DNA of 64,000 nucleotides, taken from Streptomyces sp. NBC_00620 (lineage in GTDB: Bacteria > Actinomycetota > Actinomycetes > Streptomycetales > Streptomycetaceae). Of this stretch, positions 1-64,000 are shown one piece after another (the first letter of the stretch is position 1; every line of letters starts with the position of its first letter). The translations under genes and the position numbers were made by a program. The notes beneath the pieces were generated by a model that saw nothing but the letters and a program-made list of their open reading frames with translations, ran no database searches and was not told the DNA's origin. The stretch is from contig NZ_JAPENY010000002.1 of NCBI RefSeq assembly GCF_026341825.1, forward strand, positions 992,001-1,056,000, given 5' to 3'.

Positions 1-123
1 CGCTGTGGCTTCGGAGACCCGGCCGCGCCATTTGTCGCCGAGCACCAGCGAGACGGCGGCCTGGGAGACCCCGGCGACCTGGGCGACGTCCCGGCTCGTG
101 GGGCGCGTGCTACCTCGTGCCAC
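1..123 (-). CDS. LacI-family transcriptional regulator, N-terminal part (cut by left edge)
   Basis: Only the first 41 codons lie in the window. Read from a GTG at 123 on the minus strand, the protein begins VARGSTRPTSRDVAQVAGVS and continues QAAVSLVLGDKWRGRVSEATA. This is the typical N-terminal helix-turn-helix of LacI/GalR repressors (T-x-x-DVA-x-x-AGVS-x-x-x-VS). A GGAGC Shine-Dalgarno sequence stands about 8 bases before the GTG. The gene diverges from the MFS transporter, so it probably controls that transporter and itself from the 109-bp interval between them. The ligand-binding domain is outside the window, so the effector cannot be guessed. Confidence 0.85.
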   Translation of the reverse strand, partial: MARGSTRPTSRDVAQVAGVSQAAVSLVLGDKWRGRVSEATA

Positions 124-232
124 CGTCGACCTGCTCCCTCGTCTGGACTCGCGGACTGCGCACATGGTACGTATGGGAGAGGACGTTATACGTAAAACTT
201 CAGGCGTCACGGGATTACGAGAAGGGCACGTC
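124..232. promoter_or_regulatory. Divergent promoter region with paired TACGTA boxes
   Basis: The interval between the LacI-type gene and the MFS gene is more AT-rich than its surroundings. It carries two copies of the palindrome TACGTA at 168-173 and 189-194, exactly 21 bp apart, that is two helical turns. This spacing suits a dimeric or tetrameric repressor. The role as an operator is inference. The sequence differs from the usual LacI-type palindrome with a central CG. Confidence 0.35.
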
Positions 233-1492
233 ATGGCCGCGGGATATCTGGAGATCCTCCGGGCGAGGCATGCTGCCCGGCTGCTCACCGGGACGCTGAT
301 AGGGCGGCTGCCGAACGCGACCGCTGCCATCGCCGTCGTGCTCTTCATCCGCGCGGAGGGCGGCAGCTACAGCCTGGCGGGTGCGCTGGCCGCCGTGTAC
401 GGGGTGTCCAACGCGGTGGGGCAGCCGCTGCTCGGGCGGCTCGTGGATATGTACGGGCAGCCGCGTGTGCAGTTGCCTGCCGCGCTCGTCTCGGCTCTCG
501 GGATGGCTCTCTTCGCGTTCGCGGGCACGGACCCGCTGCCGGTCGCGTACGTCGCGATGGCGGTCGCCGGGCTCTTCACGCCGCCCCTGGAAGGCGGTCT
601 GCGAGCGCTGTGGCCCTCCGTCCTCCGCAAGGAGGAACAGGTGCACACCGCGTACGCGATGGACGCCGTGGCGCAGGAAATCATGTTCACCGTCGGGCCG
701 TTGCTCGTGACGCTGTGCGTGGCGCTCTGGTCCGCCCAGGCAGCGCTGCTCGTCCTGAACGTCATCGGCGTCCTGGGCGCCCTCTCCGTGGTCGTGTCGC
801 CCCCCTCGCGCGCGTGGCGCTCGGCTCCCCGCGAGGCGCACTGGCTCGGAGCGCTGCGTTCGGCGGGTCTTGTGGCCCTGCTCGGCGCGTTCCTGTTCGT
901 CGGTATCGCGCTCGGCTCGATCACGGTCGCAGCGTTGTCGTACTCCGACAGCCATGGCGGGGACGCGGTGTACGGCTGGCTGATGGCGGGCATCGGGCTC
1001 GGGGCCCTCGTCGGCGGCACGGTGTACGGCGCGCGCCGGTGGACCGGTGCGCCCGAGCGGCGACTGAGCCTGCTCGTGGCGCTCCTGGCGGTGTGTTACG
1101 TGCCACTGATGCTGGTGCCGGGTCCGGTCGCCATGACGGCGCTCACCGCGCTCGCAGGGGTGTTCCTGGCGCCCTGCATCGCCTGCGCGTTCGTGCTCGT
1201 CGTCCGGCACGCTCCCAGGGGCACCGTCACCGAGGCGTTCTCCTGGCTTGTCACGACGTTCACCGTCGGCGCGTCCGTCGGAACGGGCCTCGCGGGCCCC
1301 GTCGTCGAGTGGGGCGGGGCGGTGTGGGGCTTCGCCGTACCGGGTGTCGCGGGGGCCGCCGCGCTGGTGGTTCTGCTGGCCACGGGGCGGGTCCTCGCAG
1401 CTACCGGGAACACGGAGGTGGTTGCGGTCTCATCGGAAAATGATCCAAACCGTGCCGTCGAACCCCGTTTGCGGTCAGGGGATCGGGCGTAA
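233..1492 (+). CDS. MFS transporter
   Basis: A 419-residue, very hydrophobic protein with about twelve membrane segments, typical in length and pattern for the major facilitator superfamily. The open frame extends further upstream, but those codons overlap the divergent regulator. I chose the ATG at 233 (MAAGYLEILRARHAARLL) because AGAAGGG lies just before it and the first helix (LLTGTLIGRLPNATAAIAVV) follows directly. The family proton- or solute-couples transport across the plasma membrane; the substrate is unknown. The neighbouring LacI-type repressor suggests a sugar-like or small-molecule inducer. The stop lies 9 bp before pafA, so the two may be co-transcribed although their functions look unrelated. 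Confidence 0.85.
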   Translation: MAAGYLEILRARHAARLLTGTLIGRLPNATAAIAVVLFIRAEGGSYSLAGALAAVYGVSNAVGQPLLGRLVDMYGQPRVQLPAALVSALGMALFAFAGTDPLPVAYVAMAVAGLFTPPLEGGLRALWPSVLRKEEQVHTAYAMDAVAQEIMFTVGPLLVTLCVALWSAQAALLVLNVIGVLGALSVVVSPPSRAWRSAPREAHWLGALRSAGLVALLGAFLFVGIALGSITVAALSYSDSHGGDAVYGWLMAGIGLGALVGGTVYGARRWTGAPERRLSLLVALLAVCYVPLMLVPGPVAMTALTALAGVFLAPCIACAFVLVVRHAPRGTVTEAFSWLVTTFTVGASVGTGLAGPVVEWGGAVWGFAVPGVAGAAALVVLLATGRVLAATGNTEVVAVSSENDPNRAVEPRLRSGDRA

Positions 1493-1501
1493 TGTTCAGT
1501 C

Positions 1502-2863
1502 ATGGACCGCCGCATTTTCGGGCTGGAGAACGAGTACGGCGTCACGTGTACGTTCAGGGGACAGCGACGCCTGTCTCCCGACGAGGTGGCGCGGTACCTC
1601 TTCCGCCGTGTCGTGTCATGGGGCCGCAGCAGCAATGTCTTTCTGCGGAACGGCGCCCGCCTCTATCTCGACGTGGGATCACATCCGGAATACGCGACAC
1701 CCGAATGTGACAACGTGACCGAACTGGTCACCCACGACAAGGCCGGCGAGCGCATTCTCGAAGGACTCCTGGTAGACGCCGAACGACGCCTGCACGAGGA
1801 AGGAATCGCGGGCGACGTCTACCTGTTCAAGAACAACACCGACTCGGCAGGCAACTCCTACGGGTGCCACGAGAACTATCTGGTGGCCCGGCACGGGGAG
1901 TTCTCCCGGCTCGCGGACATTCTTATTCCGTTCCTCGTCACCCGCCAACTTCTGTGCGGGGCGGGCAAGGTCTTGCAGACCCCGCGCGGTGCCGTGTACT
2001 GCGTGAGTCAGCGGGCCGAGCACATCTGGGAGGGCGTCTCCTCCGCGACGACCCGCTCCCGGCCCATCATCAACACACGCGACGAACCGCACGCGGACGC
2101 AGAGCGCTACCGCCGGCTGCACGTCATCGTCGGCGACTCGAACATGTCCGAGACGACCATGCTCCTCAAGGTCGGTGCCACCGACCTCGTGCTGCGCATG
2201 ATCGAAGCGGGCACGGTGATGCGCGACCTCACCCTGGAGAACCCGATCCGGGCGATCCGCGAGGTCAGCCACGACATCACGGGCCGGCGCAAGGTGCGCC
2301 TGGCCAGCGGCCGGGAGGCCTCCGCGCTGGACGTGCAGCGCGAGTACTACGAGAAGGCCGTGGACTTCGTGGAGCGCCGCGGTATCCGTACCGGAGTCGT
2401 CGAGCAGGTTCTGGAGCTGTGGGGTCGCACGCTGGACTCGATCGAGTCCGAGGACCTCGACCGGATCGGCACCGAGATCGACTGGGTCATGAAGTACCAG
2501 CTCATCGAGCGGTACCGGGCGAAGCACAACATGACCATGTCCAACCCGCGCGTCGCGCAGATAGACCTCGCCTACCACGACATCCACCGTCGGCGAGGTC
2601 TTTACTACCTCCTGGAGAGGAAGGGACAAGCCGCCCGTATCTGCAACGACTTGAAGATCTTCGAGGGCAAGTCCGTGCCCCCGCAGACCACTCGGGCGCG
2701 GTTGCGCGGCGATTTCATCCGGCGTGCTCAGGAACAGCGCCGGGACTTCACGGTCGACTGGGTGCATCTCAAGCTCAACGACCAGGCGCAGCGCACCGTG
2801 TTGTGCAAGGACCCGTTCCGTAGTGTCGACGACCGGGTGGAGAAGCTGATCGCGGGAATGTGA
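1502..2863 (+). CDS. pafA: Pup--protein ligase PafA
   Basis: This 453-residue protein is the actinobacterial ligase that phosphorylates the C-terminal glutamate of the ubiquitin-like protein Pup and joins it to substrate lysines, marking proteins for the proteasome. The glutamine-synthetase-like active site is visible: FGLENEYGV at residues 6-14 supplies the metal-binding glutamates. [17 protein letters not shown] follows, with Asp57 as the catalytic base known for the family. Length is normal. The usual partners (pup, dop, prcBA, ATPase) would lie to the left, outside the window; here the LacI/MFS pair separates them from pafA. The ATG at 1502 is the first in frame with the conserved N-terminus. 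Two strong hairpins follow the stop. Confidence 0.97.
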
Positions 2864-2883
2864 GCCGAGTGTTCCGGCCATGT

Positions 2884-2915
2884 CCCCCACTCTCGACTTC
2901 GCTCGAGAGTGGGGG
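2884..2915 (+). terminator. Strong terminator hairpin after pafA
   Basis: A perfect 13-bp stem (CCCCCACTCTCGA paired with TCGAGAGTGGGGG) with a 6-nt loop starts 20 bp after the pafA stop. There is no long U-tract, which is normal for Streptomyces terminators. Confidence 0.85.
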
Positions 2916-2936
2916 CCCTCACCGGAACGCAACGCG

Positions 2937-2965
2937 GGGCGCCGTACGTTTTCCGTACGGCGCCC
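2937..2965 (+). terminator. Second hairpin after pafA
   Basis: A perfect 12-bp stem (GGGCGCCGTACG paired with CGTACGGCGCCC) with a TTTTC loop follows the first hairpin by 21 bp and precedes the FKBP lipoprotein gene. Together they insulate pafA from the downstream gene. Confidence 0.75.
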
Positions 2966-3029
2966 TTCTCAGGTCGTAGAGTTGCGCGCACTCCATCAAC
3001 CAAGATCGACCGATACGAGGGCCCCCACC

Positions 3030-4040
3030 GTGCGCCGACGCTCACTCCTTCTAGCCGTACCCGCTGGACTTGTCACACTCGCCGGATGCGGTGACGACGA
3101 CTCGGACACGGCCAAGTCCAGCAGCAGCCCGTCGGATGCGGCCTCGGATTCGGCCTCCGCCTCGGCGGCACCACCGCCGAAGATCGTCGACGGTCCGCTG
3201 CCCGGCATCACGGCCGGTACGAAGTTCGGCGAGAAGCCCACCGTCGCCAAGGGCAGCGGTGACCCGTCGAAGGACCTGGCCGTCAAGACGGTCATCGCGG
3301 GCAGCGGCAAGACGGTCGCGGAGAACGACTACGTGCAGGCCCACTACCTCGGCCAGGTCTGGGCGACGGCGAAGGTCTTCGACAACTCCTACGACCGCAA
3401 GACGCCGCTGCTCATCCAGCTCGCGCAGGGCAGCATCATCGACGGCTGGCGCTACGGCCTGGTGGGCAAGAAGGTCGGCAGCCGCGTCGAGATGGCCGTG
3501 CCGCCGACCTGGGGCTACGGCACGGAGGGGAACACGCAGGCGGGCATCAAGGGCACCGACACCCTGGTGTTCGTCGTCGACATCCAGAACACCTTCAACT
3601 CCAAGAGCTCCGCCGCGGGCAAGACGGTCGCGCAGGACAACATCGACCTCCCGAAGGTCGGCACCAACACCGACGGCAAGGCCCCCTCCATCGACGTGCC
3701 GAAGGCGGACGCCCCGACGAAGCTCGTGGCGAACTACGTCCTCGAGGGCGACGGCGCGGAGCTCGCGGCCGACAGCACCGTCCTGGTGCAGTACAAGGGC
3801 GTGCTCTGGGCCGACGGCAAGGAGTTCGACTCGACGTACAGCAGGGACGCGCTGACCTCGTTCTCGCTCACGCAGGTCGTCAAGGGCTGGGCGCAGGGTC
3901 TGACGGGCAAGAAGGTCGGCAGCCGTGTCCTGATCGTCGTCCCGCCGAGCCTGGGCTACGGCGACAGCCCCCCGGAGGGAAGCGGCATCAGCAAGGACTC
4001 CACGCTGGTCTTCACGGTCGACATCCTGGCGAAGATGTAA
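3030..4040 (+). CDS. Secreted lipoprotein with two FKBP-type peptidyl-prolyl isomerase domains
   Basis: A 336-residue exported lipoprotein. From the GTG at 3030 the N-terminus reads MRRRSLLLAVPAGLVTLAGC: basic start, hydrophobic core and lipobox LAGC with the lipidated Cys20. A Ser/Ala-rich linker follows. Then come two tandem FKBP folds, roughly residues 90-190 and 225-335, each with the hallmarks of the family (DNSYDRKTPL and DSTYSRDALT; VVPPSLGYGDSPP in the second). FKBPs catalyse cis-trans isomerisation of prolyl bonds, so this one should assist folding outside the membrane. An upstream in-frame extension crosses the hairpins after pafA and is rejected. The first domain has lost some canonical pocket residues, for example PPTWGYGTEG where PPxxGYG is usual. 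Confidence 0.92.
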   Translation: MRRRSLLLAVPAGLVTLAGCGDDDSDTAKSSSSPSDAASDSASASAAPPPKIVDGPLPGITAGTKFGEKPTVAKGSGDPSKDLAVKTVIAGSGKTVAENDYVQAHYLGQVWATAKVFDNSYDRKTPLLIQLAQGSIIDGWRYGLVGKKVGSRVEMAVPPTWGYGTEGNTQAGIKGTDTLVFVVDIQNTFNSKSSAAGKTVAQDNIDLPKVGTNTDGKAPSIDVPKADAPTKLVANYVLEGDGAELAADSTVLVQYKGVLWADGKEFDSTYSRDALTSFSLTQVVKGWAQGLTGKKVGSRVLIVVPPSLGYGDSPPEGSGISKDSTLVFTVDILAKM

Positions 4041-4109
4041 CGCCTTCGGGGATGTGAGACTGTCGGTGTTGCTTTAAGGCCTTTACGCGAACAAGCAGGA
4101 GCTAGAGAC

Positions 4110-4481
4110 GTGAGCATCGAGAAGCCCGAGATCGACTTCCCGGGCGGCGAGCCCCCGGCGGACCTCGAGATCAAGGACATCTGGGAGGGCGACGGGGCGG
4201 TGGCCAAGGCCGGCGACTTCGTCAAGGTCCACTACGTGGGCGTGGCCTTCTCCACCGGCGAGGAGTTCGACGCCTCCTGGAACCGCGGCACCCCGCTCGA
4301 GTTCCAGCTCGGCGTCGGCCAGGTCATCAGCGGCTGGGACAAGGGCGTGCAGGGCATGAAGGTCGGCGGCCGCCGCCAGCTGGTCATCCCCTCGCACCTC
4401 GCGTACGGCGACCGCGGCGCCGGTGGCCGGATCGCCCCGGGCGAGACGCTGATCTTCGTCTGCGACCTCGTCGCGGTCTGA
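4110..4481 (+). CDS. Cytoplasmic FKBP-type peptidyl-prolyl cis-trans isomerase
   Basis: A compact, single-domain FKBP of 123 residues without a signal peptide. Characteristic blocks are VKVHYVGVAFSTGEEFDASW, PLEFQLGVGQVISGWDKGV, QGMKVGGRRQLVIPSHLAYG and GETLIFVCDLV, which cover the whole FK506-binding fold. The GTG at 4110 has AGGAGCT before it. It follows the secreted FKBP by 69 bp and is ended by a strong hairpin, so the two isomerase genes probably form one unit, one acting in the cytoplasm and one outside. Confidence 0.95.
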   Translation: MSIEKPEIDFPGGEPPADLEIKDIWEGDGAVAKAGDFVKVHYVGVAFSTGEEFDASWNRGTPLEFQLGVGQVISGWDKGVQGMKVGGRRQLVIPSHLAYGDRGAGGRIAPGETLIFVCDLVAV

Positions 4482-4555
4482 TCGAGAGGATCGAGAGGGT
4501 CACGGTCCGATCTTCGTACATCATCTGGCGAAGTCTGACCGGACTTGATCATCTG

Positions 4556-4583
4556 GGGCCCATGCCTGTCCGGGCATGGGCCC
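4556..4583 (+). terminator. Terminator hairpin after the FKBP gene
   Basis: An 11-bp perfect stem (GGGCCCATGCC with GGCATGGGCCC) and a 6-nt loop are followed by TCGGCTTTT. It separates the FKBP genes from pafB. Confidence 0.85.
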
Positions 4584-4650
4584 TCGGCTTTTGCCACGAC
4601 TGTCCGGAGCGGTACGGTCATCGGTCGGAAGCACCATAGGAAGGGCGTCG

Positions 4651-5604
4651 ATGGCCATTGCCAAGGCCGAGCGGCTGATGAACCTGGCGCTGTGTCTGCT
4701 GGGGACACGGCGGCCGCTCAGCAAGCGCGAACTTCGCGAGTCCATCGAGGCCTACCTCGAGGCGAGCTCGGACGACTCCTTCAACAGGATGTTCGAGCGC
4801 GACAAGGACGATCTGCGCGAACTCGGCCTGGTCATCGAGACGGTGGAGAACCTCGACGGTGAGGTCGGCTATCTCGCGCGCCGCGACAGCAACCGGCTGC
4901 CGGCCATCACGCTCGACGCCGAGGAGGCCGCCGCCCTCGGGCTGGCCGCCAAGGTCTGGCAGCAGGCCCGCCTTGCGGGTGCCGCCAGCGGCGCCCTGCA
5001 GAAGCTGCGCGCCGCGGGACTGCCCGAGGACGTCGACCCGTACGAGCCCCATGGCGCCCTGGAACCACACATCCCCGTGCACGAGGCGGCCTTCGAGCCG
5101 CTGATGCTCGCCTGCCGCGACCGCCGCCCGGTCGCCTTCGACTACCGCAAGGCCACCGCCGTGCGGCCCGAGCCCCGCCATGTCGAGCCGTGGGCCCTGG
5201 AGTGCTGGCGCGGTCACTGGTACCTGGCGGGCTGGGACCGCGACCGCGGAGCCGAGCGCGTCTTCCGGCTCTCGCGGATCACCGGCAAGGTCCGCACCCG
5301 GGCGGGCCGGTACACGGCCGAGGTGCCCGACGTCGTCACCGTGCGCGAGACGGTCGCGGGCTGGGCGGGCGAGATCGCCGACCGCTCCGCGCTCATCCGG
5401 CTGCGCACCGGGTCCGGCTACCCGCTGCGGGCCAAAGCCGTCTCCGTACGGGAACTGGGCGGGGGCTGGGACGAGTTGGAGATTCCGTACGGGCATGGCC
5501 TGGACGCCTGGCTGGTCGAGTTCGGGCCCGATGTGGTGGTCCTGGAACCGTCCGAGCTGCGGGCGGATGTCGTGGACCGGCTGCGCGCCGTGGCCAAGGG
5601 CTGA
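4651..5604 (+). CDS. pafB: WYL-domain transcriptional regulator PafB
   Basis: A 317-residue regulator with an N-terminal winged helix (about residues 1-60, beginning MAIAKAERLMNLALCLLGTR) and a C-terminal WYL domain. The name-giving motif reads GHWYLAGWD near residue 190 in a stretch with EPWALECWRG. In mycobacteria PafB and PafC act together as a WYL-type activator of the RecA-independent DNA-damage response, and they lie beside the Pup ligase as here. The ATG at 4651 follows AGGAAGG; in-frame codons further upstream run into the terminator of the previous gene. pafC starts 16 bp after the stop, so the two are co-transcribed. Confidence 0.93.
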   Translation: MAIAKAERLMNLALCLLGTRRPLSKRELRESIEAYLEASSDDSFNRMFERDKDDLRELGLVIETVENLDGEVGYLARRDSNRLPAITLDAEEAAALGLAAKVWQQARLAGAASGALQKLRAAGLPEDVDPYEPHGALEPHIPVHEAAFEPLMLACRDRRPVAFDYRKATAVRPEPRHVEPWALECWRGHWYLAGWDRDRGAERVFRLSRITGKVRTRAGRYTAEVPDVVTVRETVAGWAGEIADRSALIRLRTGSGYPLRAKAVSVRELGGGWDELEIPYGHGLDAWLVEFGPDVVVLEPSELRADVVDRLRAVAKG

Positions 5605-5620
5605 GGGGGAACGTAAGAAA

Positions 5621-6649
5621 GTGGCAGGAAAACCGGCCAGGCCGACGAACGCGATCGACCAGACCCGGCGGATGCTCTCCCTGGTGACGTATCTGCGTGA
5701 GCGCCCCGGCGCGCGCGTCAGCGATGTCGCCCGGGCCTTCGGGATCACCGAGGACGAGCTGATCTCCGACCTCGACGTGCTGCCGCTGTGCGGGACCAGC
5801 TTCCGCGGCGGCGATCTGCTCGACATCGACACCGACGGCGACCGGATCTGGTGGCGCAACCCGGGTGCCCTCGGCGCGGACGCGGCCGAGCCCCTGCGGA
5901 TCGCCGCCGACGAGGCGACCGCGCTGCTCGTCGCCGCCCGTGCGGTGTCCACACTGCCCGGACTGCGCGAGGGCGACCGGCAGGCACTGCTGCGCGCCAC
6001 CGCCAAGGTGGAGGCCGCCTCGGGCGAGGCGGCCGGGGCCAGCTCCCGGCTGTCGGTCACCTTCGAATCCGAGGGCGGCGTCTTCGCGGACGTCGACCGG
6101 GCCATCTCCGAGCGGCGCCGGCTGTGGATCCGCTACTACTCGCCCTCGCGCGACGAGCTCTCCGAGCGTGAGATCGACCCGATCCGCCTGGTCAGCGTCG
6201 GCCACACCTATGTGGAGGCCTGGTGCCGCCGCTCCGAGGCGCGCCGCACCTTCCGGCTGGACCGGGTCGCCGAGATCCGCATCCTGGACGAGCCGTCCGC
6301 GCCGCCCGAGATCGAGATGCGGGACCTCTCCGAGGGGCTTGTGCAGCCGGCGGCCGAGGACCCCGAGGTGGTCGTGGAGGTCGGCCCCGGCGGACGCTGG
6401 GTCGCCGAGTACTACCCGCACGACAGCGCGGACGAGCTGCCGGACGGCGGGCTGCGCATCACCTTGCGGACCCCCGATCCCACCTCGCTGCGACGGCTGG
6501 CGCTGCGCCTCGGCCGCGACGGCCGGATCGTGTCGCCGCAGGATCTCGCGGACAGCGCCCAGCAGGCGGCCCGTGAGGCCCTCGCGGCCTACGACGGGCC
6601 ACAGGGAGCTCAGGACGGGCCGTACGACAGGCAGGAGCAGGGGCTTTGA
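5621..6649 (+). CDS. pafC: WYL-domain transcriptional regulator PafC
   Basis: A 342-residue paralogue of PafB and its presumed heteromeric partner. Starting at the GTG at 5621 (SD GAGGGGGA), it has an N-terminal helix-turn-helix (SLVTYLRERPGARVSDVARA) and a C-terminal WYL domain. The ligand-contact motif is degenerate, reading HTYVEAWC around residue 195 where PafB has HWYLAGWD. In the mycobacterial system the two proteins sense single-stranded DNA or another damage signal jointly. The stop codon overlaps the start of the next small gene. Confidence 0.92.
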   Translation: MAGKPARPTNAIDQTRRMLSLVTYLRERPGARVSDVARAFGITEDELISDLDVLPLCGTSFRGGDLLDIDTDGDRIWWRNPGALGADAAEPLRIAADEATALLVAARAVSTLPGLREGDRQALLRATAKVEAASGEAAGASSRLSVTFESEGGVFADVDRAISERRRLWIRYYSPSRDELSEREIDPIRLVSVGHTYVEAWCRRSEARRTFRLDRVAEIRILDEPSAPPEIEMRDLSEGLVQPAAEDPEVVVEVGPGGRWVAEYYPHDSADELPDGGLRITLRTPDPTSLRRLALRLGRDGRIVSPQDLADSAQQAAREALAAYDGPQGAQDGPYDRQEQGL

Positions 6650-7005
6650 GCACGTCGACGATGTCTGGTGCGTCGGAGAAGACCGGTGTGGCGGGGAGGA
6701 CCGGAGCCTCGGAGCGGGCCGGTGTGTCCTCGGGCGCACCGGAGATGTCGGTCGTCACCGCGTTCGCCGGGATGAGAAGAGTGGTCGAGACGGTGTTCAG
6801 GGCCGGCTGCCCCGACTGCCGGACCGACTTCGAGCTCAGGGCGAGCGCCCTGATGCTGGCCATCGGCGCCTCCAGCCGCACCACCTTCTACTCCTTCACC
6901 TGCCCGGAGTGCGGCGCCGCCGTCCGCAAGCCCGCCGGTGAACGCATCGTCGAACTCCTCACGGTGGGCGGCGTACGGACACTGCGTCTGCACTCGACCG
7001 GCTAG
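6646..7005 (+). CDS. Small zinc-ribbon-like protein of unknown function
   Basis: A 119-residue protein with a Ser/Gly-rich N-terminal 35 residues and a core containing two cysteine pairs, CPDC (55-58) and CPEC (86-89). Their spacing suits a zinc ribbon. TFYSFTCPECGAAVRKP resembles the knuckle of bacterial RNA- or DNA-linked ribbons. I do not recognise a named family. The TTG at 6646 overlaps the pafC stop and has GGAGCAGGGG upstream, which argues for translational coupling. An ATG at 6661 is the alternative and loses only five residues. Position suggests co-transcription with pafBC. Confidence 0.75.
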   Translation: MSTSTMSGASEKTGVAGRTGASERAGVSSGAPEMSVVTAFAGMRRVVETVFRAGCPDCRTDFELRASALMLAIGASSRTTFYSFTCPECGAAVRKPAGERIVELLTVGGVRTLRLHSTG

Positions 7006-7025
7006 GACGGTCTAGGGTCGGCTTC

Positions 7026-7220
7026 ATGTTCTGGCCGATGTTTGCGATCGCTGTGGGTTTCCTGGGAATCGCCGTTCTCGGCGTGCTCGCTGTCCGTGTC
7101 TTCCTGGAAGCGGAGCGTCTGGGGCGACAGGTTTCCGACTCCGCTCTGCGCATCGGCAGGGCCGCCGAGGACCTGGAGCGCGCGGCTGTGACCACGGCTC
7201 GCTCTGTGGATGCCCTGTGA
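7026..7220 (+). CDS. Small single-pass membrane protein
   Basis: A 64-residue protein: one membrane segment (MFWPMFAIAVGFLGIAVLGV) followed by a charged amphipathic helix (RVFLEAERLGRQVSDSALRI). It lies 20 bp after the zinc-ribbon gene, in the same direction. Its topology resembles small bacterial anchor proteins, but no function can be assigned. Confidence 0.7.
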   Translation: MFWPMFAIAVGFLGIAVLGVLAVRVFLEAERLGRQVSDSALRIGRAAEDLERAAVTTARSVDAL

Positions 7221-7345
7221 GTAGTGGCGCACGCCGCGGTTTGTATGGCTTTCGCCCTGTCACCTATCCGGCAACGGCAGGTACGCTCATGGTCGCGGCC
7301 CGGATAAACGAGGCGCGGGTCGCGAACTGGGAGTACGCACAGGGA

Positions 7346-7420
7346 TTGCCCCGCGTTTACCCCTGAGCGTTACGATCGCTGTCAGCGCGACGATCGGACA
7401 CATGTCCGACCGATCGGACA
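7346..7420 (+). promoter_or_regulatory. Candidate tatA promoter and operator
   Basis: The 240 bp before tatA hold a possible promoter (TTGCCC at 7346-7351, TACGAT at 7371-7376; spacing 19, so weak). Behind it is a striking operator-like block. TCGGACA and its inverse TGTCCGA form a palindrome at 7394-7409 (7-bp arms, 2-bp centre). CGATCGGACA then recurs as a direct repeat at 7391-7400 and 7411-7420, a 20-bp period. The binding factor is unknown. Confidence 0.45.
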
Positions 7421-7460
7421 GCCCCCATTCCATGCCGCCTCGGTGAGAAGGTAAAGACTT

Positions 7461-7754
7461 ATGTTCGGAAGGCTCGGCGCTCCCGAGATCATTCTCATCC
7501 TCGTCGTCATCATCCTGCTGTTCGGCGCGAAGAAGCTTCCGGACATGGCGCGCTCCCTCGGCAAGTCCGCGCGCATCCTGAAGAGCGAGGCCAAGGCCAT
7601 GAAGACGGAGGGCCAGGACACGGCCGCCGCTCCGGCCGCCCCGCCGGCCACCGACGAGCAGCCCCCGGCTCAGCGCACCATCCAGGCCGCACCCGGCGAC
7701 GTGACCAGCTCCCGCCCGGTCACCGAGCCGACGGACTCGACGACCAAGCGCTGA
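7461..7754 (+). CDS. tatA: Sec-independent (Tat) translocase subunit TatA
   Basis: A 97-residue protein with the TatA plan: a short N-terminal membrane helix ([16 protein letters not shown]), the [20 protein letters not shown] hinge and amphipathic helix, then a charged, Pro/Ala-rich tail. TatA multimers form the pore through which TatC-bound folded proteins with twin-arginine signals cross the membrane. tatC follows after 47 bp, forming a tatAC operon. No tatB-like gene is next to it, as is usual in Streptomyces where tatB sits elsewhere. The ATG at 7461 has GAGAAGG before it. Confidence 0.96.
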
Positions 7755-7801
7755 CGCAGGGCCGGTGACCTCCGGCCCGCCGCACGAGATGGGAACGTGG
7801 G

Positions 7802-8752
7802 TTGCTGAAGCCTGCCCGCCAGAAGGAGAAGGATCCCGAGGGGCGGATGCCCCTCGCGGAACACCTTCGTGAGCTCCGCAACCGGCTTGCGAAGGCGATG
7901 CTGGCCATCGTCGCCATCACTGTCGTCGCCGCCTTCTTCTACAACGACATCATCAACCTCATCACCAGGCCGATCCTCGACTCGGTCGGTTGCGAGCAGA
8001 GCTTCGAGCAGCTGGCGAAGTCGACGTCCACCGAGCCGTGCGCGCAGATCACGATCAACGGTCTGCTCACCCCCTTCACGCTCGCGCTGAAGGTGTCGCT
8101 GATGGCCGGTGTCGTCCTGGCCTCGCCGGTCTGGCTCTACCAGCTGTGGGGCTTCGTCGCCCCCGGTCTGCACCGGCACGAGAAGAAGTACGCCTACGCG
8201 TTCGTCGGCACGGGCGCCCCGCTGTTCCTGGGCGGCGCCTACTTCGCGTACTCCGTACTGCCCACCACGGCGAGGGTGCTGATCGAATTCACCCCGAGCG
8301 GTACCGACAACCTCCTGCCGCTGGACGATCTGCTGGACCTCGTCACGCGCATGGTGCTCGTCTTCGGCCTCTCCTTCGAACTGCCCCTGCTGCTGGTCTT
8401 CCTCAACCTCACCGGGGCGATCACCGGCAAGCGGATGCTCGGCTGGTGGCGGGGCATGATCATGGGCATCACGGTCTTCGCGGCCGTGGCCACGCCCAGC
8501 ACGGACCCGCTGACCATGCTGGCGCTCGCCGGCCCGATCTGGATCCTGTACTTCGGCGCGGTCGCCTTCTCGCTGCTGAACGACGGGCGCAGGCGCCGGC
8601 GCGACGCCGCGGGACCGGCCGACGACGAGGCCTCCGAACTGGACCTCACGCCCGAGGCCATCGGCGAGGTCGAGACGGTGTCGGCCAGCCGGGCGGCCCT
8701 GCCGGAGCAGGCGAGCTCGGACCGTGTCAACGGTTATGACGACGTGACCTGA
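7802..8752 (+). CDS. tatC: Sec-independent (Tat) translocase subunit TatC
   Basis: A 316-residue protein with six predicted membrane spans and the conserved TatC N-terminal block MPLAEHLRELRNRLAK, part of the twin-arginine signal receptor site, followed by KKYAYAFVGTGAPLFLGGAYF. It recognises Tat signal peptides and recruits TatA. The start is a TTG at 7802, preceded by GAGATGGGA. The last ~55 residues form a charged tail rich in Glu and Ala, longer than in E. coli but normal for actinobacteria. Confidence 0.96.
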   Translation: MLKPARQKEKDPEGRMPLAEHLRELRNRLAKAMLAIVAITVVAAFFYNDIINLITRPILDSVGCEQSFEQLAKSTSTEPCAQITINGLLTPFTLALKVSLMAGVVLASPVWLYQLWGFVAPGLHRHEKKYAYAFVGTGAPLFLGGAYFAYSVLPTTARVLIEFTPSGTDNLLPLDDLLDLVTRMVLVFGLSFELPLLLVFLNLTGAITGKRMLGWWRGMIMGITVFAAVATPSTDPLTMLALAGPIWILYFGAVAFSLLNDGRRRRRDAAGPADDEASELDLTPEAIGEVETVSASRAALPEQASSDRVNGYDDVT

Positions 8753-8783
8753 CCAGACGCGGAGAACTCGTAGGGTCAGGCTT

Positions 8784-9674
8784 GTGACCAGCGAGATCAC
8801 CCTCTTCGTCAACCCCACCGCGGGACGCGGCCGGGGCGCCCACGCGGCGCAGCCGGCCGCTTCTGCTTTGCGTGCGGCGGGGTTCTCCGTCCGTACGGTC
8901 CTCGGCGAGAACGCCGAAGACGCCCTCACGCGCGCGCGTGCGGCCGTCGCGGACGGGACGGGCGCCCTGATCGCCGTCGGCGGCGACGGCATGGCGAACC
9001 TGGCCCTGCAGGCCGTCGCCGGGACGCGCACCCCGCTCGGCCTGGTCGCCGTCGGCACCGGGAACGACTTCGCGCGGGCCCTGGGCCTGCCCGTACGCCA
9101 ACCGGCGGCCGCTGGGCGGCTGATCGCCGAGGCCCTCAAGGGGGCCCGGCTGCGCGATGTCGACCTGGGGCGGGTCGGCGGCACCTGGTTCGGCACCGTC
9201 CTCGCCTCCGGCTTCGACTCCCGGGTCAACGACCGCGGCAACCGCATGCGATGGCCCACCGGCCGCTTCAAGTACGACCTCGCGATGCTCGCCGAACTGG
9301 CCGCCTTCAAGCCCTTCCCCTACCGGATCACACTCGACGACGGCAAGGTCCAGGAGGTCGAGGCGACGCTGGTGGCGGTCGGCAACGGACCGTCGTACGG
9401 CGGCGGCATGAAGATCTGCGCCGGCGCGGATCTGGAGGACGGGCTGTTCGACATCACGGTGGTCGGGGACTGCAGCCGTACGACCCTGCTCAAGGTGTTT
9501 CCGAGGGTCTACCGGGGTACGCATCTCGATCATCCGAAGGTCGCCGTGCACCGGGCGGCGAAGGTGGAGCTTGTCGCCGAGGGCGTCACGGGGTACGCGG
9601 ACGGGGAGCCGTTCGGCCCGCTGCCGCTCACTGCTGAGTGTGTGCGCGGTGCTGTGCGGGTGGCGATTCCCTGA
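8784..9674 (+). CDS. Diacylglycerol/lipid kinase family protein
   Basis: A 296-residue DAGK-type catalytic domain protein. The N-terminal NPTAGRGRG (residues 10-18), GGDGMANLAL (66-75, where GGDGT is usual) and GTGNDFARALG (91-101) are the nucleotide- and lipid-binding signatures. Such enzymes phosphorylate diacylglycerol, sphingoid-like bases or other lipid alcohols at the inner membrane face. The exact lipid is not predictable. It starts with GTG 31 bp after tatC and probably belongs to the same transcript as tatAC or the following helicase. Confidence 0.88.
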   Translation: MTSEITLFVNPTAGRGRGAHAAQPAASALRAAGFSVRTVLGENAEDALTRARAAVADGTGALIAVGGDGMANLALQAVAGTRTPLGLVAVGTGNDFARALGLPVRQPAAAGRLIAEALKGARLRDVDLGRVGGTWFGTVLASGFDSRVNDRGNRMRWPTGRFKYDLAMLAELAAFKPFPYRITLDDGKVQEVEATLVAVGNGPSYGGGMKICAGADLEDGLFDITVVGDCSRTTLLKVFPRVYRGTHLDHPKVAVHRAAKVELVAEGVTGYADGEPFGPLPLTAECVRGAVRVAIP

Positions 9675-9759
9675 GCTGCGGGGATTCCGGGTTTCACAGG
9701 TGCGGATCCGGATATTGATCGTCCTGTTGTCAGTGCCTCCCGGTAGTCTCGAAAGCACG

Positions 9760-12576
9760 ATGACAGAGGACCTCTCCCCGGCCGAGCGGTACGCGGCAGC
9801 ACGGAAGCGCGCTGTCGAGCAGGCCACCGCGCTCGCCTCCTTCCGCGAGATGTACGACTTCGGCCTCGACCCCTTCCAGATCGAGGCCTGCCAGGCGCTC
9901 GAGGCGGGCAAGGGTGTGCTTGTCGCCGCGCCCACCGGCTCCGGCAAGACGATCGTCGGCGAGTTCGCCGTCCACCTCGCCCTCCAGCAGGGCAAGAAGT
10001 GTTTCTACACGACGCCGATCAAGGCGCTCTCCAACCAGAAGTACGCCGATCTGTGCCGCCGTTACGGCGCGGACAAGGTCGGCCTCCTCACCGGTGACAA
10101 CAGCGTCAACTCCGAGGCTCCGGTGGTCGTGATGACCACCGAGGTGCTGCGCAACATGCTGTACGCGGGCTCGCAGACCCTCCTTGGACTCGGTTATGTA
10201 GTGATGGACGAGGTGCACTACCTCTCCGACCGGTTCCGGGGCGCCGTCTGGGAGGAAGTGATCATTCACCTCCCCGAGTCGGTGACGCTGGTGTCGCTCT
10301 CGGCCACGGTGTCGAACGCGGAGGAGTTCGGCGACTGGCTGGACACCGTGCGCGGCGACACCCAGGTGATCGTCTCCGAGCACCGGCCCGTGCCGCTCTT
10401 CCAGCATGTGCTGGCCGGGCGCCGGATGTACGACCTCTTCGAGGAGGGTGAGGGTCACAAGAAGGCCGTCAACCCCGACCTCACGCGCCTCGCGCGGATG
10501 GAGGCGAGCCGCCCGTCGTACCAGGACCGCAGACGGGGCCGCGCCATGCGCGACGCGGACCGTGAGCGCGAGCGCAGACAGCGCTCGCGGGTGTGGACGC
10601 CGAGCAGGCCCGAGGTCATCGAGCGGCTCGACGCCGAAGGGCTGCTGCCCGCCATCACGTTCATCTTCAGTCGCGCCGCCTGCGAGGCCGCAGTCCAGCA
10701 GTGCCTGTACGCGGGCCTCAGGCTGAACGACGACGATGCCCGCGTGCGGGTGCGTGAACTCGTCGAGGAGCGCACGGCCTCCATCCCGACCGAGGACCTG
10801 CACGTCCTGGGGTACTACGAGTTCCTCGAGGGCCTGGAGCGTGGCATCGCGGCCCACCACGCGGGCATGCTGCCGACGTTCAAGGAGGTCGTCGAGGAGC
10901 TGTTCGTACGCGGCCTGGTGAAGGCGGTGTTCGCGACCGAGACCCTCGCCCTTGGCATCAACATGCCCGCCCGCTCGGTGGTGTTGGAGAAGCTCGTCAA
11001 GTGGAACGGCGAACAGCACGCCGACATCACACCCGGCGAGTACACCCAGCTGACCGGGCGCGCCGGACGCCGCGGCATCGATGTCGAGGGCCACGCGGTC
11101 GTGTTGTGGCAGCGCGGCATCAGCCCCGACCACCTGGCGGGACTCGCGGGCACCCGCACGTATCCGCTGCGCTCCAGCTTCAAGCCGTCGTACAACATGG
11201 CGGTCAACCTGGTCGAGCAGTTCGGGCGGCACCGCTCGCGCGAGCTCCTCGAGACGTCCTTCGCGCAGTTCCAGGCCGACAAGTCGGTCGTCGGGATCTC
11301 CCGGCAGGTGCAGCGCAACGAGGAGGGGCTCGACGGCTACAAGGAGTCGATGACCTGCCACCTCGGGGACTTCGAGGAGTACATGGGGCTGCGCCGCGAG
11401 CTCAAGGACCGCGAGACCGAGCTGGCCAAGCAGGGCGCGGCGCAGCGGCGCGCGGAGGCGGCCGTCGCGCTGGAGAAGCTCAAGCCCGGCGATGTCATCC
11501 ACGTCCCGACCGGCAAGTACGCGGGGCTCGCCCTGGTGTTGGACCCCGGGTTGCCCGCCGGACGGTCGAACGGCCACCGGGGCTTCGAGCAGCATGACGG
11601 CCCGCGTCCGCTGGTGCTCACCGCCGAGCGCCAGGTGAAGCGGCTCGCCTCGATGGACTTCCCGGTGCCGGTCGAGGCGCTGGAGCGGATGCGGATCCCG
11701 AAGTCCTTCAACCCGCGCTCGCCGCAGTCCCGCCGCGATCTGGCCTCCGCGCTGCGCACCAAGGCCGGGCACATCGTCGCGGACCGGCACCGCAAGAAGC
11801 GGGCCGATGCCGCCGACGACCGCGAGATCGCCAGGCTGCGCACGGCGATCCGGGCGCACCCCTGCCACGGGTGCAACGACCGGGAGGACCACGCCCGTTG
11901 GGCCGAGCGTTATCACCGGCTGCTGCGCGACACCTCGCAGCTGGAGCGGCGTATCGAGGGCCGGACGAACACCATCGCCCGCACCTTCGACCGCATCGTC
12001 GCGCTTCTCACCGAGCTCGACTACCTGCGGGGCAACGAGGTCACCGAACACGGCAAGCGGCTCGCGCGGCTGTACGGCGAACTCGACCTGCTCGCCAGCG
12101 AATGCCTCCGTGCCGGGGTCTGGGAGGGGCTCAGCCCTCCCGAACTCGCCGCCTGCATCTCGGCGTTGGTGTACGAGTCGCGGGTCGCCGACGACGCGAT
12201 GGCGCCGAAGGTGCCGTCGGGCAAGGCGAAGGCCGCGCTGGGCGAGATGGTGCGGATCTGGGGGCGGCTCGACGCCCTTGAGGAGGACTTCGGGATCACC
12301 CAGACCGAGGGGGTCGGGCAGCGCGAGCCGGATCTCGGGTTTGCCTGGGCCGCGCACGAGTGGGCCTCCGGCAAGGGGCTCGACGAGGTGCTGCGGGAGG
12401 CGGAGATGCCTGCGGGTGACTTTGTGCGCTGGTGCAAGCAGGTCATTGATGTGCTGGGGCAGATCTCGGCCGCGGCGCCTGTTTCCGGAGCGGCCGGATC
12501 GAGTGTCGCCAAGAATGCGCGTAAGGCGGTGGATGGGCTGCTGCGGGGGGTGGTGGCTTACTCGTCGGTCGGGTGA
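9760..12576 (+). CDS. Ski2/Mtr4-like DEAD/DEAH-box RNA helicase (HelY type)
   Basis: A 938-residue superfamily-2 helicase. Motif I APTGSGKT is at residues 57-64, the DEVH box at about 150-153, motif III SLSATVSN after it, and motif VI QLTGRAGRRGID in the second RecA fold. The C-terminal half has the DSHCT/arch region, including a short CHGC cluster (HPCHGCNDRED) near residue 705. This is the actinobacterial HelY lineage related to Ski2/Mtr4, which unwinds structured RNA for turnover; the biological role in Streptomyces is not settled. I chose the ATG at 9760 because the conserved N-terminus follows it. The longer open frame upstream overlaps the lipid kinase. Confidence 0.92.
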   Translation: MTEDLSPAERYAAARKRAVEQATALASFREMYDFGLDPFQIEACQALEAGKGVLVAAPTGSGKTIVGEFAVHLALQQGKKCFYTTPIKALSNQKYADLCRRYGADKVGLLTGDNSVNSEAPVVVMTTEVLRNMLYAGSQTLLGLGYVVMDEVHYLSDRFRGAVWEEVIIHLPESVTLVSLSATVSNAEEFGDWLDTVRGDTQVIVSEHRPVPLFQHVLAGRRMYDLFEEGEGHKKAVNPDLTRLARMEASRPSYQDRRRGRAMRDADRERERRQRSRVWTPSRPEVIERLDAEGLLPAITFIFSRAACEAAVQQCLYAGLRLNDDDARVRVRELVEERTASIPTEDLHVLGYYEFLEGLERGIAAHHAGMLPTFKEVVEELFVRGLVKAVFATETLALGINMPARSVVLEKLVKWNGEQHADITPGEYTQLTGRAGRRGIDVEGHAVVLWQRGISPDHLAGLAGTRTYPLRSSFKPSYNMAVNLVEQFGRHRSRELLETSFAQFQADKSVVGISRQVQRNEEGLDGYKESMTCHLGDFEEYMGLRRELKDRETELAKQGAAQRRAEAAVALEKLKPGDVIHVPTGKYAGLALVLDPGLPAGRSNGHRGFEQHDGPRPLVLTAERQVKRLASMDFPVPVEALERMRIPKSFNPRSPQSRRDLASALRTKAGHIVADRHRKKRADAADDREIARLRTAIRAHPCHGCNDREDHARWAERYHRLLRDTSQLERRIEGRTNTIARTFDRIVALLTELDYLRGNEVTEHGKRLARLYGELDLLASECLRAGVWEGLSPPELAACISALVYESRVADDAMAPKVPSGKAKAALGEMVRIWGRLDALEEDFGITQTEGVGQREPDLGFAWAAHEWASGKGLDEVLREAEMPAGDFVRWCKQVIDVLGQISAAAPVSGAAGSSVAKNARKAVDGLLRGVVAYSSVG

Positions 12577-12596
12577 CCGGTTGTGGGGCGGGGGAG

Positions 12597-12709
12597 TTTT
12601 TTCGCCCCCTCCGCCCCTACCCTTCCCGTCTTTCTGGGGCTCTGCCCCAGGCCCCGCCAGGGGGCGCTGCCCCCTGGACCCCCGCTCCTCAAACGCCGGA
12701 GGGGCTAAT
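12597..12709. repeat. Dispersed intergenic repeat, copy A
   Basis: The block carries CGCCCCCTCCGCCCCTACCC (12603-12622), two small hairpins (GGGGCTCTGCCCC and GGGGGCGCTGCCCCC) and the module GCTCCTCAAACGCCGGAGG. The same modules in the same order recur at 44786-44862, with an inverted partial copy at 44899-45000. The right end overlaps the 3' end of the allophanate hydrolase gene and supplies its last codons and stop. It probably ends transcription from both sides. Confidence 0.8.
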
Positions 12710-14362
12710 AGAGCGCAGGTATGCGCGCCAGCCTCCGTGTGTCGTGATGTCCTCGGCTCCTTCGAGTGCGGACGGTTCGCAGAGGAAGCCGGGGACGTGA
12801 CTGCCGTCGGTGAGTTCGACGCGGCCCAGGGTCATCGGGCGGGGGAGCTCGGCGAGTAGGCGTCCTAGGCCCTCGGCGGGGAGTCGCCATACTTCGGCCT
12901 CGATGGCGGCGCCGGGGTCTTCCGTGCCGACGTGGACCAGGCCCGGCTTGGGCGGTGTGGTGGACAGGGCGTGCAGGCGGTAGACGGGTGCCGTGGTTGT
13001 CGTACGTTCCAGTTCCGCGCCCAGGGAGAGGAGCTGGGGGTTGAGCGGCTGGCCGGACAGGTGTGCGCCAAGCACCGCGATCCGGAGCTGCGGCTGCAGC
13101 AGGCCCGCGATCCGGGCGAGGCGTTCGTCGGTGAACGCCGGGCCGATCAGCATCACGCCGAAGGGCAGGCCGTCCACCATGCCCGCGGGGACGGCTACCG
13201 CGGCCAGGTCGAAGAGGTTCGTGGAGTTGGTGAAGCGGCCCAGGCGGGCGTTGGCGCCCAGTGGGTCGGCGGCGACCTCGGCGAGGGTGGGGTGGCCGGG
13301 GGCCGTCGGCAGCAACAGGGCGTCCGCGTCGCCGAGTTGGGCGAGGGCGCGGGTGCGGAGGTCCGCAAGGCGGTCCTGGTCGGCGTACAACTGGTGGGCC
13401 GGGATGTCCCGGGCCCGGGTGATGATCCCGGCGACGGTCGGGTCGAGCCCCTCACCGCCCTCAGTGATCAACTTGTCGACAAAGCTCCCCACGGCTGTGT
13501 AGCGCTCGGCGACGAACGCGCCCTCGTAGAGCATCGCCGCGGCCTCGGTGAACGGGGTGAGGTCGAGGGTGCGCAACTCGGCGCCCGCCGCGGTGAGTTG
13601 CGCCACGGCCGCTTCGTACGCCGCCGCCCAGCCCTTGTCCAGCTCTCCGAGCTGTTCGGGTGCGGCGACGGCGATGCGCCATGGGCCGGGCGTCCGCTGG
13701 GGGAGTGCCGGGAGGTCGCGTCCCGAGGGGGAGGTCATGTACGCGAGGGCCTGCTCGGCCTCCGGGAGCGTACGGGCGAAGACGGTCACGCAGTCGAGGG
13801 AGGCGCAGGCGGGGACGACGCCGGTCGTCGGCACCAGGCCGCGGGTCGGCTTGAGGCCGACGATGCCGTTGAAGGCGGCGGGGACGCGGCCCGAGCCTGC
13901 GGTGTCCGTGCCGAGGGCGAGGTCGACGATTCCCAGGGCTACGGCGACGGCCGATCCGGAGCTCGAGCCGCCGCTGATTCTGGCCGGGTCGTAGGCGTTG
14001 CGTACGGCGCCGTGGGGGGAGCGGGTGCCGACCAGGCCTGTGGCGAACTGGTCCAGGTTCGTGGTGCCGAGGACGATCGCGCCGGCGGCTCGGAGGCGGG
14101 CGACTGCGGGCGCGTCGCCTTCTGGGGTGTACGCGTATGCCGGGCAGCCGGCGGTGGTCTTGAGGCCTGCCACGTCGATGTTGCCCTTCGCGGCGAGGAG
14201 CTTGCCTGCGAGGGGGAGGTGCTCGCCTGCGGCGACGCGTTCGTCGATGGTCCTCGCCTCTTGGTCGACCTCCGCCTGGGGGCGGAGGTCGATCCAGAGC
14301 TCGGGGCGGTCGGTGGCCTCGATGCGGGCGTATGCCCTCTGGACTCGGGTGACGGCTGACAT
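12689..14362 (-). CDS. atzF: Allophanate hydrolase (amidase family)
   Basis: A 557-residue enzyme that hydrolyses allophanate to ammonia and CO2, the last step of urea-carboxylase or guanidine-carboxylase routes. The amidase-signature triad can be located: Lys59 in LLAAKGNID, a cis-serine in SGGSSSGSAVA (130-140), and the nucleophile Ser157 in GTDTAGSGRVPA. The C-terminal ~120 residues form the extra domain typical of allophanate hydrolases. Start: ATG at 14362 after AGGAG; in-frame codons upstream run into a hairpin. The last four codons and the stop (SPSGV*) lie in the dispersed repeat, so the repeat has apparently set the length of the C-terminus. Confidence 0.94.
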   Translation of the reverse strand: MSAVTRVQRAYARIEATDRPELWIDLRPQAEVDQEARTIDERVAAGEHLPLAGKLLAAKGNIDVAGLKTTAGCPAYAYTPEGDAPAVARLRAAGAIVLGTTNLDQFATGLVGTRSPHGAVRNAYDPARISGGSSSGSAVAVALGIVDLALGTDTAGSGRVPAAFNGIVGLKPTRGLVPTTGVVPACASLDCVTVFARTLPEAEQALAYMTSPSGRDLPALPQRTPGPWRIAVAAPEQLGELDKGWAAAYEAAVAQLTAAGAELRTLDLTPFTEAAAMLYEGAFVAERYTAVGSFVDKLITEGGEGLDPTVAGIITRARDIPAHQLYADQDRLADLRTRALAQLGDADALLLPTAPGHPTLAEVAADPLGANARLGRFTNSTNLFDLAAVAVPAGMVDGLPFGVMLIGPAFTDERLARIAGLLQPQLRIAVLGAHLSGQPLNPQLLSLGAELERTTTTAPVYRLHALSTTPPKPGLVHVGTEDPGAAIEAEVWRLPAEGLGRLLAELPRPMTLGRVELTDGSHVPGFLCEPSALEGAEDITTHGGWRAYLRSISPSGV

Positions 14363-14409
14363 CGGTGCTCCTTGGCTGGGGTCTCGTGCTCGACTGCGGG
14401 CCGGTGGGT

Positions 14410-14456
14410 GGTGTGTGCCCACCCGTTCCGCCCTGCGGAACGCCTGCCCACACACC
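14410..14456. terminator. Hairpin between carboxylase and allophanate hydrolase genes
   Basis: GTTCCGC (14425-14431) pairs with GCGGAAC (14435-14441) across a 3-nt loop, and GGTGTGTG (14410-14417) pairs with CACACACC (14449-14456) outside it. Inside an operon this could reduce rather than stop transcription, or stabilise the 3' end of the upstream message. Confidence 0.55.
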
Positions 14457-14470
14457 GCGCCATGGGGACG

Positions 14471-17400
14471 TCAGGTCACCGGCGCCAGCACTATCAGTGC
14501 TGTCCCCGCCTCCACCTGGTCCCCCGGTTTTGCGAGAATCTCGGTCACCACGCCGTTCATCGGGGCGGGGACCCTGGACTCCATCTTCATGGCCTCCAGG
14601 GCCAGGAGGGGCTGGCCCCGGGTCACCTTGTCGCCGGGGCGGACGTTCAGCTGCCAGACCGAGGCGGCGAATTCGGCCTCTATCAGGCGGCCGCCCTCGG
14701 GGACGGTCACCTCGGCGGGGGGAGCCGCGGGGGCCGACACGGACTCCGCCCGGGTGAACTCGCCCGCTGCTTCCCACGCGTCCCGCTCCGCGGAGAACGC
14801 GCCGCCCTGCCGGACCCGGAACTCCGCGATGGAGCCGGCGTTCTCGGCGAGGAAGGACTCGTACCCGGCGAGGGAGAACTCGCCCTCCTCGATCCGGGGG
14901 ACGAAGCGGCCGGAGATGATGTCGGCGCGCAGGTCGAGGAGTTCGTCGGGTTCGACGGGGTACCACTTGACGCGGTCGAAGAAGCGCAGCAGCCAGGGCG
15001 AGCCCGGCTCGAACGCGCCGCGTTGCTGCCAGGGCGACCACACCTGGGTCGTACGGCCGACGAACTGGTAGCCGCCTGGACCCTCCATGCCGTAGATGCA
15101 GAGGTAGGCGCCGCCGATGCCGACCGAGTTCTCGGCGGTCCAGGTGCGCGCCGGGTTGTACTTGGTGGTGACCAGGCGGTGGCGCGGGTCCAGCGGTGTC
15201 GCCACCGGCGCGCCCAAGTAGACGTCGCCGAGGCCCAGTACGAGGTACTCCGCGTCGAAGACCGTCCGGTACACGTCGTCCACCGAGTCGAGGCCGTTGA
15301 CGCGGCGGATGAACTCGATGTTCCAGGGGCACCAGGGCGCGTCGTCGCGGACGCCCGCCATGTAGCGGGCGATCGCCTCACGGGTGGCCGGGTCGTCCCA
15401 GGAGAGGGGGAGGTGGACGGTGCGGGAGGGGACGACGAGTTGGTCGCTCGGTGGGAGCGTCGCCACGATCTGCCGTACGGCCGCGAGGAGTTCGCGCTGC
15501 GGGAGCCGCCGCGGATCCGTCTGGATCTGCAGGGAACGGATGCCCGGGGTGAGGTCCGTGACCCCGTCCAGTGCGGCGCCCGCCACCGCCTCCATCAGCG
15601 CGTGCACCCGCATGCGCAGGGCCAGGTCCAGCTGCATGGGACCGAATTCGACCAGCAGGTTGTCGTCGCCGCTGCGCCGGTACGTCACGTCGCCGTCCCG
15701 GGCGAGTACGCCGCTGTCGACGATCGCGGCCCGCGGCGAGCCGTCGTCGGCGACCGGCGTGAAGCGGACCGTGTCACCGGGGCGCAGCTGCCCGAGCTTC
15801 CAGCGCTCCGAGCTGACGACCGTCGCGGGGCAGACGAAGCCGCCGAGCGAGGGACCGTCCGGGCCGAGCAGCACCGGCATGTCGCCGGTGTAGTCGACGG
15901 CACCCACCGAGTAGGGCGTGTCGTGGATGTTGGACGGGTGCAGCCCCGCCTCGCCGCCGTCCTTGCGAGCCCAGCGGGGCTTGGGACCGACCAGCCGTAC
16001 GCCCGTGCGCGCCGAGTTGAAGTGGACCTTCCAGTCGGCGGCGTAGAACTCGTGGATGTCCTCCTCGGTGAAGAACTCCGGTGCGGCATGCGGGCCTTCG
16101 AGCGCGCCGATGTGCCAGCGCGCCCCGAAGACCGGTCGGTCGGCAGCTGCCACCGCGGTGCCCGGGACCACCGCGCCCCCGTGCAGCACATCTCCCGTCC
16201 GCAGCGTCCGGCCACCGTGCCCGCCGAACCGGCCAAGGGTGAAGGTGGACGCGCTGCCCAGGAACGCGGGCACGTCCAGGCCGCCGCCCGCGAAGAGCAC
16301 GTACGTGCGCAGGCCGTGCTGGGTGGGAGCGCCGACCTCCAGGACGGACCCCGCCGGCACCGTGACCGGCTCCCACTGCGCGGCCGCCGTGCCGTCCACG
16401 GTGACCGCCGCCGGAGCACCCGTCACGCAGACGGTCGTGGCGTGCGTGAAGCGCAGGGCCGGTCCCTGAAGGGTGCACTCCAGACCGGGTGCCCCTTCGT
16501 GGTTGCCGAGGGCCCGGTTGCCGAGCCGGAAGGACAGGTCGTCCATCGGGCCGCACGGCGGCACCCCGACCTGCCAGTAGCCGGTGCGGCCGGGCCAGTC
16601 CTGGACGGTGGTGAGCGTGCCGCCCGAGACGACCTCGACGCGCGGTGTCGGATCGGAGACGGCGGCGAGTGTCGCCGTCGAATGCGTCGCGGCCCGGAAG
16701 GAGCTGTCCGACAGTGCCGCGCGCACCAGCCCGAGGTTCGTCTCGATACCGTCGACGCGGGTCCTGGCCAGCGCCTCGTCGAGCCGTTCCAGCGCATGGG
16801 CGCGGTCCGAGCCGTAGGCGATGACCTTCGCGAGCATGGGGTCGTACGAGGTCGTGACCTCCGTCCCCGTCTCCACCCAGCCGTCGACCCGGACCCCGCC
16901 GGGGAACTCGACGCGCGTCAACAGGCCTGCGCTGGGCCGGTGTTCGCGCGAGGGATCCTCGGCGTAAACCCGTGCCTCGACGGCATGACCGCGGGGCGCC
17001 CCCGGGTCCCGTACGACATCGGACTCGCCGCGAGCCAGCCGCAGCATCCAGGCGACGAGGTCGACTCCGTAGATCTCCTCGGTGACCGGATGCTCCACCT
17101 GGAGACGGGTGTTGACCTCCAGGAAGTACGCCTCCTGGCGGGCGGCGTCGTACACGAACTCGACGGTTCCGGCCGAGCGGTAGCCGACCGACGCGCACAA
17201 GTCGCGTGCCGCCGACGCGAGTTGCTCGCGTACGGGGGAGGGGAGCCCGGGCGCGGGAGCCTCTTCCAGCACCTTCTGATTGCGACGCTGGAGCGAGCAG
17301 TCGCGGTCGCCGAAGGTGACCACGCGGCCCCGGCCGTCGCCGAAGACCTGTACCTCCACATGGCGGGCCCGCTCCACCAGCCGTTCCAGGAAGACCCCGG

Positions 17401-17983
17401 CCGAGGAGAATGAGGCAGCGGCGACGCGCTGCACGCTCTCCCAGGCCTCGGTCAGTTCATCGGCTGAGCGACATGCCGACATACCGATGCCACCGCCACC
17501 GCCGGTGGCCTTGAGCATCACGGGATAGCCGATGCGGTCGGCTTCGAGCAGGGCTTCAGCGAGGTCGGAGAGCAGTCCTGTGCCCGGTGCCAGGGGCACT
17601 CCGGCCGCCTGAGCCGCCGCCCGCGCCGTGTGCTTCGCCCCGAACAGCTCCAGCTGCTCCGGCGTCGGCCCCACGAACACGATCCCCGCCTCCTCGCAGC
17701 GCCGCGCGAAGTCCGCGTCCTCGGAGAGGAAGCCGTACCCGGGGTGGATCGCCCCGGCGCCGGTCTCCTTCGCCGCCTTGAGGACGAGGTCGGCGTCGAG
17801 GTACGACTCCTTGGCGGGCGCGGGTCCGAGCCGTACCGCCTCGTCGGCCAGCCGTACGTGCGGTGCCGAGCGGTCCGGGTCGGAGTACACCGCCACCGTA
17901 CGCAGGCCGAGTTCGCGGGCCGTCCGGATGATCCGGACCGCGATCTCGCCCCGGTTGGCGACGAGCAGCGTGTCGAAGCTCAT
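14471..17983 (-). CDS. Biotin-dependent urea carboxylase (possibly guanidine carboxylase)
   Basis: A 1170-residue multidomain enzyme. Residues 1-450 are a biotin carboxylase (starts MSFDTLLVANRGEIAVRIIR; ATP-grasp loop KATGGGGGIGMS). Residues 470-1050 carry the KipI/KipA-like (AHS1/AHS2) carboxyltransferase with PGRTGYWQVGVPPCGPMDDL. The C-terminus is a biotinyl domain with EAMKM, the biotinylated lysine near 1133. It carboxylates urea, or in the guanidine pathway guanidine, at the expense of ATP. Start: ATG at 17983, overlapping the DUF1989 gene by ATGA. A longer in-frame reading up to 18598 would run through that gene and is rejected. DUF1989 neighbours favour the guanidine variant, which has often been mis-named urea carboxylase. 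Confidence 0.92.
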   Translation of the reverse strand: MSFDTLLVANRGEIAVRIIRTARELGLRTVAVYSDPDRSAPHVRLADEAVRLGPAPAKESYLDADLVLKAAKETGAGAIHPGYGFLSEDADFARRCEEAGIVFVGPTPEQLELFGAKHTARAAAQAAGVPLAPGTGLLSDLAEALLEADRIGYPVMLKATGGGGGIGMSACRSADELTEAWESVQRVAAASFSSAGVFLERLVERARHVEVQVFGDGRGRVVTFGDRDCSLQRRNQKVLEEAPAPGLPSPVREQLASAARDLCASVGYRSAGTVEFVYDAARQEAYFLEVNTRLQVEHPVTEEIYGVDLVAWMLRLARGESDVVRDPGAPRGHAVEARVYAEDPSREHRPSAGLLTRVEFPGGVRVDGWVETGTEVTTSYDPMLAKVIAYGSDRAHALERLDEALARTRVDGIETNLGLVRAALSDSSFRAATHSTATLAAVSDPTPRVEVVSGGTLTTVQDWPGRTGYWQVGVPPCGPMDDLSFRLGNRALGNHEGAPGLECTLQGPALRFTHATTVCVTGAPAAVTVDGTAAAQWEPVTVPAGSVLEVGAPTQHGLRTYVLFAGGGLDVPAFLGSASTFTLGRFGGHGGRTLRTGDVLHGGAVVPGTAVAAADRPVFGARWHIGALEGPHAAPEFFTEEDIHEFYAADWKVHFNSARTGVRLVGPKPRWARKDGGEAGLHPSNIHDTPYSVGAVDYTGDMPVLLGPDGPSLGGFVCPATVVSSERWKLGQLRPGDTVRFTPVADDGSPRAAIVDSGVLARDGDVTYRRSGDDNLLVEFGPMQLDLALRMRVHALMEAVAGAALDGVTDLTPGIRSLQIQTDPRRLPQRELLAAVRQIVATLPPSDQLVVPSRTVHLPLSWDDPATREAIARYMAGVRDDAPWCPWNIEFIRRVNGLDSVDDVYRTVFDAEYLVLGLGDVYLGAPVATPLDPRHRLVTTKYNPARTWTAENSVGIGGAYLCIYGMEGPGGYQFVGRTTQVWSPWQQRGAFEPGSPWLLRFFDRVKWYPVEPDELLDLRADIISGRFVPRIEEGEFSLAGYESFLAENAGSIAEFRVRQGGAFSAERDAWEAAGEFTRAESVSAPAAPPAEVTVPEGGRLIEAEFAASVWQLNVRPGDKVTRGQPLLALEAMKMESRVPAPMNGVVTEILAKPGDQVEAGTALIVLAPVT

Positions 17984-18579
17984 TCCGGAGCCCCAAGGGT
18001 CATCTGGACCGCGGTCGGCTCGAAGCCGTTGCAAGGGTTGTTGATCTGGGGGCAGTTGGAGACGAGTACGAGTACGTCGCGCTCGGCGCGCAAGGTCAGC
18101 TTCAGCCCCGGGGCCGAGATGCCGTCGACGATGCCGAGGGTGCCGTCCTTCTCGACCGGCACGTTCATGTACCAGTTGATGTTCGAGACCAGATCCCGCT
18201 TGCCCAGCCCGTACTTGGCTCCCTCCGCGAGGAAGTTGTCCACGCATGCGTGCTGCGACCAGGTGTGATGCCCGTACCGGAGCGTGTTCGACTCCTTGGA
18301 GCAGGCGCCGCCGACCGTGTCGTGCCTGCCGACCTCGTCCTCGACGACCGTCATCAGCGGCGTGTGCTCGTTGGACATCAGCACACTGCCGGTGGTGAGG
18401 AAGAGGTTGCCCTGCGCGTGGATCGTGTCCGGCGCGCTGTACCGGACAGCCGTGTCGTGGGCGTCGTACACCAGGAAGTCGACGGCCTGGTTGCCGTGCA
18501 GGTCGGTGATGGTGAGCGTGCCGCCTTCGGGCACGACGGCGGACCAGGCGGCGCGGGCCGGTACTTCCACGGTCTTCAT
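17980..18579 (-). CDS. DUF1989 urea amidolyase-associated protein (UAAP2 type)
   Basis: A 199-residue DUF1989 protein beginning MKTVEVPARAAWSAVVPEGG. Blocks such as GNQAVDFLVYDA, GRHDTVGGACSKESNTLRYG and NINWYMNVPVEKDG, with conserved Cys and His residues, characterise the family. Two such proteins always accompany this carboxylase type. In bacteria growing on guanidine the pair has been described as a carboxyguanidine deiminase that turns carboxyguanidine into allophanate; older annotation calls them urea amidolyase-associated proteins. Both ends overlap the neighbouring genes by 4 bp, so subunits and carboxylase should be made together. Confidence 0.88.
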   Translation of the reverse strand: MKTVEVPARAAWSAVVPEGGTLTITDLHGNQAVDFLVYDAHDTAVRYSAPDTIHAQGNLFLTTGSVLMSNEHTPLMTVVEDEVGRHDTVGGACSKESNTLRYGHHTWSQHACVDNFLAEGAKYGLGKRDLVSNINWYMNVPVEKDGTLGIVDGISAPGLKLTLRAERDVLVLVSNCPQINNPCNGFEPTAVQMTLGAPE

Positions 18580-19400
18580 ATGAGCCCCCTCGCGGCAAGG
18601 AATTCGGCGGTGTTCAGGAAGGCGCGACGGCCCTCGGGCGTGGCTTCCCACAGCGGATCGCCCGCCTTGGTCGCCTCCGAGCGCCAGGCGAGCACCTCCA
18701 GCGGGGAACTGACGTACTCCGGACGGGGATCGGCCGGATGCGGCACGTTCGCGATCAGCACGGTGACGTCCTGCTCGGCGCGCAGGGTCACGCTGCCGCC
18801 CGGACCGGCCGAGCCGGTGAAGTCGAGGGAGCCGTCGTCGCGTACCGCCACGCCCTGGAAGAAGGAGAGCGAGGGCGGCAGATCGCGCGGTTCGAGTCCG
18901 TTCTTGGCCGCGGCCAGCTTGAAGAGCTCACGCCCGGCCGGGGACGCGGACTGCGGCGTCCCGTCCCCGTACCGCGCGGTATTGCGTACGAGCGTGGAGG
19001 TGCCGCACAGCGCGTCGTGCCGCCCGGAGGTGTCGGCGATCAGCGAGGCGAGCACGCGGCCCTGGTCGGACAGGAGGAGCTGACCCTCGCCCAGGTACGC
19101 GTTCCACTGGACCTTGACCGTGTCCGCCACATTCAGGCGCTCCCACGGGCGCTCGGCGGCGTGCAGGAGCAGATGCGCGCAGGCGTCGCCGGTCAGGTCG
19201 GTGAGGCGCAGTTCGGTGCCGCGGGCCAGCACTCTGTGCGTGTAGTTGCCGCCGGCCACGGTCTCCGCCCACACCAGGTGGCCGGCCTCGCAGGGCGGCG
19301 CGGGCCAGCCGCTGGCCGGGACGACGGGCATGGCCTCGGCACGGGTCCCGTCCTGGGAGCGGGCGTGGGCGCGTGCTCCGTATGGGGTTGCTGTCGCCAT
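18576..19400 (-). CDS. DUF1989 urea amidolyase-associated protein (UAAP1 type)
   Basis: First gene of the operon, 274 residues. After a variable N-terminus the DUF1989 core repeats the pattern of its neighbour: LTDLTGDACAHLLLHAAE, TSGRHDALCGTSTLVRNTARYG and LSFFQGVAVRDDGS. The two proteins are clearly paralogous and likely form a heteromer. The ATG at 19400 has CCGGAGG before it. The promoter holds the palindromic operator at 19458-19477, 57 bp upstream. Confidence 0.88.
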   Translation of the reverse strand: MATATPYGARAHARSQDGTRAEAMPVVPASGWPAPPCEAGHLVWAETVAGGNYTHRVLARGTELRLTDLTGDACAHLLLHAAERPWERLNVADTVKVQWNAYLGEGQLLLSDQGRVLASLIADTSGRHDALCGTSTLVRNTARYGDGTPQSASPAGRELFKLAAAKNGLEPRDLPPSLSFFQGVAVRDDGSLDFTGSAGPGGSVTLRAEQDVTVLIANVPHPADPRPEYVSSPLEVLAWRSEATKAGDPLWEATPEGRRAFLNTAEFLAARGLI

Positions 19401-19457
19401 CGCGGGTCCTCCGGCTCCGGGGTTTCGGTCGAGCGACGTTGTTTCCGTCGCTCACCA

Positions 19458-19477
19458 TTTCTGTCGCTCGACAGAAA
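19458..19477. promoter_or_regulatory. Palindromic operator of the carboxylase operon and divergent TetR gene
   Basis: TTTCTGTC-GCTC-GACAGAAA is a perfect 8-bp inverted repeat with a 4-bp centre, placed between the divergent UAAP1 and TetR genes. It is followed by TTAGGAG. Read from the minus strand, CCTAATTTCTGTC suggests that TAATTT is the -10 hexamer and the operator overlaps it. GTCGCTC also recurs at 19447-19453, and its inverse at 19431-19437. An almost identical site precedes the APC permease at 31304-31323. The natural candidate binder is the adjacent TetR protein. Confidence 0.75.
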
Positions 19478-19578
19478 TTAGGAGCGGAGCGGGTCGACGC
19501 CGTGTCTCGTGCGTTGCCGTCCGGTTACCGATCCCTCACGGTGATCGCCGCGTGACCCGGTGTGCGAGGATCGAACAC

Positions 19579-20205
19579 ATGGGAACCGGTGGTGGACGAC
19601 GGGTCGGCCGGCCGCGTGCGGCTCAGCGGCCGGACAGTGGTCTGTCGCCGCGCGACGAACTGCTCGACGCCGCCGCCGACTTGTTCACGACCCGTGGATA
19701 CGCCGCCACGACCACCCGGGCCGTCGCCGAGCGGGCGGGCATGCGGCAGGCGTCGATGTACCACTACGTCTCCGGCAAGGAGGAGCTGCTCGCCGAGCTC
19801 CTGGAGTCCACGGTCACGCCCTCGCTCACCCTCGCCCGGGAACTCCTCGCCGACGACGCGACCCCGGCCGAGGACCGGCTGTGGGAGCTGTGCCGCACGG
19901 ACGTCGAGCTGCTCTGCGGCGGCCCGCACAACCTGGGCGGTCTCTATCTGCTGCCCGAGGTGCGCGCCGAGGGCTTCGCAGGCTTCCATGCCGTACGGGC
20001 CGAACTGAAGGACACCTACCGGCAGTTGCTCGCCGCGACGGCCGCGGGGGGCGCGCTCGCCAAGAGTGAGCTGGATCTGCGGACGGATCTGCTGTTCGGC
20101 CTCATCGAGGGTGTGATCCTCGTGCACCGCTCCGATCCGGAACGGCCGGTGTCCGCGTTCGCCGAGGCCACCGCGGACGCGGCGCTGCGCATCGCCGGTA
20201 TCTGA
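19579..20205 (+). CDS. TetR-family transcriptional regulator
   Basis: A 208-residue TetR protein. After a basic tail, residues ~28-75 form the DNA-binding domain (LLDAAADLFTTRGYAATTTR, VAERAGMRQASMYHYVSGKE). The rest is an all-helical ligand domain. The ATG at 19579 follows GAGGATCG; the frame is open further upstream but crosses the operator. It is divergent from the carboxylase operon with one palindrome between them, the classic layout for an autoregulated local repressor. It probably also controls the permease 10 kb downstream. The likely effector is the substrate or a pathway intermediate. Confidence 0.9.
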   Translation: MGTGGGRRVGRPRAAQRPDSGLSPRDELLDAAADLFTTRGYAATTTRAVAERAGMRQASMYHYVSGKEELLAELLESTVTPSLTLARELLADDATPAEDRLWELCRTDVELLCGGPHNLGGLYLLPEVRAEGFAGFHAVRAELKDTYRQLLAATAAGGALAKSELDLRTDLLFGLIEGVILVHRSDPERPVSAFAEATADAALRIAGI

Positions 20206-20499
20206 CCAACGGGCCCGCTCGGGACGGTTTTCGCATGCCCGTACGCCGTCACGCACCGTGTGCGAATGAAGCCTCAGCGTACAAATGGAGCCGAGGGTAC
20301 TCCTGTCGCGTGGGCGATTTCAGGTGCTTGCTGAATATGACACGGCGTTGATCCGGTCGGACTAAGCTCGCCCGCAGCGCACCGAGTTGAGATGTATTCG
20401 TGCGCTTGTTCCCAAAAGTTCCGAAGATTCAGTTTGAACCATGCCGTTTCCCCCACAAACTTCCCCGATCCCCCAGTCGACTTGTCTCAGAGGGCATAC
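20206..20499. other. Leader/promoter interval before the conservon
   Basis: About 290 bp without a credible gene, clearly less GC-rich than its flanks. I see no clean -10/-35 pair or terminator. The conservon promoter should be here. Short frames that exist on both strands lack coding character. Confidence 0.5.
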
Positions 20500-22098
20500 A
20501 TGGTGAGTGTTCAATCGCCTCCCGGTGGCCGTGAACTTCCCTACGCGCGCGTGCTGTTGCTGCCGGCCATAGTGATGGCCGCGGCGACCGGAGCCGCCGT
20601 CGCCATGGTGACGGACCCGGCCCGGGCCGCCGTCGGCTGGTGCGGAGCCATCGCGACGCTCCTGGTCATCGTGATCGGCGCCGAAGCCGTACGGCGTGGC
20701 CGCGTCGCCCGCGATCTGCGCGCCGATCTGGTGCACCGCACCGCATATCTGGAACAGCGCATCGCCGCCCACGATCAGGAGATCCGGCACTTCTCCCGCA
20801 AGGTCCTGCCCGTAGGGCTCGACCGACTGCACGCCGGCGCATCCCCCTCGGAGGTGATCCGCACCCTCGGCGAGACCGATCCGGATCTCGGCGAACTCCC
20901 CGAGCCGCAGCGCGACTTGCTGGAGACCGTGCTCAACAACATCGACCGCGAGGAATCGATGCGCGACTCCGCGCAGCGAGCCTTCGTCAACATCGCCCGC
21001 CGTGTCCAGGCGATCGTCCACCAGCAGAACAAGGAACTGCGCGAGATGGAGGAGGACCACGGGCGCAACCCCGAGGTCTTCGACGACCTGCTGCGCATCG
21101 ACCACGGCACCGCGCTGATCGGCCGCCTCGCCGACTCCATCGCGGTGCTCGGCGGTGGCCGTCCCGGACGTCAGTGGCCCGAGCCCGTACCGCTGTTCAG
21201 CGTGTTGCGCGGCGCGATGTCGCGCATCCTGGAGTACCGCCGCATCGAGCTGCACAACGTCGTCGAGGTCGCCGTCAACGGCGTGTCCGTCGAACCGATC
21301 ATCCACGCCGTCGCCGAACTCCTCGACAACGCCACGCGCTACTCGCCGCCGCACACCAGGGTGCACGTCACCGCCATCGAGGTGCAGACCGGCATCGCCA
21401 TCGAGATCGAGGACGGCGGCGTCAGCCTGAGCGACGAGGCCCGCGGAAAGGCCGAGGATCTGCTCCGGCAGGCCGCCCTCGGTGTCGACTTCGACGCCCT
21501 CGGCGCGAACCCGCGGCTCGGCATGGCCGTCGTCGGCCGGCTCTCGAAGATGTACAACATGCAGGTCTCGCTCAGGCAGTCCGCGTACGGCGGTGTCCGC
21601 GCCGTCCTCGTCGCGCCCCGGGACATGCTCACCACCGACGACGCCCCCGGTCTCGCGCACGGCGTCGGCATCGCCTCCGTCCCGACCATGGACACGGGCG
21701 GGGTCGAGGGCCCCAACCGCAAGCCCAAGAAGCGCCGCCCGACCACCGGCCCCCGGCTCACCACTCCCAACGGTGACTCCCAGGAGGACGACGTCCCCCA
21801 GGTCACCGAGTGGACGGCCAACGGCCTGCCGCAGCGCCGCAGCCGCGTCAAGGTCTCCTTCCACCAGCGGGCCGCCGATGCCCGCGCGGATGCCGAGGCG
21901 GCCGAGCGCGCCGCTGCGGCGGCCGCCGCCACGCCCTCGTGGGCGGCACCCGTCCCGGAGGAGAAGGAGCCCGAACCCGGCCTGTGGGTCGAGGCGTTCA
22001 TGGAAGGGCTCAAGGGCGACCCGGACCCGGCCGCCGCAACCGGCACGACGATCAAGCCGGCCCCTGTCGAGGCCGACGACGAAGGGGACCCCAAGTGA
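20500..22098 (+). CDS. cvnA9: Conservon protein CvnA: membrane histidine-kinase-like sensor
   Basis: A 532-residue protein with two N-terminal membrane helices (about residues 13-34 and 40-58), a helical region, and a HATPase_c domain with the N-box HAVAELLDNATRYSPP (near 270-285) and the later GMAVVGRLSKMYNMQV block. The tail of ~150 residues is charged and Ala/Pro-rich. In Streptomyces conservons CvnA is a sensor that recruits CvnB, C and D to the membrane, a system compared to eukaryotic G-protein coupled receptors. Position after the HelY helicase and before the pseudouridine synthase fits cvn9 (rarA of S. griseus). ATG at 20500 follows AGAGGG; GTG at 20503 is an alternative. Confidence 0.9.
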   Translation: MVSVQSPPGGRELPYARVLLLPAIVMAAATGAAVAMVTDPARAAVGWCGAIATLLVIVIGAEAVRRGRVARDLRADLVHRTAYLEQRIAAHDQEIRHFSRKVLPVGLDRLHAGASPSEVIRTLGETDPDLGELPEPQRDLLETVLNNIDREESMRDSAQRAFVNIARRVQAIVHQQNKELREMEEDHGRNPEVFDDLLRIDHGTALIGRLADSIAVLGGGRPGRQWPEPVPLFSVLRGAMSRILEYRRIELHNVVEVAVNGVSVEPIIHAVAELLDNATRYSPPHTRVHVTAIEVQTGIAIEIEDGGVSLSDEARGKAEDLLRQAALGVDFDALGANPRLGMAVVGRLSKMYNMQVSLRQSAYGGVRAVLVAPRDMLTTDDAPGLAHGVGIASVPTMDTGGVEGPNRKPKKRRPTTGPRLTTPNGDSQEDDVPQVTEWTANGLPQRRSRVKVSFHQRAADARADAEAAERAAAAAAATPSWAAPVPEEKEPEPGLWVEAFMEGLKGDPDPAAATGTTIKPAPVEADDEGDPK

Positions 22099-22502
22099 TC
22101 CAGCAGCGAGCCAACTTCGACTGGATGCTCAAGGAACTCGCCGACGGGGTACCCGGCGTCCAGCAGATCGTGGTGCTCTCCGCCGACGGGCTGCGCATCG
22201 CGCGGTACGGCGGCGACCCGGACGCCGCCGACCGAGTCGCCGCCGCCTGCGCGGGCCTGCAGAGCCTGGCCGGAGCCGTCGCCAGCGAGATCCCCAACAG
22301 CGACGGCCGGATGCGCATGGTCATCATCGAGATCAACGGCGGCTACTTCTACCTGATGTCGGCGGGACCCAACGCCTATCTCGCGGTCCTCGCCAACCAG
22401 ACCGCGGAGCCCGGACTGATGAGCAACCGCATGCGCGACCTCGTCGTCCGGATCGGAGCCCATCTCACGAGTCCGCCGCGGCGCAACGGGCAGACCGTAT
22501 GA
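22095..22502 (+). CDS. cvnB9: Conservon protein CvnB: roadblock/LC7-domain protein
   Basis: A 135-residue roadblock/LC7 protein (FDWMLKELADGVPGVQQIVV, LSADGLRIARYGG). Such folds act as regulators of small GTPases, and in conservons CvnB binds CvnA and CvnD. The GTG at 22095 overlaps the cvnA stop (GTGA), and its own stop overlaps the ATG of cvnC, so the genes are translationally coupled. Confidence 0.93.
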   Translation: MIQQRANFDWMLKELADGVPGVQQIVVLSADGLRIARYGGDPDAADRVAAACAGLQSLAGAVASEIPNSDGRMRMVIIEINGGYFYLMSAGPNAYLAVLANQTAEPGLMSNRMRDLVVRIGAHLTSPPRRNGQTV

Positions 22503-22972
22503 CTTCTCCGCAACGCCGACGGCGCTACCCCAAGGAAGAACCCGCGGGACCCCCCATCGAGGGAATCGAGGGACTTCTCAACGAGGACCCCTCCCAAGAG
22601 GGACCCTCGAACGAGGGATCTCCGAAAGACGGCCAGGACCGGAAGAACCCCGAGCGCCTGTATCTGCTCACAGGCGGGGCCGAGGGCGGCGACCGGGCCG
22701 CCCTCGACCTGGTCACGTTAATCGTGGCGCGCGCCGAGGCGCCGCCGTCCAACGCCCAGCCGGAGAAGTCGGCGCTGGTCCGGCTCTGTACGGCTCCACT
22801 GTCCGTGGCCGAGATCTCGGCCTATCTCAGTCTGCCGGTCAGCGTGGTGACCGTGCTGCTCACCGAGCTGCTGGCGGCCGAACTGGTGCAGGCGCGCGCC
22901 CCGATCGTCCGCTCGGCGCTCCCTGAACGTTCCCTCCTCGAAGCGGTGATGCATGGACTTCAAAAGCTCTGA
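22499..22972 (+). CDS. cvnC9: Conservon protein CvnC: DUF742 protein
   Basis: A 157-residue DUF742 protein. The conserved C-terminal part has RLYLLTGGAE, LVRLCTAPLSVAEISAYLSL and LLTELLAAELVQ, which resembles a winged helix-turn-helix. The N-terminal 50 residues are acidic and repetitive (LLNEDPSQEGPSNEGSPKDG). In conservons it interacts with CvnB and CvnD. It overlaps cvnB by 4 bp and cvnD by 20 bp. Confidence 0.9.
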   Translation: MTSPQRRRRYPKEEPAGPPIEGIEGLLNEDPSQEGPSNEGSPKDGQDRKNPERLYLLTGGAEGGDRAALDLVTLIVARAEAPPSNAQPEKSALVRLCTAPLSVAEISAYLSLPVSVVTVLLTELLAAELVQARAPIVRSALPERSLLEAVMHGLQKL

Positions 22973-23567
22973 CACCATCACGGGCCCTCGCGCCGAGGAC
23001 CATCTGCCGCACACGATCCAGGCAGCCGTGAAGATCGTCATCGTCGGGGGCTTCGGAGTCGGCAAGACGACCATGGTGGGCTCCGTCAGCGAGATCAAGC
23101 CGCTGACCACGGAGGAGACCATGACGCAGGCCGGGATCGGAGTCGACGACAACTACGGCTCCGAGACCAAGACGGCCACCACCGTCGCCATGGACTTCGG
23201 CAGGATCTCGATCACCGAACAGCTGGTGCTCTACCTCTTCGGCACACCGGGCCAGGAACGCTTCTGGTTCCTCTGGAACGGCCTCTTCGAGGGAGCACTC
23301 GGCGCGGTCGTCCTGATCGACACCCGCCGCCTGGAGGTCAGCTTCGACGTGATCGGCCGCCTGGAGGAGCGCGGGGTGCCGTTCGTCGTCGCCATAAACG
23401 ACTTCCCGGACGCGCCCCGCTATCCGGTCGAGGAACTGCGGACCGCGCTCGACCTCTCCGAGGACATCCCGATCATCAAGTGCGACGCGCGCCGCAGGGC
23501 CTCCAGCCGGGATGTCCTGATGACGCTGATGCGCTTCCTGCACTCGCTGGCCATGACACGCACCTGA
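22953..23567 (+). CDS. cvnD9: Conservon protein CvnD: Ras-like small GTPase
   Basis: A 204-residue GTPase (DUF/ATP-GTP-binding family). The P-loop GGFGVGKTT lies at residues 32-40, the switch II equivalent is LFGTPGQERFWFLWNGL, and INDFPD takes the place of the NKxD base-recognition motif. CvnD is the G-protein-like element of the conservon and cycles on the CvnA/B/C platform. The start lies 20 bp inside cvnC, an unusually long overlap, but the conserved N-terminus needs it. Confidence 0.93.
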   Translation: MDFKSSDTITGPRAEDHLPHTIQAAVKIVIVGGFGVGKTTMVGSVSEIKPLTTEETMTQAGIGVDDNYGSETKTATTVAMDFGRISITEQLVLYLFGTPGQERFWFLWNGLFEGALGAVVLIDTRRLEVSFDVIGRLEERGVPFVVAINDFPDAPRYPVEELRTALDLSEDIPIIKCDARRRASSRDVLMTLMRFLHSLAMTRT

Positions 23568-23648
23568 GCCCCCCGTACGCGTCGAATCAGTACGCAGCTA
23601 CGCCAACTCCCAAGACACCGGATCCACTTCAGTTTCGGAGCGATCACC

Positions 23649-25133
23649 GTGACGCCTGAATCCCACTCCCAGACCGGTACGGACGACACCACGCTCGGTC
23701 CGCCGCCCGGCTGCCCCGCCCACGGCCTCGGTCCCGGCGGACTGCGCCGGCTGTACGGCCCCGACGCCGAGGATCTGGGAGCCGTGTACGAGAAACTCCG
23801 GGCCGAGCACGGCGTGGTGGCTCCCGCCCTGCTCCACGAGGACGTGCCGATCTGGGTGGTGCTCGGTCACGGCGAGAACATGCACATGGTGCGCACTCCC
23901 TCGCAGTACTCCCGTGACACCCAGTTGTGGACCGCCCTGCAGGACGGCACGATCAAGCCCGATCACCCGCTCATGCCGATCGTCGCCTGGCAGCCCATCT
24001 GCTGCCACGCGGAGGGCGACGAGCACCTGCGACTGCGCGGGGCGGTCACCGGCGCGATGACGACCATCGACCACCGGGGCCTCCGCCGCCACATCAACCG
24101 CGCGACCCAGCACCTCGTCAACAAGTTCTGCGAGGAGGGCAGGGCCGAACTGGTCGGCCAGTTCGCAGAGCACCTGCCGATGGCGGTGATGTGCGAGATC
24201 CTCGGCATGCCGGAGGAGTACAACGACCGGATCGTGCAGGCCGCCCGGGACATGCTCAAGGGCACCGAGACCGCCATCGCCAGCAACGCGTACCTCATGG
24301 ACGTCCTGATGCGGCTCACCGTCCGCCGCCGGGCCGAACCCAGGGACGACTTCACCAGCCACCTGATCAACCACCCGGCGAGGCTCACCGACGAGGAGGT
24401 CGGCCAGCACTTGCGCGTCGTCATGATCGTCTCGTACGAGGCCACCGCCAATCTGCTCGCCAACGTACTGCGAGTGGTACTCACCGACCCGGGGTTCCGC
24501 GCCCGGCTCAACGGCGGCCAGATGACGGTGCCCCAGGCGGTCGAGCAGTCCCTGTGGGACGAGCCGCCGTTCAGCGCCATCCTCCCCTACGTCGCCAAGC
24601 AGGAGACCGAGCTGGGCGGCCAGCGCATCCGCAAGGGCGAGGGCCTCATTTTCGGCATCGCGCCGGGCAACGTGGACCCGTGTGTCCGCCCCGACCTCAA
24701 GGCCAACATGCAGGGCAACCGCTCCCACCTCGCCTTCGGCGGCGGCCCCCACGAGTGCCCGGGGCAGGACATCGGCCGCGCCATCGCCGACGTGGGCGTC
24801 GACGCGCTGCTGACCCGCCTCCCGGACGTTCAACTCGCGTGCGAGGAGGACGAGCTGCGCTGGCGGGCGTCCATCTCGAACCGGCACCTGGTGGAACTGC
24901 CGGTGAAGTTCGCGCCGAAGCCCCAGCAGGACGTCATGCAGCGGCCCTCCATCAACCCGCTGCCGCCGCAGCGCGCGAACAACTGGCAGGTGAGCACGCC
25001 ACAGCCGCAGTCGCAGGCACAGCCACAGTCCACAGCTCCGGAGCCCGCCGCTCCGACGTCGGCGGCGACGCCCGAACCGGCCCGTCGGCCGGGCGTGTTC
25101 CGGCGCATCCTGCGCTGGTGGCGCGGCAACTGA
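23649..25133 (+). CDS. cvnE9: Conservon cytochrome P450 of the ExxR-less CYP157 type
   Basis: A 494-residue P450-fold protein closing the conservon (rarE-like). The haem-thiolate loop FGGGPHECPGQD is intact with Cys370, so haem should bind. The K-helix ExxR, nearly invariant in P450s, is absent: the position reads EQSLW at 299-303. The I-helix (IVSYEATANLL) lacks the usual AGxxT. This matches the CYP157 family, known for lacking ExxR. The C-terminal ~75 residues are a Pro/Gln-rich linker ending in a basic, tryptophan-containing tail (RRILRWWRGN) that could touch the membrane. Substrate and activity are unknown; a regulatory or structural role in the conservon complex is possible. GTG at 23649 after GGAGCG. 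Confidence 0.92.
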   Translation: MTPESHSQTGTDDTTLGPPPGCPAHGLGPGGLRRLYGPDAEDLGAVYEKLRAEHGVVAPALLHEDVPIWVVLGHGENMHMVRTPSQYSRDTQLWTALQDGTIKPDHPLMPIVAWQPICCHAEGDEHLRLRGAVTGAMTTIDHRGLRRHINRATQHLVNKFCEEGRAELVGQFAEHLPMAVMCEILGMPEEYNDRIVQAARDMLKGTETAIASNAYLMDVLMRLTVRRRAEPRDDFTSHLINHPARLTDEEVGQHLRVVMIVSYEATANLLANVLRVVLTDPGFRARLNGGQMTVPQAVEQSLWDEPPFSAILPYVAKQETELGGQRIRKGEGLIFGIAPGNVDPCVRPDLKANMQGNRSHLAFGGGPHECPGQDIGRAIADVGVDALLTRLPDVQLACEEDELRWRASISNRHLVELPVKFAPKPQQDVMQRPSINPLPPQRANNWQVSTPQPQSQAQPQSTAPEPAAPTSAATPEPARRPGVFRRILRWWRGN

Positions 25134-25151
25134 GCCGACCGGACGCTGGGG

Positions 25152-26096
25152 CTACCCGGCCCACTCCTCGTACGACGACCAGGCCTGCAGCACGCGCGGG
25201 CTGGCGAACCGGTGCTCGTGCCCCGTGACCGGATCGGTGAACTCCAGGACCCGCGCCAGCAGTTGGAGCGGGCGCCGGAAGTCACCGTCCGCCACGGGGC
25301 CGGTCACCACGGGATAGAGGGGATCGCCGAGGATCGGCACCCCCAACGCGTTCATGTGCACCCGCAGTTGGTGTGTCTGCCCGGTGCGGGGTCTCAGCCG
25401 GTAGCGGGCCAGGCCGTCGTCCCGCTGTTCCAGCAACTCCACCTCGCTGACGGCATTGGGCTCGCCCTCGACCTCGCGCGCCGCCATGACCCCGCGCTCC
25501 TTCACGATCCGGCTGCGCATGGTGCGCGGCAGGGCGAGCGCCGGATCGTACGGGGCGACGGCCTCGTATTCCTTGGTGATGAGCCGGTCGCGGAACAGCG
25601 ACTGGTACGCGCCGCGCTCCGCCGGGCGCACGGTGAACAGGACCAGCCCGGCGGTGAGCCGGTCCAGGCGGTGGGCCGCGCCCAGTGTGGGAAGGCCCAG
25701 CTGCCGGCGCAGCCGCGCAAGCGCGGTCTCCGTGACATGGCTGCCGCGCGGTGTCGTGGCCAGGAAATGAGGCTTGTCGGCGACGACGATGTGCTCGTCG
25801 CGGTACAGGACGTCCAGCGCGAACGGCACCGGCACCTCGTACGGCAACTCCCGGTGGAACCACACGAACATGCCCGGCACATACGTCATGTCCCGCGGCA
25901 CGGCACGCCCGTCGGCGTCCACGATCAGCCCTGCGTCCAGCATCCCGTCGATCACCCCCGCCCCGGCCGCGAGCCGCTCCACCAGATGATCACGCACGGT
26001 TGCCCACGAGGCCCCCTGCGGCAGCCGCACCCGCACCGGATCGACCCCGTCGCGCTGCGGCAGGGGGGAGGGCGGGGGCGGAGTACGTCGTCTCAT
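25152..26096 (-). CDS. RluA-family pseudouridine synthase
   Basis: A 314-residue RluA-type enzyme that isomerises uridine to pseudouridine in rRNA or tRNA. The catalytic block AAHRLDRLTAGLVLF contains the invariant aspartate, and RPRTGQTHQLRVHMNALGVP is the second family signature. An N-terminal S4-like region (VRVRLPQGASWATVRDHLVE) precedes it. The start is uncertain: the ATG at 26096 (MRRRTPPPP) has no good SD, but codons upstream lose conservation. It converges on the conservon P450 with only 18 bp between stops. Confidence 0.9.
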   Translation of the reverse strand: MRRRTPPPPSPLPQRDGVDPVRVRLPQGASWATVRDHLVERLAAGAGVIDGMLDAGLIVDADGRAVPRDMTYVPGMFVWFHRELPYEVPVPFALDVLYRDEHIVVADKPHFLATTPRGSHVTETALARLRRQLGLPTLGAAHRLDRLTAGLVLFTVRPAERGAYQSLFRDRLITKEYEAVAPYDPALALPRTMRSRIVKERGVMAAREVEGEPNAVSEVELLEQRDDGLARYRLRPRTGQTHQLRVHMNALGVPILGDPLYPVVTGPVADGDFRRPLQLLARVLEFTDPVTGHEHRFASPRVLQAWSSYEEWAG

Positions 26097-26577
26097 CACG
26101 ATCAAGCGTACGAGGGGGCACTGACAGCGGCGGTACGAGCCGGTCCCGACCTTGGCTCCTGGGGTCTCCGGCTCAGCTCGGCCGCCGCTCAAACCCCGAC
26201 CCCAGTGGGGGGCGTGCGCGTCCTGATCGGGCGACCGTTCAAATGTGAGTGCAACACGTTCAAGCCTGGATCAACGGCGGCCACTTCCGGTCTGGACCGA
26301 ACTGCGATGTGATAGAAGCCGCAACCGCCGAAGGCGGCGCGCCTTGTTCGCGCCACCGCGGAAGGGAGAGCCCGTGGCGCCACTCGTCCCGTCGTCGCCC
26401 GCCGTGGCCGCCGCTGCCCCGGCCCTCTTGGAGCACGCCCGTGAGTGGGCACGCCAACAGCGCAGACGGAGATGTCCTCGGACGACACCGTGAAGTACCG
26501 ATAATCCATCAACTGCTCGGCTTCTCGCTGCCTCGCCCGGCTTCGCGAATTCCGGTGCCATAGAAATGGAGGACTTA
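26097..26577. other. Interval before the terpene genes, with a short possible reading frame
   Basis: About 480 bp between the divergent pseudouridine synthase and terpene synthase genes. A short frame from GTG at 26374 to 26493 (39 codons, begins VAPLVPSSPAVAAAAPALLE) has a good SD (GAAGGGAGAG) and ends in a basic RQQRRRRCPR tail. It could be a small gene or the 5' remnant of a gene cut by insertion of the terpene cassette. No terminator or repeat is evident; the promoter of the terpene operon must be within the last 80 bp or so. Confidence 0.35.
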
Positions 26578-27627
26578 GTGCTCACTATGATTCCGACGTA
26601 TGCGGAGCCCACCCCCCCGACCGTAAGTCCGTACACTCAGAGGATCGAGGAGTACGTTCGCTCACTCGGAGAGAGCCTGGGGCTGAAAGAGACACAGGGT
26701 GGCCGAGATCGGCTGGAAGCAGGCTACGGGCAATTTGTTGCCTGGACCTATCCGGAAGCCTCGTTCCGCGATCTCTGCCTCTGCGCGGAATGGCTTTTCT
26801 TTACCTTCATCCTGGACGACCTGCACACGTTGAAGGTCTACGACGATCCGGAAGTCTGGGCTCCGGTCCACCGACGCCTGATGGGCATCATCAACACCGG
26901 AAAGGACCCTGCCCCCGCCCGGGAGCGGACTCCTTTCACCGAGGCGCTCACCAATCTGTCCATCCGTACTCGCGAAAGGCTCTCGCCGGCGCTCCACCGA
27001 CGACTGAACCGGCACCTGGACCTGTTCTTCCAGGGATTCACCGAGGAATCCGAGAACCGGTTCCGCGGCACTCCCCCTGGAATTGAAAGTTTCACCCGGA
27101 CCAGGCGCTTGTCGGTGGGTATGGAGTTCGGCTTCGATCTGGTCGAACTCAGCCAGCGCAGGGAGGTGCCTGAAAGCATCTACGAGACGGGCTTGTTCAG
27201 GGAGATCGTCGAAGCTGCGAGCGATGTGGTCGCCTGGCAGAACGACCTGCATTCGATTCACCTGGATGACATGCGTGGAGATTTCCACAACGTTGTCATC
27301 GTCATGCAGCATGCCGACGGAGTCACGCTGCAGGAAGCCATCGCCTCGGCCGTTGCCAAGGTTCAGGGACGAGTGGCCGACTTCCTGGCCGCCGAAAGGC
27401 AGCTCTGGCCCTTCCTGAAGAGCCGTGGTGTGCCGCCCCGCACCCGTGAAGACATCCTGAAGGTCACTGCGGGAATGCGGCAGTGGACGAACGGATGCCT
27501 GCACTGGTACGGGAACACCACCCGCTACACCATCCCCACCGGCTCGGACGAGTCGGATCAGCAGCATGCCCACCTGCAAGAGATGCTCCCGAGCCAGGAT
27601 CATGCGCTCCGGCACAGTTGCGGGTGA
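26578..27627 (+). CDS. Class I terpene synthase (sesquiterpene-cyclase-like)
   Basis: A 349-residue bacterial terpene synthase. The aspartate-rich site is FILDDLHTLKVYDD (Asp80-Asp81) and lacks the third acidic residue of DDxxD/E. The metal-binding triad reads NDLHSIHLD (Asn222, Ser226, Asp230; Asp instead of the usual Glu), followed by GDFHN. The pyrophosphate sensor Arg lies in TRRLSVGMEFGF and the terminal RY pair is Arg316-Tyr317. It should cyclise farnesyl or a related diphosphate; the product cannot be told. I prefer GTG at 26578 since GGAGGA stands 4 bp before it; ATG at 26566 forms part of that SD. The gene is less GC-rich than the core genes around it and is followed 45 bp later by a P450. 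Confidence 0.9.
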   Translation: MLTMIPTYAEPTPPTVSPYTQRIEEYVRSLGESLGLKETQGGRDRLEAGYGQFVAWTYPEASFRDLCLCAEWLFFTFILDDLHTLKVYDDPEVWAPVHRRLMGIINTGKDPAPARERTPFTEALTNLSIRTRERLSPALHRRLNRHLDLFFQGFTEESENRFRGTPPGIESFTRTRRLSVGMEFGFDLVELSQRREVPESIYETGLFREIVEAASDVVAWQNDLHSIHLDDMRGDFHNVVIVMQHADGVTLQEAIASAVAKVQGRVADFLAAERQLWPFLKSRGVPPRTREDILKVTAGMRQWTNGCLHWYGNTTRYTIPTGSDESDQQHAHLQEMLPSQDHALRHSCG

Positions 27628-27672
27628 TCAGCAAGGAATACGGGCTGGATCGACAAGAAGGGGCAACACGCC

Positions 27673-29016
27673 ATGGCAACGGACCATGAAGGCATCACAC
27701 AGGCTCCAGGGGCACTGCCGATCGTCGGGCATCTGATTCCCCTGCTCCGTGACCCACTGCGTTTCCTGAAAACCCTCTCCGCCCACGGCGACTTGGTGCA
27801 GATACGGCTGGGACCGCAGAAGGCCGTCGTGGTCTGCCGGCCCGAGCTCGTCCAGCAGGTTCTCCTGCATGACCGCATATACGACAAGGGCGGACCCATC
27901 ATCGAGCGGATCGGGAACGCGCTGGGGAACGGCCTTGCCTCGTGCCCCCACAGCGCTCATCGCCGCCAGCGGCGCAGCTTGCAGCCGGCCTTCTCTCGCG
28001 CTTGCCTGCGTGAATACGCGGCCATCATGACCGAGCAAATCGACACGCTCACCATCAACTGGAGCGACGGACGGACTGTCGACGTAGCCGAGCAGATGTA
28101 CACCTTCGCGAGTGACACCATCGCTCGAACATTATTCACGGCTCCATCCGCGGCACCCGCCATAGACACCGTCAAGGAATGTCTGCCGGATATCTTCCGA
28201 GGTATCTACCAGCAGGCTGTCCTCCCGCCTTCGGTGAACCGTCTGCCGCTGCCCTCCAACGTGCGCTACAAGCGGGCTCGCGGCCGAGCATGGGCCGAGG
28301 TCAGCAAAACCATCAGCTTGTACCGGCAGGACGACGAGACCCACGGCGATGTGCTGTCGATGCTCCTCAAAACGCGTGACGACGAAGGGGGAGCGCTCGG
28401 CGACGCCGAGATCCACGCTCAGATCATGACCCTGCTCGTCGCCGGCATCGAATCCACCGCAGTGGCTCTTACCTGGGCCATGCATCTCCTCTGCCAATAC
28501 CCCGATGTCCAGGAGCGATTGCGCACCGAGACAGCCGAGGTTCTCGGCACCCGCACCGCCACCTGGGATGATCTTCCCCGGCTCGACCTGGCACGCCGGG
28601 TCATCACCGAGACTCTGCGTCTCTACCCGCCCGGATGGATCTTGACTCGAACGACCGCCACCGAAGCGCGGCTGGCGGACGTCGTGATCCCTCCCGAAAC
28701 CACCCTCATCTACAGCCCGTACCTCATCCATCACGACGCACGATTCAATCCGCGCCCCGACGTCTTCGATCCCGACCGGTGGCTTCCGGAGCAGCAACAC
28801 GTCCGCGGCGCTTTCATTCCGTTCGGCGGAGGTGCACGCAAGTGCATCGGTGACAACTATGCGATGACCTTGGCGACACTCGCCCTGTCCTCGATCGTGA
28901 CCCAATGGCGGTTCTCGAGCGCCGAGGAGCAACCGCCGCACATCGAACCCCGTATGACCCTGACCCCGCACGGGGTCCAGGTCCGAGCGGAGTGTCTGCA
29001 GGGAGCGCCTGGCTAA
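27673..29016 (+). CDS. Cytochrome P450, probable terpene oxidase
   Basis: A 447-residue P450 with all standard motifs: I-helix LLVAGIESTAVAL, ExxR as ETLR (313-316), the PxRxx-type DPDRWLPEQ block, and haem loop FIPFGGGARKCIGD with Cys391. Its architecture (APGALPIVGHLIPLL start, no membrane anchor) resembles P450s that oxidise sesquiterpenes in Streptomyces, such as those of the pentalenolactone and albaflavenone pathways. Directly behind the terpene synthase in the same operon and with the same lower GC, it most likely oxidises that enzyme's hydrocarbon. ATG at 27673 follows AAGGGG. Confidence 0.9.
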   Translation: MATDHEGITQAPGALPIVGHLIPLLRDPLRFLKTLSAHGDLVQIRLGPQKAVVVCRPELVQQVLLHDRIYDKGGPIIERIGNALGNGLASCPHSAHRRQRRSLQPAFSRACLREYAAIMTEQIDTLTINWSDGRTVDVAEQMYTFASDTIARTLFTAPSAAPAIDTVKECLPDIFRGIYQQAVLPPSVNRLPLPSNVRYKRARGRAWAEVSKTISLYRQDDETHGDVLSMLLKTRDDEGGALGDAEIHAQIMTLLVAGIESTAVALTWAMHLLCQYPDVQERLRTETAEVLGTRTATWDDLPRLDLARRVITETLRLYPPGWILTRTTATEARLADVVIPPETTLIYSPYLIHHDARFNPRPDVFDPDRWLPEQQHVRGAFIPFGGGARKCIGDNYAMTLATLALSSIVTQWRFSSAEEQPPHIEPRMTLTPHGVQVRAECLQGAPG

Positions 29017-29102
29017 CGGCGTTTTGCCCAACTGTGCCAGGGCCCCGTGCGCGAAGACACCCTGGGGTTTCGCTGAGCAGTACGCGCCAATACGGTGGCC
29101 CG

Positions 29103-29531
29103 ATGATGTCGATCAAGAAGTTCCAGGTCACCTTTGACTGCGCGGAGCCTGAGCGCCTCGCTCGTTTCTGGTGCGAGGTGTTGGGGTACGTCGTGCCGCC
29201 GCCACCGGAGGGGTTTGCCACCTGGGACGATTTCAAGCGCTCGCAGCCACTTGAGCAGCAGGACGCATGGTTCGCCTGCGTCGACCCCTCAGGCGTGGGT
29301 CCGCGACTGTACTTTCAACGCGTCCCCGAAGGGAAGGCCGCCAAGAACCGGCTGCATCTTGACGTGCGGGTCGGCACCGGGCTCGTGGGTGAAGAGCGCC
29401 TCGCCGCACTTGAGGCAGAGTGCGCACGACTCGTCCCGCTCGGGGCGGTACACGTGCGAACACTGTATGACGGCACTGATTCGTGCATCCCGATGCAGGA
29501 CATCGAGGGCAACGAGTTCTGTATCGACTGA
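29103..29531 (+). CDS. VOC-family (glyoxalase/bleomycin-resistance-like) protein
   Basis: A 142-residue protein with two beta-alpha-beta-beta-beta modules of the vicinal oxygen chelate superfamily: QVTFDCAEPERLARFWCEVL at the start and KNRLHLDVRVG, DIEGNEFCID later. Actinobacteria hold many of these, and functions range from isomerases to resistance proteins. The start is ATG at 29103 or 29106. It lies 86 bp after the P450 in the same direction, so it may or may not belong to the terpene operon. Confidence 0.82.
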   Translation: MMSIKKFQVTFDCAEPERLARFWCEVLGYVVPPPPEGFATWDDFKRSQPLEQQDAWFACVDPSGVGPRLYFQRVPEGKAAKNRLHLDVRVGTGLVGEERLAALEAECARLVPLGAVHVRTLYDGTDSCIPMQDIEGNEFCID

Positions 29532-29698
29532 GGGCCCCGCGAACGTGCCCTCGGTCGGTCATGTCCCGCAGAGCGGTGTCCTCCCACACCGTTCGGCGAG
29601 ACGCCGGCGCACTTCGATGTGCCCCAGACGAGGCGGAAGTCGCAGGTCGCAGCCTGGAACGGTGCAGGAGAACAGTCGTGGCCGCGGACGGCGGAGCC

Positions 29699-31267
29699 TC
29701 AACGGCTGGATTCTGCGGGCACTTCCAGCGGTGCCCCTTCTTCCTCGGCAACCTGCCCTCGATGTGCGCTCTGCCACCGGTACAGGCACCCCAGTGCCAC
29801 CGTCACCAGCAAGAACAACACCGTGAACCACTGGAAGTACCAGTGCCCGCCCGCCGGGTCGTACACCGCCGCGCGGGGCCAGGCGAGGTTGACGGTCATG
29901 AAGAGGCCGTAGACGAGGGCGATCGCGTTGACCGGGATGCCCCAGCGGCCGAGGGAGAAGAGGGGGCGGCCCTCCTCGTCGACGCCGTCCGGGCCGGGGA
30001 ACTGTCCGCGCAGGCGTCGCACCAGCAGGGGCCCGGTGACCATCGCGTACGCCAGGTACAGCATCACGATGCAGGTGGTGCCGATGGCCAGGAAGGCTTC
30101 CGGGGAGGCGAAGTTGAGGAGTAGGACGGCTGCCGCGAGGACGCCGACGACCAGGGCCGGGGCGTTCGGCATACCCGTGCGCGGGTTGACCTTGGCGAGG
30201 CGGGCGGAGAAGGGGAGCCGGCCGTCGCGGGCCATGGAGAAGAGCATCCGGGAGGCGGCCGTCTGGATCGCCAGGGTCGCCACCGCGATGGCCACCACCA
30301 CGTCGGCGAGCAGGGCGCGGCCGACACCGTCGCCGAGGGTGCTGGTCAGCACGTAACTCAGGCCCTCGATCCCGAGTCGTCCGTCCGTGAGGCTGGGGGC
30401 GGCGAGCAGTCCGCCGAGGACGATCAGACCGCCGAGCAGGCCCGCCGCGCCGAGCGCGGTGAGGATCGTACGGGGTGCGGTACGGCGTGGATCGCGGGTC
30501 TCCTCGCTCATCTCGCCCGCGCTGTCGAAGCCGATCATCACGTACGCCGCCATGAAGGAGCCCACCATCAGCGCCCCGAAGAGGCCGGTGCTGCCCTCGG
30601 CGGTGTGGAAGGTGATGCCGGGGGAGCGCTCGGAGTGCGTGAACAGGAGCACGATGATCAAGGCGGCGCCGATGATCTCGGCGGTCACACCGACCCGGTT
30701 GATCACGGACATCACCCGGTTGTCGAGGACGTTCACCAGCGTGGTCAGGACGAGCAGGATCACGCCGAAGACCGCCGCGTTGGCCGCACCGTCGGCACTG
30801 GTGGGCGTCGGATCGCTGCCCACCAGCTGGAAGCCCGACCAGATCGCCGGCAGCACCATCTGCAGCGCGAGCGCCGCCGCCGCGACCACCACGATCTGCC
30901 CGATCACCATGATCCAGCCGGCGAACCAGCCGAAGGAGAGGTTCGAGAGCCGCGAGGACCACTGGTAGATCGCGCCCGAGATCGGATAGCGCGCGGCCAG
31001 CTCCGCGAAGCACGCGGCGACCATCAACTGGCCCACGAGGACGGCCGGCCAGGTCCAGAAGAAGACGGGGCCGCCGAACGCGTACCCGAAGGCGAAGAAC
31101 TGGAAGACGGTCGTCAGTACGGAGATGAAGGAGAACCCGGCGGCGAAAGAGGCGTACCGGCCGAGGCTGCGGTGCAGCTCCTGGCGGTAGCCGAACTCGG
31201 CGAGGGAGCCGTCGCCGGGGGACTCGGGAGGGTCGGGGCGGACGTCGGAGGGGGCGGTGGTCGTCAC
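29699..31267 (-). CDS. APC-superfamily amino acid/nitrogen-compound permease
   Basis: A 522-residue membrane protein with about twelve spans and APC-superfamily landmarks (AGFSFISVLTTVFQFFAFGY in helix 1; GFDSAGEMSEETRDPRR after helix 6). APC transporters import amino acids, choline, GABA or small amines. I start it at GTG 31267, preceded by GAAGG/AGGTG; upstream codons run into the operator. The palindrome at 31304-31323 is nearly identical to that of the carboxylase operon, so this permease probably imports the substrate of that pathway (urea, guanidine or a related amine). Confidence 0.88.
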   Translation of the reverse strand: MTTTAPSDVRPDPPESPGDGSLAEFGYRQELHRSLGRYASFAAGFSFISVLTTVFQFFAFGYAFGGPVFFWTWPAVLVGQLMVAACFAELAARYPISGAIYQWSSRLSNLSFGWFAGWIMVIGQIVVVAAAALALQMVLPAIWSGFQLVGSDPTPTSADGAANAAVFGVILLVLTTLVNVLDNRVMSVINRVGVTAEIIGAALIIVLLFTHSERSPGITFHTAEGSTGLFGALMVGSFMAAYVMIGFDSAGEMSEETRDPRRTAPRTILTALGAAGLLGGLIVLGGLLAAPSLTDGRLGIEGLSYVLTSTLGDGVGRALLADVVVAIAVATLAIQTAASRMLFSMARDGRLPFSARLAKVNPRTGMPNAPALVVGVLAAAVLLLNFASPEAFLAIGTTCIVMLYLAYAMVTGPLLVRRLRGQFPGPDGVDEEGRPLFSLGRWGIPVNAIALVYGLFMTVNLAWPRAAVYDPAGGHWYFQWFTVLFLLVTVALGCLYRWQSAHRGQVAEEEGAPLEVPAESSR

Positions 31268-31303
31268 GTGGCACCTGCCTTCGGCGCGGAAGGGTGGGCG
31301 GAA

Positions 31304-31323
31304 TTCCTGTCGGGTGACAGAAA
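31304..31323. promoter_or_regulatory. Second copy of the carboxylase-operon operator, upstream of the APC permease
   Basis: TTCCTGTC-GGGT-GACAGAAA differs from the site at 19458-19477 by one base in the arms and two in the centre, and shares the flank AAATTAGG. On the permease strand it reads CCTAATTTCTGTC, as in the carboxylase promoter, again placing a TAATTT -10 next to the operator. It is 36 bp upstream of the permease GTG. Confidence 0.72.
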
Positions 31324-31380
31324 TTAGGGAGGGCCTGTTTCGCTCGTGTGACGTGGCCATGTCTGGGGCGGGCCTAAGTT

Positions 31381-31511
31381 CTCACGCCCTTGAGTCGGCA
31401 GTCCTCACGCCCTTGCGCCGGGCTCGGAAACGCCCAAGCACCCTTGCGCCCGGCTTCGAATCGCGATACATCGTGTCTATTGACGACTACCCGGAGACGC
31501 GATATGTTCGG
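31381..31511. promoter_or_regulatory. Repeat-rich promoter region of the PadR gene
   Basis: CTCACGCCCTTG occurs at 31381-31392 and 31404-31415 (23-bp period), and CCCTTGCGCC recurs at 31441. Nearer the gene CGCGATACATCG (31463-31474) and CGCGATATGTTCG (31499-31511) form an imperfect direct repeat resembling PadR-type operators, which are AT-rich boxes centred on CGCGAT/ATACAT sequences. Binding by the PadR protein encoded just downstream is inference. Confidence 0.4.
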
Positions 31512-31543
31512 CCACGGATATTCGGAGACGAGGTGAGGTCGTC

Positions 31544-32191
31544 ATGGCCCTGAAACGGCGCAAGCTGAGCAACCCGCTGGCGCTTGCCGTGATGACGACC
31601 CTCCTGCAGAAGCCGATGCATCCGTACGAGATCGCCCAGACGCTGCGCCGCCAGGGCAAGGACACCAGCACGAAGATCAACTACGGATCGCTCTACACGG
31701 TGGTGCAGAACCTGGAGAAGCACGGCTTCGTCGAGGTCACGGACGTGGAGCGACAGGGCAACCGCCCGGAGCGCACGATCTACGGCATCACCGACTCCGG
31801 GCGCCAGGAGATGACCGAGTGGCTCTCCGACCTGATGGCCGTCCCGGCGCGGGAGTACCCGATCTTCGAGACCGCGCTCTCGCTGATGGGCGCGCTGCAC
31901 CCCGACGAGGTGACGCGCCTGCTCGAAGAGCGGCTCAACTCCCTCGAGGTGCAGGCCGCGAGCGGCCGGGGAGCGCTGGAGAAGCTGTACGAGTCGCTGC
32001 CCCGGATCTTCCTCGTGGAGACCGAGTACCAACTGCACATGGTCGAGGCGCAGGCGGAGTGGGTCCGCGGCTTCCTCGCTGAGATCAAGGCGGGCGCCCT
32101 GCCCGGCGTGCAGGCCTGGCGGAGTTTCCACGAGACCGGGGAGATGCCGTCGGAGTTCCAGGACTTGGAGGACCGCCCCATCGACGAGTGA
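31544..32191 (+). CDS. PadR-family transcriptional regulator
   Basis: A 215-residue PadR protein: winged helix in residues ~10-95 (NPLALAVMTTLLQKPMHPYE, TKINYGSLYTVVQNLEKHGF, TIYGITDSGRQEMTEWL), then the C-terminal helical dimerisation part. It lies just upstream of a DrrAB-like ABC exporter in the same direction, the usual arrangement for PadR repressors that sense toxic compounds and release an efflux pump. ATG at 31544 follows GAGGTGAGG. A long hairpin separates it from the transporter genes. Confidence 0.92.
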   Translation: MALKRRKLSNPLALAVMTTLLQKPMHPYEIAQTLRRQGKDTSTKINYGSLYTVVQNLEKHGFVEVTDVERQGNRPERTIYGITDSGRQEMTEWLSDLMAVPAREYPIFETALSLMGALHPDEVTRLLEERLNSLEVQAASGRGALEKLYESLPRIFLVETEYQLHMVEAQAEWVRGFLAEIKAGALPGVQAWRSFHETGEMPSEFQDLEDRPIDE

Positions 32192-32203
32192 CCCGATATG
32201 AAC

Positions 32204-32243
32204 AGACCCCGGCAGGGCTGTTGGAGCAGCCCCGCCAGGGTCT
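32204..32243 (+). terminator. Imperfect 17-bp hairpin between PadR and exporter genes
   Basis: Arms 32204-32220 and 32227-32243 pair in 15 of 17 positions around a TTGGAG loop. It can act as a partial terminator, lowering exporter expression relative to the regulator. Confidence 0.55.
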
Positions 32244-32388
32244 CGAACCCCGAACCGGACCCGCGGTGAGGCAGGCCAGGCGATCGAGGTGCGGCACACC
32301 CAGGATAGCCCGGCGCTCTTCACGCGGATCGGTCCACATCCGCTGCCTGCGGATGTGCAGTCGTCCGCTCACAAGGAGAGCAGTCGTC

Positions 32389-33411
32389 ATGAATACCCGT
32401 GCGCCCGCAGTGCAGGCGCGTCAGCTGATCAAGACCTATCCCGGTGACGTCACCGCCCTGCGCGGCATGGACGTGACCGTCGAGGCGGGCACCGTCTTCG
32501 GGCTGCTCGGCCCGAACGGCGCCGGCAAGTCCACCACCGTCAAGATCCTCACCACCCTGGCCCGCCCCGACTCGGGCACCGCCACCGTCGCGGGCCACGA
32601 TGTGCTGCGCCACCCGGACCGGGTGCGCCGTGCGATCGGCGTGGTCGCCCAGAGCTCCGGCGCGGACCCGGTGGCGACCGGCCGGGAGAACCTTCAACTC
32701 CAAGGCAGGCTCTACGGGTTGAAAGGCGCCGACCTGGGCCGCCGGGTGGACGAGCTGCTCGGCCGCTTCAAGCTCGCGGACGCGGCGAAGCGCCCGGTCA
32801 AGGGCTACTCGGGTGGCATGCGACGCCGCCTCGATGTCGCCCTCGGCCTGGTTCACCGCCCCGAGGTGCTCTTCCTCGACGAGCCGACCACCGGCCTGGA
32901 CCCCGAGGCACGCACGGCCATGTGGGACGAGATCGCCCGCCTCGCCGGGGACGAGGGACTGACCATCCTGCTGACCACGCACTACCTCGAAGAGGCCGAC
33001 CGGCTCGCCGAGCGCATCGCGATCGTCGACCGGGGCCGAGTGGTCGTCGAGGGCACGCCGGACGCCCTCAAGGGTGAACTCCGCGGGGACGCCGTTCACT
33101 TGGAGCTGCGCGAAGCGATCGGCGAAGCCGGTCGTACGCTGCTGAACGGCGCCCTCACCCAACTGGGAGGCGTGCACGAGGCGTTGTTCGACGGGCGCCG
33201 GATCAGTGTCCGCGCCGACGACGGTGCCTCCGCGATGCCCGCCCTGCTCGGGGCACTTGAGCGGGCCGGGGTCGGCGTCGCCGCCGCGACCGTGGCCCGG
33301 CCCTCGCTCGACGACGTCTATCTCCGCTACGCGGGCCGCCGTTACTCCGAGGCGGAGGCCGAAGCGGCCGACTCCACCGGGAACCTCGCACTCGCCGGAG
33401 GTGCGCGATGA
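32389..33411 (+). CDS. ABC transporter ATP-binding protein, DrrA-type exporter
   Basis: A 340-residue ATPase with Walker A GPNGAGKST (41-49), signature GYSGGMRRRLD (near 140) and Walker B VLFLDEPTTGLD (near 162-170). The C-terminal ~90 residues are the extra domain of DrrA/NodI-type ATPases (LLNGALTQLGGVHEALFDGR). With the next gene it forms a daunorubicin-resistance-like exporter. ATG at 32389 follows AAGGAGAG; the longer frame upstream spans the hairpin. The stop overlaps the permease start by ATGA. Confidence 0.94.
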   Translation: MNTRAPAVQARQLIKTYPGDVTALRGMDVTVEAGTVFGLLGPNGAGKSTTVKILTTLARPDSGTATVAGHDVLRHPDRVRRAIGVVAQSSGADPVATGRENLQLQGRLYGLKGADLGRRVDELLGRFKLADAAKRPVKGYSGGMRRRLDVALGLVHRPEVLFLDEPTTGLDPEARTAMWDEIARLAGDEGLTILLTTHYLEEADRLAERIAIVDRGRVVVEGTPDALKGELRGDAVHLELREAIGEAGRTLLNGALTQLGGVHEALFDGRRISVRADDGASAMPALLGALERAGVGVAAATVARPSLDDVYLRYAGRRYSEAEAEAADSTGNLALAGGAR

Positions 33412-34184
33412 GCACGGCCGTCTCCCAGACCTGGTACATGACGCAGCGTCAACTCATGGTGTTCGTAAGGCAGCCGGCCTTCCTGCTGATCACGCTGATC
33501 CAGCCGGTGGTCTGGCTGTTCCTGTTCGGCAACCTCTTCAAGAAGGTCGTCGAGCTGGGCGGCTTCGGCACCACCTCGTATCTCGACTACCTCGTCCCCG
33601 GCGTGGTCGTGATGAGCGCGCTCAGCTCCAACATGTGGGCGGGCATGACCACGCTCGACGAGATCCAGCGGGGCACGCTCAACAGGTTCCTGACCACGCC
33701 CGTCAGCCGGGCGGCCCTGATGAACGGCAATGTGGTCAACAACGGCCTGGTCACCGCGTTGCAGTCGGTCATCATCGTGCTGCTCGGACTGCTCGGCGGC
33801 GCGGATTATCCGGGCGGGACCGGTGGCGTCCTCATCCTGATCGTCGCCTCGGTGCTGCTCGGCACGATCTTCGGGGCGCTGTCCAACGCGCTGGGCATGC
33901 TGGTCCAGGAGCGTGAGTCGATCATCGGCATCAACACGTTCCTGCTGCTGCCGCTGACGTTCCTGTCCACGGCGTTCATGGCACCGTCCCAGATGCCGGG
34001 CTGGATGCGGCACATCGCCGACTTCAACCCGCTCAACTGGGCGATGGTGGCGGGCCGTTCGGCGCTTTCCGCGGACCCCGACTGGGGAGACGTGCTCAGC
34101 CGGGGCGGTGCGCTGCTCGCGCTGGCGGTCGCGGCGGTGTGGCTGTCGATCCGGACGTTCAGGTCGTACCAGCGGGCGGTCTAA
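33408..34184 (+). CDS. ABC-2 type transporter permease, DrrB-type
   Basis: A 258-residue membrane protein with six predicted spans, starting MSTAVSQTWYMTQRQLMVFV. The ABC-2 signature lies around FLLLPLTFLSTAFMAPSQMP and PLNWAMVAGRSAL. It is the membrane partner of the preceding ATPase and probably exports drugs or lipids. It is translationally coupled to it. Confidence 0.92.
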   Translation: MSTAVSQTWYMTQRQLMVFVRQPAFLLITLIQPVVWLFLFGNLFKKVVELGGFGTTSYLDYLVPGVVVMSALSSNMWAGMTTLDEIQRGTLNRFLTTPVSRAALMNGNVVNNGLVTALQSVIIVLLGLLGGADYPGGTGGVLILIVASVLLGTIFGALSNALGMLVQERESIIGINTFLLLPLTFLSTAFMAPSQMPGWMRHIADFNPLNWAMVAGRSALSADPDWGDVLSRGGALLALAVAAVWLSIRTFRSYQRAV

Positions 34185-34226
34185 GCAGGTCGGGCGAAGT
34201 CCGCTGCGGTTCGGCAGCGCCCTGAA

Positions 34227-34247
34227 GGGGCGCGGGGAACTGCGCGA
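34227..34247. repeat. Dispersed 21-bp repeat (copy 1)
   Basis: GGGGCGCGGGGAACTGCGCG followed by A occurs here and, inverted and identical over 21 bp, at 60842-60862. The surrounding 34185-34405 interval contains no gene; the sequence around this core (a GCGCCCTGAAGGGGCGC hairpin) looks like a Streptomyces intergenic repeat found after genes. Confidence 0.7.
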
Positions 34248-34405
34248 CCAGCCACGACGGCGCCGCAGACGAGCAAGGGCACATCGTGGCACTTCCAGCG
34301 GAGCGCTCAGCACGCGCTGCGCTGGTACGAGGCTTGTCCCGTACGGCGGTTCAGGAGGCGGTCACCCGAGCGTGGCCGCCTTCCGCCGTGCACGTCTCCG
34401 GGCGA

Positions 34406-35242
34406 TCAGGCGGACGCCTCCTGCTCCGCCTCCACCTGCGCGTTCCACTCCCGCTTCGTCGCCTGCCAGCCGTCCTCGTTGTGTCCGAGCCGCCAGTAGC
34501 CGGAGATCGACAGGTCCTCGCGCGAGAACTCGCGCTCGACCCGCAGCAGCCGGCGCAGCTCCTTCACGAAGCCCGCCTCGCCGTGCACGAAGGCGTGCAC
34601 CCGGCCCTCGGGGAACTCCAGCGAGCGGACGGCCTCGACGAGCGCCTGGCCGACGGGCCGACCGCCTCGGTGCAGCCAGACGACGTCCACGTCGGAGTTG
34701 ATCTTCTGCTCCTCCTCGGGCCCAGAGACCTCGACGAAGGCGTGCGCCACGGCGCCGTCGGGCAGCGCCTCCAGGGCGGCCGCGATCGCGGGCAGCGCGC
34801 TCTCGTCACCGGCGAGCAGATGCCAGTCCGCGCTCGCGTCCGGTGCGTAGGCGCCGCCGGGGCCCATGAACCGTACGAGCTCGCCCGGCTGGACGTTCGC
34901 CGCCCAGGGGCCGGCGAGGCCCTCGTCGCCGTGCACCACGAAGTCGAGGGTCAGCTCGCGGTGTTCGGCGTCCCAGTGGCGCACCGTGTACGTGCGCGTC
35001 ACGGGCCACTGGTCGCGCGGGAACTCCTCGCGGATGACCTTCATGTCGAACGGCTCGGGGTAGGTGACGCCCTCGGCGCCGAACAGCAGCTTCACATAAT
35101 GGTCGGTACTGGTGCCGACGGTGAATTCGGCGAGGCCCTCGCCGCCGAGGACGACCCGCTGCATGTGTGGGGTCAGCCGCTCGGTCCGCACCACCAGCGC
35201 GGAGTGAGGCTTCGGGGTCCTGCGCTCCGGACGCTCTGCCAT
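34406..35242 (-). CDS. Siderophore-interacting protein (FAD-binding ferric-siderophore reductase)
   Basis: A 278-residue SIP-family flavoprotein that reduces ferric siderophores in the cytoplasm to release iron. The N-terminal FAD-binding barrel has PRDQWPVTRTYTVRHWD (RxYT motif) and the C-terminal NAD(P)H-like domain has LLAGDESALPAIAAAL and FVHGEAGFVKELRRLL. ATG at 35242 with GGGAGG is preferred over the in-frame ATG six codons upstream. A perfect iron box lies just upstream, so the gene is repressed when iron is plentiful. It is a lone gene here with no biosynthetic or uptake genes beside it. Confidence 0.92.
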   Translation of the reverse strand: MAERPERRTPKPHSALVVRTERLTPHMQRVVLGGEGLAEFTVGTSTDHYVKLLFGAEGVTYPEPFDMKVIREEFPRDQWPVTRTYTVRHWDAEHRELTLDFVVHGDEGLAGPWAANVQPGELVRFMGPGGAYAPDASADWHLLAGDESALPAIAAALEALPDGAVAHAFVEVSGPEEEQKINSDVDVVWLHRGGRPVGQALVEAVRSLEFPEGRVHAFVHGEAGFVKELRRLLRVEREFSREDLSISGYWRLGHNEDGWQATKREWNAQVEAEQEASA

Positions 35243-35265
35243 GAAGGCCTCCCAATTCACTGTGC

Positions 35266-35284
35266 TTAGGCTTGCCTAAGTTAG
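35266..35284. promoter_or_regulatory. Iron box (DmdR/IdeR operator)
   Basis: TTAGGCTTGCCTAAGTTAG matches the 19-bp DmdR1/IdeR/DtxR consensus (TTAGGTTAGGCTCACCTAA). The core CTTAGGC-TT-GCCTAAG (35265-35280) is a perfect inverted repeat, 23 bp upstream of the siderophore-interacting protein start. Confidence 0.88.
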
Positions 35285-35305
35285 CACCTCTCTCTAGTTA
35301 ACACC

Positions 35306-36226
35306 TCAAACCTGAAGAGTCGAGAGCAACCTGTGCAACGAACCGCCCAAACCCCAGCGTACGGCCAGTTCGTCCAGGGCTGCCGGATCGCGCGGCGTGT
35401 GCGGCAGCGCGGTGTCGACGTCCGGCAGGGGGACGTCGCCGGCGACCTTGACGACGGTGGGTGCCACGGCGACGTAGGGCCGTGACTCGTCGAGGCGCTT
35501 GCGCTGCGAGGGCGTCAGCTTGGCCTTCGGGTCGTCGACGGCGGCCATGATCCCGGCCAGGTCACCGAATTCGGCGAGCAGCTTGGCCGCCGTCTTCTCC
35601 CCGATGCCGGGGACACCGGGCAGTCCGTCGCTGGGGTCGCCGCGCAGCAGCGCCAGATCCGCGTAACCCGGGCCGTCGACGCCGTACTTCTCGCGCAGCC
35701 ATGCCTCGTCGGTGACTTGGAGCATGCCGACGCCCTTGAGGGGATAGAGGACGCGGACTCCCCGCTTGTCGTCGACCAGTTGGTACAGGTCGCGGTCGCC
35801 GGTGACGATGTCGACCGGGCCGGTGGAGCGTCCGGCGAAGGTGCCGATCACGTCGTCCGCCTCGTACCCCTGGACGCCCACGCGCGCGATGCCGAGCGCG
35901 TCCAGGACGTCCTCGATGACGGGCACCTGGGGGGACAGCGTGTCCGGCACCTCTTCCTCGTCCGGGCCTGTCTCGGTCTCCACCGCCACGCGGTGCGCCT
36001 TGTAGGACGGGATCAGATCGACCCGCCACTGCGGGCGCCAGTCCGCGTCCATGCAGGCCACCAGGTCGTCCGGGTGGTGGTCCTTGACCAGGCGGTCGAT
36101 GAATTCCAGCAGCCCGCGCACGGCGTTCACAGGCGTGCCGTCCGGGGCCTTCACGGAGTCGGGAACCCCGAAATAGGCCCGGAAGTACAGGGAGGCGGTG
36201 TCGAGCAGCATCAGGCGTCTGGTCAC
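35306..36226 (-). CDS. 5'-3' exonuclease (DNA polymerase I N-terminal-like / FEN family)
   Basis: A 306-residue FEN/5'-3' exonuclease domain without a polymerase part. Visible acidic metal ligands: LLDTASLYFRAYFG at the start, LVACMDADWRPQWR, GYEADDVIGTFAG and VDIVTGDRDLYQLVDD. The H3TH motif DGLPGVPGIGEKTAAKLL follows. It likely trims flaps or gapped DNA in repair. The start is uncertain among GTG 36226 and ATGs at 36235 and 36238; none has a clear SD. It diverges from the betaine transporter. Confidence 0.9.
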   Translation of the reverse strand: MTRRLMLLDTASLYFRAYFGVPDSVKAPDGTPVNAVRGLLEFIDRLVKDHHPDDLVACMDADWRPQWRVDLIPSYKAHRVAVETETGPDEEEVPDTLSPQVPVIEDVLDALGIARVGVQGYEADDVIGTFAGRSTGPVDIVTGDRDLYQLVDDKRGVRVLYPLKGVGMLQVTDEAWLREKYGVDGPGYADLALLRGDPSDGLPGVPGIGEKTAAKLLAEFGDLAGIMAAVDDPKAKLTPSQRKRLDESRPYVAVAPTVVKVAGDVPLPDVDTALPHTPRDPAALDELAVRWGLGGSLHRLLSTLQV

Positions 36227-36352
36227 CCTTCGCATCATGCCGTACGGCACTGACAGCGACCGCCCCACAACGTGACCTGAACCACTCTTGTGTTTGCTGC
36301 GCATAAGCGGGGGCAGGCGCCGCTTCTGAGCAGAGCCGGTTGCGTCTTCAAC

Positions 36353-36368
36353 CGTCGTGCAAACGACG
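36353..36368. promoter_or_regulatory. Inverted repeat upstream of the betaine transporter
   Basis: CGTCG-TGCAAA-CGACG, flanked by AAC and TT, lies 68 bp before the transporter ATPase start. It may be an operator or part of the osmoregulated promoter. No sigma-factor motif is clear. Confidence 0.3.
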
Positions 36369-36435
36369 TTCGACGGACCAGCCGTTCAAGCGCTCCACCG
36401 TCGCAGCGCTCAAACCGTCCGACCGAAAGGCACAC

Positions 36436-37512
36436 GTGGCATCCAGGCTAGAAGCCGAGCACCTGTACAAGGTGTTCGGCAGACGACCCGAAGAGGCGAT
36501 GGAGCGACTCCAGCAAGGAGTCGACCGTGAGGAACTGCGCGCCGACGGCATCACCGCCGCGGTGATCGACGCCTCCTTCACGGTGGAGCCGGGCCAGATC
36601 TTCGTCGTCATGGGCCTGTCCGGTTCCGGTAAGTCGACGTTGCTGCGCATGCTCAACGGACTGCTGGAGCCGACCGGGGGCCATGTGCGCTTCGACGGCC
36701 AGGACCTGACGCAGCTCAGCGCCCGCGAACTGCGCGAGGTTCGGGCAAGGAAGATCAGCATGGTCTTCCAGCACTTCGCGCTCTTCCCGCACCGCAGTGT
36801 CCGCGAGAACGCGGCGTACGGCCTTGAGGTGCAGGGCGTGCCGCGCGCCGAGCGCAACGAGCGCGCCGCCAAGGCACTTGAACTGGCGGGCCTCGCGGGC
36901 TGGGAGAAGTCCTGGCCCGACGAGCTGTCCGGCGGTATGCAGCAGCGCGTTGGCCTGGCCCGCGCGCTTGCCACCGACGCCGATCTGCTGCTGATGGACG
37001 AGTCCTTCAGCGCCCTCGACCCGCTGATCCGCCGCGACATGCAGGACCAGCTGATCGAACTCCAGAAGAAGCTCAAGAAGACCATCGTCTTCATCACGCA
37101 CGACCTCAACGAGGCCATGCGCCTGGGCGACCGGATAGCCGTCATGCGCGACGGCCGCATCGTCCAGATCGGCACCGCCGAGGACATCCTGGTGCGCCCC
37201 GCGGACGACTACGTCGCCTCCTTCACCCAGGACGTCGACCGTTCCCGTGTCCTGACCGCGGGCGCGCTCATGGACACCTCGGTCACGCGCGAGGCCCCCC
37301 TCTGCGCCTGCGAGACCGCGACCGCCGAGACACCGTTCGCGGAACTGTGCGCGATCAGCGCCCGTCTGTCGCACCGCGTCTCGGTCGTGGACGAGGCCAA
37401 CCGAGTCATCGGTGTCGTGCAGCGCCAGCGACTGCTCGGCTTCCTCGGCGACGAGGCAGCCGACCCCGCGCCCTGCGACAACCCGGACGGGAAGGTGGCC
37501 GTCCATGCCTAG
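36436..37512 (+). CDS. Glycine betaine/proline ABC transporter ATP-binding protein (OpuAA/ProV type)
   Basis: A 358-residue ATPase with Walker A GLSGSGKST, signature ELSGGMQQRVGLARAL, Walker B LLLMDESFSALDPLIRRDMQ and switch His FITHD. The N-terminal EAEHLYKVFGRRPEEAMERL extension is typical of OpuAA/ProV, and the C-terminus keeps one CBS-like stretch (AISARLSHRVSVVDEANRVI). The complex imports glycine betaine or proline betaine against osmotic stress. GTG at 36436 follows GAAAGG. The stop overlaps the permease fusion by 8 bp. Confidence 0.94.
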   Translation: MASRLEAEHLYKVFGRRPEEAMERLQQGVDREELRADGITAAVIDASFTVEPGQIFVVMGLSGSGKSTLLRMLNGLLEPTGGHVRFDGQDLTQLSARELREVRARKISMVFQHFALFPHRSVRENAAYGLEVQGVPRAERNERAAKALELAGLAGWEKSWPDELSGGMQQRVGLARALATDADLLLMDESFSALDPLIRRDMQDQLIELQKKLKKTIVFITHDLNEAMRLGDRIAVMRDGRIVQIGTAEDILVRPADDYVASFTQDVDRSRVLTAGALMDTSVTREAPLCACETATAETPFAELCAISARLSHRVSVVDEANRVIGVVQRQRLLGFLGDEAADPAPCDNPDGKVAVHA

Positions 37513-40114
37513 GATTCCGTTCGGTGACTGGGTCAACGACACCGTCGACTGGCTCCTCAACCACATGGCGTGGTTCTTCGACTTCCTCAAGACCGTGTTC
37601 GACGGTGCCTACGACGGCGTCAACGCCGTCCTCCAGGCCCCGCAGCCGCTCCTCCTCGCGGGCATCTTCGCCGTGATCGCGTTCTGGCTGCGCGGTACGT
37701 CCGCCGGTGTCCTCACCTTCGTGGGATTCGCCTTCATCGACTCCCTCGAACTGTGGGAGGACGCGATGGTGACCCTCTCGCTCGTCCTCGTGGCGACACT
37801 GATCGCGCTCGTCATCTCGGTGCCCGTGGGCATCTGGGCGGCACGCTCCGACAGGGTCAGCAGCGTCGTGCGCCCCGTGCTCGACTTCATGCAGACACTG
37901 CCCGCGATGATCTATCTCATCCCGGCCATCCTGTTCTTCGGCACCGGCGCCCCCGCGGGCATGGTCGCCACCCTGATCTTCGCGCTGGCCCCCGGCGTCC
38001 GTATGACCGAGCTGGGCATCCGGCAGGTCGACAAGGACCTCGTCGAGGCCGCCGACGCGTTCGGCACCACCCCCCGCAACACACTGCTGCGCATCCAGCT
38101 GCCGCTGGCCCTGCCCAGCGTCATGGCGGGCGTCAACCAGGTCATCATGCTGGGCCTGTCCATGGCCGCCATCGCCGGCATGGTCGGCACCGGCGGCCTC
38201 GGCGGCGACGTGAACCAGGCCATCGGCCAGCTGAACGTCGGCCTCGGCTCCGAGGCGGGCGTCGCCATCGTCATCCTCGCGATCTACCTCGACCGGATGA
38301 CCAGCGCCCTGGGCACCCAGGTCTCGCCGCTGGGCCGCCGCGCCGCCGCCAGGCTGCGCGCCGCGCAGGGCCTGAAGATCTGGACCTACCGCCCCCGCCC
38401 CGCCGTGGCCGTGGTCGGCGTCGTCGTGCTCGCGCTGGTCGCGGGCGGCATGGGCATCTTCGGCGGCACGGACTCGACGTCCACCGCCGCCGACGGCAAG
38501 AACGTCGGCCAGGGCAAGAAGATCAGCATCGGCTACATCCCGTGGGACGAGGGCGTCGCCTCCACCTTCCTGTGGCAGGAGATCCTGGAGCAGCGCGGCT
38601 ACGAGGTCGAGACGAAGCAGCTCGACGCGGGCCCCCTCTACACCTCGCTCGCCCAGGGCGACATCGACTTCGAGACGGACTCCTGGCTGCCGACCACGCA
38701 CGCGGAGTACTGGAAGAAGTACGGCAAGGACCTCGACGACCTGGGCTCCTGGTACGGCCCCACCTCGCTCGAGCTGAGCGTGCCCTCGTACATGAAGGAC
38801 ATCAACTCCCTGGCGGACCTCAAGGGCAAAGCCGACGAGTTCGGCGGCAAGATCACCGGCATCGAGTCCAGCGCCGGAATGATGAGCCTGCTCAAGACCA
38901 AGGTGCTCAAGGAGTACGGGCTCGACAAGGAATACAAGGTCGTCGACAGCTCCACGCCCGCCATGCTGGCCGAGCTGAAGCGCGCGTACGCCAAGAAGGA
39001 GCCCGTCGTCGTCACGCTCTGGTCGCCGCACTGGGCGTACAGCGACTACGACCTGAAGAAGCTGAAGGACCCGAAGGCCGCCTGGGGCTCCGGTGACGGC
39101 GTGCACACGCTCTCCCGGAAGGGCTTCGCCGAGGAGAACCCGGTCGTCGGCGAGTGGCTCAAGAACTTCAAGATGACCGAGCAGCAGCTCACCAGCCTCG
39201 AGTCGGAGATCAACAAGGCCGGCCAGGGCAAGCAGCAGGACGCCGTGCGCGCCTGGCTGAAGAAGAACCCCGGGGTCGTCGACAAGCTGGCCCCGGTGAA
39301 GACCGCCACGGCCAGTGCCGAGACCAAGCGCGCGCTGGACGTCGCCTGGTTCCCCTGGGACGAGGACGTCGCCGTCACCTACCTGTGGAAGAACGTCCTG
39401 GCCCGGCGCGGCTACACGATGAACATGAAGCAGATGGACGTCGGCCCCGTCTACACGGGCCTTGCCTCCGGTGACCTCGACCTCAACTTCGACGCCTGGC
39501 TGCCGTACGCCCAGTCCAACTACTGGGATCAGCACAAGAACGACCTGAGAGACCTCGGTACCTGGTACGAACCGACCTCACTGGAGATCGCCGTCCCGTC
39601 GTACGTGAAGGACGTCAAGTCCCTCGCGGATCTCAAGGGCAAGGGCGACACCTTCGGCGGGAAGATCATCGGCATCGAACCGGGCACCGGCGAGATGAAC
39701 CTGCTCAAGACGAAGGTGCTGCCCGGCTACGGCCTGGACAAGGAGTACAAGGTCGTCGACGGCTCCACGCCCGCGATGCTGGCCGAGCTGAAGCGCGCGT
39801 ACGCCAAGAAGGAGCCCGTCGCCGTCGTCCTGTGGTCCCCGCACTGGGCCTACAGCGAGTACGAGCTCACCAAGCTCGCGGACGACAAGAAGCTGTTCGG
39901 CGAGGGCAACACGATCCGGACCATCTCCAGCAAGGACTTCCCGGAGCAGTACCCGCAGCTCACCGAGTGGATCAAGAATTTCAAGATGAGCGAAGCCGAG
40001 CTCGGCAGCCTGGAGGCCGAGATCAAGGACCAGGGCCAGGGGCATGAGGAGGACGCCGTGGCCGCGTGGCTGAAGGAGCACCCGGACATGGTGGAGCGGA
40101 TGACTCCGCAGTAG
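37505..40114 (+). CDS. Glycine betaine ABC permease fused to two tandem substrate-binding domains
   Basis: An 869-residue fusion. Residues 1-310 are the OpuAB/ProW-type permease (EAADAFGTTPRNTLLRIQLP is the EAA loop), and after a last membrane segment two OpuAC-type binding domains follow at about 338-600 and 608-865. Each begins with a PWDE block (IGYIPWDEGVASTFLWQEIL; VAWFPWDEDVAVTYLWKNVL) and carries LWSPHWAYS. They are close paralogues, with a long identical DNA stretch around 38970 and 39786 (for example LAELKRAYAKKEP). Two binding sites tethered to each permease could raise capture rate or widen substrate range. ATG at 37505. A strong terminator follows. Confidence 0.94.
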   Translation: MPRIPFGDWVNDTVDWLLNHMAWFFDFLKTVFDGAYDGVNAVLQAPQPLLLAGIFAVIAFWLRGTSAGVLTFVGFAFIDSLELWEDAMVTLSLVLVATLIALVISVPVGIWAARSDRVSSVVRPVLDFMQTLPAMIYLIPAILFFGTGAPAGMVATLIFALAPGVRMTELGIRQVDKDLVEAADAFGTTPRNTLLRIQLPLALPSVMAGVNQVIMLGLSMAAIAGMVGTGGLGGDVNQAIGQLNVGLGSEAGVAIVILAIYLDRMTSALGTQVSPLGRRAAARLRAAQGLKIWTYRPRPAVAVVGVVVLALVAGGMGIFGGTDSTSTAADGKNVGQGKKISIGYIPWDEGVASTFLWQEILEQRGYEVETKQLDAGPLYTSLAQGDIDFETDSWLPTTHAEYWKKYGKDLDDLGSWYGPTSLELSVPSYMKDINSLADLKGKADEFGGKITGIESSAGMMSLLKTKVLKEYGLDKEYKVVDSSTPAMLAELKRAYAKKEPVVVTLWSPHWAYSDYDLKKLKDPKAAWGSGDGVHTLSRKGFAEENPVVGEWLKNFKMTEQQLTSLESEINKAGQGKQQDAVRAWLKKNPGVVDKLAPVKTATASAETKRALDVAWFPWDEDVAVTYLWKNVLARRGYTMNMKQMDVGPVYTGLASGDLDLNFDAWLPYAQSNYWDQHKNDLRDLGTWYEPTSLEIAVPSYVKDVKSLADLKGKGDTFGGKIIGIEPGTGEMNLLKTKVLPGYGLDKEYKVVDGSTPAMLAELKRAYAKKEPVAVVLWSPHWAYSEYELTKLADDKKLFGEGNTIRTISSKDFPEQYPQLTEWIKNFKMSEAELGSLEAEIKDQGQGHEEDAVAAWLKEHPDMVERMTPQ

Positions 40115-40138
40115 TCCGCAAGTTCGCAGGTGGTTCGG

Positions 40139-40197
40139 CGAGGGGTGGCCCTTCGTCGCACGGGTCCCGTGTCCCGTGTGGCGAAGGCCACCCCTCG
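40139..40197 (+). terminator. Terminator after the betaine transporter
   Basis: A 16-bp stem with one bulged C (CGAGGGGTGGCC at 40139-40150 with GGCCACCCCTCG at 40186-40197, extended inward by CTTCG/CGAAG). Very stable, 25 bp after the stop. Confidence 0.85.
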
Positions 40198-40268
40198 CGG
40201 AGTTCCCCGGGCCCGCGACTCCTCCGTACGCTCGGCTCTCCCCTTCCCCGTGTTTCTGTGAGACCCCC

Positions 40269-41240
40269 GTGCGATCTCTCCTCCGCTCCGGCCATCTCGT
40301 CGCCCTCCTCGTGGTGCTGGTGACGGCCGTGCCGCCGGGCGCGAGCGCGGAGCCCGCGTCCGCCGCCACGGCGAGGCTCGCCTCGCTCGTCGGGGACGTA
40401 CGGGAGGCCGACGGCTACGCGTACGACCTGCGGGACGACACCGGCCGCACCATGGACACCGCGCAGATCATCCGGACGCCGGACGGCACATATCTCGCCG
40501 TCTACCACTCGACCCTCGCCGACGGCCGCTTCCACTCGGCCGTCGCCACCTCCACGGACCTGCGCACCTGGACCCGCCGCCACGACTTCGGCGCGGGCAC
40601 CAGCCAGCCCACGCTCGCCGCCGACGGCGCCGGTGGCTACGTACTGGCGTACGAGAAGGATCCGGACAACCACATAGCGGTACGCGGTTACGTCGATCTC
40701 GAAGCCCTGCTGGCCGGGAAGGCCGCCCGCGCCTACGACGCGCCGCGCACTCTCTCGCGCTGCGCCGAGGGCACGCCGGACATCACCTCCGTGCACGACG
40801 GCACGGTCGAACTCACCGGGCACTACCGGGCGCGGTGCGACACCGACCGTCAACTCCGGGCCACACTCAGGGACTTCACGACCTGGCACGCCGAGCCCGA
40901 CCAGCGCCTCGACCGGGCGCTGGAGGCCTGGGGGACCAGCGGCAACATAGGCGACCGCTCGTCCCTCGAACTCGGTGGCGGCGAGCTGGTCTTGATAGAG
41001 GGGCAGCGGAGGCGCGAGGACTTCGGGAGCTGGCGGACGTACGCCTACGATCCGGCGACCGGACGGGCCGACCGGCTGACCCTGCGCACCCACGGCGCAA
41101 GCCAGGCCTTCGCCAATCCTTCCGCGACCCTGCTCACCGACCCGGAGGGGCATCCGGCCCTGCTGGTCAGCGTTTTCGTCCCGAGCGAGGGCGCGGCGCC
41201 CGGGGAAGCGGGCCAGCTCCTCTATTGGCGCGAACTGTAA
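40269..41240 (+). CDS. Secreted protein with glycosidase-like beta-propeller repeats
   Basis: A 323-residue exported protein: basic start, hydrophobic core (LVALLVVLVTAVPPGASA) and an Ala-x-Ala cleavage site near residue 26. The mature part has recurring blades (DGTYLAVYHSTLADGRFHSA, VATSTDLRTWT, GGYVLAYEKDPDNH, GELVLIEGQRRRED), the pattern of GH43/GH32/GH68-like five-bladed propellers. I cannot identify catalytic acids with certainty, so a hydrolase function is tentative. GTG at 40269; it stands alone between a terminator and a regulator gene. Confidence 0.75.
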   Translation: MRSLLRSGHLVALLVVLVTAVPPGASAEPASAATARLASLVGDVREADGYAYDLRDDTGRTMDTAQIIRTPDGTYLAVYHSTLADGRFHSAVATSTDLRTWTRRHDFGAGTSQPTLAADGAGGYVLAYEKDPDNHIAVRGYVDLEALLAGKAARAYDAPRTLSRCAEGTPDITSVHDGTVELTGHYRARCDTDRQLRATLRDFTTWHAEPDQRLDRALEAWGTSGNIGDRSSLELGGGELVLIEGQRRREDFGSWRTYAYDPATGRADRLTLRTHGASQAFANPSATLLTDPEGHPALLVSVFVPSEGAAPGEAGQLLYWREL

Positions 41241-41393
41241 CCCTGACCCTCCTTCCATGTGTCGGCGATGTGACGGGTGCGTGAAACGGTTTGCCGAACA
41301 TGCGTAGGGTGCAAACAACTCATCAGAAGTAGTGGCCCGAAGCAGTAGCCGTAGTAGCGGCGGACCGACGATTCAAGGGAGGGAGCCGGAGCG

Positions 41394-41972
41394 ATGGGCG
41401 ACCACAAAGAACAGCCCCTTCGGGTGGGCGCGGCAGTACGGCGGCGCCGCCGTGCACTGGATCTCACCCTCGCCGTCGTGGCCGAGCGCAGCGGCCTGTC
41501 GGTCCCCTTTCTCAGCCAGGTCGAGAACGAGCGGGCCCGGCCCAGCAAGAGCTCCCTGGAGAGGGTCGCCGACGCGCTCGGCACCACCGCCGTCGAGCTG
41601 CTCGCCGCGGCCGACCCGGCGTGCAGCGTCGACGTCGTGCGCGCCGACAGCGCCGAGTACGCCCCCGAGGCGCGAGTGCGCCCCCTGGTGCGCGGTCACC
41701 ACCAGCTGCACGCCACCGAGTTCACCGGCGACCACGACGAGGGGCGCGAACTCCAGCTCCGCAACGACAAGTTGATGTACGTCGTCGACGGCGCCGTCGA
41801 GGTCGAGGCGGAGGGCCGCGCCCATCGCCTCGGGCGCGGCGACACGATGTATCTGACGGGCGGCGTGCGGCACCGGTGGCGGGCGACCGTGCCGGACACC
41901 CGGGTGATCGTGGTCGAGGTCGCCGACCACATCGACGCGGTGGAGGACCGCCACAACGTTGGCAGGCGCTGA
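41394..41972 (+). CDS. XRE-family regulator with C-terminal cupin domain
   Basis: A 192-residue regulator: helix-turn-helix in residues 10-65 (RRRRRALDLTLAVVAERSGL, SVPFLSQVENERARPSKSS) and a cupin in the C-terminal half (KLMYVVDGAVEVEAEGRAHR, LGRGDTMYLTGGVRHRW). Proteins of this type sense small molecules such as amines or metabolites in the cupin. SD GGAGGGAGCCGGAG. It overlaps the next gene by 14 bp, so they form an operon. Confidence 0.9.
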   Translation: MGDHKEQPLRVGAAVRRRRRALDLTLAVVAERSGLSVPFLSQVENERARPSKSSLERVADALGTTAVELLAAADPACSVDVVRADSAEYAPEARVRPLVRGHHQLHATEFTGDHDEGRELQLRNDKLMYVVDGAVEVEAEGRAHRLGRGDTMYLTGGVRHRWRATVPDTRVIVVEVADHIDAVEDRHNVGRR

Positions 41973-42696
41973 CGCCCCTCGCGTGGTGTCGCTGGTGCCC
42001 TCGCTCACCGAGGCCGTGGCCCTCTCCCTGCCCGGAGCCCTGGTCGGCGCCACGGACTGGTGCAGCCATCCGGCGGACCTCGACGTCGTCCGGATCGGCG
42101 GCACCAAGAACCCCGACGTCGAGGGCATCGTGCGGCTCGCCCCCGACCTGGTCGTCGCCAACGAGGAGGAGAACCGCGCCCCCGACCTGACCGCCCTGCG
42201 CGCGGCGGGCATCGAGGTCCTGGTCACCGAGGTACGGGACGTGCCGGGGGCCTTCCGCGAACTGGAGCGGGTGCTGCGGGCGTGCGGGGCTTCGGCCCGG
42301 CCGCGCTGGCTGGACGAGGCGGAGGAGGCGTGGGCGGAGCCGGTGGTTCCCGACCGTCGTACGACCGCGATCGTGCCCATCTGGCGGCGGCCCTGGATGG
42401 TGCTCGGCCGGGACACCTTCGCCGGGGACGTACTGGCCCGACTGGGCGTCGACAACCTGTACGCGCACCACGAGGACCGCTATCCGCGCATCCCGCTGCC
42501 CGAGCTCAGGGCAGCGGGCCCCGACCTCGTGGTCCTGCCCGACGAGCCGTACCGCTTCACCGCCGAGGACGGACCCGAGGCGTTCGAGGGAGTGCCCTGC
42601 GCGCTCGTCGACGGACGTCTGCTCACCTGGTACGGGCCCTCGTTGGCGCAGGCGCCGCGGCTGCTGGCCGAGGCGCTGCGAGCAGCTCGCCGCTGA
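41959..42696 (+). CDS. Helical-backbone metal-receptor (BtuF/FhuD-like) protein without signal peptide
   Basis: A 245-residue protein with the fold of periplasmic cobalamin/siderophore-binding proteins (RVVSLVPSLTEAVALSLPGA, DLVVANEEENRAPDLTALRA, WMVLGRDTFAGDVLARLGVD) but no export signal or lipobox. It should stay in the cytoplasm, where it may act as a metal-chelate or cobamide sensor or storage protein. TTG at 41959 without a good SD; GTG at 41983 would trim the first eight residues. Its 3' end overlaps the convergent transporter gene by 74 bp. Confidence 0.78.
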   Translation: MAGADAPRVVSLVPSLTEAVALSLPGALVGATDWCSHPADLDVVRIGGTKNPDVEGIVRLAPDLVVANEEENRAPDLTALRAAGIEVLVTEVRDVPGAFRELERVLRACGASARPRWLDEAEEAWAEPVVPDRRTTAIVPIWRRPWMVLGRDTFAGDVLARLGVDNLYAHHEDRYPRIPLPELRAAGPDLVVLPDEPYRFTAEDGPEAFEGVPCALVDGRLLTWYGPSLAQAPRLLAEALRAARR

Positions 42697-43783
42697 CCAG
42701 GCCGCGGGCGGTGCGGACGGCGGCCACCGACCAGGCGGCCACGAGCAGGACGTACAGCGCGATGGCGAGCCCGTCGAAGGCGACGAGGCCGGTGTGCCGG
42801 GCCAGCCCCTCCGCGCCGGTGACACAGGTCCCCACCGGGAAGGTGAACGCCCACCACGTCATCGAGAAGCCCATGCCCCGGCGGCGGGCGCGCAGCACCA
42901 TCGCGGTGGCGAGGGCGAGCCAGAGCAGCGCGAAGCCCATAACGGGGACGCCGTAGAGGACGGCGAGAGTGCCGAAACCCTGGTCGTACGGTGCGGGCAC
43001 CACGCCGGGCGCGAAGTCCGCGAACTTGCCGACCGCGGTCGTGGACTGCCCCAGCGGGCCCAGCAGGAGGAACAGGGCCGGAGTGAGGGCGAGCGGGAGC
43101 GGGCCGCCGGTGACGAGCCTGGCGAAGATCATCGGCAGCATCAGCGAGGTGGCCAGCAGGCTCAGCCCGAACATCGCGAAGCAGCCGAGGAGCAGCGTCT
43201 CCTGCGCCTGCCCTGCCGGGAGATGGGGGACGAGCAGGGGGCCGAGGGCCGCGGACACCATCGGGGCCACGACGGGGAGCAGCCATACCGGGCTCGCCTG
43301 ACCGGGCTCGATACGGTGCCGGACCACCATGAGGTACGGGACGGCCACCGCGCAGGTGAGACCGACGACCGTACCGGCGCTGAACAGGACGGCGTCCAGC
43401 GCGACGGCCGCCTCCGTGCCGATCCAGTCCTGGCCCACGACCAGGGCGCCGCCGCCCACGGCAAGGAGGGCCATCGACAGGCAGCCGTAGAACGGGGCCG
43501 TCGCCGGGTCGAGGAGGCCGGCGCGGGCCTGGTCGCTGTGGTGCGTCCAGTGCAGGGTCCGGGCGGCGAGCAGGACCACGAGCATTGCGAGCGACAGCGC
43601 CCAGACGGCGGCGCACAGGGTCCGCAGGCCCGGCACGGCACCGGGGAGTCCGGCGCCCGCCGTGGCCACGATCGCGGTGCCCATCACCGAGGCGTACCAG
43701 TTCGGGCCGAGGTGCCGGAGGGTGGTGGCGCGTGGGGTTCCGGCCTTGGGGAACGGCGTGACGTGCTGGACTGCGGTGACCAT
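42623..43783 (-). CDS. TDT-family (tellurite-resistance/dicarboxylate, SLAC1-like) transporter
   Basis: A 386-residue membrane protein with about ten spans, beginning MVTAVQHVTPFPKAGTPRAT and continuing HLGPNWYASVMGTAIVATAG, which matches the voltage-gated-anion/TDT family. Substrates in the family include C4-dicarboxylates, sulfite and other anions. The ATG at 43783 is 70 bp from the divergent LysR gene, its likely regulator. The 3' end overlaps the metal-receptor gene on the other strand. Confidence 0.88.
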   Translation of the reverse strand: MVTAVQHVTPFPKAGTPRATTLRHLGPNWYASVMGTAIVATAGAGLPGAVPGLRTLCAAVWALSLAMLVVLLAARTLHWTHHSDQARAGLLDPATAPFYGCLSMALLAVGGGALVVGQDWIGTEAAVALDAVLFSAGTVVGLTCAVAVPYLMVVRHRIEPGQASPVWLLPVVAPMVSAALGPLLVPHLPAGQAQETLLLGCFAMFGLSLLATSLMLPMIFARLVTGGPLPLALTPALFLLLGPLGQSTTAVGKFADFAPGVVPAPYDQGFGTLAVLYGVPVMGFALLWLALATAMVLRARRRGMGFSMTWWAFTFPVGTCVTGAEGLARHTGLVAFDGLAIALYVLLVAAWSVAAVRTARGLVSGELLAAPRPAAAAPAPTRARTR

Positions 43784-43840
43784 GTGTCCACCGTCCCGCC
43801 GCTGTGCGATCCCCACCAGGGAGCACCGTTCTATGAGGGC

Positions 43841-43855
43841 ATAAGCTGGGTTTAT
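43841..43855. promoter_or_regulatory. LysR-type T-N11-A box
   Basis: ATAAGCTGGGTTTAT is an inverted repeat (ATAA...TTAT) of the T-N11-A type bound by LysR regulators. It lies between the divergent transporter and LysR genes and touches the LysR start codon, which fits autorepression. Confidence 0.45.
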
Positions 43856-44771
43856 GAGTGGCAGTGCTGAGGAGCGGACGGGAATCGCGCACCGGGTGCC
43901 GGACCTGGGGGCGATGGAGTTGTTGCTCGGGGTGGCCCGGCTGGGGAGTCTCGGGCGGGCCGCGCGCGAACTGGGAATCACACAGCCCGCGGCCAGCGGC
44001 CGGATCCGCTCGATGGAACGCCAACTCGGCGTGGCCCTCGTCGACCGCTCACCGCGCGGGTCTCGCCTCACGGACGCGGGGGCGCTCGTCACGGACTGGG
44101 CGCGGCGGGTGGTGGAGGCGGCCGAGGCGTTCGATGCGGGGGCGCAGGCGCTGCGGGACCGTCGTGACTCGCGGCTGCGGGTCGCGGCGAGCATGACGAT
44201 CGCCGAGTACCTCCTGCCGGGGTGGCTCATCGCGCTCCGCGCGCAGCGGCCGGACACGGCGGTGTCCCTTCTCGCCGGGAACTCGGCGGCCGTCGCCGAA
44301 CGCCTTCTCGCCGGCGAGGCCGACGTCGGCTTCGTCGAGGGGCTGTCCGTGCCGGCCGGCCTCGACTCCGCGGTCATCGCCCATGACCGGCTGATCGTGG
44401 TGACGGCGCCGAGTCATCCGTGGGCGCGTCGTCGGTCGCCTCTGTCCGCAGCGGAGTTGGCGTCCACGCCGCTCATCCTCCGTGAGGAGGGGTCGGGCAC
44501 CCGGCAGGTCCTCGACACGGCCCTCGGCGGCCTTGCCCGGCCGCTCATCGAGCTGTCCTCCACGACGGCGGTCAAGGCCTCGGTCGTCAGCGGTGCGGGG
44601 CCTGCGGTCCTCAGCGAACTGGCCCTCGGCGAGGAGCTCTCCGCTCACCGGCTGGTGAGCATTCCGCTGTCCGACGTCCAACTGCGGCGGTCCCTGCGGG
44701 CGGTGTGGCCTACGGGGCATCGGCCTACGGGGCCGGCGCGGGATCTGTTGTCGCTTACGCGGGGGGTGTGA
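43854..44771 (+). CDS. LysR-family transcriptional regulator
   Basis: A 305-residue LysR protein: N-terminal winged helix (MELLLGVARLGSLGRAAREL, GITQPAASGRIRSMERQLGV, LVDRSPRGSRLTDAG) and a periplasmic-binding-protein-like effector domain. Divergent from the TDT transporter and thus probably its activator. ATG at 43854; a later start at the ATG of MELL would still keep the DNA-binding domain. Confidence 0.9.
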   Translation: MSGSAEERTGIAHRVPDLGAMELLLGVARLGSLGRAARELGITQPAASGRIRSMERQLGVALVDRSPRGSRLTDAGALVTDWARRVVEAAEAFDAGAQALRDRRDSRLRVAASMTIAEYLLPGWLIALRAQRPDTAVSLLAGNSAAVAERLLAGEADVGFVEGLSVPAGLDSAVIAHDRLIVVTAPSHPWARRRSPLSAAELASTPLILREEGSGTRQVLDTALGGLARPLIELSSTTAVKASVVSGAGPAVLSELALGEELSAHRLVSIPLSDVQLRRSLRAVWPTGHRPTGPARDLLSLTRGV

Positions 44772-44785
44772 GGGGGGTGGTTTTT

Positions 44786-44862
44786 CGCCCCCTCCGCCCC
44801 TACCCATTCCCGTCACTTGGGGGCTCCGCCCCCAAACCCCCGCTCCTCAAACGCCGGAGGGG
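44786..44862. repeat. Dispersed intergenic repeat, copy B
   Basis: It shares CGCCCCCTCCGCCCCTACCC (44786-44805) and the GCTCCTCAAACGCCGGAGG module with copy A at 12597-12709. In between, an 8-bp stem (TTGGGGGC with GCCCCCAA, 44817-44835) can end the LysR transcript. Confidence 0.8.
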
Positions 44863-44898
44863 CTGAATCTTTCCCCGGCCGGGGCTAGAGATCTTTTA

Positions 44899-45000
44899 GC
44901 CCGTCCGGCGTTTGAGGACGAGGCCGTTCAGGCCGATAGCGGGGGTCTGGGGGCGGCAGCCCCCAGGTACGGGACGGGTAGGGGCGGAGGGGCGAAAAAC
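44899..45000. repeat. Dispersed intergenic repeat, inverted copy C
   Basis: The two modules of copies A and B recur in inverted order and orientation (TCCGGCGTTTGAGGA at 44904-44918; GGGTAGGGGCGGAGGGGCG at 44976-44994), with an internal GGGGGCGGCAGCCCCC hairpin. B and C face each other, giving a large inverted repeat between two genes. Confidence 0.75.
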
Positions 45001-45031
45001 CGCTGGCGCAACCCGATTCGCCCCCCGCACC

Positions 45032-46003
45032 ATGCGGGACATGACCCCGACCGCCCCGCCCGCCGCAGGCGTCCGCACCCCGTGGGGAGACCTACCCCAC
45101 CCCGTCCGCGAGGCAGTCGCGCAGGTGCTCGGCGCCAAGGTGACCAAGGCCGTCACCCAGCACGGCGGCTTCTCACCCGGCGTAGCCGCCCGCGTCACCA
45201 CGGCGAACGGCCACCGCGCGTTCGTGAAGGCGGTCAGCGCCGACACGAACCCCCACAGCCCCGCACTCCACCGCAGGGAGGCGAGAAACGCCGCCGCGCT
45301 GCCACCCGGCACCCCCGCCCCCCGCCTCCTCGGGAGCTACGACGACGGCACCTGGGTAGCCCTGGTCTTCGAGGACGTGGAGGGACGCCAGCCACACGTC
45401 CCTTGGCGTGAGCCCGAGTTGAGGCTGGTCCTCGACGCAGTGGGCGAGCTGAGCCGCAGCCTCACCCCGTCACCGGTGGACGCACCACCGGTGACGGAAG
45501 CGATGGCGGACTCCTTCCGCGGCTGGCAGCACATGACCGACGAGGGCGACACCGGCGAAGGCCTCGACCCGTGGACCGCGGGCCATCTGCGCGAGCTGGC
45601 CGAACTCTCCGCCCCCTGGGGCGACTTCGCCGCGGGCGACACCCTCGCGCACAGCGATCTCCGCGCGGACAACCTGCTCCTCACGGAAGACCGGCGCGTG
45701 GTCTTCGTCGACTGGCCGCACGCCATGAGGGCCGCGCCCTGGTTCGACCTGCTGGTGATGCTGCCGTGCGTCCGTGCCCAGGGCGGCCCGGACCCGGAGG
45801 AGTTGTTCACCGCCCACCCGCTGGGCAGGGACGCCGACCCGGCCGGCGTCACGGCCACCCTTGCGGGCCTCGCCGGCTTCTTCGTCCAGCACTCCCGGCA
45901 GCCGCCGCCCCCGGGCCTGCCGACCCTGCGCCCCTTCCAGCGCGCCCAGGGCGACGCGGCCCTGGAATGGCTCAGGAAGCGGCTTGGACCAACGCCCGCA
46001 TGA
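45032..46003 (+). CDS. Aminoglycoside-phosphotransferase-family kinase (APH fold)
   Basis: A 323-residue kinase-like protein. The catalytic loop HSDLRADNLLL (HxDxxxxN) and the metal-binding VFVDWPHA are intact, and an N-terminal lobe with FVKAVSAD (ATP lysine) precedes them. APH-fold enzymes phosphorylate antibiotics, choline, sugars or other hydroxylated molecules, and nothing here identifies the substrate. Start ATG 45032 or 45041; no strong SD for either. The stop overlaps the convergent amidotransferase gene by 32 bp. Confidence 0.85.
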   Translation: MRDMTPTAPPAAGVRTPWGDLPHPVREAVAQVLGAKVTKAVTQHGGFSPGVAARVTTANGHRAFVKAVSADTNPHSPALHRREARNAAALPPGTPAPRLLGSYDDGTWVALVFEDVEGRQPHVPWREPELRLVLDAVGELSRSLTPSPVDAPPVTEAMADSFRGWQHMTDEGDTGEGLDPWTAGHLRELAELSAPWGDFAAGDTLAHSDLRADNLLLTEDRRVVFVDWPHAMRAAPWFDLLVMLPCVRAQGGPDPEELFTAHPLGRDADPAGVTATLAGLAGFFVQHSRQPPPPGLPTLRPFQRAQGDAALEWLRKRLGPTPA

Positions 46004-46652
46004 CCCGCAGGTCCTCACCCATCTCCGGATGCCACTGCACGCCCAACACCCAGGCGGGCCCGGGAAGTTCGATGGCCTCCACCGTGCCGTCCAGGGCGTG
46101 TGCCGAGGGCAGCAGGCCGGCGCCGAGACGGTCCACCGCCTGGTGGTGATAGGTCGGTACGGCGGTCGGTTCCGGCGCGACACCGGCGTACAGACTCCCG
46201 GGCACCGGGGTCACGTCATGGCGCCCGAACACCCCGATGTCCTTCACATGCCCGTCGAGGTGCTGGACGAGCGTGCCGCCGAGGGCGACGTTCAGGAGCT
46301 GCATGCCCCGGCAGATGCCGAGGAGCGGGGTGCCGGAGGCCAACGCGGCATGGATCAGGGCGAGTTCCCAGGCGTCGCGCTCCGGCGCGGGCGGCCCGGT
46401 GCGCGGGGAGCGCTCGGCGGCGTAGCGCGCGGGATCGACGTCCGGCCCGCCCGCGACGACCACCGCGTCGAGGCGGGCGACGGCCTCCGACGCGTACGCC
46501 GGATCGTCCGGCGGCAGCATCACGGCGAGCCCGCCGGCCTGCTGCACGAGCCGCGGATAGCCGACCGGCAGCAACGCCGCCTCCAGCTCCCAGACGCCCC
46601 AGCGCGCCTTGGACTCCAGATAGGTACTCACACCGATCAACGGCCTGTCCAC
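45972..46652 (-). CDS. Class I glutamine amidotransferase-like gamma-glutamyl hydrolase (PuuD type)
   Basis: A 226-residue peptidase C26/GATase1 protein. The nucleophile elbow LLGICRGMQLLNVALGG contains the catalytic Cys, and the His-Glu pair is in GVQWHPEMGED. PuuD-type enzymes split gamma-glutamyl amides after a gamma-glutamylation pathway. It sits beside a glnA4-like ligase, an aldehyde dehydrogenase and an SDR, so it should remove the glutamyl group from the oxidised product. GTG at 46652 follows AAGGAGG. Confidence 0.9.
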   Translation of the reverse strand: MDRPLIGVSTYLESKARWGVWELEAALLPVGYPRLVQQAGGLAVMLPPDDPAYASEAVARLDAVVVAGGPDVDPARYAAERSPRTGPPAPERDAWELALIHAALASGTPLLGICRGMQLLNVALGGTLVQHLDGHVKDIGVFGRHDVTPVPGSLYAGVAPEPTAVPTYHHQAVDRLGAGLLPSAHALDGTVEAIELPGPAWVLGVQWHPEMGEDLRVMRALVQAAS

Positions 46653-46701
46653 GCCGCCTCCTTCGAGCTCAATGGAACGTCCCGATACCTTTCCCGCGGC
46701 C

Positions 46702-47469
46702 TCACGTCAGGAACCCCCGCAGCAGCGCCGCCGTCCCCGCGCAGTGCTCCCGCATCATCTCCCGCGCCCCGTCCGCGTCCCCGTCGAGCACCGCCTCGAC
46801 CAGCGCGATGTGCTGCCGCTGGGAGTGCTCCAGGTTGCGTACGAGGAGCGGGATGCAGTCGAGGAGGTCGTTCACGGAGGCGCGTACGGCCGCGTACTGG
46901 GCGGTGAGCGAGGGGGAGCCGCACAGTTCGGCGAGGGTGAGGTGGAGCATGGTGTCCAGGCGGCGGTAGTCGGCCAGCGGAGCGTCGTGCGTGCGGGCGA
47001 GCGCCTCGCGCAGCCGGTCGGCCTGCTCGTCGTCGAGGCCGTGGGCCGCGCACAGGCCCGCCGCACCCACCTCGAGGACCTCACGGAAGCGCAGTACGTC
47101 CTCGATGTCGACCTCGGCGAACCGACGCCGCAGCTCGTGCTCGCCGGGCGCGTCGGCCCTCGGCAGCACGAACGTGCCGCCGTACCGGCCGCGCCGCGAC
47201 TCCACCAGACCCTGGTCCTGCAGCACCTTCAACACCTCGCGCAGCGTCACCCGGCTGATCCCGAGCCGCTCCGCCAACTCCCGCTCGGCGGGCAGCCGTT
47301 CGCCGCCCGGCACCAGACCGAGCCGGACCACCTGGAGGATCTGCTCCAGCGCCTCCTCGAAACCGTTGCCCGCCCGCACCGGCCGCAGCACCGGCGTGAG
47401 CCGGTCGTCCAGGCCCGCCGGACCGCCGCCCACGCCGCCCGGAGCGCCCTCAGGACCCGCCTGCGTCAT
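46702..47469 (-). CDS. FadR-type GntR transcriptional regulator
   Basis: A 255-residue regulator: GntR winged helix (LPAERELAERLGISRVTLRE, VLKVLQDQGLVESRRGRYGG) and an all-helical FCD domain (EDVLRFREVLEVGAAGLCAA). It diverges from glnA4 with 77 bp between and is the likely repressor of the pathway. ATG at 47469 with GGGAAGGGGG is preferred over TTG at 47490. Confidence 0.9.
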   Translation of the reverse strand: MTQAGPEGAPGGVGGGPAGLDDRLTPVLRPVRAGNGFEEALEQILQVVRLGLVPGGERLPAERELAERLGISRVTLREVLKVLQDQGLVESRRGRYGGTFVLPRADAPGEHELRRRFAEVDIEDVLRFREVLEVGAAGLCAAHGLDDEQADRLREALARTHDAPLADYRRLDTMLHLTLAELCGSPSLTAQYAAVRASVNDLLDCIPLLVRNLEHSQRQHIALVEAVLDGDADGAREMMREHCAGTAALLRGFLT

Positions 47470-47546
47470 CTGGTCGTGCCCCCTTCCCAAGCAATGGTTC
47501 TCAGCAATACCTTATGACTCTCGGCTGACCCAAGGAGGCTTTTCCG

Positions 47547-48911
47547 GTGGCAGACCGCACACCCCCGCTCACCGTCGAGGAGTTGCACGCCCTCGTCGCG
47601 GGCGGCGAGATCGACACCGTCGTCCTGGCCTTCCCCGACATGCAGGGCCGGCTCCAGGGCAAGCGGTTCGCCGCGCGCTTCTTCCTCGACGAGGTCCTCG
47701 AACACGGTACGGAGGGCTGCAACTACCTCCTCGCCGTCGACACCGAGATGAACACGGTCGACGGGTACGAGATGTCCTCCTGGGAGCGGGGATACGGCGA
47801 CTTCGCCATGCACCCCGACCTGAGCACGCTGCGCCGGGTGCCCTGGAACGAGGGTACGGCCCTGCTCATCGCCGACCTCGCCTGGAACGACGGCTCCCCG
47901 GTGGTGGCCGCGCCCCGCCAGATCCTGCGCCGCCAGCTCGACCGCCTCGCCGAGCTCGGCCTCACCGCACAGGTCGGCACGGAACTCGAGTTCATCGTCT
48001 TCAAGGACACCTACGAGCAGGCCTGGGACGCCCACTACCGGGACCTCACGCCAGCGAACCAGTACAACATCGACTACTCGGTACTGGGGACGGGACGGAT
48101 CGAGCCGCTCCTGCGCCGCATCCGCAACGACATGCAGGCCGCGGGCCTCGTCGTCGAGTCCGCCAAGGGCGAGTGCAACCCCGGCCAGCACGAGATCGCC
48201 TTCAAGTACGACGAGGCCCTCGTGACCTGCGACCAGCACGCCATCTACAAGACCGGCGCCAAGGAGATTGCCTCCCAGGAGGGCGTCTCGCTCACCTTCA
48301 TGGCGAAGTACAACGAGCGCGAGGGCAACTCCTGCCACATCCACCTCTCGCTCGCCGACAAGGACGGCAGCAACGTCATGGCCGGGGACGGCCCCGGGGG
48401 CATGTCGGAGATCATGCGGCACTTCCTCGCCGGGCAGCTCGCCGCGCTCCGCGACTTCTCGCTCCTCTACGCCCCGAACATCAACTCCTACAAGCGGTTC
48501 CAGCCGGGCTCCTTCGCCCCGACCGCCGTCGCCTGGGGCTATGACAACCGCACCTGCGCCCTCCGCGTCGTCGGCCACGGCCGCTCGATGCGCTTCGAGA
48601 ACCGGCTCCCCGGCGGTGACGTCAACCCGCACCTGGCCGTCGCCGGACTCGTCGCGGCCGGTCTGTACGGGATCGAGCAGAAGCTGGAGCTGCCTGAGGC
48701 GTGCGCGGGCAACGCGTACACCGCCGGGTACGAGCACGTCCCGACCACCCTGCGCGAGGCCGCCGAGCTCTGGGAGAACAGCCCCGTCGCCCGGGCCGCC
48801 TTCGGCGACGAGGTGGTCGCGCACTACCGCAACATGGCGCGCGTCGAGCTGAACGCCTTCGACGCCGCGGTGACCGACTGGGAGCTGCGCCGCTCCTTCG
48901 AACGTCTGTGA
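47547..48911 (+). CDS. glnA4: GlnA4-like gamma-glutamylamide synthetase (glutamine synthetase family)
   Basis: A 454-residue member of the glutamine synthetase superfamily. It keeps the glutamate and metal ligands (GTELEFIVFKD, GECNPGQHEIAFKYD, EGNSCHIHLSL) but differs from true GlnA in the ammonium region and the C-terminus. In S. coelicolor GlnA4 is reported to couple glutamate to ethanolamine, the first step of ethanolamine use. Operon and convergent neighbours support such a route: ligase, aldehyde dehydrogenase, SDR and gamma-glutamyl hydrolase. GTG at 47547 after AAGGAGG. The stop overlaps the next start. Confidence 0.88.
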   Translation: MADRTPPLTVEELHALVAGGEIDTVVLAFPDMQGRLQGKRFAARFFLDEVLEHGTEGCNYLLAVDTEMNTVDGYEMSSWERGYGDFAMHPDLSTLRRVPWNEGTALLIADLAWNDGSPVVAAPRQILRRQLDRLAELGLTAQVGTELEFIVFKDTYEQAWDAHYRDLTPANQYNIDYSVLGTGRIEPLLRRIRNDMQAAGLVVESAKGECNPGQHEIAFKYDEALVTCDQHAIYKTGAKEIASQEGVSLTFMAKYNEREGNSCHIHLSLADKDGSNVMAGDGPGGMSEIMRHFLAGQLAALRDFSLLYAPNINSYKRFQPGSFAPTAVAWGYDNRTCALRVVGHGRSMRFENRLPGGDVNPHLAVAGLVAAGLYGIEQKLELPEACAGNAYTAGYEHVPTTLREAAELWENSPVARAAFGDEVVAHYRNMARVELNAFDAAVTDWELRRSFERL

Positions 48912-50299
48912 GGCCGAAGTTGTCGCACCTGTACGAACTGGACGTCCTCAACCCGGCGACCGAGGAGGTCATCGCCACCGTCCCGGGCGCCGGCCCGGAG
49001 GACGTCGACGCCGCCGTCGTACGGGCGGGAAAGGCGCAGGCCAGGTGGGCCGCCCTCGCACCCGGGGAGCGCGCCCGGCTGCTGCGGCGCTTCGCCGTCG
49101 TTGTCGACGAACACCTGGAAGAACTCGCCCGGTTGGAGGTCCGCGAGGCCGGACACGTGATCGGCAACGCCCGCTGGGAAGTGGGCAACGTCCGTGATCT
49201 GCTCGACTACGCGGCCGGGGGAGTGGAGCGCCTCACCGGCCGCCAGATCCCCGTCCACGGCGGCCTGGACATCACGATCCTCGAACCGCTCGGCGTCGTC
49301 GGGATCATCGCCCCCTGGAACTTCCCCCTGCCGATCGCCGCGTGGGGCACCGCTCCGGCGCTCGCGGCCGGGAACGCGGTCATCCTCAAGCCGGCCGAGA
49401 CGACACCACTCACCGCCCTGCGCCTGGCCGAACTCGCCCTGGAGGCCGGTCTTCCCGAGGACCTCTTCCAGGTGCTCCCGGGTGCGGGTCCCGTCGCGGG
49501 CAACGCGCTCGTCGAGCACCCCGGCGTCGCGAAGATCGTCTTCACCGGCTCGACGGCCGTCGGCAAACAGGTGTTGGCGAAGGGCTCGGCCCTCCTCAAG
49601 CGCGTCACCCTCGAACTCGGCGGCAAGAGCCCGAACATCGTCTTCGCCGACGCCGACATCGAGGCCGCCGCCGCTGCGGCTCCCATGGCCTTCCTCGACA
49701 ACTCCGGCCAGGACTGCTGCGCCCGCACCCGCATCCTCGTCCAGCGCTCCGCGTACGACCGCTTCCTCGAACTCCTCGCCCCCGCCGTCGAGTCCGTCGT
49801 CGTCGGCGACCCTTCCGACGAGCGGACCCAGATGGGCCCGCTGATCTCCAGGGTCCAGCTGGAACGCGTGCGTTCGTACGTCGCCGCCGACGCGCCAGGT
49901 ATCCACGGCAAGGCCCCCGAGGGCCCGGGCTTCTGGTTCCCGCCCACCGTCCTCACCGACGTCGAGCCCCACGCGCGCGTGGCCGTCGAGGAGGTCTTCG
50001 GCCCGGTCGCCGTCGTCCTGCCCTTCGAGGACGAGGCGGACGCGATCCGGCTCGCCAACGCCACCGAGTACGGCCTTTCCGGCTCCATCTGGACCCGTGA
50101 CGTGGGCCGCGCCCTGCGCGTCTCGGGGGCCGTCCGCGCCGGGAACCTGTCCGTCAACTCCCATTCCAGCGTCCGCTACTGGACCCCCTTCGGCGGCTTC
50201 AAGCAGTCGGGGATCGGCCGCGAGCTCGGCCCGGACGCCCTCACCGCCTTCACCGAAACCAAGAACGTCTTCATCAGTACGGAGGGCCCCGCACAGTGA
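48908..50299 (+). CDS. NAD(P)-dependent aldehyde dehydrogenase
   Basis: A 463-residue aldehyde dehydrogenase. Conserved blocks: VVGIIAPWNFPLPIAAWGTA (cofactor binding), VFTGSTAVGKQV, the general base in LELGGKSPNIVF, the nucleophile in NSGQDCCARTR, and the closing PFGGFKQSGIGRELG. In this cluster it probably oxidises a gamma-glutamyl aldehyde to the acid. GTG at 48908 overlaps the glnA4 stop (GTGA), and the stop overlaps the SDR gene in the same way. Confidence 0.93.
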   Translation: MRPKLSHLYELDVLNPATEEVIATVPGAGPEDVDAAVVRAGKAQARWAALAPGERARLLRRFAVVVDEHLEELARLEVREAGHVIGNARWEVGNVRDLLDYAAGGVERLTGRQIPVHGGLDITILEPLGVVGIIAPWNFPLPIAAWGTAPALAAGNAVILKPAETTPLTALRLAELALEAGLPEDLFQVLPGAGPVAGNALVEHPGVAKIVFTGSTAVGKQVLAKGSALLKRVTLELGGKSPNIVFADADIEAAAAAAPMAFLDNSGQDCCARTRILVQRSAYDRFLELLAPAVESVVVGDPSDERTQMGPLISRVQLERVRSYVAADAPGIHGKAPEGPGFWFPPTVLTDVEPHARVAVEEVFGPVAVVLPFEDEADAIRLANATEYGLSGSIWTRDVGRALRVSGAVRAGNLSVNSHSSVRYWTPFGGFKQSGIGRELGPDALTAFTETKNVFISTEGPAQ

Positions 50300-51087
50300 C
50301 CGCATCGACCCCGGACATCATCTGCCGCCGCCTCGTCGGCCGTACCGCCGTCATCACCGGCGCCGGCAGCGGCATCGGCCTGGCCACCGCGCGCCGGCTC
50401 GCCTCCGAGGGTGCCCATGTCGTCTGCGGCGACATCGACGAGACGGGCGGCAAGGCGGCCGCCGAGGAGGTCGGCGGGATCTTCGTCAAGGTCGACGTCA
50501 CCGACCCCGAGCAGGTCGAGGCGCTCTTCAAAACGGCGTACGACACCTACGGCTCCGTCGACATCGCCTTCAACAACGCGGGCATCTCACCGCCCGACGA
50601 CGACTCCATCCTGGACACCGGCCTGGAGGCCTGGAAGCGCGTCCAGGACGTCAACCTGACCTCCGTCTACCTGTGCTGCAAGGCCGCGATCCCGTACATG
50701 CGGCGCCAGGGCAAGGGCTCCATCATCAACACGGCGTCCTTCGTGGCTCGGATGGGCGCGGCGACCTCGCAGATCTCGTACACGGCCTCCAAGGGCGGTG
50801 TGCTGGCCATGTCCCGTGAACTGGGCGTGCAGTTCGCGAGGGAGGGCATCCGGGTCAACGCCCTGTGCCCCGGACCGGTCAACACCCCGCTGCTGCGCGA
50901 GCTGTTCGCCAAGGACCCCGAGCGGGCCGCACGCCGCCTCGTGCACATCCCCGTCGGCCGGTTCGCGGAGGCGGACGAGATCGCCGCGGCGGTCGCCTTC
51001 CTCGCCAGCGACGACTCCTCGTTCGTCAACGCCAGCGACTTCCTGGTGGACGGCGGAATCTCGGGCGCGTACGTCACGCCGCTGTAG
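50296..51087 (+). CDS. Short-chain dehydrogenase/reductase
   Basis: A 263-residue classical SDR: TGAGSGIGLATARRL for the cofactor, NNAG in FNNAGISPPDD, catalytic Ser upstream and Tyr-Lys in SYTASKGGVLAMS. It is the last gene of the glnA4 operon and may oxidise the gamma-glutamyl alcohol to the aldehyde used by the neighbouring dehydrogenase, which is inference from context. Confidence 0.93.
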   Translation: MTASTPDIICRRLVGRTAVITGAGSGIGLATARRLASEGAHVVCGDIDETGGKAAAEEVGGIFVKVDVTDPEQVEALFKTAYDTYGSVDIAFNNAGISPPDDDSILDTGLEAWKRVQDVNLTSVYLCCKAAIPYMRRQGKGSIINTASFVARMGAATSQISYTASKGGVLAMSRELGVQFAREGIRVNALCPGPVNTPLLRELFAKDPERAARRLVHIPVGRFAEADEIAAAVAFLASDDSSFVNASDFLVDGGISGAYVTPL

Positions 51088-51107
51088 CGGGGTTCTAGAG
51101 TGCCGGG

Positions 51108-52016
51108 ATGAACAGCACGCCTCCGCCCGGCTGGTACCGCGACCCGTCGTACCCGCACGTCGAGCGCTGGTGGGACGGGACCGCGTGGACCGACCACCGG
51201 CGCGAGCCCGAGATACCCCAACAGCCCTCGGCGCGGCCGGAGTTCCCACAAGCGAACTCCGGCCGCGCCAAGGCCGTCGCCCTCGTCGTCGCCGGAGCCG
51301 TCCTGGTCACCTCGATCGTCACCGGCGCCGTGATCCTCGCCCGGAGCGACGACACCGTCGACGCGGCGGTGAACACCACGCCGACCACCCCGGCCCCCTC
51401 GGTGACCACCTCCGAGCCACCGTCCGACGAACCGGACGCCGACGATCCGGCGGTCGTCGTGGACGAACTCAACGGCATCACGCTCCCGTTGCCCGACGGC
51501 TGGGCGAGACCGGAGAACGTCGTCGAGGACGATGTCGTGATGACGACTCCGGGCACGTACGACTGCCCCGGCGACCCCGGTCTGTGCCGCCGCGGCCGGG
51601 TCGTCTCGCGCACGGTCACCGGGAACGACGAGAAGTCCCCGGAGGTCCTCGCCAAGCAGGACATCGAGGACGCGGCGGACAGCGCGTACGACCGTGACCT
51701 CGTCAACCGGCGCCCCTACAACGGCATCGACTCGCATCAGCAGGTGAAGGCGGGCCCGGTCGCCGTCGCCGGGCGTGCCGGGTACCTCGTGCGCTGGCTG
51801 GTCAAGACCGAGGCGGGGCCCGGGGGTTACGTCCAGTCGCTGGCGTTTCCGTCCAGCACGGGTTCCCAGGCGCTGGTCATCGTCCGGTTCGCCTTCGACG
51901 CGGGCGAGGACGGGCCGCCACTTTCCGACATGGAGAGGATCACCAAGGGGATCCGGCCGGTGGGCGACGCGGACACCGGTGGGGGTGTGGGCAGCAGCAT
52001 CGGCGCGTCCCAGTAG
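51108..52016 (+). CDS. DUF2510 membrane protein with extracytoplasmic domain
   Basis: A 302-residue protein: DUF2510 at the N-terminus (PPPGWYRDPSYPHVERWWDG, TAWTDH), one membrane span (residues ~55-77, KAVALVVAGAVLVTSIVTGA), a Thr/Pro-rich linker and a globular outer domain with two cysteines (YDCPGDPGLCRRG). Function unknown; such proteins are common in actinobacterial envelopes. Confidence 0.82.
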   Translation: MNSTPPPGWYRDPSYPHVERWWDGTAWTDHRREPEIPQQPSARPEFPQANSGRAKAVALVVAGAVLVTSIVTGAVILARSDDTVDAAVNTTPTTPAPSVTTSEPPSDEPDADDPAVVVDELNGITLPLPDGWARPENVVEDDVVMTTPGTYDCPGDPGLCRRGRVVSRTVTGNDEKSPEVLAKQDIEDAADSAYDRDLVNRRPYNGIDSHQQVKAGPVAVAGRAGYLVRWLVKTEAGPGGYVQSLAFPSSTGSQALVIVRFAFDAGEDGPPLSDMERITKGIRPVGDADTGGGVGSSIGASQ

Positions 52017-52028
52017 GCGCCGCGGGCG

Positions 52029-53231
52029 TCAGAGGAAGGTGTGCCCCTCCCCGCGGTACGTCGGGACGGCCGCCGTCACCGAGTCGCCGGCCACCAGATG
52101 GAGCGTGTCGAACCGCTCGCACAGCTCCCCGGCCTTGGCGTGCCGGAACCACACCTTGTCGCCGATGAGCAGATCGTCCGCGGGGGCGCCGATCAGCGGG
52201 GTCTGCACCTCGCCCGGACCCTCCTGGGGGTCGTACTTCAGCCCTTCCGGGAGGTAGGGCACGGGCAGCCGGTCGGGACCCGGGGCGCCCGACGCCGGAT
52301 AGCCGCCGCCCAGCACCGTCACGATCCCGACGCCCGGCCGGCGGACGACGGGCTGGGCGAACAGCGCGGCCGGACGCCCGCTGAACGAGGTGTAGTTGTC
52401 GAAGAGCCGCGGCACGTACAGTCCCGACCCCGCGGCGATCTCCGTGACCGCGTCCTCGGCCGCCGTGTGCTGCACGCTGCCGGTGCCGCCGCCGTTCACG
52501 AACTCCAGGTCCGGCTCCACGGCCCGTACGGCCCGGACGACTTCGGCGCGCCGCTGGACGAGCTCCTTGCGGGCGGTGGCCTGCATCAGGCGGACGGCAC
52601 GCGAACGGAAGGGCCGCCCGTCGACCGCGTCCCCGACACCGGCGATGTGACCTTCGTACGCCATGATCCCCACGAGCTTGAACCCGGGCCGCCGGGTCAC
52701 CGCGCGGGCCATCTCGGCGAGTTGGGCGGGGGAGCGGAGCGGTGAGCGCAGGGCGCCGACCCGGACCCGCCCGCCGAGCAACTGGAGGGAGGTGTCCAAC
52801 TCCAGGCAGACGCGCACGACTTCGGTGCCGCCCTGGCGTGCCTCGTCGATGAAGTGGAGCTGGGCCGGGTCGTCGACCATCACGGTCACGGCGGCGGCGA
52901 GCTTGGGGTCGGAGGCCAGCTCGGCGAAGCCCTTGGTGTCGGCGGACGGGTAGGCGAGCAGGATGTCGTCGAAGCCGGAGCGGGCCAGCCAGATCGACTC
53001 GGCGAGGGTGAAGGACATGATTCCGGCGAAGCCGTCCCGGGCCAGAACGCGTTCGAGCAGGGCGCGGCAGCGGACGGATTTGCTGGCGACACGGACCGGC
53101 TTGCCGCCGGCCCTGCGGACGAGATCGTCCGCGTTCGCGTCGAAGGCCTCCAGATCCACGATCGCGACAGGGGCGTCGAGGTGAGTGGTGGCCCGGTCGT
53201 AGCGGGCCCGGTCTGCGGCGCGGGCAGTCAT
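52029..53231 (-). CDS. D-amino-acid aldolase/dehydratase-type PLP enzyme (alanine racemase N-terminal fold)
   Basis: A 400-residue enzyme with the fold III PLP barrel: Lys in PVRVASKSVRCRALLERV, and EFVNGGGTGSVQHTAAED for the phosphate. The C-terminal part (GDKVWFRHAKAGELCERFDT, LHLVAGDSVTAAVPTYRGEG) resembles the metal-containing domain of D-threonine aldolase / D-serine dehydratase. Substrate uncertain. The frame stays open far upstream, but MTARAADRARYDRATTHLD at 53231 is the natural start. Confidence 0.85.
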   Translation of the reverse strand: MTARAADRARYDRATTHLDAPVAIVDLEAFDANADDLVRRAGGKPVRVASKSVRCRALLERVLARDGFAGIMSFTLAESIWLARSGFDDILLAYPSADTKGFAELASDPKLAAAVTVMVDDPAQLHFIDEARQGGTEVVRVCLELDTSLQLLGGRVRVGALRSPLRSPAQLAEMARAVTRRPGFKLVGIMAYEGHIAGVGDAVDGRPFRSRAVRLMQATARKELVQRRAEVVRAVRAVEPDLEFVNGGGTGSVQHTAAEDAVTEIAAGSGLYVPRLFDNYTSFSGRPAALFAQPVVRRPGVGIVTVLGGGYPASGAPGPDRLPVPYLPEGLKYDPQEGPGEVQTPLIGAPADDLLIGDKVWFRHAKAGELCERFDTLHLVAGDSVTAAVPTYRGEGHTFL

Positions 53232-53524
53232 GACCGAAGCCTGCCAGACAGGATTACCGCAGGGTAGGGGGACGATCCGGGCAGATGCCCCGGGCCTGCG
53301 GACTGGTTCCCGCCAAGCCTGCGTCAACCCGTAGAGTGACGCGCACGCAGGGAGGAACGACCTTGCCCGGGCGGGGTGCGCCCGGGGTGACGGCCCCCCG
53401 GCGCGGGTATGCGTGCCCGTGGCGGGCGACCCGAACGGACGCCCTCCCCGCCCGCGACAGCTGCAAGGTCCCGGAAGAGCTCCGAGGCGAGCCGACGGCC
53501 CGGGTACGAGGAAACGGGGGGTGC
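53232..53524. other. Divergent promoter interval
   Basis: About 290 bp between the PLP enzyme and the proline-rich gene. A TAGAGT box at 53333-53338 resembles a -10 hexamer for the rightward gene, which would have a long leader. No hairpin or repeat stands out. Confidence 0.4.
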
Positions 53525-55369
53525 ATGAGCACGGAAGCGCGCCGCGCCTCAATTCCCCCACGCCCACCGGCCCCACCCCGCCCGGCAACCCCGCCCCACC
53601 CGAACCAGCCACCTTCCCCGGACGACTCGCAAACCCCGCCCCAGCCACCGAGGCCGGGCCATGTGCCGCCCCCGGCTCAGGCGCCGGCGGCCGGACAGCT
53701 GCCGTCGCCGGATCAGTCGTCGTCTTCGGACTGGCTGCGAACTCCGGCCCAGTCTTCGTCCCAGGGACGGCATTCGACGCCGGATCAGTTTTCGACGCCG
53801 GGACGGCCGTCGTCGCCCCAGCCCTCGTCGCCGAGCAGGCCCTCGTCCGCCCAGCCCTCGTCGGGCCGCCCCTCCATGCCGGAACGGGACCCTGCGCCGG
53901 GCGCGGTTCCTCCGTCAGGCGGGACCGCCGAGACCGGCGAGGCCCTGCCGCCGTCCCGTACTCAGAGCCCGGTATCGGGACGGCCCCCGATGCCCGGGCG
54001 CCGTCCCGTGCCCCCGCGGCCGGGCGAAGCCCCGTCGCGGCCGTCCAGCCCGCAGGTGCCTCCGGCGGGCGGCGTCTCGTCGGCTCGGCCGCCCCGACCG
54101 ATGGGCCCGCCCCCGGCGGGGAACGGCGTCGGGTCGGCCCCGCCCCAGCGCGGATCACAGCCCCGAGAGGGCGACCACGGCCCCCGGTCGTCGGGCGCCG
54201 GGCGCGCTCCCCGCGTACCGTCGCCGCCCCGCTCGTTCGACTTCTTCGATTTCTCCAACGATGCGGAGGCGCAGACTCCGGACGCGACGCGTGCCCCGGC
54301 ACAGTCGCCCGGTGAGGCCCCGCGCCGCGAGGAGGAGACCCCGCGCTTCCCCGGCCCGGTGCCCCCGCCCCCGCCGGCGGCCTCCGCACGGTTCCCCGAC
54401 GCGCCCCCGGCGCCCGGCGACCGGCGTACCACCGTGCCCGCGGAGAGCGCCGCGGAGACGACCAGGCGGCTGCGGCCCATCCCGGCCGAGGCACCCGCAC
54501 CGCCCCCGGCCCCCGCACCCCCGTCGGAAACCCCTGGCGTGGAGCGCCCGTTCGTGTCCTTCGGCCGGCCGGAGACGTACGACGACTCCGTGCGCGTACG
54601 CCGCCGCAGCGGACGCACCCGGCCCAGGACCCTGGCAGCCGCGGCCTGCGTCGTGCTGGGGCTCGGCCTCATCGGCGGCGCGGTGACCGGGAGTTGGCTG
54701 ACCGGGGACAGCTCGGCCGGCACCGACGCGCGGAGCGAGTTCGCGGCGGCCGGGGAGCTCTGGCACAGCGTGCCCGTGGACCAGCTCTTCCCGCCCACCG
54801 TGCAGGGCGAGGGCGCGGGACCCGGCGGCGCCGACCGCACCTGGACACGGGTGGCCGTCGCCCCGGACACCGGCTGCGCGAACGCCTTCGACCCCCTCCT
54901 GCGCAAGGCCCTCGCACCGGTGGGCTGCCTGCGGCTGCTGCGCGCCACGTACACGGACGCGACCCGGAGCCTTGTCACCACCGTCGGCCTGCTGTTCACC
55001 AAGGCGGACGCCACAGCGATGACCTCCCTCAAGGCCCGCTTCCAGAAAGAGGGCCTGGACCGCCGCACCGACCTGATGCCCCGCCCGTACGCCGCCGAGG
55101 GCACCGTCGCGGCCGGCTTCGGCGACGAGCAGCGCGCCTCCTGGACGGTGTCGGTCCTCACCGACGCCCCCGTCGTCGTCTACGCCGTCTCCGGCTTCGC
55201 CGACGGCCGTGCCGTCACCGACCCGCAGCCCGCCCAGGACGCCATGAAGTCCGGCGCGACCACGGCCCCGGCGCAGGCCGGCCTCGGCCACGACGCCCAG
55301 GGCCTCGCCGACCGCGTCGAGCGCGGCTTCCGCAAGACCGTCACCTCGGCCACGGAGAAGCCGTCATGA
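53525..55369 (+). CDS. Proline-rich single-pass membrane protein, partner of mycosin-like protease
   Basis: A 614-residue protein. Residues 1-360 are a Pro/Ser/Gly-rich, probably disordered cytoplasmic region containing an aromatic spot RSFDFFDFSNDAEAQ. A membrane span follows (LAAAACVVLGLGLIGGAVTG, near 365-390). An outer domain of ~215 residues has two cysteines (DTGCANAFD and APVGCLRLL) that could form a disulfide. The stop overlaps the mycosin gene by ATGA, so both products are likely made together. No named family is recognised. ATG at 53525 follows GGGGGG; other frames here are also open because of the extreme GC content. Confidence 0.8.
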   Translation: MSTEARRASIPPRPPAPPRPATPPHPNQPPSPDDSQTPPQPPRPGHVPPPAQAPAAGQLPSPDQSSSSDWLRTPAQSSSQGRHSTPDQFSTPGRPSSPQPSSPSRPSSAQPSSGRPSMPERDPAPGAVPPSGGTAETGEALPPSRTQSPVSGRPPMPGRRPVPPRPGEAPSRPSSPQVPPAGGVSSARPPRPMGPPPAGNGVGSAPPQRGSQPREGDHGPRSSGAGRAPRVPSPPRSFDFFDFSNDAEAQTPDATRAPAQSPGEAPRREEETPRFPGPVPPPPPAASARFPDAPPAPGDRRTTVPAESAAETTRRLRPIPAEAPAPPPAPAPPSETPGVERPFVSFGRPETYDDSVRVRRRSGRTRPRTLAAAACVVLGLGLIGGAVTGSWLTGDSSAGTDARSEFAAAGELWHSVPVDQLFPPTVQGEGAGPGGADRTWTRVAVAPDTGCANAFDPLLRKALAPVGCLRLLRATYTDATRSLVTTVGLLFTKADATAMTSLKARFQKEGLDRRTDLMPRPYAAEGTVAAGFGDEQRASWTVSVLTDAPVVVYAVSGFADGRAVTDPQPAQDAMKSGATTAPAQAGLGHDAQGLADRVERGFRKTVTSATEKPS

Positions 55370-55398
55370 CCCGCAGGACCGTCATGACCCGCAGGACC
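55363..55398. repeat. 18-bp tandem duplication over the mycosin start codon
   Basis: GTCATGACCCGCAGGACC occurs twice head to tail (55363-55380, 55381-55398). It duplicates the start codon and the first codons (MTRRTV MTRRTG). Confidence 0.95.
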
Positions 55399-56559
55399 GG
55401 CGTCCTGAGCGTCCTGCTGGCAGCCTCCCTCGCCCTGATCCCCTCCACCGCCGCGCACGCCGACGGCATACGCGCCCAGCAGTGGGCCCTCGACGCCATG
55501 CACACCCAGGAGGCCTGGCGGACCACCAAGGGTGCGGGGATCACGGTCGCCGTCCTCGACACCGGCGTCGACGACCAGCACCCGGACCTGGAGGGCAACG
55601 TCCTCACCGGCAAGGACATGGTCGGCTTCGGAGCGACCCGCGGCGACCGGGCGTGGGCCCGGCACGGGACCGCCATGGCGGGGATCATCGCCGGCCACGG
55701 ACACGGCTACGAAGACGCCGACGGCGTCATGGGCATAGCCCCCGAGGCCAAGATCCTCCCCGTCCGGGTCATCCTCGAAGACGGCGACTCCTCCCGTACG
55801 AAGGCCCGCAACACCCGCGGCAACGCCCTCGCCGAGGGCATCCGCTGGGCCGCCGACCACGGCGCCGACGTCATCAACCTCTCCCTGGGCGACGACTCGG
55901 CGTCCGCCCACCCCGAACCCGCCGAGGACGAAGCCGTCCAGTACGCCCTGAAGAAGGGCGCCGTAGTCGTCGCCTCGGCCGGCAACGGCGGCGAGAAGGG
56001 CGACCACATCTCCTACCCGGCGGCCTACCCGGGCGTGATCGCCGCGACCGCCGTCGACGACAACGGCACCCGCGCCTCGTTCTCCACCCGCCGCTGGTAC
56101 GCCACCGTCAGCGCCCCCGGCGTCGACGTCGTCATCGCGGACCCGGACGAGCAGTACTACGAAGGCTGGGGCACGAGCGCCGCCTCCGCGTTCGTCTCCG
56201 GCGCGGTCGCCCTCATCAAGGCGGCCCACCCGGGCCTGTCCCCGGCCCAGATCAAGCAGCTCCTGGAGGACACGGCCCGCAACTCTCCCACCGGCGGCCG
56301 CGACGACTCCCGCGGCTACGGCTTCGTCGACCCCGCAGCGGCCATCAAAGAGGGCGGCAAGATCGAGCCCGAGGGGCTGCAGGCGGCGTACGGCCAGGAG
56401 TACTTCGGATCGGGCCCGGACACCCCCGAGGACGACACGGACACCGTCGGCTGGGCGGGCCCGCTCGCCGGCGGCCTCGGCGTGGTCCTGCTGGCCGCGG
56501 CGGTCGTCCTGTGGCGGGGCCGCAGGGGCCCACGCGAACACGAACACGACGGCTTCTGA
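55366..56559 (+). CDS. Mycosin-like secreted subtilisin-family serine protease
   Basis: A 397-residue S8 protease: signal peptide (VLSVLLAASLALIPSTAAHA), catalytic Asp in AVLDTGVDDQHPD, His in ARHGTAMAGIIAG and Ser in WGTSAASAFVSGA. A C-terminal membrane anchor (WAGPLAGGLGVVLLAAAVVL) precedes a short basic tail. This is the layout of mycosins, the membrane-tethered proteases of type VII secretion, although no ESX core genes are in the window. Start ATG 55366 (SD GGAGAAG) overlaps the upstream stop; the duplicated ATG at 55384 is a second possible start. Confidence 0.92.
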   Translation: MTRRTVMTRRTGVLSVLLAASLALIPSTAAHADGIRAQQWALDAMHTQEAWRTTKGAGITVAVLDTGVDDQHPDLEGNVLTGKDMVGFGATRGDRAWARHGTAMAGIIAGHGHGYEDADGVMGIAPEAKILPVRVILEDGDSSRTKARNTRGNALAEGIRWAADHGADVINLSLGDDSASAHPEPAEDEAVQYALKKGAVVVASAGNGGEKGDHISYPAAYPGVIAATAVDDNGTRASFSTRRWYATVSAPGVDVVIADPDEQYYEGWGTSAASAFVSGAVALIKAAHPGLSPAQIKQLLEDTARNSPTGGRDDSRGYGFVDPAAAIKEGGKIEPEGLQAAYGQEYFGSGPDTPEDDTDTVGWAGPLAGGLGVVLLAAAVVLWRGRRGPREHEHDGF

Positions 56560-56563
56560 CAAG

Positions 56564-56593
56564 CCGCCGTACGAACTACCGCCGTACGAACTA
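56564..56593. repeat. 15-bp tandem duplication after the mycosin gene
   Basis: CCGCCGTACGAACTA is repeated head to tail at 56564-56578 and 56579-56593, between the convergent mycosin and beta-lactamase-like genes. The second unit contains the stop codon of the latter. Confidence 0.95.
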
Positions 56594-57577
56594 GTCGGTG
56601 GCCGTGGCCGCGGCTGTGACCTTGTCGGCGGTCGTGTCCTGGAAGGCCGAAACCGCCGCCTTCGCCGCCCCCTCGACCAGCGTGATCCCCGTCGTCTTGG
56701 TCGTGGTGCCCTTCGACAGCACGGCGATCAGGTAGTCGTGGCCGTCGACGGTGACCCGCCCGATGCTGTTGATGTCCCACAGCCCGGTCGTGCTGCGCGG
56801 CAGCCACCCGTTCTTCAGGGCCCACTCGGAACCGTCCGCCGCGGCCGACACACCCCATTGCTGATCGACGGCTATCTCACTCATGAGCCCCTGAAGGTAC
56901 GTCCGCGAGGTCTCGCTGAGCTTCGAGTCGTCCCCGAACACCTGCTGCAACAGGGTCAGTTGATCGGCCGCCGTGGTCTGCGTCAGCCCCCACAGCTCGC
57001 CGTCGCCGCCCGCCGTCTCCGTCAGCCCGAAGCTCTTGTTCGCGGTGTCGAGGCCGTCCGACTGCCCGATCGCGTTCCACAGGGCGGTCGCGGCCGTGTT
57101 GTCGCTGTTCTCGATCATCAGGGTGGCGTTCGCCTTCTGCGACGCCGTCAACTCCCGGTCCCCGTCCTGCGCCTGGAGCAGCAGCGTGGCCAGGATGTCG
57201 ACCTTGACGATGCTCGCCGTGTCGAAGGCCCCCTCGCCGTACGAGGCGCTCTCGTCGGAGTCGACGTCGAGGACCGCCACCGACATCTTGGCGCCGTCCT
57301 GGACCGTGACGGACTTCATCGCCTCGGCGAGCAGCGCGTCGCGGTCGATCGCTGGCGCTGTGACGGGTTCCACCGTTGCCTCCTCGCTGACGCTCGGCGA
57401 CGCCGAGGGCGCAGAGGACGACGCTACGAGGTCCGGGCCGTCGTCCGCCTGGGCCTTCACATATACGGCCCCGGCCGCCGTACCGCACACGAGGACGACG
57501 GAGGCCACCGCGGCGTACACGAGGGGCCTGCGCCCGGACGGGCGGGCACGGCGTCGGCTTGCTCTGTGACGGTCCAT
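56591..57577 (-). CDS. Membrane-anchored beta-lactamase/transpeptidase-fold serine hydrolase
   Basis: A 328-residue protein of the class A beta-lactamase fold. An N-terminal membrane segment (LVYAAVASVVLVCGTAAGAV) and a Ser/Glu-rich linker lead to the catalytic domain with SIVK (SxxK, in DTASIVKVDILATLL), SDN (ENSDNTAATALW) and KNG in place of KTG (ALKNGWLPRS). It could be a penicillin-interacting hydrolase, but lactamase activity is unproven. ATG at 57577 is preferred; an ATG at 57637 would add 20 residues and lacks a SD. Confidence 0.82.
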   Translation of the reverse strand: MDRHRASRRRARPSGRRPLVYAAVASVVLVCGTAAGAVYVKAQADDGPDLVASSSAPSASPSVSEEATVEPVTAPAIDRDALLAEAMKSVTVQDGAKMSVAVLDVDSDESASYGEGAFDTASIVKVDILATLLLQAQDGDRELTASQKANATLMIENSDNTAATALWNAIGQSDGLDTANKSFGLTETAGGDGELWGLTQTTAADQLTLLQQVFGDDSKLSETSRTYLQGLMSEIAVDQQWGVSAAADGSEWALKNGWLPRSTTGLWDINSIGRVTVDGHDYLIAVLSKGTTTKTTGITLVEGAAKAAVSAFQDTTADKVTAAATATD

Positions 57578-57726
57578 CCCGCGATGCTGGGCGCCCGGCC
57601 TGTGTCCGTGGTTAGACGCTTGTGAAATGTGCGTCATGGATGGATGAGAATCCCATGAGTCCCGTCAAGTCAAGGTTTCCGGGGCCGCACAAGCCCAGCA
57701 GCATCCCCCCGATAGGGTCGGGGACC

Positions 57727-58458
57727 GTGGCGAACAAGAACATTCCAGACTCCGGCTTCTCCGACGACGACGGCTCCGCCGATCCCCGGCTGAGCGCGGC
57801 GCTCACCGCCTGGGCCGAGGACCGCACCGCGGTCGGGCCGGTCCTGGAGGCGCTCAAGGGCGCCCGGCTGCTCGTGCCCGTCGTCGCCGTCCTCGGTGAG
57901 GTCGAGGAGGACGCGAACGGGCTGCGCCACGAGAAGACCAGCGACATGGCCGTGCCGACCCTGAAGGCCGGCAACCGCACCGCACTGCCCGCCTTCACGT
58001 CCACCGAGTCACTGGCCCGCTGGGATCCCGAGGCCCGCCCCGTCGCCGTACCCCTGCACCAGGCCCTGCAGGCCGCCGCGCACGAGAAGGCCGACACCGT
58101 CGTCCTCGACCTGGCGGGTCCGGTGCCGTACGAACTGACAGGACCCGCGCTGCTCGCGCTCGCCGAAGGGCGTACGAACACGGATCCCCTCGCCGACCCG
58201 GCCGTGACCGGAGCCGTACGCGCGGCCGTCGCCGCCGAGTCCGTCGTGCTCAGCGCACATCTCGGCCCGGGGCAGGCGGACGGCACGCTGGCCCTCGTAC
58301 TGGACCCGTCCGCGGTCCCGGCCGAGGCCGCCCGCGCGATCGCCGAACGGCTGGCGGCCGACGAGACACTCAGGGCCCGCCTGGTGCGCGGCCTCGACCT
58401 GGCAATCCTGCCGGCCGGGGCGACGCCGCCCGGCGAGCCCTTCTACGTACGACGGTAA
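57727..58458 (+). CDS. SseB-family protein
   Basis: A 243-residue cytosolic protein with an SseB N-terminal-like domain (LLVPVVAVLGEVEEDANGLR, TSDMAVPTLKAGNRTALPAF, TSTESLARWDPEARPV). The domain is named after a type III secretion chaperone/enhancer but in Streptomyces occurs as a housekeeping protein of unknown role. GTG at 57727. It converges on the DUF1844 gene with 6 bp between stops. Confidence 0.87.
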   Translation: MANKNIPDSGFSDDDGSADPRLSAALTAWAEDRTAVGPVLEALKGARLLVPVVAVLGEVEEDANGLRHEKTSDMAVPTLKAGNRTALPAFTSTESLARWDPEARPVAVPLHQALQAAAHEKADTVVLDLAGPVPYELTGPALLALAEGRTNTDPLADPAVTGAVRAAVAAESVVLSAHLGPGQADGTLALVLDPSAVPAEAARAIAERLAADETLRARLVRGLDLAILPAGATPPGEPFYVRR

Positions 58459-58464
58459 GAGGGG

Positions 58465-58821
58465 TCAGCCGTAGACCGGGCCCGTGTACTTCTCGCCGGG
58501 GCCCTGGCCCGGCTCGTCGGGGACGATCGACGCCTCGCGGAACGCCAGCTGGAGCGACTTGAGGCCGTCGCGCAGCGGGGCCGCGTGGAAGGAGCTGATC
58601 TCGGTCGTGCTCGCGTCGAGCAGGCCGGCCAGCGCGTGCACCAGCTTGCGGGCCTCGTCGAGGTCCTTGTGCTTGTCTCCCTCCTCGGTCAGACCGAGCT
58701 TCACTGCGGCGGCGCTCATCAGGTTGACGGCGACGGTTACGATCACCTCGACCGCGGGGACCTCGGCGATGTCGCGGGTCATGGCGTCGTAGTCGGGCGT
58801 CTGGGGAGGGGTGTCACTCAT
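58465..58821 (-). CDS. DUF1844 protein
   Basis: A 118-residue protein (MSDTPPQTPDYDAMTRDIAE) with the DUF1844 core VTVAVNLMSAAAVKLGL and a C-terminal Pro/Gly-rich tail. It lies divergently upstream of infC in many actinobacteria. Function unknown. ATG at 58821 follows GGGG. Confidence 0.88.
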   Translation of the reverse strand: MSDTPPQTPDYDAMTRDIAEVPAVEVIVTVAVNLMSAAAVKLGLTEEGDKHKDLDEARKLVHALAGLLDASTTEISSFHAAPLRDGLKSLQLAFREASIVPDEPGQGPGEKYTGPVYG

Positions 58822-58894
58822 GCCCCACACGATAGGTGCCTGGCGGATACCGTCCCCAATGGGCCTCGGTTAGCCCTTCCCGGTCCAAGCTGCT

Positions 58895-59214
58895 AACCTT
58901 GTGTAACGACCGGTCGGACGCGCCAAGAAACATGTAGCGTGCTCGGCCCACAAGTGGAGGCTCCGATCTCCCACCTGACTGTCCTCCGGGACGGCGGGTC
59001 ACCCGGTCAGGCGGTCACCATCGTTCCGTACGGACGATGGAGTCGCCCGAAGTGCGCCCCGCGGATCACCGCGGCGGTGCTCCGGTAATCCATGGAGCCC
59101 CGCCTGTGTCCCGTCCGGGGCATTTTTCATGCCCCGCGTCGGTTGGTCCAAATGTCATCAGAGACATACACGGCTGTCCGCCAGACCGCCGTGTGGTGCT
59201 ACCGAGGAGGATCC
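58895..59214 (+). promoter_or_regulatory. infC leader with attenuator-like hairpins
   Basis: About 390 bp separate DUF1844 from infC. The leader has a hairpin at 59018-59040 (CCATCGT...ACGATGG with an inner CCG-TA-CGG). It then has two mutually exclusive structures that share CGGGGC (59116-59121). GCCCCG (59097-59102) can pair with it directly before ATTTTTC, as an intrinsic terminator. Alternatively CGGGGCAT (59116-59123) pairs with ATGCCCCG (59129-59136) across TTTTC, burying the U-tract. A true U-tract terminator is rare in Streptomyces, which argues for attenuation of the infC operon. Confidence 0.6.
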
Positions 59215-59892
59215 ATCAGCACCGAGCCCCGCATCAACGACCGGATTCGCGTTCCCGAGGTGCGACTTGTCGGTCCCAGCGGCGAGCAGGTCGGGATTGT
59301 TCCGCTTGCCAAGGCCCTGGAGCTTGCGCAGGAGTACGACCTCGACCTGGTCGAGGTGGCGGCGAGCGCTCGTCCGCCCGTCTGCAAGCTCATGGACTAC
59401 GGGAAGTTCAAGTACGAGTCGGCCATGAAGGCCCGTGAGGCGCGCAAGAACCAGGCGCACACGGTCATCAAGGAAATGAAGCTCCGGCCGAAGATCGACC
59501 CGCACGACTACGACACCAAAAAGGGTCACGTCGTCCGGTTCCTTAAGCAGGGCGACAAGGTCAAGATCACGATCATGTTCCGTGGTCGCGAGCAGTCCCG
59601 GCCGGAACTCGGCTACCGACTGCTGCAGCGTCTGGCAACGGACGTCGAGGACCTCGGGTTCATCGAGTCGAACCCGAAGCAGGACGGCCGAAACATGATC
59701 ATGGTTCTCGGTCCGCACAAGAAGAAGACCGAGGCGATGGCCGAGGCCCGCGAGGCCCAGGCGGCTCGCAAGGCGGAAGCGAAGGCCAACCCGGGCAAGT
59801 CGCAGAACCACACCGGCGACGACATCCCCGAGGTGGACGACGTCGACGCCGAGACAGCCGAGGCTCCGGCCGAGGCTTCCGCCGAGGTCTAG
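59215..59892 (+). CDS. infC: Translation initiation factor IF-3, probable AUC start
   Basis: IF-3 of 225 residues binds the 30S subunit, keeps the subunits apart and checks the start codon and initiator tRNA. The N-domain ([20 protein letters not shown]) and C-domain ([36 protein letters not shown]) are intact, with an acidic actinobacterial tail. No ATG/GTG/TTG has proper spacing; an in-frame GTG at 59191 would place the strong SD GAGGAGG (59204-59210) inside the coding region. The ATC at 59215 stands 4 bp after that SD. A rare start is known for infC elsewhere (AUU in E. coli) and allows IF-3 to repress itself. Confidence 0.95.
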
Positions 59893-59980
59893 ATCCCAGG
59901 GCGAAGGCCCGGGGAGCCCAGGACGAGAGTCCGGGGCGTCCAGGGACACCAGTCCAGGGATGTCAACCGATACATATGAC

Positions 59981-60018
59981 GTTCCACCGTGCCCGGTTTC
60001 ACGACCGGGCACCGGAAC
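59981..60018 (+). promoter_or_regulatory. RNA hairpin before rpmI
   Basis: GTGCCCGGT (59989-59997) pairs with ACCGGGCAC (60004-60012) over a 6-nt loop, and GTTCC (59981-59985) pairs with GGAAC (60014-60018). It lies 27 bp before the rpmI start inside the operon. It could be a target for ribosomal protein control or an RNA processing site. Confidence 0.5.
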
Positions 60019-60044
60019 GCCACTGACGAGGAGAGAACGGCGCT

Positions 60045-60239
60045 ATGCCGAAGAACAAGTCGCACAGCGGTGCCAGCAAGCGCTTCAAGATCACCGGCTC
60101 CGGCAAGGTGCTCCGTGAGCGCGCCGGCAAGCGCCACCTGCTCGAGCACAAGTCGTCCCGAGTGACGCGTCGCCTCACCGGCAACGCCGAGATGGCCCCG
60201 GGCGACGCCAAGAAGATCAAGAAGCTTCTCGGCAAGTGA
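60045..60239 (+). CDS. rpmI: 50S ribosomal protein L35
   Basis: 64 residues with the full L35 pattern: [40 protein letters not shown] and a KKIKKLLGK end. It belongs to the conserved infC-rpmI-rplT operon. SD GAGGAGAG before ATG 60045. Confidence 0.98.
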
Positions 60240-60349
60240 CGTACCGGCGCCTGATCATTCGATCGCCGCGCGCCGTACGCCAGGACCGGGACCCCATCGA
60301 TTTCGGGCCGTGTGAGTCCAACCACGGCCCCGCTACAAGGAGTTAACAA

Positions 60350-60736
60350 GTGGCACGCGTCAAGCGGGCAGTCAACGCCCACAAGAAGCGCCGGGCGATC
60401 CTCGAGGCCGCCAAGGGCTACCGCGGTCAGCGTTCGCGCCTGTACCGCAAGGCCAAGGAGCAGGTCACCCACTCCCTGGTCTACAACTACAACGACCGCA
60501 AGAAGCGCAAGGGCGACTTCCGTCGGCTGTGGATCCAGCGCATCAACGCCGCTGCCCGCGCCAACGGCATCACCTACAACCGCTTCATCCAGGGTCTGAA
60601 CGCGGCCAACATCGAGGTCGACCGCAAGATCCTCGCGGAGCTGGCCGTCAACGACGCCAACGCGTTCGCCGCGCTCGTCGAGGTCGCCCAGAAGGCGCTG
60701 CCGTCGGACGTCAACGCGCCCAAGGCTGCCGCCTGA
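60350..60736 (+). CDS. rplT: 50S ribosomal protein L20
   Basis: 128 residues matching L20 ([57 protein letters not shown]). L20 is needed for early 50S assembly and in many bacteria represses its own operon. GTG at 60350 follows AAGGAGTT. A perfect 17-bp terminator follows. Confidence 0.98.
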
Positions 60737-60755
60737 GCCGTGCGTCAAGCCGGTC

Positions 60756-60792
60756 AACCGGACCCGTAGGCCCCCGGCCTACGGGTCCGGTT
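60756..60792 (+). terminator. Terminator of the infC-rpmI-rplT operon
   Basis: Arms 60756-60772 and 60776-60792 form a perfect 17-bp stem (AACCGGACCCGTAGGCC with its complement) around a CCC loop, 20 bp after rplT. Confidence 0.9.
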
Positions 60793-60841
60793 GCGTCTGT
60801 CGCCGTACGTTGTCCTCCGTCTGCCGGTGGTGGTGGGTTGC

Positions 60842-60862
60842 TCGCGCAGTTCCCCGCGCCCC
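60842..60862. repeat. Dispersed 21-bp repeat (copy 2, inverted)
   Basis: The exact reverse complement of 34227-34247, placed just before the RNA methyltransferase gene. Confidence 0.75.
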
Positions 60863-60891
60863 TGAGGTCCCCCTCCCCAAAGGTGAGTCGC

Positions 60892-61749
60892 ATGGTTGCC
60901 GCCCCTGAACTGATCTCCCCCAAGTCGCCCCGCGTCTCCGCCGCCCGGCGGCTCGGCAGGCGGAACTTCCGCGGCAAGGAGCAGCTGTTCCTCGCGGAGG
61001 GGCCGCAGGCCGTGCGGGAGGCGGCGGCGCACCGCCCCGGCGGGACCGCCACCCTCGTCGAGCTGTTCGCGACGGTCGAGGCAGGGGAGCGGTACGCCGA
61101 CATCGTCGGGGACGCCCTGGACGCCGGCGCACGGGTGCACTTCGCCGCCGAGGACGTGATCGCCGACATCTCGACGACCGTCACACCGCAGGGCCTTGTC
61201 GGCATCTGCCGCTTCCTGGACACCCCCTTCGAGGAGATCCTCGGGGCGCGGCCCAAGCTCGTCGCCGTACTCGCGCATGTACGCGACCCCGGGAACGCCG
61301 GCACCGTGCTGCGGTGCGCCGATGCCGCGGGTGCCGAGGCCGTCGTACTCACCGACGCGTCCGTGGATCTCTACAACCCCAAGGCCGTACGGGCCTCGGT
61401 GGGCTCCTTGTTCCATCTGCCCGTCGCCGTCGGTGTGCCCGTCGAGCGGGCCGTGCAGGGGCTCAAGGACGCCGGTGTGCGGATCCTGGCCGCGGACGGC
61501 GCCGGGGAGGACGACCTCGACGACGAGCTGGACAAGGGGACGATGGGCGGGCCGACCGCCTGGGTGTTCGGGAACGAGGCGTGGGGGCTTCCGGAGGAGA
61601 CGCGCGCGCTGGCGGATGCCGTCGTGCGCGTACCCATCCACGGAAAGGCCGAAAGCTTGAACCTCGCCACCGCCGCAGCCGTATGTCTCTACGCGTCCGC
61701 GCGTGCACAGCGCGCCTCCGGAGGGTGCCGTTCCGTCACCCAGAGCTAG
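60892..61749 (+). CDS. TrmH/SpoU-family RNA 2'-O-methyltransferase
   Basis: A 285-residue SpoU methyltransferase with the substrate-binding N-domain (RRNFRGKEQLFLAEGPQAVR) and the knotted catalytic C-domain: motif 1 HVRDPGNAGTVLRCADAAGA, motif 2 WVFGNEAWGL and motif 3 VRVPIHGKAESLNLATAAAV. It probably modifies 23S rRNA. ATG at 60892 follows AAAGGTGAG. Neighbour of rplT, as in many actinobacteria. Confidence 0.93.
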   Translation: MVAAPELISPKSPRVSAARRLGRRNFRGKEQLFLAEGPQAVREAAAHRPGGTATLVELFATVEAGERYADIVGDALDAGARVHFAAEDVIADISTTVTPQGLVGICRFLDTPFEEILGARPKLVAVLAHVRDPGNAGTVLRCADAAGAEAVVLTDASVDLYNPKAVRASVGSLFHLPVAVGVPVERAVQGLKDAGVRILAADGAGEDDLDDELDKGTMGGPTAWVFGNEAWGLPEETRALADAVVRVPIHGKAESLNLATAAAVCLYASARAQRASGGCRSVTQS

Positions 61750-61799
61750 TAGGGTGACCTGCTCGGGGCCCACTGCCGGACGAGAGGTGGGGTACGGGG

Positions 61800-63023
61800 A
61801 TGAGTGTCGGCACGAGCGGTGCGCAGAAGGCGCCGCGAGCACGGGACGTGCGCGGTACGCCCGCGTCCCGGCGCGGTGACGCCGCCGAACTCGGAGCCGA
61901 CCGGGAAGCCGAACCGGGAGCCGAACTGGCAGCAGGCCCCGGAGCCGGTCTCGGCATCGACCCCGACGACCTCCCCGACGGACTGGTCGTGGCCGACGAG
62001 CGCGGCCGCGTGATCTGCTTCAACGCCGCCGCCGCCCGCATCGCGGCCGTGTCCGCCGCCGACGCCCTCGGACGCCCGCTGGAGTGGGCCCTCCCGTTGG
62101 AGGATCTGGAGGGCCGCAGGTGGTGGCAGCTGACCGACCCGTACGGCGGTCTCGCCATCCGTGTCGGACAGCCCGAGCGGAATCTGCTGCTTCCCGGCGG
62201 GCGCGAGGTGCTCGTCTCCGCGAGGTACGTGCGCACGCACCCCACCGGGCCCATCCGCCGTGTCGTCGTCTCCCTGCGGGACACCGAGGCCCGCCGCCGC
62301 ACCGAGCGCAGCCACGCCGAGCTGATCGCCACCGTCGCCCATGAACTGCGCTCGCCGCTCACCTCCGTCAAGGGCTTCACGGCCACCCTGCTGGCCAAGT
62401 GGGAACGCTTCACCGACGACCAGAAGAAGCTCATGCTGGAGACCGTCGACGCCGACGCCGACCGGGTCACCCGGCTCATCGCCGAGCTGCTCGACATCTC
62501 ACGGATCGACTCCGGCCGGCTCGAAGTGCGCCGCCAGCCCGTCGACATGGGCGCCGCCGTCGGCCGCCACATCCAGGCCTACGTCGCCTCCGGCCAGTCG
62601 GCAGACCGATTCCTGGTGCGCATCGAGCATCCGCTGCCCGCCCTGTGGGCCGACCCTGACAAGGTCGACCAGGTGCTCAGCAACCTGATCGAAAATGCGG
62701 TGCGCCACGGCGAGGGAACCGTCACCATCGAGGTCACGCCCTCGGCGTCCCCGCGCGAGCGGGAGGACCGGGAAGAGGCGGCGAACGCCGCGACGTCGGT
62801 CACCGTGAGCGACGAGGGCACCGGCATCCCGGAGGAGTCCATGAACCGCGTCTTCACCCGCTTCTGGCGGGGCAGCAAGCGCGGCGGGACGGGCCTCGGG
62901 CTCTACATCGTCAAGGGCATCGTCGAGGCCCACGGCGGCACCATCACGGTCGGCCGCGCCCCCGGCGGCGGCGCCGAGTTCCGATTTACGTTGCCCGTGG
63001 GCACCCCGGCGTATCTGCTCTGA
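61800..63023 (+). CDS. Soluble PAS-domain sensor histidine kinase
   Basis: A 407-residue kinase without membrane segments. A PAS fold (~residues 55-165, DGLVVADERGRVICFNAAAA) precedes the HisKA H-box TVAHELRSPLTSVKGFTATL and the HATPase with NLIENAVRHGEG, DEGTGIPEE and GGTGLGLYIVKGI. No response regulator is next to it, so it is an orphan kinase. TAGGGT at 61750-61755 is a possible -10 element. The Ala/Glu-rich N-terminal 50 residues look disordered. Confidence 0.92.
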   Translation: MSVGTSGAQKAPRARDVRGTPASRRGDAAELGADREAEPGAELAAGPGAGLGIDPDDLPDGLVVADERGRVICFNAAAARIAAVSAADALGRPLEWALPLEDLEGRRWWQLTDPYGGLAIRVGQPERNLLLPGGREVLVSARYVRTHPTGPIRRVVVSLRDTEARRRTERSHAELIATVAHELRSPLTSVKGFTATLLAKWERFTDDQKKLMLETVDADADRVTRLIAELLDISRIDSGRLEVRRQPVDMGAAVGRHIQAYVASGQSADRFLVRIEHPLPALWADPDKVDQVLSNLIENAVRHGEGTVTIEVTPSASPREREDREEAANAATSVTVSDEGTGIPEESMNRVFTRFWRGSKRGGTGLGLYIVKGIVEAHGGTITVGRAPGGGAEFRFTLPVGTPAYLL

Positions 63024-63092
63024 CGCCGAAGAGGCCCCACGGGCGCATTCACCCACCTCACCCCCGTTAGACTCGGCCTTTGGCACCTTTGC

Positions 63093-63137
63093 GTCCCCGT
63101 TTCAGGGACAAGGCGTCCCCCGAGTCGGGACGGGGAC
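63093..63137 (+). promoter_or_regulatory. Leader hairpins before pheS
   Basis: GTCCC (63093-63097) can pair with GGGAC (63105-63109), and CGTCCC (63114-63119) with GGGACG (63127-63132). Alternatively GTCCCCG (63093-63099) pairs with CGGGGAC (63131-63137). TAGACT at 63068-63073 is a likely -10 box. The alternatives suggest, but do not prove, attenuation. Confidence 0.4.
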
Positions 63138-63169
63138 CATCCGCCAGCCAACCGGAAGCACGGGAAGAG

Positions 63170-64000
63170 ATGTCGGCACCGAATAAGTCGTACGACCCAG
63201 TAGAGGTCGAGGCCTTGAAACCGGAAGAGATCGAGCGCATGCGGGACGAGGCGCTCGCCGCCTTCGCGGCCGCCGGTGACCTCGACGCGCTCCAGGAGGC
63301 CAAGGTCGCCCACACCGGCGGCACCTCCCCGCTGGCCCTCGCCAACCGCGAGATCGGCGCCCTGCCCCCGCACGCCAAGGCCGCCGCCGGCAAGCTCGTC
63401 GGCCAGGCCCGCGGCGCGGTGAACAAGGCCCTCGCCACCCGCCAGGCCGAGCTGGAGGCCGACCGCGACGCCCGTGTGCTGGTCGAGGAGGCGGTGGACG
63501 TCACACTGCCGTACGACCGCGTACCGGCCGGCGCCCGGCACCCGCTGACCACGCTTTCGGAGCGCATCGAGGACGTCTTCGTGGCCATGGGCTACGAGGT
63601 CGCCGAGGGCCCCGAGGTCGAGGCCGAGTGGTTCAACTTCGACGCCCTGAACATCGGCCCGGACCACCCGGCGCGCGGTATGCAGGACACCTTCTTCGTG
63701 CAGGGCCCCAAGGGCCACGAAGAGGAGTCGAACATCGTCCTGCGGACCCACACCTCGCCGGTGCAGATCCGCTCGATGCTCGACCGCGAGCCGCCCGTCT
63801 ACGTGATCTGCCCGGGCCGCGTCTACCGCTCCGACGAGCTGGACGCCACGCACACCCCCGTCTTCATGCAGGTCGAGCTCCTCGCCATCGACGAGGGCCT
63901 GACCATGGCCGACCTCAAGGGCACCCTCGACCACATGGTCCAGGCGCTCTTCGGATCGGACATGAAGACCCGGCTGCGCCCGAACTTCTTCCCGTTCACC
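63170..64000 (+). CDS. pheS: Phenylalanine--tRNA ligase alpha subunit, N-terminal part (cut by right edge)
   Basis: The first 277 codons of PheS. The N-terminal coiled coil (EEIERMRDEALAAFAAAGDL) binds tRNA; class II motifs follow: GYEVAEGPEVEAEWFNFDAL, HPARGMQDTFFV, RTHTSPVQIRSML and GRVYRSDELDATHTPVFMQV. With PheT (outside the window) it charges tRNA-Phe. ATG at 63170 follows GGGAAG. Confidence 0.97.
   Translation, partial: MSAPNKSYDPVEVEALKPEEIERMRDEALAAFAAAGDLDALQEAKVAHTGGTSPLALANREIGALPPHAKAAAGKLVGQARGAVNKALATRQAELEADRDARVLVEEAVDVTLPYDRVPAGARHPLTTLSERIEDVFVAMGYEVAEGPEVEAEWFNFDALNIGPDHPARGMQDTFFVQGPKGHEEESNIVLRTHTSPVQIRSMLDREPPVYVICPGRVYRSDELDATHTPVFMQVELLAIDEGLTMADLKGTLDHMVQALFGSDMKTRLRPNFFPFT

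Follow-up and report, generated by a model that had tools for sequence, protein, structure and literature searches.

A Streptomyces operon annotated for urea carboxylation is a likely guanidine assimilation operon that appears to be switched by AmtR and GlnR

Introduction

Does an operon annotated as a urea carboxylase system act on urea or on guanidine, and what switches it on? The question is raised by a locus of Streptomyces sp. NBC_00620, studied here in a window of 64,000 nucleotides, which is the whole stretch of DNA that was analyzed. Four minus-strand genes (12689–19400) encode a pair of DUF1989 proteins, a biotin-dependent carboxylase, and an allophanate hydrolase. As far as the available portions of the literature go, from which most published work is cited below, operons of this kind under the regulator AmtR have been studied as urea metabolism in Mycobacterium and other Actinobacteria. 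A 2013 study, in its available portions, called the failure of M. smegmatis to grow on urea puzzling (PMC4222082).

Results

The operon begins with UAAP1 (18576–19400, minus strand; TIGR03425, 316.5 bits, cut-off 205.95; PF09347), whose stop codon overlaps the start codon of UAAP2 (17980–18579, minus strand; TIGR03424, 326.4 bits, cut-off 284.7; PF09347) in a 4-bp ATGA. The same overlap joins the stop codon of UAAP2 to the start of the carboxylase gene (14471–17983, minus strand). UAAP2 is a predicted carboxyguanidine deiminase subunit, with UAAP1 as its predicted partner; its cysteines C93, C112, C176, and C183 each have a conservation of 1.00 (rounded) across 163 aligned rows that include the window's own. 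The carboxylase is full length (BC-CT-BCCP), matches TIGR02712 with 1848.2 bits (cut-off 1303.85), and is a predicted guanidine carboxylase. A gap of 108 bp, with no overlap, separates it from the AtzF-type allophanate hydrolase (12689–14362, minus strand; TIGR02713, 701.5 bits, cut-off 511.05; PF01425; PF21986 AH_C). Among 158 related loci above the score thresholds, pooled from two locus sets with some contigs present twice, a 4-bp overlap in the right frame (ATGA or GTGA) occurs at the UAAP1/UAAP2 junction in 139, at the UAAP2/carboxylase junction in 132, and at both in 116. Because they are kept in most of these loci, the overlaps go beyond chance.

The nearest solved structures to the carboxylase are 3va7 (KLLA0E08119p) and 5i8i (urea amidolyase), both from K. 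lactis. In the fungal urea amidolyase, a chain of 1829 residues, the homologous BC-CT-BCCP carboxylase makes up the second part, and the match begins at residue 622. The hydrolase is fused to it, and no DUF1989 pair is known to accompany it. A substrate rule given in the available part of PMC11410670 concerns K. lactis position 1330, where Asp denotes guanidine and Asn, the K. lactis residue, denotes urea. In the HMMER alignment to 5i8i, which we judged to be unambiguous, and in comparison with relatives, the equivalent residue is Asp697 (codon 15893–15895, minus strand), and a hand count in the same alignment, again with relatives, places Asp920 (codon 15224–15226, minus strand) at K. lactis Asp1584. 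The locus thus has the Asp at both positions, the adjacent DUF1989 pair, and the allophanate hydrolase of the guanidine carboxylase pathway, and neither the Asn nor the missing pair that mark a urea carboxylase. The Asp rule is not universal, with Met in riboswitch-controlled relatives and Ile in other pair-bearing relatives.

Among relatives, the residue and the pair go together: wherever flanks are readable, all Asp carboxylases have the pair and no Asn carboxylase does. In a first set of 107 typed loci, the pair is found in 85 of 89 Asp loci. Truncated contigs account for the remaining four, and one of these loci (L138) retains one DUF1989 gene of the two. The 10 Asn rows of this set, including L093, a partial match only, and L049, cut at its 3′ end, have neither the pair nor AmtR, and this clade includes two Streptomyces loci (L089 and L090). 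A second, named set consists of the 80 best among at least 588 matches, which leaves distant and Asn types under-sampled. It has the pair in 73 of 76 Asp loci, the remaining three having cut or masked flanks, and in none of four Asn loci; the Mycobacterium and Mycolicibacterium loci read in this set, from species other than M. smegmatis, are Asp. The two sets partly overlap (for instance, L056 and L162 are, judging by length, apparently one contig) and count loci rather than events, so their counts were not added up. In a tree of 52 rows, whose alignment included the column of the Asp/Asn residue itself, Asp and Asn rows lie on opposite sides of one branch with supports of 92/93 and 99/95. The association of Asp with the pair is a single evolutionary event, not many.

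Several loci were set aside. L188, considered as an Asp carboxylase lacking the pair, is no counterexample because its flank is masked. L092 (Leu) and L093 (Asn) were rejected as urea carboxylases, being partial matches of 188 and 244 bits, and L051, L091, and L094 have no readable residue.

We reject urea as the substrate because the residue is Asp697, not Asn. The annotated reading, in which the carboxylase turns urea into allophanate and the DUF1989 proteins are accessory, agrees with the NCBIfam names of TIGR02712, TIGR03424/5, and TIGR03428, and with published AmtR work that, in its available portions, takes the operon as urea-related. It is made improbable by the Asp at position 1330, by an Asn clade that does without both pair and AmtR even in Streptomyces, by the urease that this genome owns, and by M. 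smegmatis, which carries the operon under AmtR control and, in the available text of PMC4222082, does not grow on urea. A preliminary description of this DNA had suggested that the operon may use guanidine, that its two DUF1989 genes are tied to the carboxylase by 4-bp overlaps, and that such a pair accompanies guanidine-type carboxylases while urea-type enzymes do without it; it had proposed comparing active-site residues as a check. The overlaps are present, the comparison falls on the guanidine side, and the relatives bear out the division, so that guanidine is the likely substrate on the basis of Asp697 and gene context.

The cluster would then work as follows. The carboxylase would convert guanidine, ATP, and bicarbonate to carboxyguanidine, the DUF1989 pair would release ammonia from this to give allophanate, and the hydrolase would yield two further ammonia from allophanate. 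Another guanidino or amidine compound, such as methylguanidine, could also be the substrate: in the available portions of the cited work, methylguanidine joins the same pathway in Vreelandella once demethylated (PMC12508155), and creatine utilization genes are under AmtR in Corynebacterium (PMC8864220). No demethylase or extra enzyme is present among the operon genes, however, and their core set equals that of the characterized pathway as far as PMC12508155 describes it, so we give this option little credence and retain guanidine.

Divergent from the operon is a TetR-family gene (19579–20205, plus strand; PF00440) whose product has as its best PDB match 5e57, "Transcription regulator AmtR" (E 2.5e-36). 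Of its top six chains (E 2.5e-36 to 1.8e-30), 5e57, 5mqq, and 6gy3 are labeled AmtR and three "TetR family regulator"; the seventh match follows at E 3.5e-13. AmtR is thus its nearest relative among PDB chains. Upstream of UAAP1 lies a predicted AmtR box, ATTTCTGTCGAGCGACAGAAAT (19457–19478, minus strand), a 22-bp inverted repeat that is perfect except for its 2-bp center. A pattern search of the 9.56-Mb genome at 0–1 mismatch finds this box and one other, TTTCTGTCACCCGACAGGAA (31304–31323, minus strand; 1 mismatch), predicted before an APC-type permease gene; the backwards-pattern control finds none. Both promoters carry the CTGTC-n4-GACAG inverted repeat of the AmtR regulon, for which the consensus in S. 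avermitilis is TAtCTGTCa-n2-cGACAGATAT (PMC8864220, available portion). The permease (29699–31267, minus strand, GTG start chosen by eye; PF13520) matches TIGR03428, "permease, urea carboxylase system," at 662.2 bits, under the cut-off of 740.45. It is a predicted importer of guanidinium and a likely second AmtR target.

AmtR (E to 1e-25) is found in 71 of 73 carboxylase-bearing Streptomyces genomes, counting G481 and G517, where the gene is broken or incomplete and its residue lies outside those read, versus 16 of 173 others; AmtR without the operon occurs in 16 of 246. Of the 73 pair-bearing Asp loci in the named set (from the 80 best among at least 588 matches), 8 lack an AmtR-type core with up to one mismatch in the vicinity of UAAP1, permease, or amtR, and at least six AmtR-bearing loci of the first set (L046, L047, L068, L071, L072, and L087) list no such core near UAAP1.

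A GlnR-type box stands upstream of both the operon and the permease. The putative operon site, GTGAG-n6-GTAAC-n6-GCAAC (19513–19539, minus strand), was recognized from its sequence, from an ungapped stack of 86 loci, and from the boxes listed in PMC10704036; the putative permease site, GTCAC-n6-GAAAC (31337–31352, minus strand), was read by eye. GTAAC-n6-GCAAC and GTCAC-n6-GAAAC appear to be of the gTnAc-n6-GaAAc type (PMC10704036), which lists a different box, GAAAC-n6-GTATC, for S. avermitilis. The stack draws on both locus sets and takes in only those loci whose divergent AmtR scores above 150 bits and whose core is perfect. In it, 71 of 86 loci have the operon box at a constant position of −54, versus 64 of 4300 random control segments. 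Practically invariant in the same stack is TAATTT (19475–19480, minus strand), a putative −10 element that runs into the AmtR box. The GlnR and −10 roles are putative, assigned from motif and conservation. AmtR would cover the −10 region and start site and so repress both promoters, and GlnR, just upstream, would activate both at nitrogen shortage.

A guanidine riboswitch, usual at guanidine carboxylase operons if not strictly defining, was not found at this one. In the whole-window Rfam scan a single match reaches the gathering score, and it belongs to an unrelated Streptomyces RNA. With E values up to 10, the operon leader and the 108-bp gap give only sub-gathering matches, none to a guanidine family; those in the leader include a SAH riboswitch at 13.9 bits (gathering 37). 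Known riboswitches at either place were rejected, the matches being below gathering and to other families. Genome-wide, no guanidine-I match reaches the gathering score. Guanidine-II and -IV were covered by the Rfam scans of L050, L052–L054, L081, and L239–L242 and by that of the window, and the surveys of relatives applied stricter filters, at which weak matches are lost. An undescribed guanidine riboswitch in the leader is conceivable, since Rfam holds described families only. We consider it exceedingly improbable: the AmtR box and the UAAP1 start codon are just 56 bp apart, the leader resembles no guanidine family even at E up to 10, and the 86-locus stack is nearly unconserved downstream of the box, although spacing changes would mask some conservation in an ungapped stack.

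Elsewhere in the genome, a guanidine-III riboswitch (38.6 bits, gathering 36) precedes a SugE-type SMR gene. Given this gene and the urease, the breakdown of urea and the export of guanidine are probably tasks of other loci than the cluster.

The cluster itself appears to be switched by AmtR and GlnR, judging from their sites, and not by a guanidine-sensing RNA. This upholds the preliminary description, which had noted a TetR repressor as the apparent control and no ykkC-type riboswitch upstream, and the relatives agree in having a TetR protein in the place that a riboswitch often takes. Further observations here are that the TetR protein is, by similarity, an AmtR homologue, a new finding, that the APC permease is a second likely target, and that a GlnR-type box is present.

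Discussion

We consider it very probable that the cluster forms a regulon for the import and assimilation of guanidine. What the sequence itself shows is the gene set with Asp697 and Asp920, a homologue of AmtR along with two boxes of the AmtR type and sites of the GlnR type, and an operon that lacks any known guanidine riboswitch. The Gca/CgdAB/AtzF pathway of Proteobacteria (P. syringae, Klebsiella, Raoultella, and Vreelandella), as far as the available sources describe it, likewise has a carboxylase in which the published rule puts Asp at 1330 (PMC11410670), a DUF1989-type carboxyguanidine deiminase, and an allophanate hydrolase. Those operons have guanidine-I/II riboswitches and ABC importers, in contrast to the AmtR- and GlnR-type boxes and APC permease seen here without a known riboswitch. 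Guanidine genes also lie beside an APC permease in comammox bacteria, but there, in the same partial source, the enzyme is mostly a guanidinase and not a carboxylase, and a guanidine-I riboswitch is present (PMC11410670).

Closest in layout are two AmtR systems known, in the available text of PMC4222082, from other Actinobacteria. The S. avermitilis regulon (sav6697, sav6698, sav6701, and sav6709) shares the carboxylase, amidase, divergent amtR, and distant permease, and differs in being described as urea carboxylase/amidase genes. The M. smegmatis "urea" operon (msmeg_2184–2189) shares the permease, two small reading frames, carboxylase, and amidase, under AmtR and GlnR, and differs in that amtR is unlinked. 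A literature search of limited coverage found no paper that joins AmtR with guanidine or reads the AmtR regulon as guanidine assimilation. Chen et al. are said to have found in 2013 that AmtR directly controls both S. avermitilis units, plus two further sites.

What AmtR reports is an even call. It may relay general nitrogen status through GlnK, with no guanidine-specific control; in C. glutamicum, a GlnK-dependent release has been proposed and the available text names no small-molecule effector (PMC8864220). Yet GlnR-type boxes at both promoters would already give nitrogen status, just two sites with 0–1 mismatch occur genome-wide under the pattern used, and deletion of amtR in M. smegmatis, in the available portion of PMC4222082, raises expression and leaves nitrogen control intact, with GlnR needed. 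Tentatively, and with well under even confidence in the whole, AmtR, familiar as a general nitrogen repressor, may have originated in Actinomycetes as a repressor dedicated to guanidine assimilation, which would sense guanidine or a pathway intermediate, would have replaced the riboswitch at this pathway, and would have broadened into a global regulator only in Corynebacterium. GlnR would then supply the nitrogen signal, so that the two form an AND gate.

If correct, the guanidine reading would give the AmtR "urea" operon a substrate and would add many soil Actinomycetes to the users of guanidine. It would also place a guanidine pathway under protein rather than RNA control, and this in a genome with a guanidine riboswitch of its own.

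Operon organization and substrate specificity

The operon, on the minus strand, comprises UAAP1 (19400–18576), UAAP2 (18579–17980), a carboxylase of 1170 residues (17983–14471) and an allophanate hydrolase (14362–12689), each matching an NCBIfam model above its curated cut-off. UAAP1 and UAAP2 form a DUF1989 pair, the predicted subunits of carboxyguanidine deiminase, and the overlap coupling to the carboxylase noted in the preliminary description is borne out: an ATGA overlap occurs at both the UAAP1/UAAP2 and UAAP2/carboxylase junctions, and among 158 related loci is retained at the first in 139, the second in 132 and both in 116. The carboxylase-to-hydrolase spacing is 108 bp. By eye, this gap (14363–14470, 5′ of the hydrolase) contains a G+C-rich inverted repeat, GTTCCGC-n3-GCGGAAC; Rfam gave no match to it at gathering score.

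According to PMC11410670, which cites Schneider et al. (2020), an aspartate at the position of K. lactis residue 1330 divides guanidine from urea carboxylases, and an aspartate at 1584 is required. A review (PMC12186494) likewise assigns aspartate to guanidine and asparagine to urea carboxylases. Aligned with K. lactis urea amidolyase (5i8i), Asp697 of our carboxylase lies opposite the urea-type Asn1330, placing the enzyme on the guanidine side, as had been proposed. Asp920 falls opposite Asp1584 by hand count in the printed alignment, a position also scored in relatives. The operon very probably assimilates guanidine. The genome also contains a urease (886.6 bits).

Distribution among relatives

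The carboxylase was found in 35 of 296 sampled genomes of the same class and in 76 of 246 Streptomyces genomes, a few of these matches being partial or distant. We typed 107 loci from these samples for specificity residue, DUF1989 pair, AmtR (the divergent TetR regulator), hydrolase and permease, giving 89 Asp, 10 Asn, 4 Met, 1 Leu and 3 unread. As anticipated, the pair goes with guanidine-type enzymes: it is present at 85 of the 89 Asp loci, the remaining four lying on short or cut contigs, versus none of the 10 Asn loci, which also lack AmtR (of these, L093 is a partial match and L049 is truncated at the 3′ end). At 83 Asp loci the pair is accompanied by an AmtR homologue scoring above 80 bits; at two it is not. 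The closest named relatives are Streptomyces. A second set, from named genomes, took the top 80 out of at least 588 matches; of these, 76 are Asp (73 with the pair, three with flanks cut or masked; 68 with AmtR) and four are Asn, none with pair or AmtR. The two sets share loci, so their counts are not additive. The 52-row tree puts the 38 Asp sequences on one side of a branch, and likewise the 12 Asn sequences. The association therefore counts as a single deep event, in keeping with the published rule and not an independent replication of it.

One Nocardiopsis coralli genome carries both an Asn carboxylase lacking pair and AmtR and an Asp carboxylase with both (loci L200 and L204), a naturally occurring comparison of the two specificities within one strain. 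L241, from another class of the phylum, combines a full-length Asp carboxylase, the pair and a weak AmtR match (81 bits).

Four loci of the same class (L050, L052, L053 and L054) have Met at the specificity position together with the pair, their UAAP1 being very divergent (62–123 bits). A guanidine-I riboswitch was matched at three of them, L050 (81.6 bits), L052 (80.2 bits) and L053 (63.0 bits in one scan, unlisted at gathering in another). These are likely guanidine enzymes that the published Asp rule would miss. In other classes of the phylum, L239 and L240 have Ile and are accompanied by the pair, the hydrolase and a distantly related permease (174 bits); L242 has Ala, with no pair detected.

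Several carboxylases consist of the carboxyltransferase portion only, corresponding to residues ∼430–1080 of ours (L041, L042, L047, L048, L071–L074, L192, L195, other Mycobacteriaceae/Nocardiaceae-type loci, and the Met loci L050 and L052). No biotin carboxylase or biotin carrier match lies within the fetched loci, so these enzymes would need to borrow the missing parts from another carboxylase. The Mycobacterium loci L203 and L208 have full-length enzymes.

An AmtR homologue and its predicted binding sites

The nearest solved relatives of the divergent TetR protein (19579–20205, plus strand) are AmtR chains, led by 5e57 (E = 2.5e-36). The six best chains (E ≤ 1.8e-30), three labelled AmtR and three TetR family regulator, are presumably M. 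smegmatis and C. glutamicum proteins; the next match is at 3.5e-13. Between amtR and UAAP1 lies a 22-bp palindrome (19457–19478, minus strand) that fits, in its CTGTC-n4-GACAG core, the 22-bp AmtR consensus quoted in PMC8864220. Scanning the whole genome (9.56 Mb, 3 contigs) with up to two mismatches gave four places, against 0 for a backwards-pattern control. Only two have 0–1 mismatch, that of the operon and one at 31304–31323, 36 bp before an APC permease gene (29699–31267). Among NCBIfam models, this permease scores highest with "permease, urea carboxylase system", below that model's cut-off. The predicted guanidine importer of comammox Nitrospira is also an APC permease (PMC11410670), and the same AmtR/operon/permease arrangement is described for S. 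avermitilis in PMC4222082.

The box does not occur throughout. Among the 73 Asp loci with the pair in the named set (best 80 of at least 588 matches), 65 carry a core matching perfectly or with a single mismatch in the vicinity of UAAP1, the permease or amtR, and 8 carry none there. At least six AmtR-bearing loci of the 107 (L046, L047, L068, L071, L072, L087) list no box near UAAP1.

Upstream of amtR (20392–29016), a conservon-type-looking cluster was seen by eye (sensor-like protein, small proteins, GTPase, P450), followed by a terpene-cyclase-like gene and a second P450.

AmtR and the operon tend to occur in the same genomes. Among the 246 Streptomyces, AmtR (E to 1e-25) occurs in 71 of 73 genomes counted as carrying a guanidine-type carboxylase versus 16 of 173 others; the Fisher value overstates this evidence, since the genomes are related. 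The 73 are what remains of the 76 carboxylase-positive genomes once two with Asn and one with a distant match are set aside, and include two (G481, G517) with broken or partial copies and residue unread. None of the 16 loci with AmtR alone (L243–L258) shows a perfect core up to 3.5 kb from amtR, and the one-mismatch cores near amtR in two of them look like chance. By eye, amtR in L243 adjoins what is apparently the same helicase gene as flanks the operon in our genome, which suggests that the operon was lost and amtR left behind.

Promoter anatomy

We stacked, without gaps, 86 loci having a divergent AmtR gene above 150 bits and a perfect core. Little is conserved 3′ of the box, where spacing changes would hide some conservation; on its 5′ side are the sequence GTGAG-n6-GTAAC-n6-GCAAC and a TAATTT that hardly varies and extends into the box. 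In 71 of the 86 loci the motif GTnAC-n6-GnAAC is found at −54; of 4300 random segments from the same loci, 64 contain it at any position. This motif matches the GlnR boxes tabulated in PMC10704036, fitting best the M. smegmatis form (t/gTAAC-n6-Gc/aAAC), and differs from the S. avermitilis box given in that paper. By eye, the permease promoter has GTCAC-n6-GAAAC and the same CCTAATTTCTGTC as the operon promoter. From these arrangements, GlnR would activate from upstream and AmtR, lying across the −10 region, would repress. M. smegmatis is reported to show the same logic: in PMC4222082, amtR deletion raises expression while nitrogen control is kept, and this control is lost on glnR deletion.

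Riboswitches and regulatory logic

Rfam scans of the window, the leader and the 108-bp gap gave no riboswitch of known family at the operon, and no guanidine-I match reached gathering score genome-wide, consistent with the earlier failure to see a ykkC-type structure upstream. A Streptomyces RNA family matched at 58905. The suggestion that a TetR protein stands where a riboswitch often does also extends to relatives, given the 83 Asp loci with pair and AmtR: no guanidine-I or -III match is listed at any Asp or Asn carboxylase locus of the 296-genome class sample (positions compared by eye). Guanidine-III has one match in our genome above gathering (38.6 versus 36 bits) and a second below (25.9). 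The first immediately precedes a gene for an SMR protein of 109 residues, for which SugE is the top-scoring model (125.9 bits, cut-off 126). With this match and no known riboswitch at the operon, the cell appears, on sequence grounds, to rely on RNA sensing of guanidine for its export and on protein regulators for its assimilation.

The pathway and the regulon are each known separately; a literature search of a limited library found no link between them in print.
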